Source: Chaetoderma sp. LZ-2023a (lineage: Eukaryota; Mollusca; Caudofoveata; Chaetodermatida; Chaetodermatidae). From it: a stretch of DNA of 64,000 bases. The stretch covers positions 85,383,129 to 85,447,128 of the forward strand of contig CM067369.1 in NCBI GenBank assembly GCA_034401795.1. The letters run 5' to 3'. Below are positions 1 through 64,000 of the stretch, piece by piece. The position numbers and the translations under genes were made by a program. The first letter of the stretch is position 1. Each line of letters starts with the position of its first letter. Below the pieces are notes generated by a model. The model searched no databases and was not told the DNA's origin. It saw nothing but the letters and a program-made list of their open reading frames with translations.

Positions 1-784
1 CTGTTTCTCTCCTTCACGTTTTGGAAGTCTTGAGAGCGACATTTTTTTGCGAAATGGTTCCAGCCATTACACGATGTACACTGTTGTCCTCGTGCTGAAC
101 ATGATTTGTCCGTACCGAAATGACCAGTACGACCGCATCTGTAGCATTCAGCTTTCTCGAACTGAGATTTTGATTTTGCGCCTAACTTGTGTTTGTGGTG
201 GACAATGTTTAGTTTTATCAGCAATTTTCATTTCGTGCAATTGTCTCTACCGCCTCGAATGTTCCTGCTAATTTTAACAATTCTGTTAATGTAAGTGTCC
301 CCTCTCCAGGAATTTCTGTCTTAATCTATCTGACTTACAATGTTCGACAACTTGATCACGTATCTGATATCCGTGTCATTACTGTATTCACATCCATTGG
401 ATGGTTAGCATAATTGCGTTATGAATTGCTCTAGTTTCGTCACCTTGCACTGTTTTTCTGAATATATGTCTGGTATGTAACATTCGTTTTGACAACATAA
501 TGTGTATTCAACGTGTCGAGAGCTTTAAAATATTCTTTGACAGTTCCAGTTACAGACAAAGTTTTGAATGTTTCACGCAGGGGTGGGCCAGCTATGTACA
601 GGAGAAGTGCTCATCTTTGGGCTTGGTTTGTCTCAGAATCAGATTCTACAAACAGTCCTTTGCTATCAGCATGCGCCTCAAACTCTTCTAACCATGCTTT
701 CCACCATAAACCCGCCATACTCGAATCGCCCGTCACATCAAATGTCTTCATAACACGTAATTCCCCAAAATCTGCTACTGTCAT
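1..784 (-). mobile_element. Ty3/gypsy-like LTR retrotransposon gag remnant (cut by window edge)
   Basis: Read on the minus strand, the frame begins near 784 with a gag-like segment (tracts such as WWKAWLEEFEAHADSKG) and ends near the left edge with two adjacent zinc knuckles: CYRCGRTGHFG..C and CTSCNGWNHFAKKC. Paired CCHC knuckles after such a segment are typical of Ty3/gypsy nucleocapsids, which bind the element's RNA. Protease and polymerase would lie to the left, outside the window. The copy is a fossil: broken, incomplete, with at least a few breaks. No LTR could be delimited. Seen: the knuckles and gag-like tract. Inferred: the family. Confidence 0.7.
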
Positions 785-1590
785 TTTATACAGTTTACTT
801 AGCTATCACACTGTTATTTACTGCGTCGTCACTGTCACATTCCTTTACTGAATGTGTAGAACAGGATTTAACATTTGATACTTAATTACTATTATTAAAA
901 CATAAGATCAGATTAATGCATTTTGACACACTATTTCTCATACTATTTACTTCCGGTACTCGGGTAACCTGAATGGCAGATTCGCCGGATTATGGTACAG
1001 ATAAGATGCATGAAACAATAATACACGACATGACATGTTCAACCAAGTTTTCTCAGTAAAATTTTAATTTATGGTCATCACAGTGATAAGTAGACAGCGT
1101 GATCTCTTAATCCTGCTGTTGTGCAAAGGAAGCCCTTTGCAGGGTGTTCCAAAATATTCAACAGAATATTTATAAAATTGTAAAGGATTGTTAGTGTTTT
1201 GGTTTTCAGGTTCAAAGGGTTAAAACCTGACTAGGTCCATTGAAGTCTCCAAAATCTTAGTGAAAAACTCTTGAAATTGATGATGATCCATAATCCACTA
1301 TCATCACCAGATTCCGTCTTCATAATTAGTTTCTGATTCATAGCTCCATCCAGGCTTGTGGGAGCTAGGGTGTGCATTTGGAACAACACCGGTGCATGTT
1401 AAGTTTAATGAACTTTGTCCACATATTTGTTACTCTACTAATAATATATCCTTCACTCTATTATTAAGTGTAGAGGGGTGGGGTATGGCGGGGCTGGAAA
1501 ATATAATAACGACTTATTAACCCCTTAAAAAGCTCAGTGTTACTCATTTTGATTAATCTATTTTAAGGGTCAAGATGTGTGTATAAATTA
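785..1590. other. No recognisable gene; AT-rich spacer
   Basis: The first part may hold the 5' end of the gag-bearing element on the left, but I cannot delimit an LTR or primer-binding site. Around 1145-1180 there is a short piece like the end of foldback family A (AAAATATTCAACAG). The rest shows no open frame or repeat that I recognise. Confidence 0.4.
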
Positions 1591-1858
1591 AGTTTTTCCT
1601 CGGTTAATGTCCATTTGCAGGTCAAGAGAAAACAATTTTTTTGTAAATGTATCGTTGGAATTTACAGAGCTTTCTGCAGTCTTTCAAATGGATATTTCTC
1701 CAGACCACTGCAGATGAAGATTTGGCCATCTTAAACATAAACGGTCAAGAAAATCTAAATTTTTGTTTAATCAGAGTCGATCTGTATGCCAAGAGAAGGC
1801 TATTTTTTAAACATTGTCATTGGAAATACTGGCCAGTTATTGCAGTGATAAAATTAAA
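1590..1858. repeat. Degenerate copy or copies of foldback MITE family B
   Basis: Contains the family-B landmarks GTCCATTTGCAGGTCAAGAG (about 1608-1627), ATGCCAAGAGAAGGCTATTTTT (about 1786-1808) and a central part like CTGGCCAGTTATTGCAGTGATAAA. The hairpin symmetry of better copies, such as 20285-20440, is mostly lost, so this is an old copy or two overlapping ones. Confidence 0.4.
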
Positions 1859-2806
1859 ACAAGAGTCCCAAGGGCCTGTGACGCTTACCTGGACCATTGG
1901 CATTTGAACCATTTTCATTTAAATAGACAGGATGGATAATCTTAGAAGATCCAAGATGGCCACAAAAGAAATTCACTAATCAAATCTTGTTTGATATGTT
2001 GAAGCCTACCGCCATAGGATCCGATCATTCCACCCAAGTTTCATTGAAATCGAGCCATTAATTAAGTAGTTTTAAATGGTTCCGGAAAATGTAAAAAAAT
2101 CCAAGATGGCCACCAAAAAAATCGACCAACCAAAATTCTGAATAGAATTTCTAGAGCCTACCGCTATAGAATCTTTGCAGCCAAATTTGGATAAAATTCA
2201 CCAAGCAGTTAAGAAGATGCGCTTTTAACAATTTCTAAATTTTTCACCCCAAATCTTGGGTTTTCAACTAAAATCCTTCATCAAATTTGGTTGAAATCCA
2301 CCGTGTGCTTAAGGAGAGATGCATTTTGACAATTTTCTCACACTAAAACTTGACCAATCATAATTCTGAATATATGTTCTGGAGCCTATCATGATAGGGT
2401 TGTTCTAGGCAAATTTGTATCAAATCTGCCAAGCAGCTAAGAAAATGAGTGTTTTGACAGTTTCCAGTAAATCTTTCATAGTTTTTCACCCCAAAAATTG
2501 ACCAATCAAAATTCTGAATATATGTTCTGGCGCCTGTCATGATAGAGTTGTTCTGGCCCATTTCAAATCTGTCAAGCAGCTAAGGAAATCAAGACTCGTT
2601 TTGACAATTTCCAGTACATTTTTCATAAAACCTGTTTTTCACAAAAATCCTGAATAGAGGTTCACAAGCCCACCACCCTAGGATGCTCCCAGCCAAGTTG
2701 GGTTAAATTCATTCAAGCAATTAATGAGAAGAAAAAGTTGGACAGATGACGGCGGTCACCATGGCATAAGCTCACTTGGCCTTTCAGGTCAGGTGACCTA
2801 ATAAAT
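1859..2806 (+). repeat. Repeat family C, forward copy
   Basis: The copy opens with AAGAGTCCCAAGGGCCTGTG...ACCTGGACCATTGGCATTTG and closes with GGCCTTTCAGGTCAGGTGACC. Those two edges are roughly inverted versions of each other (CTCACCTGG / CCAGGTGAG in better copies), which suggests a foldback-type non-autonomous element. The inside is made of diverged repeats built around AATCCAAGATGGCCACC and ATTTTGATTGGTC. No coding frame. Other copies lie at 3214-4786 (reversed) and 23965-26992. Confidence 0.6.
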
Positions 2807-3213
2807 GCCACCAGCTGTCATATTGTTTGTCATAGAAATATCTGAGAAGTCGCAAAAATTGAGATATTGCTAGGACAAACAACATGCTTGTTAATTGCTT
2901 GATAATGGGCACATGCCAGTTACAGGCCATGTAATACTCGGAGAACAGTTAACTCCTGTGTGTGCGACTTCAAAATATCTGTAAATCATAGCAACAGCTC
3001 TTTGTCGTTCATAGGCAATAACTTTTTGCAAACTAGCAGTTTTAATACAATTGCTTCGTTTGCTTATTTAATAATAATATGTATATTATTTATTTGTATT
3101 CAATAAAATTATTAAATTATAGCAATTTTTTGGTTGAGAGAAATGGCTGGTCCAGTTACCTGAATGAAAGTGTTTGTGCGCGTGCTTGTGTCATATATAA
3201 ACCATGCAGGCTA
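2807..3213. other. Unannotated spacer between two family-C copies
   Basis: AT-rich sequence with no convincing frame. Nothing recognised. Confidence 0.4.
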
Positions 3214-4786
3214 TTTTTAGCTCACCAGGCCATCGTCTGTCCATCAACTTTTGTTTTAAAACGCTACTCCTCATTAACTGCTTGACAGATTTCAACCTAC
3301 TTTGGCTGTAAGGACCCTATGAGGGTAGGCTTCAGTGTATACAGAATTTTGATTGGCCAATTTTTCCGGCATCCATCTTGGATTTTCCGAAGATTTTGGG
3401 AAATAAGATAAAAGCCTACTCCTCATTAACTGCTTGGCCGATTTCAAGCAAACTCGGCTGGAAGGACCCTAGAGTAGTATGCTTCAGAACCAGAACTTGT
3501 ACACAGAATTTTGATTGGTCAATTTTTTTCGCCCGCCATCTTGAATTTTCTTTCAAGCAAACTCAGTTGGAAGGACCCTAGAGTGGTATGCTTCAGAACC
3601 AGAACTTGTACACAGAATTTTGATTGGTCAATTTTTTTCGCCCACCATCTTGAATTTTCTTTCAAGCAAACTCAGTTGGAAGGACCCTAGAGTGGTATGC
3701 TTCAGAACCAGAACTTGTACACAGAATTTTGATTGGTCAATTTTTTTCGCCCACCATCTTGAATTTTCTTTCAAGCAAACTCAGTTGGAAGGACCCTAGT
3801 TGTATGCTTCAGAAAATGTATACAGAATTTTGATTAGTCAATTTTTTCGGCACCCATTTTTAATTTCCCGAAATGGCCAGAAATTGTTGAAAACGCTAAT
3901 CTTCATTAACGGCTTGGGAAATTTCAACCAGATTTGGCGGCAAGAATACGAGTCTAGTAGGTTTCAGAACATGTACACAGAATTTTGATTGGTCAATTTT
4001 TCTGGCAGCCATCTTGGATTTTCTAATTTCTGGAAATCAGTTAAGAGCCTACTCCTCATTAGCAACTTGGCCGATTTCAAGCAAACTCGGTTGGACGGAC
4101 CCTAGAGTGGTGTGCTTCAGATTATTTTTACAGAATTTAGATTAGTCAGTTTGTTTGGCAATCATCTTGAATTTTCCAAAAAATGGCGGGAAATTTTTCT
4201 AAACGCTACTCCTCATTAACTGCTTGTACAATTTCAACCAGACTTGGCTGGAAGGATACTAGGCTGGTAGATTTCAGAATTTGTATACAGAATTTTGATT
4301 GGCCAATGTCTTCTGTAGCCATCTTGGATGTCTTTCAAATTTACGGAAATCTGTTAAAAGGCAACTTCATTAACCGCTTGAATGATTTCAAGCAAACTCG
4401 GCTGGAAGGACCCTAGAGTTATGTGCTTCAGAGCTTGTATACAGAATTTTGATTGGTCAATTTGTTCGGCAGCCATCTTGATTTTCTGAAAACTTGGAAT
4501 TCGTTTAAAATGCTAGCCCTCATTAACTGCTTAGTCAATTTCAACCAGTGGTAGCCTCTAGTAAATCTATTCAGAATTTTGATACGCCGATGTTTTGGCA
4601 GCCATCTTTGATTTTCTGAAAAATTTCCGGAACCATTTAAAAACAGTACTCCTTAATCAATGGCCTGCAACATATGGTCAATTTTTTTTTTAGTGGCCAT
4701 CTTGGATTTTCCGAAAATTATCCATCATGTCTATTCAAATGCTAATGGTCCAGGTGTGTGTCATAGGCCCTTGGTCCTCTTGTTAG
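3214..4786 (-). repeat. Repeat family C, reverse copy with internal tandem repeats
   Basis: Bounded by TTTTTAGCTCACCAGGCC at the left and GGTCCAGGTGTG...GGCCCTTGGTCCTCTTGTT at the right, the reverse of the copy at 1859-2806. The interior is a run of diverged units, each with 'CTCATTAACTGCTTG', 'TTTCAAGCAAACTCGG', 'GGAAGGACCCTAG', 'ACAGAATTTTGATTGGTCAATTTT' and 'CATCTTGGATTTT' in that order. One stretch has been re-amplified as an exact 109-bp array (separate entry). No coding potential seen. Confidence 0.6.
3442..3877. repeat. 109-bp tandem repeat, four units
   Basis: Units start near 3442, 3551, 3660 and 3769, exactly 109 bp apart. The second and third are nearly identical; the first and last are more diverged. 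The phase marker is TTTCAAGCAAACTCAGTTGG. The array is a local, recent expansion of the older unit of repeat family C. Confidence 0.8.
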
Positions 4787-4868
4787 ATTTCTATCTCTTG
4801 GTAGATTTCTATAAAGGCGTCAGAAATATAATCTGTTTTACTAGCTAAATGCTGATGTATTTCTCCAG

Positions 4869-4991
4869 TCTATGAAGGATTTAGTTTTCAACCAATCAGA
4901 AAAAAGCATAAGCTGGCTGCCTCATTGTATGTGCTCAATCAAGGTGGTGCCATCTATAGTTTGCCAATGTGGTGCAAAAGCAACCCTGCAG
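4869..4991 (+). CDS. Candidate internal exon of an unassigned gene
   Basis: A 123-bp stretch is framed by a good acceptor (TATTTCTCCAG) and a consensus donor (CAG|GTAAGC). It stays open across its length, encoding YEGFSFQPIRKKH, KLAASLYVLNQ, GGAIYSLPMWC and KSNPAG in sequence. It lies between repeats yet has complex, non-repetitive composition, as an exon would. I do not recognise the protein and found no neighbouring exon in this frame. The donor lies exactly where a foldback family-A-like sequence begins (GGTAAGCTGTTGAGTATTTTGAA). Coding status is an inference from splice signals and the open frame; it could be chance. Confidence 0.35.
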
Positions 4992-5399
4992 GTAAGCTGT
5001 TGAGTATTTTGAATTAATTTCACTGGACGCTGTTTTTGCTCACAGTTAAATTAATTATAAGTAAGTCAACATATAGTTCTTACATAATAAAGAATATGTT
5101 GTATTGGCACTTACTTGACATCGCACATTATCAGGTGAGGAGACTAAAATAGAGACGACCATTGTTCACCATGTTTTCCATGGCTGTAAAGAGTGAAAAC
5201 ATTGCTGCAATCAGTTTTCATCAACCTTCAGTGTCTTGTCCTTTGCAAGTATCCTAACCTTGTTTACAAGTTTGTATTGTGGTATCTTGTGAGTGCCTTA
5301 TACGGGTTAGCACAAATTACTGAAAACACTGCGATCATGTTCTCTGGATTATCTCAAACATTGACCATCGGAGAAGTATACAAACATGTGTGAGCTTGA
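4992..5399. other. Spacer with a partial foldback family-A sequence
   Basis: 4992-5045 resembles half of the family-A palindrome (GCTGTTGAGTATTTTGAA...ACTGGACGCTGTTTTTGCT). A 66-codon hydrophobic frame at 5193-5393 has no features I recognise and is probably chance. Confidence 0.35.
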
Positions 5400-5540
5400 T
5401 TTTGCCTTCGTTCATGAAGGGGTCTGTGTCTTTCGACATATTTTGCAGCTATTGGAAGCAGCTAATCAAGGACACTTCTTCATCGATGAAATGTAGATCA
5501 TCTGCATGCTGTAGCTCTAGTTGCCAGGTCTGAGAATGGA
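5400..5540 (-). mobile_element. Reverse-transcriptase element, 3' fragment with (H)ADD catalytic motif
   Basis: The minus strand encodes WQLELQHADDLHFIDEE, the RT catalytic box with H in place of the usual Y of YADD, followed by a short tail (NEGKIKLTHVC). It continues the RT of 5839-6196, from which a foldback family-A copy separates it. The element also includes 13168-13560, beyond DIRS copy 1. Clade uncertain: non-LTR-like, no endonuclease seen. It is a broken remnant. Confidence 0.55.
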
Positions 5541-5838
5541 CCTTTCCAGTTTTACCCATCTCTAGCTAAGCTCCACCAACATTTCGCCGGTGTTGGGATC
5601 GATTGATCCCAGAACTCTATGACTATCAGTTTCCAGAAAACTATACGGTAAGCCGTTTAATATTTTGAAACTAATTTGACTGGGTGCTGTTGCTGCCTAT
5701 GGCAGCAACAGCACCCAGTCAAATTAGTTTCAAAATATTGGCCAGAGTGTTTATCGAATAGTAGACATACATTGATTTTGATGTCATCCTACCCATCACG
5801 TAATTGTTTATGATGTCATATGATGGATGGATAAACTG
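5541..5838. repeat. Foldback MITE family A, copy 1, inserted in the RT element
   Basis: Termini are short inverted repeats (CCAGTTTTACCC on the left, GGATAAACTGG on the right). The centre is a near-perfect palindrome: AATATTTTGAAACTAATTTGACTGGGTGCTG meets its reverse complement around the pivot GCCTATGGC near 5698. The left part carries the family marker TCTAGCTAAGCTCC and the right part ATGATGTCATATGATGG. RT coding sequence lies on both sides, so this is an insertion into that element. Confidence 0.7.
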
Positions 5839-6196
5839 GAAAAGCTCCATTGAGGGTTTGGTCTTGTTGAATGTTCTTGAACAGATGAAAGAGCTGCAGC
5901 AAGATAACATGTGAAGAACACTGGTGATAAACCATCTCCTTGTGGTGATCCTATTAATGTGTCAAATTTTGCTGAAAGACAAACAGTTAATTTTGTGTTT
6001 GCCAGTTAGTTGCCCGAGTCGCACCAGATGTAGATGTGATCATCACATCCAGCTTGGAGGAATTGGAGAATTTGTGATCTCTTGACGATATCAAATCCAT
6101 GTGACATGTCGATTACCATCTTTTAGAAGTTCCAATATTTTGATAAAACTACTGATTTTAGCATATGTTGTGCCTACAATATATTGGCGCAACTGC
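5839..6196 (-). mobile_element. Reverse-transcriptase element, RT palm fragment
   Basis: The minus strand encodes MVIDMSHGFDIVKRSQILQF (RT box A, catalytic Asp in VIDM), then GSPQGDGLSPVFFTCYLAAA (the QGD/SP box B). These are core palm motifs of a reverse transcriptase that copies element RNA into DNA. The reading stops at 6196, the left end of DIRS copy 1, and is preceded in reading order by the sequence at 13168-13560. It is followed across the MITE by the catalytic box at 5400-5540. The order and motifs are seen; assignment to a non-LTR-like clade is a guess. Broken remnant. Confidence 0.7.
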
Positions 6197-6211
6197 TTCT
6201 CCTTCGATCAA

Positions 6212-6363
6212 TACTCACCATTCTGTTACTTCTGATATACAGCTGGCCTTGACAGCGGCTCTAGGATTATAGACTTAGAAAGCTTTACCGACTCCTGGGA
6301 ACTCCTCCCAACTGCCGAGTACCCGTTTACCATAGAGCTCATTCTTGTTTGCATAGCAACAAG
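6212..6363 (+). repeat. Left inverted terminal repeat of DIRS copy 1
   Basis: This stretch, which includes CAGCGGCTCTAGGATTATAG and CCGAGTACCCGTTTACCATA, is the reverse complement of about 12970-13130 at the other end. Together with the first 15 bases of the element it is also what the internal complementary region pairs with. Confidence 0.85.
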
Positions 6364-7245
6364 AGCAATACATGCTTTTTGCATTAGGGATTTTAGTGTT
6401 TTAAATAATCTAAGTCTTTAATCGGTGATAGTTTGTGTGTTCTGAAAGGATTAACTAAGGACTATGGAGAATACCGCCCAAGACAACCAGGTTGTATTGT
6501 TCTTTATTATCCATAGTTAAAAGACTTAGGTCTCTAAATTTCGTTGTGTCGCATGTTCCAATTTCTGACCCCATAGAATCTGGGACGTGTGCTAACAACG
6601 ATATATGCCAGACGATCGCCTTCTTTAACCCCCAACAGGCGATCGGCAGATATGAAAATAGGTGTTTGCTACGGTATTTCTAACACGAATATCGGCTGAC
6701 GTCGTTCTCCGTAGAATCCGAGCGGGTGACGTCACACCCGGTCGCTCGGATGTTTATGTGAAGAAAATTTTTTTCATTAATTTACGCATCTTATTCTGGG
6801 TGCTGCGTACTAAAAATGGTACCGGAAACTTTAGAATGATCAAGTTTACGTGCGATCACGATCGGTTTGCAATGATCGGTGGTTTCAAAATTCTTGAGTA
6901 GATGCGTGGTCTGCGGTTTTACCGTGTGAGACAGCAGTTTGTTATACATTTTGTTGTTTTCTTCACATATCGTGCTGCTTTCGTTAGGAGTATAATTTAT
7001 ATTGATTATACCCTGAATGCTATGCGATATGATTCCTGGAGCCGTTACACATCCTGGAGGATCTATTATGGGTGTGTTTGTGCCCACCGCGTGCTTGTCG
7101 TCATAATCAATGCGATCGTTGTTGTAACGTGGCGGGGTGGGGTGCGGGGAGGTTACGGTTAATTTATGAGTCAAAATTATTTGAAAATTAATTGTCTACC
7201 TTCCATCCGGGTCTCGTTCCGCTTGTTTATTGTAGGTTTGTGCTT

Positions 7246-7254
7246 ATTTTATAG
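7246..7254 (+). promoter_or_regulatory. TATA-like box upstream of DIRS copy 1 gag
   Basis: TTTTATAGG lies about 55 bp before the gag start, next to a segment (AAGCCAGCCCCGCCATCATG) that DIRS copy 2 also conserves. Similar placement in both copies makes a core-promoter role plausible, but no start site is known. Confidence 0.35.
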
Positions 7255-7305
7255 GCCAAGCCAGCCCCGCCATCATGTGACGACTGCCATAAGTTTGTCC
7301 GTGTA

Positions 7306-9381
7306 ATGTTCAAGGACCATGTCTGTTTTAGGTGTTCCCTGTGTAATATAGATCATAGGTGTAATGTTTGTGCAGTGTGGTCCGTCGAAATGATGGTTAA
7401 GTTCCTTGCCCAGAAGGACTTGGCTGGGTCTGACGCGGGGTCAGGCGGTCCGAGAGGAAATCGTGGAGCGCCCGGTTCGGCCGGTGGGGGTGCTCCACGT
7501 CCCCAGCTTGAGGTGGCGGAGATGGCACGGCCGGCATGGTTTGGTCCGGCTATGCAGGGTTTTCTGCATAGCGTTCTGCCCACGCTGGTGTCGTCCCTGC
7601 TACCAAAGGTTGGGGGCAGTTTCTCCCCATGCCTGGTACGGATCCTGTCCTCGGACAGGATTCTGGACTGGTTACTGAGGGGGGCCGTCTCGTACGGTCC
7701 CCTGGCAGGCACGTCTGGCTTCGGTCAGACGGGTTCTGTCTCTCTGCGGCCACCTCCGGGTGGTCCAGTAGCGGTGGCCGGTCCGTCAGGTATGGGAGCC
7801 GTCCGCAAGGACGGCTCCACGGTTGACTTGTCTAGTGACGGCTCTTCGGAGTCTGAAGACGAGGAGGCCGAGGAGGAGAGGTTGCTGCGGCCCGTGAAGC
7901 CGCAGGTGGAGAATATGGAGGTTGATTCCGTCCTGGACGGAACCGGCCTCCATTTGTCTGGTTTGGCGCAAGCCAGGTCAGCGGCTCCGCCTGCGGCTGA
8001 GGCCAATCCGTTACCTTGCACCGGTTCCGCGCGGCTTGGTTTGTCACCAGCCGTCATGGGAACGGGTGTGCCGGGCCAGGCGTGGTACTCACCTATCTCG
8101 CCTGGTCCGGCAGCCGGACGTGGGGTGCCGTTGGCGCCCGTGTCCGGCTATGGTTCCGCGACTGTTACGGGTCCATACGGTTTTCCATGCGGACCTACCC
8201 CATGGACCGGAGTGTTTCATGGGGTGGCGGCGGAACCGTGTGGTAGCGGAGTGCCTGGCGTGTCAGCCGTGGCTCCTTGCCGGGAGGCCGTGGCTGGCAG
8301 ACCCGTGAGCACGTCAACGGGTGACGTGTTTGCGGGGGTGTCTTCATCGGAGGTAGATTGGTCAGATGCTCTGGCGTGGCTAGCCAGGGTTGACCCGTCT
8401 GTGGTTTCGGCCACGGCCGATGAAGATGCGTCCCGTCCGTCGGTTGCGTCGATTAGGACGGGGATTTTGCCCGCGGCCCGGATCCAGTCAGTGGGACTGG
8501 ATCCACGGTTCATAGATTTGTTGGATGCTATTTATAGCAAACAACTAATGACCACGGGTCAGCTCCCTGCGGCCTCCAGGGAGGTGCGGGCAAGATGTCG
8601 TATTCCGCGGGGTGAATACGACAGGTATGGTGTAGTCCCGTCGGTCACGGAGGATGACCGATGGGTACTGGGAGTCCAGAGTGCCGGGTCGGGTGGCCCC
8701 GGTCCGGCACTAGTGGATAAGTCCCAGGTACACCAGGAAGAAGTCCTGTCCCTATGCGATGAGGGTGTGAGGGCAGCGATGAGCGCTGTCAATCATTCTT
8801 ATCGTCTACTTCAGTCGGTGTGGGCTGAAGCGGGGGCAGGCCACCCTGTGCCACCTGTGGCGCTCTCATGTGTTAATGACGGCTTGGTGCTGTCAATGGA
8901 CGCATTGGCAAGGGTGCAAGCGCGAGTGACGAAGTCCAGGAGGCAAATGGTCATTGACCATATGCGTCCGGCTACGGCAGTCAGGGAGCGTCTTCTTGGG
9001 ACGCCCCTGACAGGGCCTAGCATCTTTGGTGGCCAAGCGCGGGCCTTCTTAGAGGACACCGCCAGTATCGCGCAGAATCGGTTAGCGGTAAATCTACAGC
9101 TAGAGCTAGTGCGGCAAGCGCACGCACTAGGGGCTGTGGGCAAACCGCTAACGGGGCAGCCTTCAAAGAAGCAGAAGAAGCATAAGAGCAAGGCGAAAGC
9201 CAGGCCTGTTGCGACTTCTGTTTCAGCTGGGTTCTCGGAGCCGCCGCCGGCGAAGAAACCCAGGAAGGTTGTAGAGGCGCCTACCCTCCCCAATGTTGCT
9301 CCTGACCGCCCTAGAGGCGGGAAGGGCAAGGGTAAGGGTAAGGCCTCAAAGGGCGGACAGAAGGGGCCGAAGCGTACCTGA
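7306..9381 (+). CDS. DIRS copy 1 ORF1 (gag-like)
   Basis: A 691-codon frame. It starts with a Cys-rich module (HVCFRCSLC, then CNVCAVW). A long Gly/Pro/Ser/Val-rich low-complexity middle follows (about residues 40-390), with an acidic patch SSDGSSESEDEEAEEE near 180-195. A more ordered C-terminal half runs to about residue 600, and the tail is very basic (KKQKKHKSKAKARP; GKGKGKGKASKGG), which would suit nucleic-acid binding. The first ATG is chosen because copy 2 also keeps the Cys module. ORF1 of DIRS elements is taken to act like gag; its exact role is not established. Confidence 0.75.
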   Translation: MFKDHVCFRCSLCNIDHRCNVCAVWSVEMMVKFLAQKDLAGSDAGSGGPRGNRGAPGSAGGGAPRPQLEVAEMARPAWFGPAMQGFLHSVLPTLVSSLLPKVGGSFSPCLVRILSSDRILDWLLRGAVSYGPLAGTSGFGQTGSVSLRPPPGGPVAVAGPSGMGAVRKDGSTVDLSSDGSSESEDEEAEEERLLRPVKPQVENMEVDSVLDGTGLHLSGLAQARSAAPPAAEANPLPCTGSARLGLSPAVMGTGVPGQAWYSPISPGPAAGRGVPLAPVSGYGSATVTGPYGFPCGPTPWTGVFHGVAAEPCGSGVPGVSAVAPCREAVAGRPVSTSTGDVFAGVSSSEVDWSDALAWLARVDPSVVSATADEDASRPSVASIRTGILPAARIQSVGLDPRFIDLLDAIYSKQLMTTGQLPAASREVRARCRIPRGEYDRYGVVPSVTEDDRWVLGVQSAGSGGPGPALVDKSQVHQEEVLSLCDEGVRAAMSAVNHSYRLLQSVWAEAGAGHPVPPVALSCVNDGLVLSMDALARVQARVTKSRRQMVIDHMRPATAVRERLLGTPLTGPSIFGGQARAFLEDTASIAQNRLAVNLQLELVRQAHALGAVGKPLTGQPSKKQKKHKSKAKARPVATSVSAGFSEPPPAKKPRKVVEAPTLPNVAPDRPRGGKGKGKGKASKGGQKGPKRT

Positions 9382-9558
9382 GGGTACGCAAGCTCCCTTC
9401 ATATCCGCCTGGACCGCACCTGTGCGACAGGAACAGCGGTGCCAGTTATACCCGTCGTGCCTAGAACGAAATGGTTCTCACTCTCTCTCGTTAAGAAAGA
9501 GGGGGGGGGGGGGGGCGGACTGCGAGCCGGACAACCCCGTTAAGACGTTGAGTCGTCT

Positions 9559-11595
9559 ATGGTGGGTGGAAGGCTCATGCGTTTCGTCGAGGCCTGGCGA
9601 GGTGTGACGTCAGACAGTCTGGTCCTGGGATGGTTATCCCAGGGTTACATGCCGGAGTGGTGGGACTTTCCGCCACAAAATCTGTCTTTGGCACCTGTCT
9701 GGACACCCGTACCAAGGGAGCCAGACAAGTTAGAAGCCGTTCAAAAGGAAGTGTCGGGTTTGCTTCTGAAGGGAGCAATAAAACCAGCAAACCGGAACAC
9801 TCCAGGCTTCTATTCAAACATGTTCCTTGTCCCCAAGAGCACAGGGGGATGGAGACCCATACTCAATCTCAGGCCATTAAATTGGTTTATCCATACGCCT
9901 CGGTTCCAGATGGAAACGCCGAGGTCGGTAATGGCGGGATTGAGGAAAGGAATGTGGTGTGTATCGATCGATTTGAAAGATGCATATTTCCACATTCCGA
10001 TGAATCGGAGTTGGCACAGGTTTCTGAGATTTGCGTTTCAGAATCAAGTATGGGAGTTTACAGTTCTCCCGTTTGGCCTGTCGACAGCTCCGAGGGTTTT
10101 CACAAGAGTGGTCCTTGCGGTGACAGCGTTTCTCAGAAAAGAGAACGTGGCACTACACACCTACATAGACGACTGGCTGCTCAAGGCAGACTCGGCAGCC
10201 AGGTTGAACGTGGATACTGCTCTGACTCTGAAGTTACTTTCAGATCTAGGCTGGATAGTCAACGAGGAGAAATCCGAGTTGACGCCCACTCAACATTTCG
10301 TTTATTTGGGGATGCGATTCGACCTCGAGGAGGGCAGGGTTTACCCGTCAGAGCCCAGAGTGGTGTCTCTGTTAGCCATCCTCAGGAGTTTTCGAGTGGG
10401 AAACCACATTCAGGCGAGGCGGTTCCTTCAGATGATGGTCTCCATGGAGCAGGTTATCCCGTACGCTGCTCTAATGCGAAGACCTATCCAGTTGTATCTG
10501 ATGTCTCTGTGGAAACAGAGAACAGAACCCCTGTCAAAACTGGTGCCAATTTTGGAGCCAATAATATCGCATCTTCTATGGTGGAAACAGCGTCAGAATC
10601 TCCTAATAGGGGTTTCGCTGCACCTACCCCACCCCCAGCTGTCCGTTTACACGGATGCATCGCTGGAGGGGTGGGGTGCCTGCCTGGGAGAACACCAGGT
10701 CTCGGGCACATGGACTCTCCCGGAGAGTCAGCTGCATATCAATCTGTTGGAAATGATGGCAGTGGAACTGGCGTTGGAAGAGTTCCTTCCGATGATCAGG
10801 GGCAAGGTGATATTGATACGGTCGGACAATTCGACAGTAGTATCATATATAAATCGCCAAGGCGGGACCAGGTCGCCCACCCTGTGCATCAGGGTGTGGC
10901 ACTTGATTCAATGGTGCAGGAATTACTCGGTTGTTTTGAAAGCAGCTCATATTCCTGGCCGATTGAACATTCTGGCGGATGCTTTGTCTCGCAGACAGAG
11001 AATCTTGCCAACAGAATGGTCCCTCAACCCTCCAGTTCTACGACGGATCTTCGAGCATTGGGGCAAACCCAACGTGGACTTGTTCGCCACAAAGGAAAAT
11101 GCTCAAATCATGACATATGTCTCGCCGATTCCAGATCCAAATGCCGTCGATACAGACGCTCTGGCGATAAGCTGGAGAGGGATGCATGCTTACGCGTACC
11201 CACCCACCATTCTTCTACCGAAGGTATTGGTGAAGGTCAGGGAGGACCCGTGTCTGGTCCTGCTAATAGCGCCGTATTGGCCGAGCAGGGCGTGGTTCAC
11301 GGATCTTCTAGATCTGCTGGTGGAAAATCCTGTGCAGTTGCCTGAGATTCCGAACATAATCTCCCAGGCCAAGGGACGCTTCCTACACGAGCGTCCCGAA
11401 ATGTTCAAATTGACTGCGTGGATGTTGTCAAACAACGTTCCACGTCGGAAGGCTTTTCTCGACAGGCTGCTGATTTCATCGCGGCTGCGAGAAGGAGGTC
11501 AACCTTCAAGTCATATAACAACAAGGTTAACAGATTTGCAGACTGGTGTGAAGAAAAGGGTATCGATACCTTTCAATCCACTATTCAGCAAATAG
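9559..11595 (+). CDS. DIRS copy 1 ORF2: reverse transcriptase - RNase H - methyltransferase-like
   Basis: 678 codons. RT at about residues 50-260 shows SIDLKDAYFHIP (box A), LPFGLSTAPRVFT (box B) and the DIRS form of the catalytic box, YIDDWLL. RNase H at about 350-470 shows VYTDASLEGWGA, LLEMMAVELAL and SDNSTVV. A C-terminal DIRS methyltransferase-like domain at about 500-620 contains VDLFATKENAQ and PCLVLLIAPYWPSRAWF. It overlaps the recombinase frame, which is in another phase, by about 178 bp, as is common in DIRS. It would copy the element RNA into DNA and remove the RNA strand. Confidence 0.9.
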   Translation: MVGGRLMRFVEAWRGVTSDSLVLGWLSQGYMPEWWDFPPQNLSLAPVWTPVPREPDKLEAVQKEVSGLLLKGAIKPANRNTPGFYSNMFLVPKSTGGWRPILNLRPLNWFIHTPRFQMETPRSVMAGLRKGMWCVSIDLKDAYFHIPMNRSWHRFLRFAFQNQVWEFTVLPFGLSTAPRVFTRVVLAVTAFLRKENVALHTYIDDWLLKADSAARLNVDTALTLKLLSDLGWIVNEEKSELTPTQHFVYLGMRFDLEEGRVYPSEPRVVSLLAILRSFRVGNHIQARRFLQMMVSMEQVIPYAALMRRPIQLYLMSLWKQRTEPLSKLVPILEPIISHLLWWKQRQNLLIGVSLHLPHPQLSVYTDASLEGWGACLGEHQVSGTWTLPESQLHINLLEMMAVELALEEFLPMIRGKVILIRSDNSTVVSYINRQGGTRSPTLCIRVWHLIQWCRNYSVVLKAAHIPGRLNILADALSRRQRILPTEWSLNPPVLRRIFEHWGKPNVDLFATKENAQIMTYVSPIPDPNAVDTDALAISWRGMHAYAYPPTILLPKVLVKVREDPCLVLLIAPYWPSRAWFTDLLDLLVENPVQLPEIPNIISQAKGRFLHERPEMFKLTAWMLSNNVPRRKAFLDRLLISSRLREGGQPSSHITTRLTDLQTGVKKRVSIPFNPLFSK

Positions 11596-12236
11596 CAGAC
11601 TTTCTCTGTGAGCTGTTCTTTGCAGGACTAGCTCCCGTCACAGTTGCTGGATACAAGTCAGCTTTGGCATCAGTTATCCCTTGTCTAGCCAAAAGGGATA
11701 GTCCAGAGGTGGCCCAGTTAAATGTGATGTTGAAGGGAATGAGCAATCTCCGCCCGAGACAACCGGTAGTCATTCCAGCCTGGAGTCTATCTTTAGTGCT
11801 TAATGTACTGGCCAAGCACCCTTTCGAACCGTTGCGTTCGGCTAGTCTAAAGCATTTGACTCTAAAGGCAGTCTTTCTATTGGCAGCTTCCTCAGCTAGA
11901 AGGCGCAGTGAGATCCATGCGCTTTCGGCAGAGAGGAACCGATTTATTGTTTCTGGAGAAGGTCTGCGTCTTCTGCCAAGAGCAGAGTTTATGTCAAAGA
12001 ACCAATCTTTGAGATATCCCGGCAAACCGATCATTATACCGAAGTTAACTAGGTTTGATCGTGATGCCAGTGTCTGGTGCCCGGTCCGTGCTTTGACTAA
12101 GTACAAGAAACAGACTGACTCGTTACGGTCGAACGATAGACATCTGTTGATCTGCCATAAAAAGCCTTATGTCGACCGCCCTTTACAATGGTGTTCCGTT
12201 AGAGGACATCATGGCCGTTGCACAATGGCACTGTGA
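11418..12236 (+). CDS. DIRS copy 1 ORF3: tyrosine recombinase (broken)
   Basis: It encodes the N-terminal core-binding region (WCEEKGIDTFQSTIQQIADFL) and the first catalytic box, SSARRRSEIHALSAE, which carries the box-I arginine of phage-integrase-type tyrosine recombinases. It is shorter than its counterpart in copy 2 (41270-42457). In DIRS this enzyme integrates the circular DNA copy. Broken fossil gene. Confidence 0.85.
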   Translation: MDVVKQRSTSEGFSRQAADFIAAARRRSTFKSYNNKVNRFADWCEEKGIDTFQSTIQQIADFLCELFFAGLAPVTVAGYKSALASVIPCLAKRDSPEVAQLNVMLKGMSNLRPRQPVVIPAWSLSLVLNVLAKHPFEPLRSASLKHLTLKAVFLLAASSARRRSEIHALSAERNRFIVSGEGLRLLPRAEFMSKNQSLRYPGKPIIIPKLTRFDRDASVWCPVRALTKYKKQTDSLRSNDRHLLICHKKPYVDRPLQWCSVRGHHGRCTMAL

Positions 12237-12821
12237 GTCCTCATTTACGGATTACTATATGAGGGATGTGTCAGACTCAGCCAATCCACTCGCTTTAGCT
12301 GTTTTGAAACGATAGTTAGTGACCACACTGCTTTTCCCCTTTTTTCACTTTGGTAAGAAAAGAACCTAAAGCAGGCATGGTCAAGCGAGAGGATGTCAAC
12401 CAGATTGTGTCACTGATGGCCGAACCGGTGAATGGTTGGAGGCGGTACGTCTGAAGTCCTGTTATCATAAGGTAATTAAATAAGTGAGAGTTTTTTGTAT
12501 TATGTATATGTATCATGTTCATTCATCTTATATATTCATGCTCATTCCCAGGCTAATACAAGCAATATGCAGGGAGTAGTTAACCCTCTTGGAATATTGG
12601 TGTTTTCAGGCGAGATACATGTTCATTAGTTCTCTCCCTTTTCTTAGGAGAAAAAAAAGGGGGGGGGGACTGTGACGCGAATGTGATTCGGTTCCGTGAA
12701 CTTGACGGTCCTTTTAGGTCTCCGTTAGTCAAGTTTGAAGTCTAAAATCTTTCTCCAAGGGGCAAAATTAGCATGTATGCCTTGCCCCTTCCCACCAGGT
12801 TACTGATCAAATCTGGTGTAT

Positions 12822-12922
12822 ATCAGAAGTAACAGAATGGTGAGTATTGATCGAAGGAGAATGCAGGAAATGTCAATTTCCCTTTCTCCGAGATCTAACA
12901 ATACTCACCATTCTGTTACGGA
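12822..12922 (+). repeat. Internal complementary region (ICR) of DIRS copy 1
   Basis: The first part (GTATATCAGAAGTAACAGAA through TGATCGAAGGAGAA) is complementary to the left end of the element at 6197-6237. The second part (TGCAGGAAATGTCAATTTCC through the motif ACTCACCATTCTGTTAC) is complementary to the right end at 13107-13167. The junction GGAGAA|TGCAGG joins complements of the two outermost ends. That is the template arrangement proposed for making a DIRS circle, and it fixes the element boundaries to the base. Confidence 0.85.
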
Positions 12923-12969
12923 CCCAGCCTCCCAGCCCCACGGAGGCAAGCCATAGTTTTCTCTTGTTT

Positions 12970-13130
12970 GGTGGCTATGCAAACAATATGAGCTCTATGG
13001 TAAACGGGTACTCGGCAGTTGGGAGCCGGGTACCCGGTTCCCAGGAGTCGGTAAAGCTTTCTAAGTCTATAATCCTAGAGCCGCTGTCAAGGCCAGCTGT
13101 ATATCAGAAGTAACAGAATGGTGAGTATTG
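12970..13130 (-). repeat. Right inverted terminal repeat of DIRS copy 1
   Basis: Reverse complement of 6212-6363, including GTAAAGCTTTCTAAGTCTAT and AATCCTAGAGCCGCTGTC. The last 60 bases of the element beyond it (13107-13167) form a hairpin partner with the ICR second half, about 190 bp away. Confidence 0.85.
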
Positions 13131-13167
13131 TTAGATCTCGGAGAAAGGGAAATTGACATTTCCTGCA

Positions 13168-13560
13168 ATCTTCTTTAAAGCTATTCAGCCAATTTCTATT
13201 AAATCTGTGAATTTTATCTCTGATGCGAGATAAGACCACATTTGCCAAAATCTTTTTGTCCATTGCTCGGACAACTCTGATCATCAACATAAGATCAATA
13301 TTTAAAATCTCCTTTGCTTGGTGTTTTTGGTTGCCCTGATATTTTTAGTGGCTGACATCTGCAAATGGGGTATCTTTGAGTAGATGTTGGTTTAGTTTGC
13401 AATTGAAGTCCACCTTGACCATCTGTTCAGCTACTGTTTTACTATATAATGCCTGGGTGGCATTGTCGTTAGTTATTCTGGAGGGATCATGATTAGTCTT
13501 GGATTTAGGGTTCAATGATCGCTTGTAAGGAAACACATTTGATTAATCTGTATTTGGGTA
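13168..13560 (-). mobile_element. Reverse-transcriptase element, N-terminal part (right of DIRS copy 1)
   Basis: The minus strand encodes a lysine- and arginine-rich segment (FPYKRSLNPKSKTNHDPSR, then NATQALYSKTVAEQMVKVDF) and, nearer the DIRS edge, MLMIRVVRAMDKKI and RFNRNWLNSFKED. These lie upstream of the RT palm at 5839-6196 in reading order, so the DIRS element split one older element. No endonuclease domain was seen, so I cannot place the clade. Remnant only. Confidence 0.5.
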
Positions 13561-13582
13561 AACACCAGTATAATGATCAGAA

Positions 13583-13865
13583 TGGAGGAATACAGTTTTA
13601 GCTATGCTCCGCCAATCTTTAGCTAAGCTCCACCCACCCTTCGCCCGTGTTTGGATCGACCAATCCCTGAACTCCCTGACAGTCAAATTAGTTTCAAAAT
13701 ATTCAACTGCAATTTTATTAAATAGATATACAAATCGTACAAACTGATGGACTTAAGCGTTTAAGATGGACTAAATCGAGTCAATGATGACGTAATTGAT
13801 TATGACGTCACTCTACACGTCATATAGTTGATTATGATGTCATATTATGGATATCAGCTTTGCGA
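13583..13865. repeat. Foldback MITE family A, copy 2 (partly collapsed palindrome)
   Basis: Carries the family markers TTTAGCTAAGCTCCACCC, ATCGACCAATCCCTGAACTC, GTCAAATTAGTTTCAAAATATTCAA, GATGACGTAATTGATTATGACG and GATGTCATATTATGGAT in the usual order. One half of the central palindrome is missing, unlike the copies at 5541-5838 and 28138-28517. Confidence 0.65.
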
Positions 13866-14322
13866 AATAACAACGTAGTCTTGCAGTTGAAATAACTCTG
13901 TATTGCCTGATGCTTGTTCTCTTGTTGAGACCAAGTCTGAATGATCTGAGCTCTGCAGGTCATATCCTTTTATACTCTCCCCCTGGTGGACCGGAAATGG
14001 GGCTTGGTATGCCCAAATATGGGCATACTTGTACCAGATTTTGGCGGTGTTTTCTTGTTGCCTTTATGGCGGTGCTATTTTTTGGCAGTGCACCATTTTT
14101 GGCGCTGCAAGAGATTTTGGCGGTGCATGCCAAATTTTTGGCAGTGCAACGTTTTTTGCCGGTGCTGAAACAATGTTTTATTTTATTCTTTTTTTTGCCG
14201 GTGCGTTTAATTTTTGCCGGTGCAAAATATTTTTTGCGGTACACCATTTTTTGCTGGTGCGGGAACATTGTTTTTGAGTCTCAAAATTTTTTTATTTATC
14301 CTTTGACCTATGAACTTGTGGA
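13866..14322 (-). repeat. Left arm of an inverted-duplicate PLE leader (pseudo-LTR)
   Basis: Reverse complement of 14812-14881 plus 16139-16617. On the minus strand it reads a run of short A-rich units (GCACCGCCAAAAA variants), then CAAGTATGCCCATATTTGG, a TATA box (TATAAAAGG at 13974-13966), and a segment ending GACTACGTTGTTATT. The same order occurs just upstream of the PLE frame at 16736, so this is a second, reversed copy of that leader. Confidence 0.7.
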
Positions 14323-14811
14323 CATGCTTTGGTGTTTATGTCCGTGGGTCTGTGGGGTGCCAATAAACAGCGGATGTTTTGGTACTAGTTGTGTGTATAT
14401 GGATCGAAGTTACATCACACATCACTATATATGATTCAGACTTTGTAGCGTTTCGTTCCATTGTGGAACTCATCAGAGGCGCAGTCTTGTTGCCTGTAGG
14501 AACACCGGTATGTGGTGGGGCTCAAGTTGGGGTGTGGGTGGGGATTTGTGGTGGACACAAGATAAAAACGCATATGTGTGGCAAATATGGGACGTGTTTC
14601 CCTGATATTATTCAACTCCAATTTTGAGGTAGTACATACATCACAGTTTGTGTGAAAATGAGGGCGGAACAAGATGATTATGGGTATCACATGAGAATAG
14701 GATAAACACGGTACTAGAAATGTTGATGATATATAGGTAGCGCAGAACAAGAGTATAATGTGTAAAGTTTTGCACTGTTCTCTTTCCTCTGTAGAGTTAG
14801 TTATCGAAAAT
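14323..14811. other. Spacer between the inverted PLE leader arms
   Basis: A 489-bp loop between the two arms, with no coding frame of note. It contains the hammerhead-like core at 14450-14476 (minus) and a palindromic TATATATGATTCA stretch nearby. Confidence 0.5.
14439..14476 (-). ncRNA. Hammerhead-ribozyme-like core in the PLE leader loop
   Basis: On the minus strand: CTGATGAG (14476-14469), stem II TTCC/GGAA closed by loop ACAAT, then CGAAAC (14455-14450). All conserved core residues of a hammerhead (CUGAUGA and GAAA) are present and stem II pairs perfectly. A GTC cleavage triplet follows at 14441-14439, leaving a 2-bp stem III (AC/GU) around an 8-base loop. Hammerheads with very short stem III are known from Penelope-like elements, which fits the setting. 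Stem I does not pair well beyond the core, so activity is doubtful. Confidence 0.55.
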
Positions 14812-14881
14812 TAGTCATTCATAGCTCAAAGGATAAATAACAATTTTTTGAGACTCAAAAACAATGTTCCCGCACCACCAA
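14812..14881 (+). repeat. Right arm of the inverted PLE leader, outer part
   Basis: CAAAGGATAAATAAC and GACTCAAAAACAATGTTCCC match the reverse complement of about 14255-14310. The arm breaks off at 14881, where repeat family D begins, and resumes at 16139. Confidence 0.7.
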
Positions 14882-16138
14882 ACAAGAACACTGAAGCGTA
14901 CAATGTCTCGCCTGTAAAAGCATGGATAGTGTTGATTGGCAAAGCGAACTTGGCATGGTTTGTAATACACATATTCAGTAATGCACCAACAAACAAGTGT
15001 AAGAAATCAAGCATGGACATTTTTTTTACCAAACTGCTGAGTCTGATCTTGAAATCTTGTTCCAAATGAAAGTAGTAATGATGCAGATAGTACTCTTGCA
15101 TAGTATATAACTGTGCTGTAAAATTGTGTTGATATCTGGTGAGCCATTGTTGAAAATGAGTGGTCCATAAACAAGAGGTATCAGAAGATACCAAATATGA
15201 CTAAATATTCTGCGAAAAAATAATGTCCAAGCCATATACATATATAGAATTAGATTGCCCGTGTGACCCCCTGGCCACTGCCCTCAGATTGACTAAAGGA
15301 CAAAATAATTTGTTGTACTGCTGTAGTATACTAACTAAAATGATATGTCACATGACCACATTTGATCAAATTTATTTTCTGCCCACTATTTCCCCCACCC
15401 CTCCCCCTGGGGGTGATATCAAAATTCCAATGTGTCATGCATATCCCTGGCCATATGTGCAATCATCTCCAAAGTTTCAAGTTTCTATCTGAAATGGTCT
15501 AGTAGTTGCATTACAATCGATTGGTGCCCACTTGACCATGCTCCCTACCCTCAGTTTGATCCAAGATCAAAATAATTCCATGTAATGTAGACTACTTATC
15601 ACTGGCTTGAAAATGATATGCGACATGACAACCTTTGGAAAAAATCTAATTTTTTACCCCACATTTCCCACCCCAGGGCCCTGTCCCTTGGGGGTCATGC
15701 CAAAATTCCCAGTGTCATGCACATCCCTATCCATATGTGCAATCATCCCCAAATTTTCAAGTTTCTATCTGAAATGGTCTAGGAGGATTTGCATTACAAT
15801 CGATAATTACTGGCCAGGCCGGGGGGTGGGGGGTGGGTCTTTGCTGATTAAATTATTTGAAAAAACATTAACTACAGCTAATACATATAACCTGGATGCA
15901 AATTAGACCTAAAATAATCTTAAGTTCAAACAGCAAAAAAAAAATGAAAATCAATATTTTTTTCATATGGACAAGTCCGAAGCATGGTATAGATCACTTC
16001 TGTAAAGTTTCATTGAGATCAGATGAGCCAGTGTTGAAAAATAAGTTGATTAAAAAACCTTAACCAAAACTGCACAAATGACGGCCGCCAACGACGCCGC
16101 CGCCACCGGAATTAGTGATCCCTATATCTCGCTTTCTG
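14882..16138. repeat. Repeat family D inserted in the PLE leader arm
   Basis: The segment starts near CAATGTCTCGCCTG and ends near GATCCCTATATCTCGCTTTCTG. It contains GTGAGCCATTGTTGAAAA, TGAGCCAGTGTTGAAAAATA and CACAAATGACGGCCGCCAACG. A related fragment lies at 22320-22650. Arm sequence of the PLE leader resumes directly after it, so it is an insertion. The edges TCTCGCCTG / CTCGCTTTC suggest short inverted ends. Inside are two ~280-bp direct repeats. Confidence 0.55.
15245..15810. repeat. Two ~280-bp direct repeats inside family D
   Basis: Both units contain AAAATGATATG(T/C)(C/G)ACATGAC, a C-rich stretch with CCTTGGGGGT or CCCTGGGGGT, ATGTGCAATCATC(T/C)CCAAA and TTTCTATCTGAAATGGTCTA, in the same order. 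The second is diverged by small indels. No coding signal. Confidence 0.65.
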
Positions 16139-16735
16139 TGGTGTACTGCAAAAAATATTTTGCACCAAAAATTAAATGCACCGCCCAAAATGTGCACTGC
16201 CAAAAACTTGCAACGCCAAAAAGGCAACAACAAGCACCGCCAAAATCCAAAAAATAGCTGTGCCGGCAAAAAATATTAGCGCCGCCAAAAAAATAATAAA
16301 ATAAAACATTGTTTCAGCACTGCCAAAAAACGTTGCACCGTAAAAAATTTGGCATGCGCCACCAAAATGTGCACCGCCAAAAACTTGCAACGCCAAAAAG
16401 GCAACAACAAGCACCGCCAAAGAAGGCAGCACCGACAAAATCTGGTACAAGTATGCCCATATTTGGGGAATACCAAACCCCCCTTCTGGTCCACCAGGGG
16501 GAGAGTATAAAAGGATGCGACCTGCAGAGCTCAGATCATTCAGACTTTTGGTCTGAACAAGAGAACAAGTGTCAGGCAATACAAAGTTATTTCAACTGCA
16601 AGACTACGTTGTTATTACACAATTTATCAATTGTGAGTTATAATAGCGCACTGCTCCCAGCTCCAGAAACAGAGCTGGTAGTTCTACCATCAATATCTGC
16701 TTTGATGCTAGACTCGGTGGATGCATAACTGCCAA
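16139..16735 (+). promoter_or_regulatory. PLE leader with TATA promoter (right arm, inner part)
   Basis: Continues the interrupted right arm. A-rich units of the type CACCGCCAAAA are followed by CAAGTATGCCCATATTTGG, the TATA box TATAAAAGG (16506-16514), and 25-30 bp downstream a likely initiator around CTCAGATCATTCAGAC. The arm identity to 13866-14322 ends at about 16617. This would drive transcription of the PLE frame that starts at 16736. Confidence 0.6.
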
Positions 16736-18720
16736 TGGCAGTGTCCAACACGGACACCAACACCGCCAAAAAGGATGCCCTTCACCCCATCCAAGGTGTG
16801 GCCAGTTCCTCAGCAGTCGATCCGATCCTAGACAGGAGAGGGCAGCCAAACGCTGCCGCACCGACGATCAAACCACCACAACCACCAACACCAGCACCGC
16901 CAACCGCAGTGGCTGCAAATACTCAAGGCCACAGTTTCCTGACAAGCACCTAGATGCCTATAGACTGTGGCGCAATGTTGCATGCAGAGAGACTCGTCTG
17001 GAATTCCAAACGGAAAGGTTCGAGATTGCTCTAAAAAACAGAACCGCCAAACATGCTGCAAGCAAAGGTGACTTACATACCAGACAGTAAGGATGCCATA
17101 TTCAAAGCAGAATGGGACGCAACTGTTTTGAAATGTCCCTAACCAACATGGTGACCAGGCAAGTTGCAGACAGACTGCATGCCCAGTATGAAGTCACCAG
17201 GGGCCTCAACGCAGCGTTTGAAAATGCCATTAATGTTGAGCACCAGAGGCCGCCCTAGCCATAGCCACCATGCAGCTTAGGCACAACAGAACACAATGCT
17301 CACCCAGCCCGAAGATCAGAAGACCGAGGTACCACCAGGTTTTGTGGACGAACACATAAAAACACACATCACCAAGATCAAATCATACGTGATAGACCAC
17401 AAGTTTCATAAATCAAGTGGAGGCTTTTGGCAAGACCAAAGAACATACTCTTTTGGTCGCCGTGGATGCCCCCTCTATATACCAACATCCCCAACAAAGA
17501 GGGACTGTGGGCAGTCGCCAAGTTTTGCCAGACACATGGCCTTACCCTACCAGGCACTCTGACTGTACAAGGCCGTTTAAACCTCAAATTGGTACTAGAA
17601 TGCAACAATTTTGAGTTTAATGGCGAACGCTATCTGCATGTGGGCAGCACTGCCATGGGCAGCAAAGTTGCATGCTCTTTTGCATGCATCTTCATGGCAG
17701 AACTAGAGTAAATCACTGGGCACCGCCAAGAACCAACCGGCACTATACGTCAGATACATAGATGACATCTTCATGATATGGGAATACGGAAAACCTGCCT
17801 TGGACGATTTCGTCACCCACATGAACTTCTCAGAAGTACACCAAACCCACAGATACACACAGCTACCTGCATTATGACTCAGCGCATCCCATATCCTGCA
17901 AGGACGCCAGCCCATATGGCCAATTCTGAAGACTTAGACGCATCTGCACCCGTGTAGAGGACTATGACCACAACAGTCTCCTCTTACAGGGCCACTTTGA
18001 GAAAAGAGGATACCCCATAGGTATACTCACGACATCAACAGCGAAAGCCCGGAAAAAACCCAGGCATACCTTACCACACACAACGCACCAACCAACACAG
18101 CTTAGTAAATCACAAAGGCTTTGTCTGCGAGTTCACCCGCACAGGCATCTTTCTAAAAAAAACACCATCAACAAGTACTGGCCAGTTTAGGAAGCTAGCA
18201 ATAGGTGCAGGTTACCTTTCCCTGAAAACCCACCATTTGGATTCAGGAAAAATAAAACTATCAAAGACACGATAGTCAGAGCCAAACTACGACCTCTCAT
18301 AGCACCGCCAAGGGAATCCCATAGAAACCCGTTCGCGCCATGCCCAACGAAAAACTGCAACATCTGCAACCACATGGACAAGGGGAGATTTTTCACCAGC
18401 ATCCATACAAAACTATCCTACACTGCCAAAATCATCGGCAACTGCCAAACCAGAAACATCATCTATCTCATAACCTGTGATGTCTGCGATAAACAACACG
18501 TGGCCGAGACACTACACACATTCAAAACACGAATACAAGAGCACCTTCGTTCCATAACCAACCTTTACAGGAGCGAAAGATACGACACACCAGTATCTAG
18601 ACACTTCAATAAGAAGCACCACTCCAGGAACGACATGCGTTTCAGTCATTCAGGTTTTAACATCAGACCCAGATGATAGTAACTCCACCATCTGGAGGAA
18701 ATGTAAGTCATTGGATTCAT
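16736..18720 (+). mobile_element. Penelope-like element (PLE): RT with C-terminal GIY-YIG endonuclease
   Basis: In order on the plus strand: a Pro/Thr/Ala-rich N-terminus from ATG 16736 (MAVSNTDTNTAKKDAL); VPPGFVDEHIKTHITKIKS near 17330; LYTNIPNKEG with the long NFEFNGERYLHVGSTAMGSK at 17470-17680; the catalytic box RYIDDIFMIWE near 17760; and a C-terminal module at 18430-18676 (IIYLITCDVCDKQHV, then IQEHLRSITNLY and HFNKKH). That module is the GIY-YIG endonuclease type typical of endonuclease-bearing PLEs. The reading is broken in several places, so this is an inactive copy. Confidence 0.8.
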
Positions 18721-18934
18721 CATGGAACCAATAGGCATCAACATCTCGGGCTAAAAATGGCTTCCACTTCCCTGATATGTGGCAGACAACCACCACAAAC
18801 GTCAGTATGTAGTTATTTCGCCTCTATATCAGCTTTACCAGCTCAGTAACTGTCCAGGTAGTCTGATGGCGCCATGGATGCTTAACCATTTAATGGTCAT
18901 ACCAGCCAAAACCGCCCTCTGCTATGGTACTGTG
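18721..18934. other. Spacer after the PLE
   Basis: The end of the PLE is not sharply marked. The last part (TTAACCATTTAATGGTCATAC) is the outer edge of the following foldback copy. Nothing else recognised. Confidence 0.3.
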
Positions 18935-19075
18935 GAATGTCCAATTACAGGCCAAGAGAATACAATTTTTTAAAGTTTACCACTGGAATGACTGGCTCGA
19001 TAACCGAGCCAGTCATTCCAGTGATAAAATTTCAAAAATTGTATTCTCTTGGCCTGTAAATGGACATTCAATAAG
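18935..19075. repeat. Foldback MITE family B, copy
   Basis: Near-perfect palindrome. The arm containing GGCCAAGAGAATACAATTTT and CACTGGAATGACTGGCTCG meets its reverse complement around the pivot CTCGATAACCGAG near 18999-19010. The outer ends are AATGTCCAATTACAG and CTGTAAATGGACATT. Confidence 0.8.
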
Positions 19076-19141
19076 AAAATATTTAAATTTGTTGGACTAA
19101 ATATGACCATTAAAGGTTTAAAGATCAGTTGCATATAAAGC

Positions 19142-19636
19142 ATGGGTACACATGAATGTAGGTAATGATGGGTACACATGAATGTAGCTAATGATGGGTA
19201 CACATGAATGTAGGTAATGATGGGTACACATGAATGTAGCTAATGATGGGTACACATGAATGTAGCTAATGATGGGTACACATGAATGTAGCTAATGATG
19301 GGTACACATGAATGTAGCTAATGATGGGTACACATGAATGTAGCTAATGATGGGTACACATGAATGTAGCTAATGATGGGTACACATGAATGTAGCTAAT
19401 GATGGGTACACATGAATGTAGCTAATGATGGGTACACATGAATGTAGCTAATGATGGGTACACATGAATGTAGCTAATGATGGGCACACATGAATGTAGC
19501 TAATGATGGGTACATATGAATGTAGCTAATGATGGGTACACATGAATGTAGCTAATGATGGGTACACATGAATGTAGCTAATGATGGGTACACATGAATG
19601 TAGCTAATGATGGGTACACATGAATGTAGCTAATGA
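19142..19636. repeat. Minisatellite, 26-bp unit, about 19 copies
   Basis: Unit ATGATGGGTACACATGAATG followed by TAGCTA. Copies are almost identical. Two near the start carry GTAGG instead of GTAGC, one has GGGCAC and one ACATATG. Such homogeneity points to recent expansion or ongoing copy-number change. Confidence 0.95.
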
Positions 19637-20045
19637 ATTTTCATTAATGTTGCGTTTTCCAACACTGGACAAACCGATACACAAGTCGAGTCCGGCATAT
19701 ATGAAAATTTGCCATCTTAATGGAATGTTGATGGCTGTACACGGTTGATAGATGGTGGCAAATCAAATTCCTCCATTGAAATCTACGGGCTTCCACTAGT
19801 GGAAGTACGGGAGTACTATACTCCCAAAGTTCATATTTGGACTCCCAAAAACCATACCAAGGAACTATTTTTTGGCCATGACATCTCTAAAAACAAATTT
19901 TAAGCAAATTACATGCATGTGAACCATTGTGGACTTCAATGTTTCTTTCTTGGACTCCCAATAATATTACCCAGGAAGTCCCAGACTTAATGTGTTTACA
20001 AATTAGTGCAAGCCCTATATAATGATGAGTGATAATGTAATAAAT
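19637..20045. other. Spacer without a recognised gene
   Basis: No open frame of note. Contains a short local duplication (ACTCCCAAAGTTC / ACTCCCAAAAACC / ACTCCCAATAAT) around 19835-19965 and nothing else I can name. Confidence 0.35.
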
Positions 20046-20205
20046 GGTGCTCAATTTTCTCTTGTAGAAAATGTCTATTTGCAGACCAAGAGAAGACTAC
20101 TTTTGAAAATTTATCACTGGAATAACTGGCTCAGTTATCTAGCCAGTCATTAAAGCATTGTCAAAAATAGTCTTCGCTTGGTCTGCAAACGGAAATTTTT
20201 CAAGA
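20046..20205. repeat. Foldback MITE family B, copy
   Basis: Arms AAATGTCTATTTGCAGACC and GGTCTGCAAACGGAAATTTT flank an imperfect palindrome centred near 20130 (GGCTCAGTTATCTAGCCAG). More diverged than the next copy. Confidence 0.7.
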
Positions 20206-20284
20206 CCAGTGCAAAATCTGTTTGGGTTAGCCCAAGTGTTAACACTAACACTCATATCAGCCAAAAATGGCTTCTGCACTGGTC

Positions 20285-20440
20285 TTGAGAAATGGCCATT
20301 TGCAGACTAAAAGAGAAGACTATTTTTGAAGATTTAACACTGGAATGACTGGCTCGGTTATCGAGCCAGTCATTCCAGTGTTAAATCTTCAAAAATAGTC
20401 TTCTCTTGGTCTTCAAATTGACATTTTCTTGGACAAATTC
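20285..20440. repeat. Foldback MITE family B, best-preserved hairpin
   Basis: Starting from AATGGCCATTTGCAGACTAA, the left arm (AGAGAAGACTATTTTTGAAG, ATTTAACACTGGAATGACTG) is mirrored almost base for base after the pivot GGCTCGGTTATCGAGCC at about 20350-20366. Transcription would give a long, nearly perfect hairpin. The outer context CCAAAAATGGCTTCTGCACT... belongs to the full MITE. Confidence 0.85.
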
Positions 20441-20760
20441 AAGTGTTAACGGGTAAGGAGACACCAGGCTAAGAGCAAAAATCTAATGTTGACAATACAA
20501 CTTTGTCCCATGGTCACAATGCCCTAGAACTAATGACCTCAATGTCATTCTACTTCCTTCTCCTCACTACATAGATCATTGTACATGTTGGGTATGTCAT
20601 ATCTTCAAGTTTGCTTCCAATAAGAAATGCTAAAAGACAAAGCGATGTGGAGCTAGATTAAAAAACTTCAAAATGCTCCCACCATTGGAAAATGTGATAT
20701 GTTTTCATTTCTGCCTCGCAGGCGATTATCCAAAACTAAAACAGTTGACTCTTGTAGACA
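20441..20760. other. Intergenic sequence downstream of EIF3I
   Basis: No open frame of note. Near 20712-20724 a short TCTGCCTCGCAGGCGA motif resembles a family-D end. The region lies just 3' of the EIF3I polyadenylation signal. Confidence 0.4.
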
Positions 20761-20766
20761 TTTATT
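20761..20766 (-). terminator. EIF3I: Polyadenylation signal of EIF3I
   Basis: AATAAA on the minus strand, about 70 bases past the EIF3I stop codon. It is the first canonical hexamer downstream of the stop. No cleavage site is known. Confidence 0.6.
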
Positions 20767-20835
20767 TCACTTAGTATTGTTAAGACAGGCATCCACAGGA
20801 TGGACATTCACTATAGCTGGCAAACTCCAGATTAT

Positions 20836-20917
20836 TTAATAATCAAGTTCAAATTCGAAATATGGGTCGTCAAAATAGTGTACTCGTACATATCCATCTT
20901 CTCCGCCACTGCTGTAG
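20836..20917 (-). CDS. EIF3I: EIF3I last exon (eIF3 subunit i, C-terminus)
   Basis: Encodes SYSSGGEDGYVRVHYFD, then the conserved end PYFEFELDY and stop TAA (20838-20836). The acceptor TTTATTTCAG precedes it. The first codon is split with the exon at 21917-22083. This is the seventh-blade end of the WD40 propeller of translation initiation factor eIF3 subunit i, a cytosolic component of the 43S preinitiation complex. The phase fit and near identity to animal eIF3i make it certain. Confidence 0.95.
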
Positions 20918-21492
20918 CTGAAATAAAAAACGTAAAACATGATAACCTTTAATGGTAACAAATTGGTCAAGGATTGTAGGCCAAGAGAAGACCATTTTTT
21001 AAAACAAATAAATGAAAGCAATTGTATTCCAGAGAAAGCACACGGTCAAATAGCATGTATTTACTGATAGAATTTCATAGACCTTGTACCACCAAAGCCA
21101 TGTTCCAAAGTTGAAACCAATCTGATGGGAAACTTTGAAGATTCAGATCAGAATGTACTTTTCCAATTTTCATAGACTGTATCATACCAAGAGCCAGGTA
21201 CCAAATCTAATGTCAATCCACTTGTAGTTTTTTTGGTGGAAAGCTCGGGATATAGATATCTTCCATTGCATGCTATTATAACGAAAACAAAGACCATGCA
21301 TAATATCTGAATCAGAATTTAATGAAGCATTGTCATACCAGTCTTACCAAATAGTTAATTTTATAAAGTCAAGCTAATTGTAACCTTTTGAGAAAGTTGG
21401 ACTCTGGATCTGTCATCACGTTTCATTATAAAGAAAATATTCTGGATCAGAATTCACTTTAGAGATTCATAGCGCATGTCATACCAAAGCAG

Positions 21493-21842
21493 TATACTAA
21501 TGGATGATTCCAGTTTATCCATCAATCATATGATGTTATAATCGCGTAGGTGGACGTCATAATCAATTACATCATGAATGCTAAATTCGCTTAATTGCCA
21601 ATGGACTATGTGTTGCTGTACAAATTGTATGTCTTTACTATTTAATAAACATGCTGTTGAATATTTTGAAACTAATTTAACTGGATGCTGTTGCTGCTAT
21701 AGGCCAACAGCTTACCTGTAGTTTTCTGGAAATTGAGTTTCAGAGTGCAGTGATCGATCGATCCCAACATGGGCAAGCATAGGTGGAGGTTATCTAGAGA
21801 TGGGCAAGGCATAGCTCAGCTGAATCTGGACTCCTGCATCGG
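21493..21842. repeat. Foldback MITE family A, copy 3, in an EIF3I intron
   Basis: Begins GATTCCAGTTTATCCATC, carries CAATCATATGATGTTATAAT, TGAATATTTTGAAACTAATT and the inverted marker segment ATCGATCGATCCCAACATGG, and ends near AGCTGAATCTGGACTCC. It lies within the 999-bp last intron of EIF3I (20918-21916). The central palindrome is only half preserved. Confidence 0.7.
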
Positions 21843-21916
21843 ATTGTAACATTTGAGGTCTGGGATACAGAGGGATCATCCCAGTAGCATACCTTGCTAC
21901 TGTATACCATACTAAC

Positions 21917-22083
21917 CTTTTACCATCTGGATGGAATGACACACTGTTAATTGGTCCAAAGTGACCCTTTATTCTGCCAAACTCCTCTTCAAATACTAAG
22001 TGATAAAATCTAGCATCAAACTTTCCTGTCCTAGCTGATGTGGTTGTAACATCCATTGCCTCCTGTCCACCACCAAGAACAAC
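21917..22083 (-). CDS. EIF3I: EIF3I exon (WD40 blades 6-7)
   Basis: Starts [17 protein letters not shown], continues [19 protein letters not shown] and [11 protein letters not shown], and ends two bases into a Ser codon completed by the last exon. The acceptor is CTTTCAG and the donor [22 protein letters not shown] and EEEFGR(I/V)KGHFGPINS are signature strings of eIF3i in all animals. Codon phase joins the previous exon exactly (KEH|VVLGGG). Confidence 0.97.
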
Positions 22084-22239
22084 CTGAAAGCATGAAAACC
22101 AAAATACATCATGAACTATGACATTAGATTTCAAACACCTAGATGGATAGGTGCCTTCGGGATAGAAATTACTGAGTGGTTCGTTAACCTGTTCTTTAAC
22201 CATTACAGACTCAAAATGACATTCTTTATAATGTAAGAA

Positions 22240-22320
22240 ATATGCTGCTGAATATTTTGAAACGAATATGGCTGGGAGCAGTTACTGTCATCAAATTAGT
22301 TTCAAAATAATGAACAGCTT
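22240..22320. repeat. Foldback family A core fragment
   Basis: CTGAATATTTTGAAACGAAT and ATCAAATTAGTTTCAAAATA face each other about a short centre (GGGAGCAGTTACTGTC), giving the core palindrome only, without the flanking family-A segments. Lies in an EIF3I intron. Confidence 0.6.
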
Positions 22321-22650
22321 TCCTGTATTGCGTAGAACGCTTCTGTAAATTTTCATTGAAATCGGAATGAGCATAGTTGCGCTACATGATTCATAAACAC
22401 CCTTAACCCAAAAACCATGAAAAAAAATTCAAAGTCCAAAGCTATGAAAAAGCAGGAGAAATTGTCCAAAATGAAATTGGTAATGATGCACATAGAACCA
22501 TTGCATAGCATATAATGCTGCTGTAAAATTTTGAATAAGTTGATTTAAAAACCTTAACCAAAAGTTCACAAATGACGGACATCATGGCCGCCGCCACCAG
22601 AATTAGTAATCCCTGTCTCGCTTTCTGCTTCGCAGGCGAGACAAAAATAA
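22321..22650. repeat. Repeat family D fragment
   Basis: Shares with 14882-16138 the strings GTAATGATGCA, GCATAGCATATAATGCTG-like, CTTAACCAAAA and CACAAATGACGG...GCCGCCACC, and ends with a short palindrome, TCTCGCTTTCTGCTTCGCAG followed by GCGAGAC. That palindrome probably marks the true family-D end. Confidence 0.55.
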
Positions 22651-23472
22651 GGATTATAGGGCTAAATCAGTAAACTATAGAGGAAAGTAGGGGAAGCATA
22701 AAAACCTAGGGAGATATAGGGACAGTGGGAGCCCTCCAATTCATCCAGAACCAAGACAAGTCATCCAGTTGCAACTTAAGTAGGTTTGTCAGAAATGCCA
22801 AGACTTTGACAGACCAACAGAAGTCATTAAGCTGTCAAAGAAAACCAAAATCTGCATGCATGCATGCAATGAGATAAAAGTGCCTCTTCATGCTGCTTTA
22901 GTAACGTGTGTGCGTGTGTGCATGCGTGCGTGTGTGCCTGTATGCATGACAAATATATAGTATTTAAACTGTTCCAAACAAGAATCACTAAGATTGAAAT
23001 GTCTCGCCTCTCTTCTTTTTCACCTTGACCATGTCACCTTGATGTCATCATGCTGCTTCCTAATGTTATAGGTAACCATGTATCCAAATTTAGTTCCATT
23101 AGGATTAACCAATCCTGAAATATAAATGATATGCTAATTGAAACGCTTAACGTTGGAAAAGCATAGGTCAAATAGCAAGGTCAGAATGACCTTTGATCAA
23201 ATCACCTGACCATCATAATGCTGGCTCCTTATGGATTAGACAACCTGGTATCCAAGTTTGGTTCCAGTAGGCTTAAGCAATCCTCCTGAAAGTTCTAGCT
23301 GCCTAAGCAAAGACATTTACTCAAGTCGTTTTCAAAGTAATGAACAAGTTATATATTTAGCTTCAAGGAAGCCGCCTTGAGAATTCAGAAAGACATATAT
23401 ATTATATATATATATTACACTTTAAACAGTCCTTATGTAAAGGATGGTGTAAGAGTACCACTCCGTACTCAC

Positions 23473-23562
23473 ATGTTCCTTGAGCGGTGATATAGAAGCC
23501 GAATTAACAGGTCGCTCTGTTTTATATGTCTTCATAAGTTTTAATGTCTCTGTGTCATAGAG
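23473..23562 (-). CDS. EIF3I: EIF3I exon
   Basis: Thirty codons in phase 0: [17 protein letters not shown] then [13 protein letters not shown]. The acceptor is a CAG preceded by CATTTT, the donor GTGAGT. The RPVNSA motif and following SP are conserved in eIF3i. It sits between the NTAK end of the upstream exon and the VVLGGG start of the next. Confidence 0.96.
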
Positions 23563-23615
23563 CTGAAAATGAGGCAAATCAAATCACTGGTTAGACGCGA
23601 GAGTGAATCATCAGC

Positions 23616-23780
23616 TGTGATTACAAGTGCTGTTTCTATACATACTAGCTGCTCATTCTGTGATTATAAGTGCTGTTTCTATACATACTAGCTGCTCATT
23701 CTGTGATTATAAGTGCTGTTTCTATACATACTAGCTGCTCATTCTGAGCCGGATCAATGCTCATTCTGAGCCGGATCAAT
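23616..23780. repeat. Short tandem duplications beside an EIF3I exon
   Basis: A 43-bp unit (TGTGATTATAAGTGCTGTTT, then CTATACATACTAGCTGCTCATTC) occurs three times, followed by two copies of a 22-bp unit (TGCTCATTCTGAGCCGGATC). They lie within 60-220 bp of the exon's acceptor, in the large intron. Recent slippage-type expansion. Confidence 0.85.
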
Positions 23781-23964
23781 GTAGTTTTCAAATTCTTTTT
23801 AAATGCTTTAACCCTTTAATGGTCAAAATTGTTTTTAAAAATTTTAATATTTACTCACTGTTCATTTGCAGGACAAGATTATTTTTTAAGGAAGGGAAAA
23901 GGGAAATAACAAATGATGTTTATTGGTAATTTCATACAATATTAAATAGATTACCATCGGTAAA

Positions 23965-26900
23965 CAAGAGGCCCAAGGGGCTTATATTGCTCACTTGGAC
24001 CATAGGCATTTCAACTCGAATGGTCATTAACAATAAGTAGAACTCTAATGAGTTGAGCAGACTTGTAACAAGAAAACAGAGGCCATGTTTCTTTATGTAT
24101 CAACTTCTCTTGAACAAACTTTAATGGCCCTTAGTCATCAATATCATATCTTCCAAATTTCTGTCCAATCTGTTCAGCCGCTCTGGAGACGAAGTCGCTT
24201 TCATGAAAACCAGGCCATCCAAGATGGCCGCCCAAACATTTGGCCAATCAAGTTCCCTTGAACAAACTTGGTTCAGCTTGTGTCCTAAATGATATTTTAT
24301 GAGTCTTGAATCAATCGCTCAAACAGTTCTGGTGAAGATTTTTTAAAGACATTTCTAACAAGAGGCCCAAGGGCCTGTGGCGCTCACCTGGACCATTAGC
24401 ATTTGAACAATTTGCATTTCAGGCCAGATGAGCTAAAAATCAACCAAAATCCAAGATGGCCACCGGCCAAATTGGCCGATCGGGTTCCTTGGAACAAACT
24501 TGAATCTCTATAACCTAAGGATTGTTCCTGCCAAATATAATTGAAATCGTGTGGTTCTCAAGAAGACATTTTAAATTTCCCATTGCTTTAGTATGGGAGC
24601 TTTTGGTGGGAAAATGATCCAAGATGTCCGCCAACCCGTTTATCTGACAGTTTCGAAAATAGCAAATTTAAGATCAGAATAAAAAAATAAAATATGACCG
24701 CGAAACACACTACTTTTTGATTGGCCCACGGCGACCATTTTTTTGACGGATCAATTTGCCTTGGAAAAATTTAATTGCCCTTAGTCCCTAATCATATCTC
24801 CCAGATTTCGACCACGATCCCTTCAGCGGTTCTTGACAAGAAGTCGTTTTCGCAAAAACTAGGTCATCCAAGATGGCCGCCAAACATTTCGGAGAATCAA
24901 GTTCACAAGTAAACAAACTGCGTTCAGTTCCTGCCCTAGATCATATTTCATGAGTTTTGAACCGATTGCATAAATGGTTTTGGAGAAGATTGTTAAAGAC
25001 GTTTCTAAAAATCGGCCAAAATCCAAGTTGGCCGCTGACCCAATTGGCCGATCGGCTTCATTTGAACAAACTTGAATCTTTATGCCATACGGATGCTAAC
25101 TCCCAAGCATAATTGAAATTGGCCCAGTAGTTCTCGAGAAGACATTAAAAATTTCTCATTGCTTTAGTACCTGTATGGGAGCTTTTGGCGGGAAAACGAT
25201 CCTAGATAGCCGCCAAACCATTTATCCGACAGTTTGGAAAATTGCTAATTTGAGATCAGAATGCCCAAAAACATATATAAAACCAATTTCGGCCTCAAAT
25301 ATGGCTGCCAAACACGCTATATTTTGATTGGCCCCATTGCGGCTATTTTTTTTGACAGATCAACTTCCTTTGAACAAACTTTAATGGCCCTTAGTCCCTA
25401 ATCATATCTGCCAAATTTCATCCCGATCCCTTCAGCGGTTCTGGAGAAGTGGTTTTCGATAAAACTAGGTCAACCAAGATGGCTGCTGAACCATTTGACC
25501 AATCAAGTTCCCTTGAACAAAGTTGGTTCAGCTCTTGCCCTAGATCATATTTCATGAGGTTTGCATCAATCCCCCAAAGCGGTTTCGGAGATTTTGACGT
25601 TTCAAAAAATTGCCCGATATCCAAGATGGCCACCGGCCCAATTGGCCAATCGGCTTCGTTTGAAAAAAGCTTGAATCTCTACCCTAAGGATGCTTTCTGC
25701 CAAATATAAATGAAATCGGTCCAGTAGTTCTCGAGAAGATATTTTAAATTTCACATTGCTTTAGTATGGGAGCATTTGGCAGGAAAATGATCCAAGATGG
25801 CCGCCAAACCGTTTATCCGAGTTGTTGGAAAATTGCAAATTTGAGATCAGAATACCCAAAAACACATATAAAACTCATTTCGACCTCAAATTTCATCAAA
25901 TAAAAAATCCAATATGGCCACCAAACATGCTACATGTTGATTGGCCCACTGCAGCCATGTTTTTTGACGGATCAACTTCCCTTGAACAAAATTTAATGGC
26001 CCTTAGTCCCTAATCGTATCTGCCAAATTTCGGCCCGATTCCTTTAGCGGTTCTGAAGTCGTTTTTGCTAAAACTAGGTAAAGCAAGATGGCTGCCGAAC
26101 CATTTGCCCAACCAAGTTCCCTTGAACAAACTTGGTTAAGCTCTTCTCCTAGATGATATTTCATGACTTTTGAATCAATTCCCCAAGCCGTTTCAGAGAA
26201 GATTTTTAGATGTTTCTAAAAATTGACCAAAATCCAAGATTCCCATCAACCAAATCGGCTTGCTTTGAAGAAATTCGGATCCATAGGCCAAATATAATTG
26301 AAATCGGCCCAGTGAGTCTCGAGAACACATTTTAAATTTCCCAGTGTGGGAGTTTTTTGTGGGAAAAAGATCCAAGATGGACACAAAACCATTTATCGGA
26401 CAAATTTGAAATCAGAATACCCACAGAAAAATATATAAAACCAATTTCGGCCTCAAAACCCATCAAATAAAAAAATTCAATATGGCCGCCAAACACGCTA
26501 CATTTTGATTGGCCCATGGTGGCCATGTTTTTTTGACGGATCAACTTCCCTTGAACAAACTTTAATGGCACTTAGTCCCTAATCATATTTGCCAAATTTT
26601 GGCCCGATCCATCCAGCGGCTCTGGAGAAGTCGTTTTCGCGAAAACTAGGCCATCCAAGATGGCCGATGAACTATTTGCCCAATCCAGTTCCCTTGAACA
26701 AACTTGGTTCACCTCCTGCCCTAGATTATATTTCATGACTTGAATTGATCCCCCAAGCGATTTTCAGAGATTTTTTGTCATTTCTAAAAATAGGCCAAAA
26801 TCCAAGATGGCCATCGGCGAAATTGGGCGATCAGCTTCGTTTGAACAAACTGGAATCTCTATACCCTAAGGATGCTTCCTGCCAAATATAATTGAAATCG

Positions 26901-26992
26901 GCCCAGTGGTTCTTGAGAAGTTGTTTAAATGAAGTTGATGGAAGACGGACGGTCGCAATGGCTTAAACTCACTTTGCCTTTCAGGCCAGGTG
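23965..26992 (+). repeat. Repeat family C, long array with ~600-bp internal units
   Basis: Opens AACAAGAGGCCCAAGGGG...TTGCTCACTTGGACCATAGG and closes TTTCAGGCCAGGTGAAC near 26992. A second head (AAGAGGCCCAAGGGCCTGTG...CTCACCTGG) lies inside at 24360, so one copy is nested in or fused to another. The interior is ordered units in which AACAAACTTGGTTCAGCT-type markers recur near 24252, 24910, 25512, 26117 and 26695 (spacing about 580-660 bp). Every unit has one or more (A)AGATGGCCGCC strings. It fills a third of the 9-kb EIF3I intron. No coding frame seen. Confidence 0.75.
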
Positions 26993-27560
26993 AACTAATA
27001 ATGAAACACAGGAGATTCAGATGGCGATACAGTGGTACTGATTGCAATACATGAATTTGATCACAACAGGTAAACTCAACACCACAATCCATCTTACCAC
27101 CCCTACTGCGATCCCAACAACCTTTCCCCAAATTCCATTCTATCTCATCAAACCAACCCAAAAACAACAAAAAGGTACATTCTATGTCCATAATGTTCTA
27201 GAATTAAAATATTAAATTCTTCCACTTGTTTATTACTGTTCCTGTGTACGCACATACACACCCATGCACGTAAACACGTACTCAAGCACTTCCTCTTGCC
27301 ACACACTGACATCAATCAATCACCTCTGATGAGCATAGACACAATTTAACGGTCATGAGTCATGATCAAAGGATAGGGATATTACACACTTTCATGCATA
27401 GAAAGTTGCAATTTATATAACTAGTGCAGTTGCTTACCAAGCTCCACACACGCTCAACTAATGCCAAGAACATTACTACACATTCATTCAATCTTGTCTA
27501 ACTTGCTCCAAACATAGGCATTTAACCATTTAACTCTCATATTAGCCAAAACCGGCCTCT
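26993..27560. other. Intronic sequence, nothing recognised
   Basis: EIF3I intron sequence with short frames only and a CA-rich stretch (ACGCACATACACACCCATGC) near 27245-27265. Confidence 0.4.
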
Positions 27561-27720
27561 GCAGTGGTCTTGTGAAATGTCTATTTGCAGACCAAGAGAA
27601 GACTATTTTGGAATATTTATCACTGGAATGACTGGCTCGATAACCGAGCCAGTATTTCCAGTGATAAATTTTCAAAAATAATCTGTCTGCAAATGGGCAT
27701 TTTCTTTGAGAAAATTTAAA
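27561..27720. repeat. Foldback MITE family B, copy
   Basis: TTGTGAAATGTCTATTTGCAG opens, the arms mirror around GGCTCGATAACCGAGCC (about 27629-27645), and CTGCAAATGGGCATTTTC closes. The full element probably extends to the TTAACTCTC/GGGTTAAAG edges at about 27530 and 27747. Confidence 0.75.
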
Positions 27721-27839
27721 TATTTCAAAACAAATTCAAGGGTTAAAGGACATTTTTAATCACATTTAGATAAAGATTCCTAAAATTTTGTTAAAGAAAA
27801 TCTTGATCCCTTTAAGAACATTAACCCTTTTACTGTCCA

Positions 27840-27995
27840 AAACTGGCTTCTGCAGTGGTTTTGAGTAATGTCCATTTGCAGAGCAAGAGAACAGTTTTTG
27901 AAAATTTACCACTGCAATAACTGGCTCGATAACTGAGTCAGTCATTCTAGTGGTAAATTTAATTCTTTTCTTGGCCTGCAAATGGACATTCATTC
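27840..27995. repeat. Foldback MITE family B, copy
   Basis: AATGTCCATTTGCAGAGCAA opens, the pivot GGCTCGATAACTGAGTC lies near 27925, and GGCCTGCAAATGGACATTC closes. Edges resemble TTAACCCTTTTACTG...AAAAGGTCAAAG. Confidence 0.75.
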
Positions 27996-28137
27996 AGGAA
28001 ATTTTTTATTTCCATGACTATTAAAAGGTCAAAGAGCCTGCGCACACTAGCTGACCATCAACTATAGTTATGATGTAACAGCCTCAAACGTGGACACCTG
28101 CAGACATTAATGAGAAACTATCCATCACATCTCTATA

Positions 28138-28517
28138 AAGTAATGGAGGAATCCAGCTTTAGTGATGTCCCGCCTATCTCTAGCTAAGCTTTGCCCGTGT
28201 TGGGGTCGATCGATTTTTTGCACTCCGAATCTCAATTTCCAGAAAACTACAGGTAAGCTGTTGAAAGTTTTGAAACAAATTTGACTGGGTGCTGTTGCTA
28301 CCAATAGCAACAGGTTCCCTCCCCCCCATCATATTAGTTCAAAATATTCAAGAGCATGTTTATTAAATAGCAGACATACAATTCGTACAACGTGGCAGAC
28401 TATTGACCATTTAAGATGGACTAAATCAAGGCATTCATGACCTAATTGATTATGATGTCAGCCTACGCATAACATAGTTGATGACATATGATTGTTGGAT
28501 AAACTGGATACCTCAAT
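28138..28517. repeat. Foldback MITE family A, copy 4, most complete
   Basis: Termini GGAGGAATCCAGCTTTAG and GGATAAACTGGATACCTC are inverted repeats. Within are CCCGCCTATCTCTAGCTAAG, GGGGTCGATCGATTTTTTGC, the core TGAAAGTTTTGAAACAAATT...TTAGTTCAAAATATTCAAGA, and GATTATGATGTCAGCCTACG. It defines the family: a ~370-bp foldback element without coding capacity. Confidence 0.75.
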
Positions 28518-28799
28518 TGCTTCCCCTGCGAATAACTGTGTATTATGTTTTTGTATCCATTCCGGATATGTATGGATAACCTGACAGCTACTTTCTAGAC
28601 GGCAACATACATGTTGTAGACACAGCTTCAAACTTAGCTTCTATATAAAGCAAGTAACCATTATGAACTAGCATCTTTGACTCGATGAAAAGACTGATCA
28701 GCATTTAGGTGCGAATCACAATTCGAGAATTGCTACTAAGAAAGATCTACTATTCTATCAATTAGTCTACACTCCCACTATATGCTACTATTAACCCTT

Positions 28800-29000
28800 T
28801 AACACTCAAATACCCCAAACACAGCTTCTGTAGTGGTCCTGATACATGTCCATTTGTGGACCGAAAGACTATTTGTGAAAACTTGCCACTGGAATTACTG
28901 GCTCAATAACCGAAAACCAAAAATAATCTGTTGGTCTGCAAATGCACATTTTCCATGAGAAAATAGAAAGTTTTCTTGAACAAATTCAAGGGTTAAAAAT
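28800..29000. repeat. Foldback MITE family B, degenerate copy
   Basis: CATGTCCATTTGTGGACCG and GGTCTGCAAATGCACATTTTC mark the arms. The centre has lost one half of its stem. Edges AACCCTTTAACACTC and AGGGTTAAA match other copies. Confidence 0.6.
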
Positions 29001-32000
29001 AATTAGACAACAATTATGTTATAACTTATTATTGAATACCCTATGGGTACAGTCATCATATATCTTACTATATGCATGTTCACGAAGAAACTAATAAACT
29101 AGTCTTTTTCTTGTTATCAAGACAGGGGAGATAACCTTTATTACTTGAATGAACTCTGTCATCAACTGGTCAGATTCCCTCCCTTATCACAATCTGGTCA
29201 TACGAACTAAATCAGTTAGTTTTTCAGCCCAACTCGCACGCAATCATGATTTATTGACATAATTATGATAGATGTGATGATTGAAGGGCATACTCGTCTC
29301 GAATAATTAGTTATAGATCAAAGGATATCTAATAGATGTAACTATCCATTTAGACGCAGGCAGATCAACAGCACCTGGAGCACAGGGACTGTTACAAAAT
29401 AATGTTTAATTTCTTATGATCAACACATGCTCTACACATTCTCTGTGGAAATATCCTATCTTCTTAACCCTTTCACTGATGAATTACCCATATCTTTGCA
29501 GCAACCATACAGGAAAACTATGAAATATTTAATTAATGTCAATATATTCAAAAGAATAAGTTTTATGTCGTACAGAATTTACTTTTTCAGGGATTTGTCA
29601 GTGAAAGGGCTAAGTAATTTCACAGTTCAATGGCCAAGCCGGCTGATGACAGCTTCTATAAATCATTTCTTCTGCAGGGATGTCCAAATTGAAAATATAC
29701 GTAACCCATTTTTGGGTTACGCAAATTTGCTTTAGGTAACCCATTTTATTTTGCATAACCATTTTCCATGCATTTATGTACAAGATCTAAGCGCATGAAA
29801 GAAATTGCAGGAATGGGAAACAGGTTATGTCAAAAATATTTGCGTAACTTTTGCGAGAACACCACATGGGTTACACCAGTTTGGACAGGCCTGTTCTGGT
29901 AACTGATGTGTCTTCACCCTCATCACACTGATGTCATAATGGTTAATTAATCTACCGTTTTTATTCAAGGAAAGGACACTAGCTTGTATTGGACGCAGGT
30001 TCAATTTTGGCCCAAACCCTCCACAAAAATCTGTATACTCATAGAAGGGATGCATAGAGAAATTAAAATCCATTCTCTAAAATGGTTATAACTCATATAG
30101 AACCTACCACAAAAATTGAATGCAATTTCCATACACATGCTTACCACCGTACCACTATGTTTAATGTACGTCTCAAAAATATCATCGCGGAAGTGAAATT
30201 ATTCATGGGACCGCCTAAATATCATATATCTTCAATAAAGTTCATTTATTCATCAAAATCAATGCTACTTTTGACATTAAATGTTGGCTAGAAAATCTGA
30301 AAATCATGTGACATTAGGAATGCAGTAAGACTAGTTGTGTTTACTGGATTTCTTCTAATATCTGCCATTCTCATTGGCTTGTACGGGAGAATTTATCCAA
30401 TCAGTAAAGAGAAATAATATTTCTGTTCGGAAAAAATTAATAATGGAACAGTGTTTTCTCTCGTATTGTGCATTAATTTTGCAATGCAGACCAACATTAA
30501 ATGATCCAAAATGGAATCAGAATTAAAATGAGATAAAGCGCTTCTTATGTTGGCGAGCCGCTGGCGCTTTTGCGATTGGAGGCAACGTGTTCTCGCGAGA
30601 TCTTATACGCTAACGGGAGTTTGTTATCAAACGGGTACGGATAGGACCTAAAGTACAACAATTACTTCATATCGCGCAATGATAATATATAGTATTCAGA
30701 GTTCCGAGTCCAGAATATTTTATCCGAGTACTCGATCTAATTAAAAACAATCTTTTGCGTTTGGAGGCAAATCACGTGATTTTTATCTTTTTTATATCAA
30801 ATTCAGGATTAATTTTGATGTAATAAATGATCTTTATTAATGGACATGGTGGATACACACTATTTAGGCGCTCCAATTTAATAATTTCAATAATTTCACT
30901 TCCGCGATGATGTCTTGAGGAATACAGTAAACATAGCCGTAAGGTGGTGAGAATTTGTACCGTGTGAAAATGAGTTCAATTTTCATGGTATCATTAATTT
31001 TTTTTTACGAAAACAAATGTGCTCAAAGAATATAATTGATTATAGGACGCACCCCCTGTAATGTAATATGACAAAAAACTGTGTCCTTTAGTCAAATTTT
31101 AACGGTAGTGCCAAAGTTTCTTGAGACCTGTAATAGTACTGTGACTCGCCTGATACTGGAGGAATCTTCCGCAAACTTGAGAAGAGCATTCCTGATTAGT
31201 GGTCAAATTGGTCAAAGTCATGGTGGCTCAATAAATACTGGTAGTGCATGTCCTGATGCTAAGCTTACAGGAGGGATCTTCAACAAACTTTGGTGACTGA
31301 GAGTTCGCCATTCAGTTTGGGCCCACAAATAGCCATTTGATTTTGTGGTTAGACAGAATCATCCAGACTGTATGTTGTTAATGTGCCAGAAGAGGCTGGG
31401 TGAAGATTTCAGATCTGAAATTTCTATGATCTAAGCGACCACCCATTCTTAGTAGCTGCATTTTGCAAGTCCCTATGGTGTACAACATTGCAAATCGATT
31501 TCTGATCCTTCTGGAAGCTGTGGATTCACGGCTCTAAAATTGCTATGAAATTCATGATGAGTCTTTATGATGCTATAAAGCTCTGCAACTTTGACAGCTG
31601 AGCAGCTCCAAGGCCTCTCTTGAACAAGGTTGATGCTTATTACTGAAAAACACATGCGAGCCATCACTAATCACAGCTGGTCATAAAGCTAAATCTGAAA
31701 CGTAGTACTTTACAAACTGTGAAACACAGTTCCACCATCTGTGGGGTAGTTCAACAGTGATGGTTAATGCTTTGACATGGTCTTCCATTGCCAGAAGTAT
31801 CTTCTGCATCTATCGCATGCTCAGAAAGCAAGTTGTCAGTACTGGATGCCAAAAAGTATACGGCACTCTCATGACGCAATAATGCCAACGTGTTAAGTGA
31901 TTTGTGATCAGACCGCAATAACGTAATCTAAGACCACTAAAAATGAAAGAACCAAGAGAGGCTTAGGATGCTCATAAATGACAGTGTACAGTAGAGAAGA

Positions 32001-32255
32001 TTGAAGAAATTAGCTGCATGCAGCTGAAGAAAGTTTCCACTCATAAGAAGTTTCCAGTCCTTCCAGCTTTGGAAAACAGTCACTCATCATCATCACAGCC
32101 ACCATCACCATATGGCGTGCTACCTAGTAGAGATTATTTCCTTGAGTGATCACGATCGATTATTTAAGAATAATCGCGATTACTTGATTAATCAACATAG
32201 GTACAAATTACCCAGACATAAAAACAAAGGCACATCAATGAGGAAATCCACAATG
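29001..32255. other. Large EIF3I intron, mostly unrecognised sequence
   Basis: No exon-like frame of confidence. Near 29705-29765 a short motif, GTAACCCATTTTTGGGTTAC, recurs as a small palindrome and partial copy. Plus-strand 31081-31296 and minus-strand 31473-31667 give 64-71 codon frames with no motif I know; they may be relics of an old element. EIF3I needs no exon here, since the exons on each side join in phase. Confidence 0.5.
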
Positions 32256-32405
32256 GTGTTTAGAAATGTTCTGCAGGCCGAGAGAAGACTATTTTTGAAA
32301 ATAGATCACTGCAATGCCTGGCTCGATCCTCGAGCCAATCATTCTGAGGGTTTTTTTAAATAGTATTCTCTTGACCTGTAAATGGACATACATTCGCTGA
32401 GCATA
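32256..32405. repeat. Foldback MITE family B, copy
   Basis: GAAATGTTCTGCAGGCCGAG opens, the pivot GGCTCGATCCTCGAGCC is at about 32320-32336, and CTTGACCTGTAAATGGACAT closes. Diverged. Confidence 0.65.
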
Positions 32406-32604
32406 ATGTAAATTTTCGTGACCAATCACATTAAAAAGCAATTAAAAGGTAGATTTTGAAATAGTTTATGCAATAGAAATTATTCACGGTTATTAAATTA
32501 TGTAATTTTTAATCATTTAAATTCAAGGTTTAAAAAATAATCATGATTTTCGATTTAAGCAAGTAATCACACAAAAGCCTACTGTCTAGCAGTGTCTCTC
32601 TTAC

Positions 32605-32715
32605 CTTGGCGGTGTTATCTTTAGAGGCTGTAATGATCATACTCATATCAGTAGATGTTTGAATGTCATTAATCTGTTTGCTATGCTCCTGCACTGTCTT
32701 CAGCACCTCCCCTGT
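32605..32715 (-). CDS. EIF3I: EIF3I exon (WD40 blade 5)
   Basis: Thirty-seven codons in phase 0: TGEVLKTVQEHSKQINDIQ followed by TSTDMSMIITASKDNTAK. The acceptor is CATATACCAG, the donor GTAAGA. EHS(R/K)QINDIQ and TASKDNTAK are eIF3i signatures; the latter is the Trp-Asp-type blade end in its eIF3i form. The upstream exon ends QYDVK in phase 0, the downstream one begins LYD. Confidence 0.97.
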
Positions 32716-32742
32716 CTGGTATATGAATGACAACAGTGTTAC

Positions 32743-33075
32743 AATGGACCAGTCCAGTTTGTCCATCAATCATATGTCATAATCAACTACGTTACGTTTA
32801 AGATGAGATCATAATCAATTACGTCATGAATGGCGTGGATAAGTTCGTCACGAATGCTTAATTAATGACGGACTAAGTGTTGTTGTATGAATTGTATGTC
32901 TTTACTATTTAATAAAGATTCGGTTGAATATTTTGAAACTAATTTGACTGGGTGCTGTTGTTGCCATAGGCAGCAACAGCACCCAATCTAATTAGTTTCA
33001 GAATATTCACAGCTTAAACCTGTATAGTCTACTGGAAATTGAGTCAGGGAGTTCAGGGATCGATTGATCCCAACC
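32743..33075. repeat. Foldback MITE family A, copy 5
   Basis: Starts CCAGTCCAGTTTGTCCATC only 28 bp inside the intron beyond the EIF3I exon. Contains CATAATCAATTACGTCATGA, the full core palindrome (GAATATTTTGAAACTAATTT around pivot TTGCCATAGGCAG at about 32962) and GGGATCGATTGATCCCAAC. Confidence 0.7.
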
Positions 33076-33215
33076 AGGAATGGGGTAATAGTAATAGGCT
33101 ATTACAGCGATTTCCATGTAATAGTAATAGAAATAGATTGTTAATTTTACAATGTAATAGTAATAGTAATAGATTGAAAAGTAATAGGTTATACTTGTCT
33201 ATTACAGGGGTATCT
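33076..33215. repeat. TAATAG-rich simple repeat patch
   Basis: Repeats of (A)ATAGTAATAG and GGTAATAGTAATAGGCTATTAC. The patch directly abuts the family-A copy. Low complexity; no function inferred. Confidence 0.6.
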
Positions 33216-33399
33216 TATATGCTCAGCATACAAGACACAAAATTCTGCTTCCACATATTTTTAATATATGCAATAGACAGAATGAAACAGCCAAATGTGG
33301 TATCTGCTGTTTAACTATTTAATTCTGAACATCTCTGTGTGCATTAAACTTGTTCTTGTAAGACAACAACAGTTTGCGGGCAAGACCTTAGGCCCTAGG

Positions 33400-33625
33400 C
33401 AGCAACAGCCAAATTGGTTTCAAAATATTCAATAGAATAGTTCTTGTATTGAATATTATACTCCAGAGTTTTAGAATCAACAGGTTAACATTTCAGCGAT
33501 GAAACAATCTTTCTATCAATTTCCAAGCAACCATATAGGAAATTTGTATATTTTGAAACTAATTTGGCTAGAAGCTGTTGCTTTCTAAGACAGCAACTGC
33601 TTCATTGCAAATTAATTTCAGGGTA
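33400..33625. repeat. Foldback family A core fragments
   Basis: GCCAAATTGGTTTCAAAATA near 33411-33430 and a core at 33545-33625 (TATATTTTGAAACTAATTTG then AGCTGTTGCTTTCTAAGACA... to TTAATTTCAGGGTACTAAAC). Degraded pieces of the same palindrome, in an EIF3I intron. Confidence 0.5.
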
Positions 33626-33788
33626 CTAAACAGAATATTTTTACAGGATAAAAAATTTGGATTATCTGAGATTCCTGCCGTTACAAAATTGCGTGTGTGT
33701 ATATGCATGTGAATCTATGGTGGCTACAACACTACGACATATGTAAAGGTTGAGTGTTTGATAAATTACACACGCAGGCACATGTAGT

Positions 33789-34330
33789 TAAAGTTATCAA
33801 GTGGAAACCAAGTTTTTCTGACAAATTTGGTCGTTATTTAAGGGGGACAACTCTGTTGTGCCTAGACGCATGTCTCCGAAATGCAATCCCCACCGAGGAC
33901 TAGCGACAAGGAATGAGTATGACAAATCTGAAATAAATCCATGCAGACTATGTAAAGTTATTGAGCGGAAACCAAATTTTCCTTGAATTCTATGCCATTC
34001 AAGGGGGATAACTCCATCACATCTAGACGCACATCGCTGAAACGTAATCCCCACGGAGGCCTCGTCATAAGGAATCACCATACCAAATTTGAAATAAATC
34101 CATAAGGAATCACTATACCAAATTTGAAATAAATCCATGCAGACTAGCTAAAGGTATTGAACGGAAACCAAATTTTCCTTGAATTCTATGTCATTCAAGG
34201 GGGAAAACTCCATCACATCTGGGCGCGCGTCGCTGAAACGCAATCCCCACCGAGGCCTCGTCATAAGGAATCACTACACCAAATTTGAAATAAATCCATG
34301 CAGGCTAACTAAAGTTATTGAGTGGAAACC
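33789..34330. repeat. Tandem repeat, ~162-bp unit, about 3.3 copies
   Basis: Units begin near 33789, 33951, 34151 and 34312 with TAAAGTTATTGAG(C/T)GGAAACC, followed by AATTTTCCTTGAATTC, CATTCAAGGGGGA, CATCACATCT, CAATCCCCACCGAGGCCTCG and AAATTTGAAATAAATCCATG. One unit has an extra ~38-bp internal duplication. A poly-G tract (34408-34420) follows the array. Confidence 0.8.
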
Positions 34331-34849
34331 TAAAGTGTGATGGACGGATGGACTGACACACACATGGACACCGCCTACTACTAGTGTCCCCGTCGATGGC
34401 CGTCGGAGGGGGGGGGGGGGGAACAATAAATAAATGACACATGGCTGTGAAAAGGTGAATAGTCTACTAACACCTTTACTATCAATCGATCTCATTATAT
34501 CTTACATAATGGTTAAAGGCTTAATTCCAGTCAAATTGACTCCCAGAATGGTGCGTGGGGAACAAAGATTGATTGTCTATAACTAATCTATTTACATGCA
34601 CTTCTGAAATATCAGTGGGCTAATAACTGTATATTCTTTATCAACCAATGTTCAAGTTCCTTTTAAAATTGATATTGCTGTAAGTTGTTATTGTTCGATA
34701 TACATCAACTACTTTCAGCAACAAAAAGTTCATAATATTCTGTGGTCTCCTTGATCTTGTAGAATAAAGAATTTTGAGATTTGGCCAGAGAGCTAAACTG
34801 ATTAAAATCATTCAAGCATATACTACTACTATGCGACCACATCTGAAGA
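34331..34849. other. Intronic spacer
   Basis: No coding frame or repeat recognised apart from the poly-G tract at about 34408-34421. Confidence 0.4.
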
Positions 34850-35940
34850 AAAGTCTGCTATTCACTAACATTGTATTAGTATAATAAGGAAAAATTTGTT
34901 ACCTCTCCGGGATGTAGAAATTGTGTTGTTTTTCTGACGATGCTAAGAACTTCGCGTCCGTGTTCTTAGGATATTTCCCAGATGTCCGTAGACTTTTTAG
35001 ATGTAACTTTATACAAAGGTGTAAAGTATGACACAACGGGACACTTTGATTATAAAGTATATTTTAAGCCCACAGATTCTCACCAACTACTTCACAAGAA
35101 ATCTTTCCATACACCTCATACCTTTAAAGGAATTGTAAAATCACAAAGCATCCGTTTTCATAGAAATTTGAGTGATAGAAAAAACTTTGAATCTGCATGC
35201 TCTCTCTTATTCAAGGCCCTCAAGCCGAGAGACTATTCGCCTAGAATTTTGCGCAAAATTAAGTCTGAAACTTTACAGGATTTGGAAACTATCCCTGATA
35301 ATGCTGCGGATCTCAGGCCTACCAAGATTCGTCACAAGCGTCCAATCACAGGCGTAGGAGAATCTCGGAAATGTGGAAAGAAAAGGTGTAAATTAGACCT
35401 ACTTCTTCCAAATCAAAAAACTTTTATGAGCTTTCAGAACAAAAACTCATTTCAAATTCAGTCTAATTTAGATTGCGATTCCGAAAACGTGATTTATGTA
35501 GAATCTTGTAAATTGTGCCAAAAGCGGTGAAACCGAATGCCCTTTAAGATGGCGCGCTACTAGACACCTTTGCGATTAGACATGAAAAAGACACGCATGT
35601 CGCTGAACACTTTAACCTTCCTGGCCATTCAGTCGCTCGGGACTTCGAAATTATACCCATTGAACAACCACCTCTCTCTAATACCACTGACGAAACTGAT
35701 AAACAAAGGAAACTTAGAGAATCATTTTGGATTAAGCAATTAGAAACAGAATGGCTGAGGGGCATAAATGTGGACCCCTGGTCTTGCTGATCAGCGTGAA
35801 ATAATTCCATTCACTCTGACATACAATCGAAAAAATGTAGAAATTTCCGAAATTTTGAAAGATGAATATCATAAATTACAGAATAATTTAAGACAGCCTC
35901 TCAATTTGCGCCCAGTAATAGCACTTAGGTAAAATCCAAA
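34850..35940 (+). mobile_element. Penelope-like element 3' fragment (RT end and GIY-YIG region)
   Basis: The plus strand encodes SVDFLDVTLYKG, YFKPTDSHQLLHKKSFH, TPHTFKGIVKSQSIRF and SLLFKALKPRDYS (34982-35240), the post-catalytic part of a PLE-type RT. Then RKCGKKRCKLDLL and DCDSENVIYVESCKLCQK give the start of a GIY-YIG-type module, followed in another phase by a conserved-looking end (RESFWIKQLETEWLRGIN). The catalytic palm is missing and the frame is broken. It belongs to a different PLE lineage from 16736-18720. Located in an EIF3I intron. Confidence 0.6.
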
Positions 35941-36129
35941 TGAACTGGACAAACATCATCATCTTAAAGTTGTCCAATATTTGTAAGGCCATATTGCCTC
36001 TATAAAACAAAAATAACAAATCTCAGGCAATAAAATAAATAAAAAATATTTTTAATTTTTTGAAAATTCTGAGCCAGCGCTTTAACCATATTACTACCTA
36101 CCTACCTATCTATCTATCTATTTTTCATC

Positions 36130-36255
36130 AATGTCCATTTACAGGCGAAGTGAAGACTATTTTTTTAATTTACCACTGGAGTGACAGGCTCAGTTATCGA
36201 GCTAGTTATCCAATTTGGTAAACTTTGAAAAATAGTCTTAATCTCCAAGAGAAGA
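36130..36255. repeat. Foldback MITE family B, copy
   Basis: AATGTCCATTTACAGGCGAA opens and a shortened palindrome is centred near 36195 (GGCTCAGTTATCGAGCTAG). Preceded by a CTATCTATCTAT microsatellite (about 36095-36122). Confidence 0.65.
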
Positions 36256-36479
36256 TGGCAGAAGCGATTTTAGCGGATTGAGACCTAAAGGGTTACATAG
36301 ATACAGTAAGAAAACCAATTTTGTACATATGTAAGCAAGAAACGTAATACACACACTTGCATAGAACAAGTGATATAAAATACTACCCGGTTTGTTCATC
36401 TTAGCACATTGAAACTTCAAAGCAAATACATTAAATGTGACATTTTGAATTCAATCAAATATCATCAAGATATATGTAC

Positions 36480-36607
36480 CTTAACATCATATTGCCGTAC
36501 TTCACCATTTTCATGACCAGTGATAATGTACTCTTCATAAGGTCCCCAGATTGCAGATGTGATTTTAGACCCTTCAATATTGATACATCTTAACGGCTCC
36601 CCATTCA
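36480..36607 (-). CDS. EIF3I: EIF3I exon (WD40 blade 4)
   Basis: Begins with the last two bases of a split codon, then NGEPLRCINIEGSKITSAIW, GPYEEYIITGHENGE and VRQYDVK, ending in phase 0. The acceptor is TTTGCAG, the donor GTACAT. SKITSA(V/I)WGP and I(A/T)GHE(S/N)GE are eIF3i hallmarks. Confidence 0.97.
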
Positions 36608-36744
36608 CTGCAAAAGTAAAAGTTGTCAATTGTTAACATGTAAAGAGATGATCTTCCATGAATAACTATTGTAAATAGCAATTCAGCTCTGGCATTGTCC
36701 CCTTGACCCTTGAAATTTCAGTGTTTCAATTTCAAGACAACTAT

Positions 36745-36810
36745 ACATGAAAGCTGTTGAATATTTTGAAACTAGTTCCCAGTCAAATTAGTTTCAAAAT
36801 ATTAAACAGA
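36745..36810. repeat. Foldback family A core fragment
   Basis: AGCTGTTGAATATTTTGAAA and TTAGTTTCAAAATATTAAAC meet at GTTCCCAGTC, giving a short hairpin without flanking family-A parts. Confidence 0.6.
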
Positions 36811-36939
36811 ATATTGCTTACGTTATAAAGATTTTGCCATTTTTGGTCTATGAGAGTTAAAGAGCTAAATTGTGATACAATAAATATATTAGTTAATCGT
36901 CGTTAACATTTTAACACTCATATCACCCAAAAATGGCTT

Positions 36940-37083
36940 CGGCAGTGGTCTTGAAAAATGTCCACTTGCAGACCAAGAGAATACTATTTTTGAAAATTTA
37001 CCACTGGAATGACTGGCTCGACAACTGAGCCAGTCATTGCAGTGGTAAATTTTCCAAAATGGACATTTTCTATGAAGAAATTG

Positions 37084-37086
<3 letters not shown>
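36940..37086. repeat. Foldback MITE family B, copy truncated by a (TA)n tract
   Basis: Left arm TGTCCACTTGCAGACCAAGA, pivot GGCTCGACAACTGAGCC near 37016, then right arm to AATGGACATTTTCTATGAAG. The A/T-rich edge after it runs straight into the dinucleotide repeat. Confidence 0.7.

Positions 37087-37168
<82 letters not shown>
37087..37168. repeat. (AT)n microsatellite, about 41 units
   Basis: Uninterrupted AT dinucleotide run. It produces long Ile-Tyr frames on both strands that are not genes. Confidence 0.95.
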
Positions 37169-37171
<3 letters not shown>

Positions 37172-37499
37172 GTAAGCGGGATGGGTGGACAAAAATTCAA
37201 AGGCCTGTGGATAAACACGTTCAGGTTGGAGAGGTTTCCACTTTACAGAGGCTAAATTTCTATGTAAAACCTGAATGATCTATGTTCATATTTTCCTCTT
37301 GCAATATTTTTGGTTTTAGAGAGTTCGGTTTGGGACATTCCAAACAGCTCACAGAGTTAGATTTAAGAGAGGCTAGGGAGCTAAATGTTAAGCATGAACA
37401 TTGTTTATTTGCAAGCCTACATTCTTCATCCACATGAAGAAACACATTTATTGTAATTAATTGATGCTCGCATTTCTTCTTCTTCTTGCGTTCATCTTT

Positions 37500-38160
37500 C
37501 TCATGACAGTAATCTTAGATTGTTTTCCTTATTTGGTGCATGAAAGCTGAAGTGGTCATCAAATTGTCTCTGTCTCCTCTGATCTTCTCTTCAAATGATA
37601 CTTCCAATAGGCCAGAAGCGTCTCCTAGCCTGTTCATATCGCTGGCAGTGCTGCAAGAGATGTTCTGCTGTTTCTTCTGCCTGCTGACACTCACAAAGTG
37701 CAGAATCTGTAATCTTGAGACGGTGAAGATGTGCATTGAGACGATTGTGACCAGTCCTCAATCTGAAGATACATGTCTGATCCTCCCTACTGAGGCTGTG
37801 TATTGCATCATTATGCTGCCTGCTGGTGGTTCTTGTGGCTTTAATGATATGCTTCAGTTCTTCAAAGTCAGCCTCAAGGTTTGTTCTTTGTTTGCCCCTT
37901 CCTTAGCCAGTTGATCAGCTTTGTCATTTCCTGATATGTCACAGTGCGAGGGGATCCACTGTAAGTTGACATTGTTCTCCTTAGCCAGTTGCCTAAGATT
38001 TTCATGAATTAAATATGTGCTTTCTTTTCCACTCTCCAGCGTCTTGAGCGCTGAGAGGGAGTTAGTGAGCAAGACAATATTTTCATTTCTGGTTTTACGT
38101 AAAGAATACAATTCCCATTGGATATGTGAAGCTGCAATAAGCCCCATAAATTTACATATT
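37500..38160 (-). mobile_element. LINE fragment: RNase H and C-terminal tail
   Basis: The minus strand encodes an RNase H-like domain (LLTNSLSALKTLESGKES, LRQLAKENNVNLQWIPSHCD, ISGNDKADQLAKEGAN). A zinc-finger-like tail follows in a different phase near 37800-37630 (CIFRLRTGHNRLNAHLHRL, then CECQQAEETAEHLLQHC). The order RNase H then CX1-3C...HX4C-type tail is seen at the 3' ends of RNase H-bearing non-LTR elements. It is truncated and frameshifted and lies in the EIF3I intron 36608-38179, immediately beside an exon. Confidence 0.65.
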
Positions 38161-38179
38161 GCAAATGTCATTAACTTAC

Positions 38180-38329
38180 CCATTTGTTTTGGATCGGAAG
38201 AGTCAAATATGTTAATCTCACATGGATAGCCCATAGTCTTATCCGTTGTATACATCATTAATCGACCACCGTACGACCAGCCACATGATCTCACAGCTGT
38301 GTGTGTCTCCAAAACTACCAACTGTTTAC
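38180..38329 (-). CDS. EIF3I: EIF3I exon (WD40 blade 3), first seen in this window
   Basis: Opens with GK completed across the splice (acceptor GTTTTAG), then QLVVLETHTAVRSCGWSYGG, RLMMYTTDKTMGYPCEIN and IFDSSDPKQM, and ends one base into the next codon. The donor is GTAAGT. It corresponds to about residue 83 onwards of the ~325-residue protein. The about 82 N-terminal residues (blades 1-2) have no match between here and position 64000, so their exons probably lie beyond the right edge. Confidence 0.95.
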
Positions 38330-38888
38330 CTAAAACAGAACAAGCAATGTCTTTATGAATCACAACTATATGATACCCGAAGAAAAAGATGTTATCCACA
38401 GTCTAGTACAGCAATGTCAGTCTCGATATGAACACAAGTTCACAATTTAATGGTCATGTCAGTCAACAAGAGGCCCAATAGTCTATTGGTTAAGTCGAAA
38501 ACTGACCAAAATTGTTCAAAATGTGAAACAAACATGAAAATTGGCTTACTTATAGATTTTTGTATGCTCTATCCAATAAGAGCAGGACACACATGATCAC
38601 ACATATTTTAGCCGCCATTTTGAATTTCATCATGGCTGCTTTCGAAACTTATTTATATAATACACTACCTTCTAGGACACATATATAGATGAATAAGGTG
38701 AATTTTTATGTTTTACTATCCAAAGCTGATGTGATTATTTACGAATACATAGCTTATTTCCTTATATCAATATTCTATATGGCACAAGCAAAAAGCAGGC
38801 TTTACAACGAAATTGTTATATTTTGAATTTCATTGGCGGGATCACATATTTCAATTGATCTGTGCACTCGTTGTGTATTAATACCACT
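38330..38888. other. EIF3I intron before the nested gene remnant
   Basis: Includes a scrap of repeat family C (AACAAGAGGCCCAATAGTC at 38465) and a GCCGCCATTTTG string near 38611. No frame recognised. Confidence 0.4.
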
Positions 38889-40419
38889 CTATCTATAGCA
38901 TGAGCCACCACCAGTGCAAAGTTCAGTGTATGAAAGGGAAGAATTAATGCATTTACAAGGGGGCTTACAAGCTTTTTTGCAGCCACATTTGATTAATTCT
39001 TTGCAAGACTTTGCAGCCTCAGGAAGGGCTGACCAGTAAGGTACTCAGTGTTCATTTGCATCCTTTGTCCATCCCCAATCACATGAGTTTGGTAACTGCT
39101 GTTGAGCTGCCTGTCCCCAACAGTGTCCTCCTTGATATGCCGATATTCTGATATGCTAAGTAAGCGCAGCCTTAGTTGGGGGTATGTGATCTAGCTGCCT
39201 TTTCTTGCTTGGTTTACCTGGTTGCAATCACTAGTTCTGTTATATGCTTCTGTGATTTCAGGAAATGATGTCCATGTGTCCCAAGCCATTTTCTTCCCAA
39301 TGCTGCTGAAGGAGGATGAGGTATCACAGTCACTGAAGGCATGGAAGAATGGCAATGCCCTAGCCTTCTGATCCCCAAGTGCGGTTGCAATGCTATGGGC
39401 TGGTATCACTTTAAAATTTTTCTTCACACCAAAAGCGATCCATAACTCATCAAGTGGCAAGGAATGAAATGTAGCAATAGCTAGAACAACCACATGTGTC
39501 GACTGTTCTGATCAGAACGGCGGTAGCCATGTTGTGCACAATGTAGTACATGTAACAGTATTCTTGTGTCCGCTTCCTCATGATTACATGGTGCAAGATT
39601 AATTGCATTGTCACACTCATGAGAATACAAAACTATTTTTTCGAATGTGCTATTAAGCTGTTTTCCTGGAGTAACCAGCTTGGCAACACATTTTGCTAAG
39701 AAATTGTTCAGCTCTTTCTTATTTTCATCAAAATGAAGGAACCTTTGCCAGTTCTTCGGCATCTGTGTGGATGCATTAACAACAATTCCGGTTCCTGAAC
39801 CTCTTTTTAGTCTGGTACATCCTTTCAAACTTTTGTCAATGTGCTGATCCCATACCACGTCCAGACGCTTTGAAGATTCAAGATTCCTCATTAGATATGG
39901 AATGAATACTTTCTCGGCACAGTCACTAAAAGTAGAACAGGATTTGGGGAGCAGCATATTGATGACAACAAACCCATCAAAAAATTTTGCATCAACTTCA
40001 GGGTTACTATCACTGGTAGTAGGGATCACTCGTTCAAAGCATGCAATAAGGTCTGACTTGGTGCATGTTCTCAGTTGTCACACATCTCATAAAGAAGGTG
40101 GAGCTGCTTGGTTCTCGTGCCTGAAAAATTCATCCATATCTCCATTTCTGGATTGGCACAATATAAACATTCTGGAGAACAATTCACAATTACTCTTTAG
40201 AGTGCTCATTTGATATCAAGTCTTTGATTGTCTTTTGGGAGATGTCTTCTGGAAAAGAGGCATGTAATTTTTTACGATGATGTCAGAAATGGGGTTTGAA
40301 CATTTGACCAGTCTTTCATCAACATACTTTTCATACTGTGACTGTCCTACTTGTTTGATGCTTTGAAGAGTGGATATCGACTTCTCTCCCATTACCTCTT
40401 TGGTGTGCAACACTCAAAT
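38889..40419 (-). pseudogene. Unknown-function gene, C-terminal third (acidic PIN/FEN-like pattern and Cys-rich tail)
   Basis: Third piece of a ~1480-codon gene read from 59033 leftward. It encodes MLLPKSCSTFSDCAEKVF and CNHEEADTRILLHVLHCA, then a segment in another phase with VVVLAIATFHSLPLDELWIA, then IPAHSIATALGDQKARALPF and FHAFSDCDTSSSF. The spaced acidic groups (EEAD, VDTxVVVLA, DCDT) recall the metal-binding aspartates of PIN/FEN nucleases. A Cys-rich tail (CKELIKCGCKKACKPPCKC) precedes the stop at 38889. I know this as a multi-copy family without a firm function. Frameshifted, and cut at 40419 by DIRS copy 2. Confidence 0.6.
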
Positions 40420-40429
40420 TGCAGGAAAT

Positions 40430-40640
40430 GTCAATTTCCCTTTCTCCGAGATCTAACAATACTCACCATTCTGTTACTTCTGATATACAGCTGGCCCTGA
40501 CAGCGGCTCTAGGATTATAGACTTAGAAAGCTTTACCGACTCCTTGGAACCGGGTACTCGGCTCCCAACTGCCGAGTACCCGTCTACCATAGAGCTCATA
40601 TTGTTTGCATAGCCACCAAACAAGAGAAATCCATGGCTTG
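40430..40640 (-). repeat. 3'-side inverted terminal repeat of DIRS copy 2
   Basis: Contains AGCGGCTCTAGGATTATAGA and CAACTGCCGAGTACCCGTCT, the reverse complement of the repeat at 47225-47368. Its outermost 40 bases pair with the ICR that follows. Confidence 0.85.
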
Positions 40641-40664
40641 CCTCCGTGGGGCTGGGAGGCTGGG

Positions 40665-40780
40665 TCCGTAACAGAATGGTGAGTATTGTTAGATCTCGGA
40701 GAAAGGGAAATTGACATTTCCTGCATTCTCCATCGATCGATACTCACCATTCTGTTACTTCTGATATACACCAGATTTGA
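40665..40780 (-). repeat. Internal complementary region of DIRS copy 2
   Basis: GTAACAGAATGGTGAGTATT followed by GTTAGATCTCGGAGAAAGGG mirrors 40420-40477. Then CTCCATCGATCGATACTCAC mirrors the other element end (52651-52692). The TGCA|TTCTCC junction marks the two outer ends. Confidence 0.85.
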
Positions 40781-41269
40781 TCAGTAACCTGGTGGGAAGG
40801 GGCAAGCCATCAATGCTACTTTTGCCCCTTGGAGAAAGATTTAGACTTAAACACTTGACTCACGGAGACCTAAAAGGACCGTCAAGTTAACGGAACCGAA
40901 TCACATTCGCATCACTGCCCCCCCACTTTTTTTCTCCTAAGAAAAGGGAGAGAACTCACGAACATGTGTCTCGCCTGAAACACAATTATGCCAAGAGGGT
41001 TAACTGCTCCTTGCATATCCACATGTATTAGCCTGGGAATGAGCATGAATATATATGATGAATGAACATGATATATAGACATAATACAAAAAACTCTCAC
41101 TATTGAATTACCTTATGACAACTGGACTTCAGACGTACCGCCTCCAACCATTCACTGGTCCGGCCATCAGTGACACAATCTGGTTGTCATCCTCACGCTC
41201 GACCATGCCTGCTTTAGGTTCTTTTCTTACCAAAGTGAAAAAAGGGTGAAGAGCAGTGTGGTCACTTAA

Positions 41270-42457
41270 CTATCGTCTCAAAACAGCTAAAGCGAGTGGA
41301 TTGGCTGAGTCTGACACATCCCTCATATAGTAATCCGTAAATGAGGACTCACAGTGCCATTGCGCAACGGCCTTGATGTCCTCTAACGGAACACCACTGT
41401 AAAAGGCGGTTGAGGCGGCTATTCCTCTAACATCGTGTGCCCTTACGCCTTGCACCTGGTGCCCAGTCGCCATCTCATGAGTAGTCTGATTGCATTCGAC
41501 TACCCAACGAGAGATAGTATCCATGGATGCGGCGCCATAAGGCCTTTTAAGGCAGATCCACAGATGTCTATCGTTCGACCGTAACGAGTCAGTCCGTTTC
41601 CTGTACTTAGTCAAAGCACGGACCGGGCACCAGACATTGGCATCACGATCAAACCTTGTTAACTTCGGTATTATGATCGGTTTGCCGGGATATCTCAAAG
41701 ATTGATTCTTTGACATAAACTCTGCTCTTGGCAGAAGACGCAGACCCTCTCCGGAGACAATAAATCGGTCCCTCTCTGCCGAAAGCGCATGGATCTCACT
41801 GCGCCTTCTAGCTGAGGAAGCTGCCAATAGAAAAACCGCCTTTAGAGTCAAATGCTTTAGACTAGCCGAACGCAACGGTTCGAAAGGGTGCTTGGCCAGT
41901 ACATTAAGCACTAAAGATAGACTCCAGGCTGGAATGACTACCGGTTGTCTCGGTCGGAGATTGCTCATTCCCTTCACCATCACATTTAACTGGGCCACCT
42001 CTGGACTATCCCTGTTGGCTAGACAGGGGATAACTGATGCCAAAGCTGACTTGTATCCAGCAATTGTGACAGGATCTAGTCCTGAAAAGAACAGCTCACA
42101 GAGAAAGTCTGCTATTTGCTGAATAGTGGATTGAAAGGTATCAATACCCTTTTCTTCACACCAGTCTGCAAATCTGTTAACCTTGTTGTTATATGACTTG
42201 AAGGGTGACCTCCTTCTCGCAGCCGCGATGAAATCAGCAGCTTGTCGAGAAAAGCCTTCCGACGTGGAACGTTGTTTGATAACATCCACGCAGTCAATTT
42301 GAACATTTCGGGACGCTCGTGTAGGAAGCGTCCCTTGGCCTGGGAGATTATGTTCGGAATCTCGGGCAACTGCACTGGGTTTACCACCAGCAGATCTAGC
42401 AGATCCGTGAACCACGCCCTGCTGGGCCAATACGGCGCTATTAGCAGGACCAGACAC
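41270..42457 (-). CDS. DIRS copy 2 ORF3: tyrosine recombinase
   Basis: 395 codons covering a full tyrosine recombinase: core-binding domain (WCEEKGIDTFQSTIQQIADF), box I SSARRRSEIHALSAE (catalytic Arg), box II GVRAHDVRGIAAS (HxxR), and a candidate nucleophile Tyr in FTDYYMRDVSDSA near the C-terminus. It overlaps ORF2 in a different phase. Such enzymes integrate the circular DIRS DNA by strand exchange, without making a target duplication. No obvious internal break in this gene. Confidence 0.9.
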   Translation of the reverse strand: MSGPANSAVLAQQGVVHGSARSAGGKPSAVARDSEHNLPGQGTLPTRASRNVQIDCVDVIKQRSTSEGFSRQAADFIAAARRRSPFKSYNNKVNRFADWCEEKGIDTFQSTIQQIADFLCELFFSGLDPVTIAGYKSALASVIPCLANRDSPEVAQLNVMVKGMSNLRPRQPVVIPAWSLSLVLNVLAKHPFEPLRSASLKHLTLKAVFLLAASSARRRSEIHALSAERDRFIVSGEGLRLLPRAEFMSKNQSLRYPGKPIIIPKLTRFDRDANVWCPVRALTKYRKRTDSLRSNDRHLWICLKRPYGAASMDTISRWVVECNQTTHEMATGHQVQGVRAHDVRGIAASTAFYSGVPLEDIKAVAQWHCESSFTDYYMRDVSDSANPLALAVLRR

Positions 42458-44445
42458 GGTTCCTCCCTGATCTTCACCAATACCTTCGGCAGAAGAATGG
42501 TGGGTGGGTACGCGTAAGCGTGCATCCCTCTCCAGCTTATTGCCAGAGCGTCTGTATCGACGGCATTTGGATCTGGAATCGGCGAGACATAAGTCATGAT
42601 TTGAGCATTTTCACTTGTGGCGAACAAGTCGACGTTGGGTTTGCCCCAATGCTCGAAGATCCTTCGTAGAACTGGAGGGTTGAGGGACCATTCTGTTGGC
42701 AGAATTCTTTGTCTGCGAGACAAAGCATCGGCCAGAATGTTCAATCGCCCAGGAATGTGAGCTGCTTTCAAAACAACCGAGTAATTCCTGCACCATTGAA
42801 TCAAGTGCCACACTTTGATACACAGTGTGGGTGACCTGGTCCCGCCTTGGCGATTTATGTATAATACTACCGTCGAATTGTCCGACCGTATCAATATCAC
42901 CTTGCCCCTGACCATCGGAAGAAACTCTTCCAACGCCAGTTCCACTGCCATCATTTCCAACAGATTGATATGAAGCTGGCTCTCCTGGAGAGTCCATGTG
43001 CCCGAGACCTGGTGTTCTCCCAGGCAGGCCCCCCACCCCTCCAGCGATGCATCCGTGTACACGGACAGCTGGGGGTGGGGTAGGTGCAGCGAAACCCCTA
43101 CTAGGAGATTCTGACGCTTTTCCCACCATACAAGATGCGACATTATCGGCTCCAAAACTGGTACCAGTTTTGACAGGGGTTCTGTTCTCTGTTTCCACAG
43201 AGACTTCAGATACAACTGGATAGGTCTTCGCATTAGAGCAGCGTACGGGATCACCTGCTCCATGGAGACCATCATGCTCAGCATCTGAAGAAACCACCTT
43301 GCCTGAATGTGGTTTCCCACTCGAAAACTCCTGAGGATGGCTAACAGAGACACCACTCTGGGCTCTGATGGGTAAACCCTGCCCTCCTCGAGATCGAATC
43401 GCATCCCCAAATAAACGAAATGTTGAGTGGGCGTCAACTCAGATTTCTCCTTGTTGACTATCCAGCCTAGATCTGAAAGTAACTTCAGAGTCAGAGCAGT
43501 ATCCACGTTCAACCTGGCTGCCGACTCTGCCTTGATCAGCCAGTCGTCTATGTAGGTGTGTAGCGCCACGTTCTCTTTTCTGAGAAACGCTGTCACCGCA
43601 AGGACCACTCTTGTGAAAACCCTTGGAGCTGTCGACAGGCCAAACGGGAGAACAATAAACTCCCATACTTGATTCTGAAACGCAAATCTCAGAAACCTGT
43701 GACAACTCCTGTTCATCGGAATGTGGAAATATGCATCTTTCAGATCGATCGATACACACCACATTCCCTTCCTCAATCCTGCCGTTACCGACCTCGGCGT
43801 TTCCATCTGGAACCGAGGCGTACGGATAAACCAATTTAATGGCCTGAGATTGAGTACGGGTCTCCATCCCCCTGTGCTCTTGGGGACAAGGAACATATTG
43901 GAATAGAAGCCTGGAGTGTTCTGGTTCGCTGGTTTTATTGCTCCCTTCAGAAGCAAACCCGACACCTCATTTTGAACAGCTTCTAACTTGTCTGGTTCCC
44001 GTGGTACGGGTGTCCAGACAGGTGCCAAAGACAGATTCTGCGGCGGAAAGTCCCACCACTCCGGCATGTACCCCTGGGATAACCATCCCAGGACCAGACT
44101 GTCTGACGTCACACCTCGCCAGGCCTCGACGAAACGCATGAGCCTTCCACCCACCATAGACGCCTCGACGTCTAACGGGGTTGTCCGGCTCGCGGTCCGC
44201 TCCCCCCCCCCCCTCTTTCTTAACGAGAGAGAACCATTTCCATCCTGGCTCGGCAGGTATAACTGGCACCGCTGTTCCTGTCGCACAGGTGCGGTCCAGG
44301 CGGATATGAAGGGAGCTTTCGTACCCTCAGGTACGATCCGCTCCCTTCTTTCCACCCTTGGAGGATTTACCCGTACCCTTCCCCTTGCCCTTCCCGCCTC
44401 TAGGGCGATCCGGAGCAACATTGGGGAGGGTAGGGGCCTCCACAA
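42112..44445 (-). CDS. DIRS copy 2 ORF2: reverse transcriptase - RNase H - methyltransferase-like
   Basis: 777 codons. RT boxes SIDLKDAYFHIPMN, LPFGLSTAPRVFT and YIDDWLI; RNase H strings VYTDASLEGWGACLG and SDNSTVVLYINRQGG; methyltransferase-like VDLFATSENAQIM and PCLVLLIAPYWPSRAWF. It looks open throughout. The frame is longer at its N-terminus than in copy 1 because it extends upstream through ORF1 spacer; the functional start is likely near the MVGGRLMRFVEAW string shared by both copies. By eye nearly all aligned residues agree with copy 1. Confidence 0.9.
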   Translation of the reverse strand: MWRPLPSPMLLRIALEAGRARGRVRVNPPRVERRERIVPEGTKAPFISAWTAPVRQEQRCQLYLPSQDGNGSLSLRKRGGGERTASRTTPLDVEASMVGGRLMRFVEAWRGVTSDSLVLGWLSQGYMPEWWDFPPQNLSLAPVWTPVPREPDKLEAVQNEVSGLLLKGAIKPANQNTPGFYSNMFLVPKSTGGWRPVLNLRPLNWFIRTPRFQMETPRSVTAGLRKGMWCVSIDLKDAYFHIPMNRSCHRFLRFAFQNQVWEFIVLPFGLSTAPRVFTRVVLAVTAFLRKENVALHTYIDDWLIKAESAARLNVDTALTLKLLSDLGWIVNKEKSELTPTQHFVYLGMRFDLEEGRVYPSEPRVVSLLAILRSFRVGNHIQARWFLQMLSMMVSMEQVIPYAALMRRPIQLYLKSLWKQRTEPLSKLVPVLEPIMSHLVWWEKRQNLLVGVSLHLPHPQLSVYTDASLEGWGACLGEHQVSGTWTLQESQLHINLLEMMAVELALEEFLPMVRGKVILIRSDNSTVVLYINRQGGTRSPTLCIKVWHLIQWCRNYSVVLKAAHIPGRLNILADALSRRQRILPTEWSLNPPVLRRIFEHWGKPNVDLFATSENAQIMTYVSPIPDPNAVDTDALAISWRGMHAYAYPPTILLPKVLVKIREEPCLVLLIAPYWPSRAWFTDLLDLLVVNPVQLPEIPNIISQAKGRFLHERPEMFKLTAWMLSNNVPRRKAFLDKLLISSRLREGGHPSSHITTRLTDLQTGVKKRVLIPFNPLFSK

Positions 44446-46327
44446 CCTTCCTGGCTTTCTTAGCCGGCGACGGCTGAGAAAATCCAGACGAAGCAGAAGT
44501 CCCAGCAGGCTTAGCTTTCGCCTTGCCTTTCTGCTTCTTCAAAGGTTGGCCAGCTAACGGCTTCCCTACAGCCCCTAGTGCGTGCGCTTGCCGCACTAGC
44601 TCCAGCTGTAGGTTTACCGCCAACCGATTCTGCGGAATGCTGGCAGTGTCCTCTAGGATGGCCCGTGCCTGGCCACCGAAGATGCTAGGCCCTGTCAGGG
44701 GTGTCCCAAGAAGACGCTCCCTGACTGCCGTAGCCGGACGCATATGGTCAAGAACCATTTGCCTCCTGGACTTTGTCACACGTGCTTGCACCCTTGCCAG
44801 TGCGTCCATAGACAGCACCAAGCCGTCATTGACGCACGAAAGCGCCACAGGTGGCACAGGGTGGCCTGCCCCTGTTTCAGCCCACACCGACTGAAGAGGG
44901 CGATACGAATGGTTGACAGCACTCATAGCTGCCCTCACACCCTCATCGCATAGGGACAGGACTTCCTCCTGGTGTACCTGGGACTTGTCCACAAGTGCCG
45001 GACCGGGGCCACCCGCTCCAGCACTCTGAACACCCAGAACCCATCGGTCATCCTCGGTGACCGACGGTACCACACCATGTGTCGTATTCCCCCCGCCGAA
45101 TACGACACCTCGCCCGCACCTCCCTGGAGGCCGCAGAGAGCTGGTCCTTGGTCGTGAGCTGCTTGCTATAAATAGCATCCAGCAACTCTATGAACCGTGG
45201 ATCCAGTCCAACCGACTGGATTCGGGCTGCGGGCAAGATCCCCGTCCGAATTGATGCAACTGACGGACGGGGCGCATCGTCCTCGGCCGTGGCCGAAACC
45301 ACAGATGGGTCAACCAGCCAAGCCAGGGCCTCCGACCAGTCTACTTCCGAGGAGGACACACCCGTGAACACGTCACCCGTTGACACGTTCATGGGCCTGC
45401 CAGCCACGGCCTCCCGGCAAGGAACCGTGGCTGACACGCAAGGCACTCCGGTCCCAAACGGTTCCGCCGCCACCCCATGAAACACACCAGTCCATGGGGT
45501 AGGTCCGCCCGGAAAACCGTGCGGACCCGTAGCAGACGCGGAACCGTGGCCAGACACGGGTGCCAATGGCACCCCTTGTCTGACCGCCGGACCAGGCGAG
45601 ATAGGTGAGTACCACGCCCGACCCGGCACACCGGTCACCGTATCGGCTGGCGTCAAACCAACCGTCACGGAACCGGTGCCTGGTACCAGATTGGCCTCAA
45701 CCACGGGCGGAGCCGCTGCCCTGGCTTGCGCCAAGCCAGACAAATGGAGGACGGTTCCGTCCAGGATGGAATCGACCTCCATATTCTCCACCCGTGGCAT
45801 CACAGGCCGCAGCAACCTCTCCTCCTCAGCCTCCTCGTCTTCAGACTCTGAAGTCGTCACTAGACGAGGAAACCTGACGGACTGGCCACCGCTACTGGAC
45901 CACCCGGAGGTGGCCGCACGAGAGGGCCCCCTCGGTAACCAGTCCAGAACCCTGTCCTAGGACAGGATCCGTACCAGGCATGGGGAGAAACTGACCCCCT
46001 AACCTTCGGCAGCAGGGACGACACCAGCGTGGGCAGAACGCTATGCAGAAAACCCTGCATAGCTGGACCGAACCACGCCGGCGGTGCCATCTCCGCCACC
46101 TCCAGCTGGGGACGTGGAGCGCCCCCACCGGCCGAACCGGACGCTCCACGATTTACCTTCGGACCGCCTGACCCCGCATCAGACCCAGCCACATCCTTCT
46201 GGGCAAGGAACTTTAACATCACTTCCGCGGACCACACTGCACACACACTACACCTACTATCAAGGCTACATGGCGTACACCTAAAAAGACATGGTCCATA
46301 AACAGGACCCGTACGAACTTGTGGCAC
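44327..46327 (-). pseudogene. DIRS copy 2 ORF1 (gag-like), broken
   Basis: Counterpart of 7306-9381. It begins with a Cys-rich module (CLFRCTPCSL, then CSVCAVW), has the acidic ESEDEEAEEE patch and low-complexity Gly/Pro/Val stretches, and ends with a lysine/glycine tail (GGKGKGKGTGKSSKGGKKG). It is a fossil copy with about two or three breaks and differs from copy 1 more than the polymerase does. Confidence 0.8.
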
Positions 46328-47224
46328 ACGTCACATGATGGCGGGGCTGGCGTGGCCTATAAATAAGTACAAACCTACAATAAGCAAGCGGAACGATACA
46401 CAGATGGAAGGCAGACAATTGATTTTCAAATCATTTGACCATAAATTAACTGTAACCCTCCCGTACCCCACCCCGCAATGTTACAGCAAAGATTGCATTG
46501 ACTATGACGACAAGAACGATGCGGGCATAAATGCACCCATAATTGATCCTCCAGGATGTATAAAGGAACCAGGAATCATATCGCATAGCATTCAGGGTAT
46601 ATTTACCAATCAATATAAATTATACTCTTAATGAAAGCCGAAACGATATGTGAAGAACAAACAAAATGTAAACAAACTGCTGTACCACACGGTAAAACCG
46701 CAGACCGCACATCTAATCAAGAATTTTGAAACCACCGATCATTGCAAATCGATCGTGATAACACGTAAACTTGAACATTCCAAAGTTTCCGGTACCATTT
46801 TCAGTACGCAGCACCCAGAACAAGATGCGTGAATTAATGAAAAATTTTCTTCACATAAACATCCGAGCCTCACGGGTGTGACGTCACCCGCTCGGATCCT
46901 ACGGAGAACGACGTCAGCCGATATTCGTGTTAGAAATACCGTAGCAAACACCTATTTTCACACCTGCCGATCGCCTGTTGTGGGTTTAAAGCAGCCGATC
47001 ATCCGGCATATCTCGTTGTTAACACACGTCCCAGATTCTTTGGGGTCAGAAATTGGAACATGCGACACAACGAAATTTAGAGACCTAAGTCTTTTAACTA
47101 TGGATAATAAGGAATTATACAACCTGTTATCATCGGCGGCATCCATATTATCCAATTATCCTTGTAAGAGAACCTAGCTACCACAATCACAGACAAAAGA
47201 CTTAGATATTAATCCTGAATCTCT

Positions 47225-47368
47225 CCACTGCGAATCCAGCATGTACGCTCTTGTTGCTATGCAAACAAGAATGAGCTCTATGGTAGACGGGTACTCGGCA
47301 GTTGGGAACCGAGTACCCGGTTCCAAGGAGTCGGTAAAGCTTTCTAAGTCTATAGTCCTAGAGCCAGC
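47225..47368 (-). repeat. 5'-side inverted terminal repeat of DIRS copy 2, inner part
   Basis: GAGCTCTATGGTAGACGGGT, CTCGGCAGTTGGGAACCGAG and CGGTAAAGCTTTCTAAGTCT match the reverse complement of 40500-40620. It stops in GAGCCAGCTG, where the DNA transposon starts. Confidence 0.85.
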
Positions 47369-47370
47369 TG

Positions 47371-48262
47371 GGTCATTCCGTATAAGATGGACCAATGCCC
47401 GTCAACTCATAGTCACGGATTTCCTTCAAACTTTCTCAGTGTGAGCATATGGATGTTTTAGTTGAGCATGACAATTTTTTAACTGATATGTGAAATACTT
47501 TTTGAAAAATGCCCTCTCAAAGACCCCTATGCTAAATTTGACAAAAGTTTCAAGTACAAATCCAATGTTTGAGACATCATATCTCATCCAATATACTGTT
47601 TACAATACTAGATCTTTTCATTCTAATGCTCTGGTCAGCATACTTGAGGAAAATAACAAGCAATATGTGTTGACTTGTTTTGGGTGTGTTTTAGGGGTCA
47701 CCAAAAACGTTAAAAACAGCTAATTTTCCTGTTTCAACAAAATTTGGTGATACAGTAAAATGTATATTATAGTTGCTGTAACTAAATGATTTCTACCCAG
47801 TTCACTAGAGCTAATATTAGCTTAGTAATATTTACTGACTAACAGCAAGGTTTGCTCATCAAAAAATTTTGGGGGCCCAATGCACCACCCCTGTTCACAA
47901 AAGAGGGCCAACTTCATCGCCTATTAAGTCAAAATAACCCCTTTCAATTTTTATTTTATTTTGGTGAATGGTAGATATATGGTCAATAGTTACATGGTTA
48001 AAAGTTGCACTCTTACATTTGTTCCCTTTTGGAGCTATGGCATATTAGAAATGTGATATTTTTGTAAAACTTGTACGATATTCCATTTTTGGGGGTTAAT
48101 AATTAAAAAATTATAGGGCCTAGAGGCATGAAACAAGCGATACAACCAGTTCTCCTGCTATATTAGAAGAACCAATCAGCATTCCCTGGTTATATAATAC
48201 ATAAACATCGATTTTCTAGACCCAAAGACCTGACTCTGTTAAAATTTGACATTTTTCGCGAC
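47371..48262 (+). repeat. Left inverted arm of the DNA transposon
   Basis: Markers GGATTTCCTTCAAACTTTCT, TTGACTTGTTTTGGGTGTG, GCACCACCCCTGTTCAC, AATAACCCCTTTCAATTT and CTGTTAAAATTTGACATTTT all recur in reverse complement and reverse order at 52630-51733. Identity looks moderate, with small indels. Confidence 0.8.
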
Positions 48263-48614
48263 AATCTAATTTGTTTTAAAAAGTTTAAAATATCTCCACT
48301 TTAGCATTTTAGATACTTTTTCATCATAGGTGGACATTGAATGGTATATTATGGTCATATTAGTACAGCTACATGGACTTCTATGGCCTTTTATAGACAA
48401 TTTTGACACACTGCGACCAGGCCAATATGTGTAATCTCTCATACTAAAGTATGCCTAAATGTCACCCATTTCATGGAATTATTTAATAAACTGAGACAGG
48501 CATTGGTTAATACACATGATATAATATAAGTGTTAAGAGATAGTACGTAATACTACATACCTCAGCAATAATTGATGATACGGTACATGATCCAGCATAT
48601 ACCGCTCCTCCAAA

Positions 48615-51160
48615 TTATTTAAATAGTCCATTTATAAAGTCGATATCAGTTTGTGGAAAAGTGTACTGCCGGCCAGTTGCTGTCAATGGTGTTGACACCT
48701 TACTTAGAATGTCACAAAAAGGAACCCAGCACTGGTCTGTGCGCCTTGGCCAACTAAAGGATCGAGCTGGTCCATGCGGCTTCATAAACGAAATGAGACA
48801 GTCCTCATTTTCTACACTAATTTCTAACACTATGCCAAACCACCAATTTTTGTCATACAATGCACCAACATAGTCACTCAAAGACAGTTCCATAGGGATA
48901 TTTAAATTCTGAATCTCTGATGACATACCAGGTTGTGTGTTAGAAAATGACCGAGTGTATGAAACATCATCAGTTGAAATTCGCTTTACTGTGATAGAGT
49001 TAGTGTCATTTGGAACAAACGAATGGAATGACCTGGTTCCTTGCACTGTTTTGGCAAGGAGATACCGCTCTTCCAACATTGTATAATGGCCCTGGATCTC
49101 ATCTTTACTAACTAAGAAGAACTTGATCTTGCTTATGTTCTGTTGGCTGAATTCATACAATTCACTAGCATTTCGTATAAGCGCTGTTTGCAGACTAGCC
49201 CTTGCGGCTAAGCGCTTCACTGTGCCACCGATACCGTCGCAAACACCTTTACCATGGCTGGTAGCAAACAAATGCCATTCTGCCTTAATATCAAAATCTG
49301 AATAATGATGGCAGACATTAATAAAGTTTTTTGAAGTTCTTGTATTGTCCTGCACACCCATCACTAAAGTATTTAATTATATGAATATTGGGATACTTTT
49401 CCTTCAAATATCTTGTAAAAATCTCCTGAAAACAGTACACAGTATTTGTTTCGTGTTTCAGACACTCAGAGATGAAGCATACATTTTCTTCATTCAACTT
49501 TCCATAAGCCTTAACATAAAATGCCAAAGGATGTATCGTGACTTGAGAATTGTTCCAATAAAATCCCTGTACACAATCTTGCACAATAATGCTGTAATTT
49601 TCAGCAAAGTCGAGAACAACAATGGCAGTAGTGTCATCTAAATCATGTTTGCACGCTTTCGAGAATTCACTTTGAGATTTCGCTATGAAGGAATGTGGTG
49701 TTAATTCTTGGATCCGTTGACATAATATAGAAATAAAATCTTCAACTGATACTTCTCGGCGCATGATTTCAATTCGGTCTGTGGATACCCATTCATTGAA
49801 TTTAATGATGTCATCCTCATCCATGTGCTCGTAAAGGTCTTGCTCTAAGTAAGTTTTGAGAAATGCAGTTCCTGGACACTTTTCACATCGTTGCAGCATG
49901 CAATTTCTAGAACTACTGTCACATACAGATTTGTCAGTTAGGTTATGATAGTCTTCAGAGATAACATCCACCATAAACTTTACATTTTGGAGTTTTTCGC
50001 ATACACAAACATTGTGGCTGCCGCTAGAAGAAACAGTTACACACCATTTGGGTCTTAACTCAACAAATTTAGAGAAACCAATTTTAAGTCCAGTTTCTGT
50101 TTTGAAATTAGCATGTACTTCCTTCAAATTTGTCAGGATTAGCCGTTTTTGCTTATGTTCTTTGGTACCACAAATTCTTATAGTAACAAAATCATTTTTC
50201 CCGGGTAATAGTCTAGACACAGTATCATCTTGGTAGTAGTTAATAACACTAGTGTATGCTGATCAAGCTTATTTCTTTTAAAGGTTTCACGATCAGCGAG
50301 TATTCCATCATTCTGCGCAAGTTGTCTGGCTTGTTTCACCATATAACGCGTAACACCACATGCCTGAAAAACCTGAACAGTTTTATCTATCGACCATGAT
50401 TTAGGTGTAATAGTCAATACTTGTATCTTTTGATTTCGTGATGACACAGACAGTTTTTCATTCATGTTCGATACCAAGTAGTCCACATCTAACTTAGAAT
50501 CACATGTACATTCAGTTTGTGAAGTGTCAGCAACTAATTTATTAGGTGGAAAACCTAGGTGGGATGCCACGTGACTTGTTGTTGCTTCTGCCATTTGTTT
50601 GATTTTTCGTTTACCATATGATACTTTCCTTTCTGAATGGACACTCTTTAGGGGAGAAACTCCAACTGCTGAGAAACTAGAGTTGAGGCATTCAGCATTA
50701 CTGTACAAAGTATCTGCTATGGCCATTGATTCCGGTTCACTGTCACTACAATCTGTCAGGTTATTAATTTTCTGCAAACAATGATCTGGCAAATCTTTTG
50801 GCCAGGTTGTTTTCTCTCTCTAGTTTTCGACTGTATTAATGCCACAATTTCTTGATCTATATTAACTAGTCCCTTTTTAATAAGCTTTTTGTGAACTTTT
50901 AGGGGATCACAACATGAAGTGTTCTGCTTCATCATCGGGAATATATGCAGATAGTTTTTCTTGTGGCAACAGCACACTGTTTCTAAACTATCCTCACTCT
51001 GGCCGCTTCTCATTGCAACAAGTGTTTTATCTGTAGCCATCAATTGTACATCATTTACAGAGCATTTATCCGTAAACTTATGACATTTATCATTAGTGAG
51101 ACGTCCAACTGAACAAAATGTCTCTGGTAATTCAGCCATTGTGCAACGTGTCCTAGTCAA
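48615..51160 (-). CDS. Transposase-like protein of the DNA transposon (DDE/RNase H-fold type; frame shifted)
   Basis: About 830 codons in four overlapping frames (51160-50756, 50792-50178, 50220-49318, 49364-48615) whose ends continue one another; frame changes lie near 50790, 50215 and 49322. The N-terminus has paired Cys (CCCHKKNYLH, SCCDPLKVH). The middle has RPKWCVTVSSSGSHNVCVC and CMLQRCEKCPGT, which are zinc-like. The core has VVLDFAENYSIIVQD (first Asp), then IKYFSDGCAGQYKN (second Asp) and WHLFATSHGKGVCDGIGGTV, the arrangement of an RNase H-fold transposase. A C-terminal segment, YVGALYDKNWWFGIVLEIS, resembles a small Tudor/SH3-like domain. The family is common in invertebrate genomes; the superfamily is unassigned here. 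Confidence 0.65.
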
Positions 51161-51732
51161 AGTTTACACTTTTCAAATTAAAAGGTCTAATTTATCATTA
51201 AAATGTATAGTGAATTATTAAATTTCTAAAGTAAATATCTAAACATTTGTGTATCAGCAACAATGTCAATGTTTCAAAGCAGTAATTATTAAACACTTTC
51301 ACTGGTCATGCTGCCTAATCTTGATCACTTAAAATGCTTGACTGAACTCTTGTTGATAGCAATACTTGCATGCAGATCTCTGAGAAAAACTGAGACCATG
51401 TGACTAATCAATATCACCTCACTACCTATGTCTATTACAGCAATTGACCTAATTATATACAAAGCTCTGAAGGTTGAGTTATTTTCTCTAGATATGAAAT
51501 CTGTCAGTCTTTATTAACACTGGATAACTCAAGACTGAGTGATGAGCTGTTGCAGCTCGACCAGCTTACAGGACAAACTCTGTACCTGGTGTATATTTTG
51601 AAAATGATTTGACTGAAAATTATTGATGGCTAAGTCAGCAACAACTTATAGTCAAATTGTTTTTTAAATATTCTCCAGGCAATATGTTATTCTCATTGAA
51701 AATGTTGTTGAATAATGACTTGTAGTTTACCC
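51161..51732. other. Upstream region of the transposase inside the DNA transposon
   Basis: AT-rich, between the transposase start and the right arm. Around 51595-51680 it holds a foldback family-A core (TATATTTTGAAAATGATTTG / TAGTCAAATTGTTTTTTAAA), itself a secondary insertion. A promoter would be expected here; no clear TATA seen. Confidence 0.45.
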
Positions 51733-52630
51733 ACAAAAATGTCAAATTTTAACAAAGTAAGGTTTTGACATCTCTAAAATCCATGTTTATCTATTTTGTA
51801 AAAGGGAAATGCTGGTTGTTTCTTTTAATAAGGCAGGGAAACGCGCTACATCTCTTGTTTCATACTTCTAGAGTGTATACTTTTAAAATTATTAACCCCC
51901 CAAAATCGAATATCATACAAGTTTTTGAAAAAATATCAGATTTTGTATTTGCCATAGCTCTAAAAGGAAACAAATGTAAGAGTGAACCTTTTGGCCCTGT
52001 AACCATTGACCATATATATAACATTCACTAAAATATTTAAAAAATTGAAAGGGGTTATTTTGAAAAAACATGTTATGAAGTCACCCCATTTTGGTGAACA
52101 GGGGTGGGGGTATGGCTCCCACAAAATTTTTGCGGAGCATATCTTGCCATTAGGTAATAAATATCACCAAAGTAGCAGTAGCTCTAGTTAACAGGATAGA
52201 AATCATTTGTGTAAACCAAATACAAATACATTTTACGGCATCACCAAATTTGGATTAAAATATGAAAAATCACATTTTTTGGCATTTTTGACGACCCCTA
52301 ATACATGCCTAAAACAGGTCAGCACAAAATGCTTGTGATTTTCTCGAACTATGGTGACCAGACTGTTAAAATAAAAACACCTAGTATTGTGAGCACTGTA
52401 GTCGGTGAGATATGAAGCCTCAAACATAGAAATTTTGTTACAAATTTTTGTCAATTTTAGGCAGGGGGTATTGGATAGGCCAGTTTTCAAAAAGTATTTG
52501 ACCGTTCACTATAATACTTGGAATTTCCTGTTAATACATACATATGCTTACTCTGACAAAGTTTGAAGGAAATCTGAAACTATGACTTGACGGATTTCAA
52601 AAATTTTGGTCCTTCTTACATGGAATGACC
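51733..52630 (-). repeat. Right inverted arm of the DNA transposon
   Basis: Reverse-complement partner of 47371-48262. Includes CACCCCATTTTGGTGAACAG, ATTGAAAGGGGTTATTTTG and ends TCTTACATGGAATGACC. Confidence 0.8.
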
Positions 52631-52692
52631 CAGCTGTCAGGGCCAGCTGTATATCAGAAGTAACAGAATGGTGAGTATTGATCGATGGAGAA
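52631..52692 (-). mobile_element. Outermost 5' end of DIRS copy 2, cut off by the DNA transposon
   Basis: CAGGGCCAGCTGTATATCAG, then AAGTAACAGAATGGTGAGTA and TTGATCGATGGAGAA. This is the same end sequence as 6197-6240 of copy 1 reversed, and the complement of one half of the ICR at 40740-40780. Confidence 0.9.
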
Positions 52693-53605
52693 CTTTGCTG
52701 TCCTCACTGAAGGGGTTACCACATTCTTCGACCTTAGCAACCACAGCCTTGACATGTTCTACAAACTGAGACTGAATTGAGACACTCTGATCATTGTGTT
52801 GTGTTATTATCTTGGTAGGCAACTGAAATGAATTTTCAAACTCATGAACAATTCTAGCCACTTCTGGACCAGCTGTGATCCATCTTATCAAGGCAGATGG
52901 ATTATTTGTTATTCCTATTATGCCACCATAACCTTTGATCTTCTCATTCATCTGTTCATGGGCTTGGTCTAAAGACATAGCAGAAAAGATATGTGCCGTT
53001 TTCTGTACGGCAAAATGTCCTCTTATGAACTCTGCATGAACTGATGTTGCTTGTTGCTGTAGCTGAACCATATATTTTATGTGAATTGGCAGCCATCTGG
53101 CATAATTTGTGTGGCTCAAAGAGAACATCCATGGTCCTATCTTCCCAAGGCACTGAACATAGACTAAAATTGCGCTCATGCACTGAGCGAATAAACTGCA
53201 TAGCGAGTAGTTCAAGTTCCAAAACCATAGCCCAGTATTGGAATTGTGGAATCTCCTTAGTATTCAAACTATACCATGTGCTGAAATCAATGGCTTAGCC
53301 AGGACAAGAGACTTCGCATTAGTATCATATGGAGAGAGTTGCAACAAATGTAAGGCTGCTGCTGTTACCTGATGAACATATCATAATCTAGTTACATGGG
53401 ACCCTTTCAGCATTGCGTCAGCTCGACCTGAGGTGGTGACATCTGATTCTACAACAATAGTTGTCCATCCACTGCCACTTAGGAAGTCAGCAAGGAGTTT
53501 CATCAAATTCATTTGTATGTACAGACCACCCATTATCACTACAAATTTGTTCTCACCAAAGATATCTGGCCATGTCCATTTGATCTTCTTGGCAATGGAA
53601 AAAAA
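52693..53605 (-). pseudogene. Unknown-function gene, middle third
   Basis: Second piece, between the two DIRS insertions. It encodes KIKWTWPDIFGENKFVVIMG and GLYIQMNLMKLLADFLSGSG near 53590-53470, then WTTIVVESDVTTSGRADAML. After a frame change come FAQCMSAILVYVQCL, THIKYM-like and YARWLPIHIKYMVQL, VHAEFIRGHFAVQKTAHIFS, and AMSLDQAHEQMNEKIKGYGG to NPFSEDSK at 52693. No motif of known function in this part. The frame is broken by a few indels or stops. It joins 57035 on the right side of the DIRS insertion and 40419 on the left. Confidence 0.6.
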
Positions 53606-53997
53606 CCCACAGACCCCCCCTTGCGGGTTGGTCTGTTGTTTTATTAACCACTATAAAAACATACTTACCGTTCAATCACTACTTGCTAAATCAACTAATC
53701 TGTATTTAGGCACCAGAATAAGATTTTTCTGCTTGCTTACTTTCCTCCCCATGCCTATTCCTATTAATTTATATACCCTCAACTAGGCTACTGGTTGAGT
53801 ACACTTCCAGTATATAACCTGATATAGACTGGCACCAGTCTGTACTCACTCCCTGGTGACGCCTGTCACTATGCATGCCTGCGCATTGGAGCCCAAATAG
53901 GAAACAGATTCACTTTTCTAAATTTAAGTGCCAAATATTACAGGCAGATTCTCAAATCATTCCCACGTGGGGTGGTTGAGGCCGGGTCGTAGTGACA

Positions 53998-54120
53998 GAA
54001 TGCTAAGTATGTTTTTATAGTGGTTAATAAAACACCAGACCAACCCGCAAGGGGGGTCTGTGGGGGTGGGGGGTGTTGTTATTACACCACAAAAACATCC
54101 ATTACCGTTCAATCACTACT
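53998..54120 (-). repeat. Internal complementary region of DIRS element 3
   Basis: TAAGTATGTTTTTATAGTGG, TTAATAAAACACCAGACCAA and CCGCAAGGGGGGTCTGTGGG are the complement of 53606-53667. GTTGTTATTACACCACAAAA and ACATCCATTACCG are the complement of 56998-57034. Both outer ends are thus represented side by side. Confidence 0.8.
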
Positions 54121-54479
54121 TGCTAAAACCCATAGATTTGGTCAGTGCCTCACTTAAACCATTGGTGGGTGGAGATTTGAGAATCTAAAAACAAGGATAA
54201 AAATTAAACAAATCATATCCAAATGTTAATAACATAACATAAAAGTGCACTTTAATCAATCACTCTGATTATCAAACAAGGAAAACTTTAAACATAATGA
54301 AATAAACAAAATCAAATAAAATCTCACCATTTCTCACAGACGCAGTCTTAACGAAAACGGCGGGATGTGTGCTTGGTAAATGGTCTTCGGCAAATTTAGT
54401 TAAAATCGTGATATTACAAAAAAAAAGGAGGCCACTGCACTCTGATCCTTTAAATAAAATGAGGTCAAAGTGGACTCAG

Positions 54480-55570
54480 ATTTCCAGCCTGTGACCTGCA
54501 TAACTTAATCTAAAGAAGAGCCCGTGAAAAGAGCAAAGGAGGTAGCCATTCCCCTAACATCGTCAGCTTTTATATGAGAAAGATTAACCTGTTCAGGAGA
54601 AGCAATCTCGTAACAAAGTTTGAAGGTCTCACAAATCCATCTGGCAATCGTAGCCTTAGAGACTGGTCTGACTACCTCCTCTGCATAAGGGACCCATAAA
54701 TGGGACGGGTCAGACCTTTTAAAATCGGTTCATTGCTTGTAAACTTTTAATGCCCTGACAGAACACCAATATTTGTCAGGTGAGAAAGAAGATAACGATT
54801 TTAAAATGATCAGTTTAGCAGGGAAGCGGTTAGACTACATTTTCGATAAAAAAATCCCTTCTAGGATATAAGACTAAACCGTCCCCAGATACGATAAATC
54901 TGTCCTTTTCAGCGGAAAGAGCATGAATTTCGGAAAGTCTTCTACCAGAAGCAGAAGCAACAAGAAAAACGGCCTTAAGAGTTAAAGGTTTAATACTAAT
55001 AGAAGCCAGAGGTTCAAAATGGCGGCCTGCCAACACCTGACGAACCAAGGCCAAATTCCAGGAAGGCAAAGGCTTAGCAATTGGAGGACAAATATTACCC
55101 AATCCTCTGATAAAACCATTAAGAATCTTCATATCCTTGACGCCAGCGTTCAAAAGACAAGGAAGAGAAGATGCCAAAGAAAATATATAACCCCTGACTG
55201 TGTTAGCAGATAACTGTAACGAATCAGAGATAGGATAAAAAATCTAACACATGGGGAATAGAAACAGAATCGGGCACAAGATCATGAACTGAACACCATT
55301 CTCCAAAAATTTTAAGACGACCCTTGTATACTCTACGGGTCGACTCCCTCCTGGCAGTCAATAATCTCCTGAGATCTTGAAGAAACTTTGACCTCAGAGA
55401 CTTGATGCTTGAAATCCTCCAAACGCACAGACTGAAGATTTCTGGGTTTGGATGCCGACACGTTCCCCTTACCTGAGAAAGATCTGGGGAGGCTGGAAGA
55501 AGATGAGGGAAGTCTACCAGGAGATCGAGAAGATCCACAAACCAGATCCATTTTGGCCAAAAGGGAGCTA
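54480..55570 (-). pseudogene. DIRS element 3 tyrosine-recombinase remnant
   Basis: Recombinase-like strings VYKGRLKIFGEWCSVHDLVP (core-binding) and SASGRRLSEIHALSAEKDRF (box I with catalytic Arg) are clear. They correspond to the same boxes in copies 1 and 2. Fossil: broken, several breaks. Confidence 0.75.
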
Positions 55571-55926
55571 TCAGAAGAATTTTGCAGAACTAGTCCCTGC
55601 CCATCTTCAACACAAAAGGAATCAGGATCGTTGGAAGGAAGGCGTAAGCCAACATTCCTGTCCAGGACTGAGACAGGGTGTCCACCACCAATGCATGACT
55701 GTCCGGAAAAGGAGACATGAAAGAGGCGATCTGGGCATTTAGACAAGTCCGAATCTCGTCTGGACATGAGAGAAATAGGCTTCCCCCATTTGTGGACACA
55801 TACGCTAACCTTCTGGTCATCGTCCGATTCGGAAGAAATATCCATTGCCGGTCGGATGGCCGACGATATGGGCTCATCTAATGATTTCGTCAAGACGGTC
55901 GCAAAAGACTCGAACCTAGCGAAGTG

Positions 55927-56231
55927 CTAACACGGCAACAGAATTAACCGAAGAGGACCCCCACCCCCCATTGCTGGAGGTTTAGAAACAGAAGTTTTAG
56001 CAAAAGACACAGTTTTTGTCTTTGAAGCAATGGGGGGGGGGGGGGGGCGCTCAGTTGACAGCACAGACGAAAAATCTTTGAAATAGGCCTTCGATACGGA
56101 CAAAGACCAACCCTTGCAAACCCCGCACATCGTTGTGGGAGTACACGTAGTGCACTTAAGACAGACATGGCCTCCAAACCCCGCAGAGTGAACACACTCG
56201 CACTTGGAGGATGTACACTTGCCTTTTTCAA
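55927..56231 (-). pseudogene. DIRS element 3 gag-like N-terminal remnant
   Basis: Encodes a Cys-rich module (HVCLKCTTC followed by CGVCKGW) like that at the start of ORF1 in copies 1 and 2, then a Lys/Ser/Pro-rich stretch. A poly-G tract at 56032-56047 crosses it. Fossil remnant. Confidence 0.6.
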
Positions 56232-57034
56232 CCGATTTTACAGTCTCCTAAAAACGAAAATAAAAGTTGAAAATGAAGCGCACAGCTTCGAAAGAGCTTA
56301 AGAGAACTTTGTTACAATAGAGTCCGATATAAAGCAAAAACGCATGCTATAGAAAAGGCGGGAAACTTCAAATTCAAATATCAAAATCCCTAAAGACAAG
56401 AACAAACTTTCTAAGGGATTAAAACAATTTCCTACTCATACACTAAACTGTAATAAGTGACTTAAAGGCTCCTGGAGCAGAGGGATTTTAAATGATGATG
56501 ATATCTCAGGCATATTAAGGGTACCCACGAAAATGAGACACGTCACGAAAATCGGTAACATTTTTGTACAGAGTATAAAAACCAATAAAAACCACGAAAT
56601 ACTCCATAAACATAACTTAGGGAGGATAGACTTTATATTAGGCATCCTTATAATGATGAACTTCTAGAAACAGTAAGCTGACCCAGCGCAAAGCTATAAA
56701 AAAACTCAGCTGGAATATTTTGCAGTTTTCTGCTTGCAAAATAATTGAAAAGTGAATCTGTTTCCTATTTGGGCTCCAATGCGGATGCGCAGGCGTGCAT
56801 AATGACAGGCGTCACCAGAGACTGAGTCCAGACTGGTGCCAGTCTATATCAGGTTATATACTGGAGGTGTACTCAACCAGTAGCCTGGTTGAGGGTATAG
56901 ATATTAATAGGAATAGGCATGGGGAGGAAAGTAAGCAAGGATAAAAATCTTATTCTAGTGGCTAAATGCAGATTAGTTGATTTAGCAATTAGTGATTGAA
57001 TTGTAATGGATGTTTTTGTGGTGTAATAACAACA

Positions 57035-59033
57035 ATGGTTGATCCATAGTTATCACAGGAATTTGACGCAGGTGTAAATTTTGAGTAGCTTTGTCCACAA
57101 GCTTAATTGTGTGTAGTATCATTGCTACTGTGTTTGCTGGCTCTACAAATAGAGGCATAAGTGCAATTTGTGAGACAGCGCCAATGTTATCTGGCTGCCT
57201 CTTAGCATGGTATACTGTCCATGACACAAGGTCTCCATGGTTCAATGTCTCGTTTTAAAGTAAGTTTTCAGTCATGAAATCCAACCAGCCATATTCCTCG
57301 TCTTTAGATTGGCTAATACAGTAGTCTGTGCTGTAACGTGTCCCTCTGTTACAGGTGCAATAAGATCTTTTGTTGATAGTTCCACTGGAAACACTTCTGA
57401 ATATTCAGCTGGTAGTGGAGATAATGTTTTCTGGTGGCTAACATTTGAATCTATCATTATTCGGTCTTGTTCAGTTCCTGGATTTTCATGAAATGGGAAC
57501 CGACTCAGGGATATAGCGGTTCCATGAAATGAGTCCATAGCATTCCTTGCAGATGGATTATGGTCGATATTATCGATTGCTCCAACAGTGAAGACATCCT
57601 TTTTCAGAGTAGAGGGACAGACACAACCATCTCTTTTAAAATGTGAACAGACACTATTTGCAAGGGTTGTAGAAATTTCCTTTGTTCTATCATATGACAT
57701 ACATAAGCCATGGCTTGACAACTTATCAATTAGCTCTCTTTGTCTTGGTTTGGCATGAATAACCAGTCCAGTGTATATAGCAAGCGGTGTCTCTCAAGGC
57801 TTAGCATGACATATTGTTTGCTGGGCATTTTCTTGGTATTAAACACTAACAACTGTGAGAGTGCTAATGTTACCTTTGTTACAGCATCTGGTGACCCCTT
57901 TTGCTCTTGAATGCTTGTGCCTCACAAAATCATTCTCACAAGAGCGAGAACACTTTCCAGGACAGCTTCAACTCACATCCCTTTTCGAAGTTACCATTAA
58001 AGGAAGTCCTGTTGTAGGATTTCTTGCCTCAATATTTGCGCAGCGCGTACCAAGTGAATTGTGGCATCATAGAATTATATGAACACACGATTTTGATGGC
58101 TTCACAAATGTCTGCATTAAACATCATAATGACATCTCGCCCTTGAGGTTGAGCTCTCAAATCTAGTATTAGACATAGCAATCTTTCTTTCAGTCTAGTA
58201 CTGTTCACTTTCTCTGAAAAACAAGGATCTATTTCACTCAGTTGTGTTTCATATAGTTTTACTAAATCAGTTTAAAAATTGGAAGTGTTTTGTCCTGCCG
58301 GAATTCTTCTATTTATGAAACTAATAAATGCCAATACTAGACTATCAGTCTTCATATTTACGTCAGTATTGGTGCTTCCTCTCTGCTGCTGTCTGACACG
58401 ATTGTGCAGAGAGTTCAGGCAACTGAGATGGTATCTTGCATTTAAAGCAGGCATATCCCCTTCTGAAAGCTTGCCTAGGTTTCTGTCCTGTAATATGTAG
58501 GCATAGTCTCGAACACGGTGATCAAGTGCTAATGTCAATGCACTGCGAAGGTGTTCATTAGTGCCATATTCATCACAGAAGAGACAATTTTCTATCCTTT
58601 TCATCGAACTTGCTACAGAAGTATGTCTGGTTTTAACTGGACTTTGTTCGGGTTCTTCATCTTCTTTGGCTTTTCTTTTCTGAGCACACAGCTTTTGCTT
58701 ATCAATTTTATTTCGACAGCTTTTATGCCATCGTAATTTGTTTGTCTCAAGAGTTGTCTCAATACCTTCACCAGTGTCCATTCTGGAAATATCTATTTTC
58801 ATGGGTAAGCAATTGAGATTGTGGAACTGATACAGGTTTTCAGCAATACATTTATAGCCACAGTCCTTATCACTCCCCTTATATATACATAGTCCAGGAT
58901 CAACTAATCTCTCATCTGTTTCTGTCTTGCAGAGAACACAAAGCTACCAGTCTGTTACATTTGATGAGTCCAGACTTTCTAAACACTGAGAGGTACTTTC
59001 ACTAGGATCTACAATCTTACACGTTTTAGACAT
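57035..59033 (-). pseudogene. Unknown-function gene, N-terminal portion (zinc-finger-like start)
   Basis: First piece of the ~1480-codon gene. The start is ATG at 59033 (MSKTCKIVDPSESTSQC). Then Cys/His-rich parts follow: LCVLCKTETDERL, WHKSCRNKIDKQKL, NCLFCDEYGTNEHLRSAL and YHLSCLNSLHNRVRQQQRG, suggesting treble-clef-like zinc modules. Later FHGTAISLSRFPFHENPG and ENVPVELSTKDLIAP-like text lead to HGDLVSWTVYHAKRQPDNIG and PVITMDQPL at the edge of DIRS element 3. Stops and frame changes occur, including one early. Such intronless multi-copy genes are common in invertebrates; whether the family is host or mobile is unsettled. Confidence 0.6.
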
Positions 59034-59575
59034 TGTGTATGCTGACAAAGACTCACAAACTATCATACACTACAAAGCATAAGACTGTTAAATATGGCTA
59101 GGGCAGGTGCTGACGATGTGCAGTGCAAGGGGCGAATTATTTGAAAATGGCAATGAGTTGATTGTCTTGTAGAGTATAATTAGTAGTTGTTGCGCTAAAT
59201 CTGCAATATATCTTAGATACATATTTATTTAGACGTTTAAAGACTCTTGAATCAATTATCTGTGTATAATTGAAGCCTAGAAATTTTCGTTTCCAATTTT
59301 CAAATTCAAATTTACTTCAAATGAGACTTTATGATATTACCCCGGGCACTTTATTACAAGATTGCAAGATGATGGCTCCTGATGGGCCTAATCGTGTATT
59401 TTCTGCTTTTATATGAGAGTATACCTAAACCTTATTACATGCCAAATTTGGTAATTGTTTCACAATTTGAACGATTTTTACGTAATCTACTAGACTACAA
59501 AGGCCTTGAGGCTCAGCTGCCTAAGAGCAATGCTCTATAGACCATAAGACCAATGGCATAGATCTGCCACGAGAG
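59034..59575. other. Spacer upstream of the unknown gene
   Basis: AT-rich; would hold the promoter of the gene remnant at 59033. No motif I can defend. The last bases run into the PLE RT fragment. Confidence 0.35.
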
Positions 59576-60015
59576 AAATTAAGTTTGACATGTGTTACAA
59601 TGGATGTCACATAATACACAGATTCTCAAGACTGAGGGAAAATGTGCCATGGCCAAATTTGTCAGCAAATTTGGCCTCCCCCGGGGAGGTCAACCAGACC
59701 ACTCTCCTGCGATTACTACACATATTCACATGGAATAACTTTACCTTTAATGATAAACACTACCTCCAAGTTGGTGGGACAGCCATGGGCAAGAAAGTGA
59801 TTCCCAGCTATGCCATAATCTTCATGGCACAATTAGAGGAATATCTACTACAAGGTTGCACGAGAAAACCATATTTATACCGCAGATATATTGATGACAT
59901 CTTCATCATCTGGTCACAAGGACAGGAATCGTTAAATGAGTTCATCACCTATATGAACTCGCAGACATGCCAACCCCTGTACAAGCAGTTAGTAAAAAAC
60001 CATGATTTTCAGTAG
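59576..60015 (+). mobile_element. Penelope-like element RT fragment
   Basis: Plus-strand frame with FTWNNFTFNDKHYLQVGGTA, AMGKKVIPSYAIIFMAQLEE and the catalytic box YRRYIDDIFIIWSQ, then FITYMNS. These are the PLE RT palm boxes (GTAMG...SYA.IFM..E and Y.DD.F..W). Truncated on both sides; no endonuclease part. Probably the same lineage as 16736-18720. A TTCAGTAGTT(T) repeat follows at 60010-60078. Confidence 0.75.
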
Positions 60016-60078
60016 TTTCATACACCCTTTCAGTAGTTGGTTTTCAGTAGTTTGAGGAAGCCTTCAGTAGTTCAGCAG
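60010..60078. repeat. TTTCAGTAGTT short tandem-like repeats
   Basis: Five imperfect copies of TTCAGTAGTT(T/C/GG) spaced 13-22 bp apart, between the PLE fragment and the gag-like remnant. Confidence 0.6.
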
Positions 60079-60099
60079 TGATTAAAATGGCAACAAAAT

Positions 60100-61630
60100 G
60101 CATGATATTAAGCAAAAAAACTCTGGTCAAATTCTCTTGGCGCAAGGCAGATGCTGTCACCACACCCTGCAACAGCTGGGAAACACACGAGTGTGCCGCT
60201 ATAGACGCTCTCGAGCTCTCCTCTGCATCGTGCAATGCGGTGTTTGTGTCAGAACAGGAGCCTGGTCATGTATACTCACCCAGCGCTGCGAGATCGTCAG
60301 CACTCGGCTTTGGCACTGTACCAGTAACGATATGCCACCGCCTCGCCACCTCGCGGGGGCCTTCGCAAGCCATCCATTAGGTTTAATGGACGTCTCTGCT
60401 GCCGTGAACATATCAACTATATGTTCTGCTAACAGTCGAGATGGCATAGTGGCGTTGAGCCCGCTGGCTTGCCGACTGATCCACATTGAGCTTTGGTCTG
60501 CTGCTTACCAGCCATTGGCATGCCTCAGACCAGCCCTCCTCTGTGGCCACCTGTGAGTGCCAGACAAGGTGCGGGCCTTCGTCATCCTCTTAAGCACTCG
60601 CAGGTGTAAACATGGTTGGAGCCGTGAATACACCTGGCAAGCCAGGGAAAGTATGTGGGCCCGCAAGAGCAGGCATGTCTTGTGCCGTGGCTAAGCCAGG
60701 AGCCGGCACCATGGAAGTGCGTGGGGTGTAATTCACCACACCATGGCCCAGACCAGCCGCCGTCATATCCTCAGCAAGCCGTATGCAGTACTGGCGGTCA
60801 TCCGCTCTATCCCTTGAGCCATGAAGCCTACCCCTGTGGGAGTAGAGCCATGGAAAAGTTCGCCCGTGCTCCCCACGAGGGGTGCACATTCGTCCATTTC
60901 CATGGCCACAGATTCAACGGGTGAACCCAGCAGAAAATCCTCTTCCTCCTGGCCATGATAGATTGCCTCTGGACTAGCAAACAACGCTAACCCGGGCTGG
61001 CCAAGCAAAGTACTGTAAGAGGAAGCGGTACCTTTAGGGCGCGGACACTCCAGGCGTGAACCTGTGTCCAACGGCCCTGGTCCAAGATCAACCGACGAGG
61101 CAAGCCTCCAGCCGGGATCATTTAGGCCTGCTCCAGGATCCATTGGCAAGGCGGCGGCCTCCCAAGATCTACTGAAGCCATCACTGATTTTTTAATATTT
61201 TCGGACCACGACGGACACCAGAATCAGTGGTGGGGATTTTCTGCTCAGGGGCAGATGAAGAAGACAATAAAGCACCCGGCCCAGGGAGCATTCTGCGAAG
61301 CACCTCTCGAACCAGATCTTTTATTGTCTTTTTCATATCTCCCCCATCATCTCTAACCTGAGATTCCATTTCCGAGGAAACAGAGGCCTTTCTCTTACCC
61401 TTGCCACTTAAATCTTCTTTACACACTTCTCCTGCTTTGCCTGTAACAACAAGAATTCAGAGAATAAGTCACCCCCCCCCCACCCCATTGTTTACAGACA
61501 TCACATTTTAATAATGGACCGCCAGGTGAACACTTTACACAACGATGATGAGCAAACTTAGGCTTAATGGAGCGGTTACAACCGACACAAGAAGGCTTCT
61601 GAAAGAAAGCATAAGACGAAGACAATGGGT
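60100..61630 (-). pseudogene. DIRS-type element 4, gag-like ORF1 remnant
   Basis: Read from 61625: an N-terminal Cys module (CVGCNRSIKPKF, HHRCVKCSPG, then CDVCKQW), a Lys-rich segment (GKGKRKASVSSEMESQ; MKKTIKDLVREVLRRML), Pro/Gly/Ser-rich parts with EEEDFLLGSPVESVAMEMDE, and a C-terminal section to about 60100. This matches the plan of ORF1 in copies 1-3 though the sequence differs, so it is another DIRS lineage. No RT or recombinase remains. Fossil, with several breaks. Confidence 0.55.
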
Positions 61631-62470
61631 TTATAGTTAATTAATCTAAATAAACTAACCCATTAAAAAGGAGAATAACAACAGGTTTATTAAAGGGGTG
61701 GTTGTAAGGAAGACGAACAGCCTACACTTAAGGTAGTTATTAATAATAACTGACGGAAAAAACATCCTGCATGTGCAAAGACGAATTATATTCAAAATAT
61801 AAGAGCATAAACAACAGTACATGAACATGGCAATAGCCTATGATAATGATACAGATAAACACCATAGACACAAAAATTGTCAGCAAATAGTCAAATATTT
61901 TTTAATATTTTAAAGTGCCATAAAGCATAATGACTAGAGTACCTGTGTCTTTAGCAAAGGCATACTACCATGTCCTGCTCTCGGAAACTCCACCAGACGA
62001 ACCACGCCTATTCACCACTCACTTACTTATAAAGGGATGGGCGGGACCAGAGGGCAGAATGACAAGCTCTCTCTTATTGAAGCTTATATCACCCTGGGCA
62101 GTCTTTTTTTTCCCCTAACCTTTTAAAGGGAAAAGGTGGAGATAAACCCTCTTAGATGTGTACAAACCTCCTGACAGGAACCTGTGGACACAAACATAAA
62201 GCGAGATTAGTATTTCATGATGCCAGATAATACACCATTTTTCCGGGCGCCTATCACGTCTATACTGTGTCACAGAAATATGTAACACCGCGCAATTAAG
62301 ATGTAATTAAGACGAAATTGTAATAGAATTCACCTGATAACTTGGTCCTGCAGAAGCCTCAGATGAATTATGATGGTCAGACATGTCTAACAACACTCTA
62401 GAACAATTTCACAAAGATAATTGAGCAAAAACCTAGCAAGCACAAAAAGTAAACAAGCATGTGGTTTAGG
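61631..62470. other. Leader of DIRS-type element 4 and flank
   Basis: On the minus strand a GC-box-like CCCGCCCATCCC is followed at once by TTTATAAG (about 62034-62024), which lies at a distance upstream of the gag-like start similar to the promoter-like segments of the other DIRS copies. The inverted ends of this element could not be found, so its limits are open. Confidence 0.4.
62024..62042 (-). promoter_or_regulatory. GC-box and TATA-like promoter of DIRS-type element 4
   Basis: Minus strand CCCGCCCATCCCTTTATAAG. The pairing of a GC-rich box with a TATA box fits a polymerase II core promoter. No start-site evidence. Confidence 0.4.
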
Positions 62471-62477
62471 CCACTAG

Positions 62478-64000
62478 TCAAGAATGAGGCAGTGTCAGTC
62501 TACGCATGCGCGAAGTTAGGGCTGGCATCCGGCAGACTGTCACCTGAAGAGAGGACTTGGATAATGCGAAACTGTATGTCGTTTCTGCAGTGTTAAAATG
62601 CCTGGAAACAGGAGTGTCATATGATGCCTTTCTGTATAAGTAGGTGATACTTCTTAAATGTTCTTTTATTCTTACACCAAAAACTCGCAGTCTCCAACAT
62701 ATTGTTTTCCACAAAGTTTGCAGGAGAGTAGATAGATGGCGTTGCACGTTTTGCAATTGCCTATGATCTTACATCTGTACGTGTATCCAATATGGTTGCT
62801 GGTGAAGAAAGGTTTTTTCCCCATACTCTTGCAGATGCTACAGTTTTGTGTGTTGCAGGCCTCAAATGGGTTACGAAATGCGGGTTTGTCTTTCTCTTGA
62901 TTAACCAGGCGAGCTCTGACTATTTTGTCACCTATTGTGAGATTCCTGCGGTAGCCGAATTTGGGTGGGTTTGGGAAGGCTAAGCGACATCTAGCGATTG
63001 ATTCCAGTAGAGGTCAGTAGCGTAAGATTATTCTTTTTGCGAAGACACTGGTGTCCGTATAGTCGCTTATAAAGAACCAGGAAGCTGACGCTCTTCTATC
63101 TGTAGGTAGTGGTCACCATAAAATTCAAAGTTATTGCATTCCAGGATGAGTTTGAGGAGGTTGAGTAGTCCTCTGATAGGTTTTCCTGTAGATCTGCGTG
63201 AGAACGAAATGGCCTACCGCTGCAAGGCCCTCCTTGTTGGGTATATTGGTGTATAGGGACGTGACATCCATGGTGACTAGAAGGTATTGTTTGTGACTTT
63301 TCTGTAGGATTCAACTTTTTTAATGAACTCTGTAGTGTCCTTTACATACAAGCTATCTTGGTGACATGTTGTTTAATGTATTTGTCCACAAAGCTGCTAA
63401 TCAGTTCTGTGGGACACCCATTTCCACTATTAATGGTTCTGCCTTGTATCACTGTTTTGAGCGCTTTGCAAATTTTTGGCAGGAGGTAGAATCTTGCTGT
63501 TCTGACAGGTTTAGGAATTAGCTGTGTGGCGATTTCTGGTTCTAATTCACCACTGGCTACCAATTGGTCTAGTCGTTTATTGACCAAATTAGAGTGGTCT
63601 TCGGTTCTGTCAGACTCTAATTTCATGTAGAAAGTAAGAGTCTGAGAGCTGTCTAAGAACCCCAGATATGTAGTCGTCTTTTGACATGACCGCAGTAGCT
63701 TGACCCTTGTCCGCTTTATTGATGACCAGACTTAGATTATCGAGTATTTGAATAATGGCCTATTTTTCTGGGGCAGTTGTGTTCCCTGTTGTACGCCTGT
63801 AATGGATGTGTTGTGATACCTCATTTTTGACAGTTCTAATGAAACTGTTATCTAGTTGGAAATCAGCACCAGGGTTGGGGTGAAGGTCTTAGGTGCCCGG
63901 AATTTCTTTTTAATTAGGGCATTAAAACCTTTCTCCACAGAGACCTGTGTGGGTGGTTGCACAGTGCCTGGCTCTTCTTCAGCTGGTGGCACCAGGCAAT
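62478..64000 (-). mobile_element. Penelope-like element, minus, cut by window edge
   Basis: From the right edge leftward: NKADKGQATAVMSKDDYIS (about 63715), LVNKRLDQLVASGELEPEIA and QLIPKPVRTARFYLLPKICK, GRTINSGNGCPTELISSFVD with KYIKQHVTK, then in other phases MDVTSLYTNIPNKEG (about 63260) and further RT text. The GIY-YIG-type module follows at about 62790-62560 (IYLLSCKLCGKQYVGD, then IKEHLRSITYLYRK). The order RT then GIY-YIG matches the PLE at 16736-18720. Several breaks; inactive. The N-terminus lies beyond 64000. Confidence 0.7.

Follow-up and report, generated by a model that had tools for sequence, protein, structure and literature searches.

In the window, by which we mean the whole 64,000-nucleotide stretch of DNA analysed here, an exon of EIF3I lies beside a nest of transposons on the minus strand. 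The features, in order along the forward strand and with each insert listed beside the element that holds it, are as follows.

38181-38329, minus strand: EIF3I exon beside the nest (KQLVVLETH...DPKQM), with its acceptor AG at 38331-38330, ~145 bp from the transposon.
38476-59500, minus strand: whole nest including its 3-bp target duplications, TTG as read on the minus strand at 59498-59500 and 38476-38478.
57036-59497, minus strand: piece 1 of an Academ-like transposon, with the 5' inverted end TAGTCTAGTAGATTA at 59497 and an ATG at 59033; residues 2-673 of a relative, L029.
53606-57035, minus strand: short DIRS-type element, with inverted terminal repeats 53637-53918 and 56747-57034.
52693-53605, minus strand: piece 2 of the Academ-like transposon; residues 674-982 of L029.
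40420-52692, minus strand: DIRS copy 2, full-length, with gag-like frames, reverse transcriptase (RT)/RNase H at 42112-44538, a recombinase frame at 41270-42610 and terminal repeats.
47370-52631, minus strand: young DNA transposon of 5,262 bp, with ends GGGTCATTCC...GGAATGACCC and a presumed transposase.
47370-48256, no strand assigned: left arm of this transposon's long inverted end (called a 'foldback' in the first-pass annotation), ~75% like the right arm.
51735-52631, no strand assigned: the matching right arm of this inverted end, ~75% like the left arm.
38479-40419, minus strand: piece 3 of the Academ-like transposon, with a HEEADTR motif and a slightly decayed 3' inverted end; residues 988-1488 of L029.

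The whole nest sits in one intron of EIF3I, as the first-pass annotation had proposed, with exons on both sides once the search is carried beyond the window. The exon at 38329 matches the Pfam family EIF3I with an E value of 9.4e-9, below the whole-protein cut-off, the next upstream exon lies 3.1 kb outside the window (L066 3152-3089, to which 64000 is added to obtain window coordinates), and the exon for residues 2-61 is farther upstream still. Donor and acceptor, both located by visual inspection, join in frame (CAAACAG|GTAAACAG). The intron extends from 67088 to 38330, or ~28.8 kb, of which the nest makes up 21.0 kb.

The outermost layer had first been described as the remnant of a gene lying in three pieces. 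The pieces do belong to one minus-strand coding sequence, collinear with a single open frame of 1492 codons at another place in the genome (L029) at 32-49% identity, gaps present; the window copy carries frameshifts and stops and lacks, at 39244, 78 bp that are present in four other copies compared. The internal piece boundaries were correct to within a few bases, but the unit itself spans 59497-38479 on the minus strand and not 59033-38889. Without its inserts this unit is ~5.3 kb long and multi-copy, and its termini are TAGTCTAGTAGRTTAAGT and the inverse of this sequence, found, with a tolerance of up to 4 mismatches, at both ends of two-ended copies and decayed at the 3' inverted end of the window copy.

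The genome searched comprises 2.44 Gb in 2753 contigs. The last 301 bp of piece 1 recur at 39 other scored places with 89-93% identity (among the best 40 of 97 candidates, window included), and part of the frame, used as a protein query, gave 154 matches over many contigs, the window's own counted, many of them with long open frames. Among these matches is a group of 813-codon frames whose scores are almost the same, suggesting younger relatives. Identical 3-bp flanks occur in seven of nine two-ended copies whose ends were found by script, and the window copy is flanked by TTG on both sides, 21 kb apart. With the window copy included, and L012 left out because it is paired with another end (length 6791), the duplication is present in 8/9 copies, against 0.25 expected from randomly paired flanks; copy L018, flanked by GCA and TCA, has no exact duplication. 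A TA duplication was considered and dropped once both flanks had been read, as the duplication is 3 bp. With its inverted ends, 3-bp duplications and many copies, the three-piece 'gene' is a multi-copy DNA transposon, of which the window copy is old and dead.

The search for uninterrupted copies that the first-pass annotation had put forward as a check was run on 20 copies of this element, by taking 10 kb around each, aligning the window to these and probing the breaks with 150-bp sequences from either side. Break 1 (57035/53605) is closed in 20/20 copies, the evidence in L022 being only a short remnant at which a deletion begins. At break 2 (52693/40419), nine of the 20 copies are without one or both flanks; of the other 11, 10 are closed with a discrepancy of at most 2 bases, and in the remaining one, L012, 47 bp are deleted. 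By eye, the uninterrupted site at break 2 reads AAAG|ATTTG, so that the insert is exact and nothing is duplicated, and the point of break 1 is ambiguous by ~5 bases within a T-rich run. The pieces are thus adjacent in relatives, and the gaps between them are, as claimed, a short DIRS-type element and DIRS copy 2. This confirms that the nest is real and its coordinates correct to within a few bases.

The short DIRS-type element carries an internal complementary region (53989-54127) that matches its outer ends (53606-53682 and 56981-57034). Its matched content consists of a gag-like start (E value of 0.008), the end of an RNase H frame and a recombinase frame, at most 54% identical to copy 2; the RT core is absent and most of gag is lost. 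As it keeps only these parts, it is a deletion derivative and not an autonomous member, and, lacking the RT core, it was presumably mobilised by another element's enzymes. It has 39 other scored places in the genome at 90-95% identity (among 40 scored). The internal complementary region of DIRS copy 2 (40668-40770) is complementary to both of its outer ends, and Pfam recognises RVT_1 (4.9e-21) and RT_RNaseH (2.5e-5, at its cut-off). In its recombinase frame the N-terminal SAM-like domain alone is recognised, and weakly (E value of 0.006, below cut-off); in the recombinase of DIRS copy 1 this domain reaches an E value of 1e-4, above cut-off, and copies 1 and 2 are 89-94% alike.

DIRS copy 2 is itself interrupted. 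The 5.26-kb DNA transposon reported in its terminal repeat is indeed present, flanked by a 4-bp duplication, AGCT, at 47366-47369 and 52632-52635. It sits in the left terminal repeat, which continues across the insertion; removing the transposon and one AGCT leaves one extra base relative to the other terminal repeat, which we read as an indel. The presumed transposase occupies overlapping frames at 48615-51163, apparently frameshifted, and a Pfam search with three frames gave no match above cut-off (best DUF7692 at an E value of 0.18). We sought 16 end pairs, and for six of these (L042, L044, L045, L047, L055 and L061) the retrieved sequence contained no far end; an exact 4-bp duplication flanks eight of the ten other two-ended copies (9/11 with the window), with 0.1 expected. 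A 2-bp duplication had been considered, but once the ends are set at GGGTC its length is 4 bp. Kolobok was rejected too, its target duplications being TTAA in a passage of PMC9587614 and TTAA duplications being absent here. One end of the transposon recurs with 99% identity over 300 bp at all 39 other scored places (drawn from 907 initial candidates). At seven other loci, 1.8 kb of the transposon is matched with 95.9-98.8% identity.

Inside this transposon the first-pass annotation had seen a foldback core and counted it as a fourth layer, a reading that we discarded. Each arm begins at an end of the transposon itself, and other copies have the arms too: 7/7 other loci carry the right arm (~890 bp), with 73-76% similarity to the left arm in the window, and all 3 alignable far ends of other loci carry the outer portion of the left one. 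As the foldback is the transposon's own inverted end, the nest has three layers and not four, and the divergence between the arms does not date the insertion.

The order of events had been said to be directly readable. This holds for the nesting, in which the outer element came before DIRS copy 2 and DIRS copy 2 before the inner transposon, but not for the two DIRS insertions, which lie side by side, so that nesting alone gives no order between them. Divergence between terminal repeats (K2P) is 0.075 over 280 sites in the short element versus 0.026 in copy 2 (154 sites, a value that depends on how the repeats are trimmed), which suggests that the short element is the older of the two.

Taking the boundaries, duplications, closed sites in relatives and host intron as observed, we consider, with a probability of roughly 0.87, that the nest arose as transposons inserted one after another, and independently, into a single EIF3I intron of 28.8 kb. 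An Academ-like (AcademX-type) cut-and-paste transposon would have inserted ~145 bp upstream of the EIF3I exon, duplicating TTG. A DIRS-type retrotransposon without an RT core would then have entered its coding region; it may have been mobilised in trans by the enzymes of another element, or may have decayed after insertion. A full-length DIRS element would have inserted at a second point, probably later, without duplicating its target, which is what integration by a tyrosine recombinase should give. Its left terminal repeat would then have received a young DNA transposon, present in many copies and bearing inverted ends of ~890 bp, with duplication of AGCT.

Two other readings concern the arrangement as a whole. 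The long coding frame without a Pfam match would suit a real host gene of which transposons left three pieces, but such a gene would hardly have 39 other scored DNA places and 154 protein matches (window's own included) on many contigs, be bounded by inverted ends and 3-bp duplications and sit inside another gene's intron; since these ends, duplications and copies are those of a transposon, no host gene was broken, and we regard this reading as extremely improbable. An assembly artefact that joined repeats from different places is scarcely more credible. Every part of the nest is a high-copy repeat and the arrangement is known from assembly sequence alone, but random misjoins would not be expected to give base-exact closed sites, a TTG match across 21 kb and an AGCT match across 5.3 kb, or to leave EIF3I exons in order on both sides.

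Insertion by successive transposons leaves the family of the outer element to be considered. It would fit Academ (AcademX), a name that we infer from the length of its duplication, its size and its 1492-codon open relative. A passage of PMC10045372 puts the target duplications of AcademX at 3 or 4 bp and those of AcademH at 9 or 10 bp, one of PMC5199201 gives 3 bp for Academ, and one of PMC10294476 gives a mean Academ length of 5565 bp in bivalves, where the superfamily expanded. A Pfam search with four window pieces of the protein gave no match, other Pfam searches with it reached best E values of 0.086 and 0.07, and comparisons with solved structures (PDB) gave none or best E values of 1.1 and 0.76, all of these values at chance level. 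The C-terminal region holds the pattern HEEAD...TVDTD...GCDT...GKK, which we take to resemble the XPG/FEN1 motif order. When this region was compared with a FEN1 profile, the peak fell at the expected motif and scored 16.6, a value within the spread of 60 shuffles, which averaged 13.7 and reached 18.5 at most; the EIF3I control scored 11.0. Because of this position in the shuffle range, and as no Pfam or structure match is significant, we call the element 'Academ-like' only. That it belongs instead to another, possibly undescribed, superfamily with 3-bp duplications would account for a nuclease or transposase without a supporting library or profile match; we hold this to be unlikely, as published Academ elements match it in duplication length and size and the HEEAD...VDTD...GCDT...GKK pattern presumably follows the XPG/FEN1 order. 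A further idea, which we think improbable, is that both the inner transposon (with 4-bp duplications, GGGTCATTCC ends, a presumed transposase unmatched in Pfam and arms ~75% alike that stay paired in the copies read at both ends) and the outer element represent undescribed lineages and that the asymmetric inner arms have separate roles.

Large animal genomes commonly contain nested transposons, and this nest, while clean, is ordinary for a transposon-rich animal genome and shows no new kind of system. The locus is useful as an example when annotating the genome, as a long 'unknown gene' without a Pfam match turns out to be a transposon, and it makes relative ages visible: the outer element looks older (copies 89-93% alike) and the inner transposon recent (96-99% alike).

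Compared with known systems, the outer element differs from the AcademX lineage of the Academ superfamily in that an XPG-type nuclease was undetected by the profile searches made here, and resembles it in its 3-bp duplications, ~5.3-kb size, inverted ends and single long protein. The inner transposon, whose frames have no Pfam match above cut-off, is otherwise like cut-and-paste DNA transposons with 4-bp duplications, among which we presume Sola to be a candidate, in its duplication, inverted ends and presumed transposase. At 5.26 kb it is also near the mean length of 5445 bp that a passage of PMC10294476 gives for Sola1. The short DIRS element without an RT core and most of gag, and copy 2 with a foreign insert in its left repeat, depart in these respects from DIRS1-type tyrosine-recombinase retrotransposons. 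Both inserts nevertheless share with these the inverted terminal repeats, the internal complementary region beside one repeat, the integration without a clear target duplication and the recombinase frame, to which copy 2 adds RT and RNase H.

At a set of places in the source assembly that are ~45% identical to the C-terminal piece of the Academ-like outer element, we found a common 813-codon open frame. This shared frame, with scores that are nearly identical across these places in the protein search, suggests from sequence a related family that is much younger and possibly active. Examples (contig:position) are:

C13:53982418, 813-codon frame
C12:76245238, 813-codon frame
C1212:22241, 813-codon frame

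The two long arms of the inner transposon each contain an open stretch, 78-90 codons long and similar between the arms, that reads inwards:

47487-47720 (+), open stretch in one arm
52236-52505 (-), open stretch in the other arm

At 37854-38402 (-), the frame of the EIF3I exon continues into sequence resembling RNase H (Pfam RNase_H, E = 1.1e-6), and a retroelement fragment therefore lies just downstream of the exon. Immediately next to the nest, 59548-60015 (+) holds a reverse-transcriptase fragment with YRRYIDDIFIIW, which matches RVT_1 below the Pfam cut-off (E = 0.0017) and which looks Penelope-like. Two further frames, 18191-18676 (+) and 34970-35530 (+), had no Pfam match at 0.01; their cysteine-rich ends look like Penelope GIY-YIG tails.
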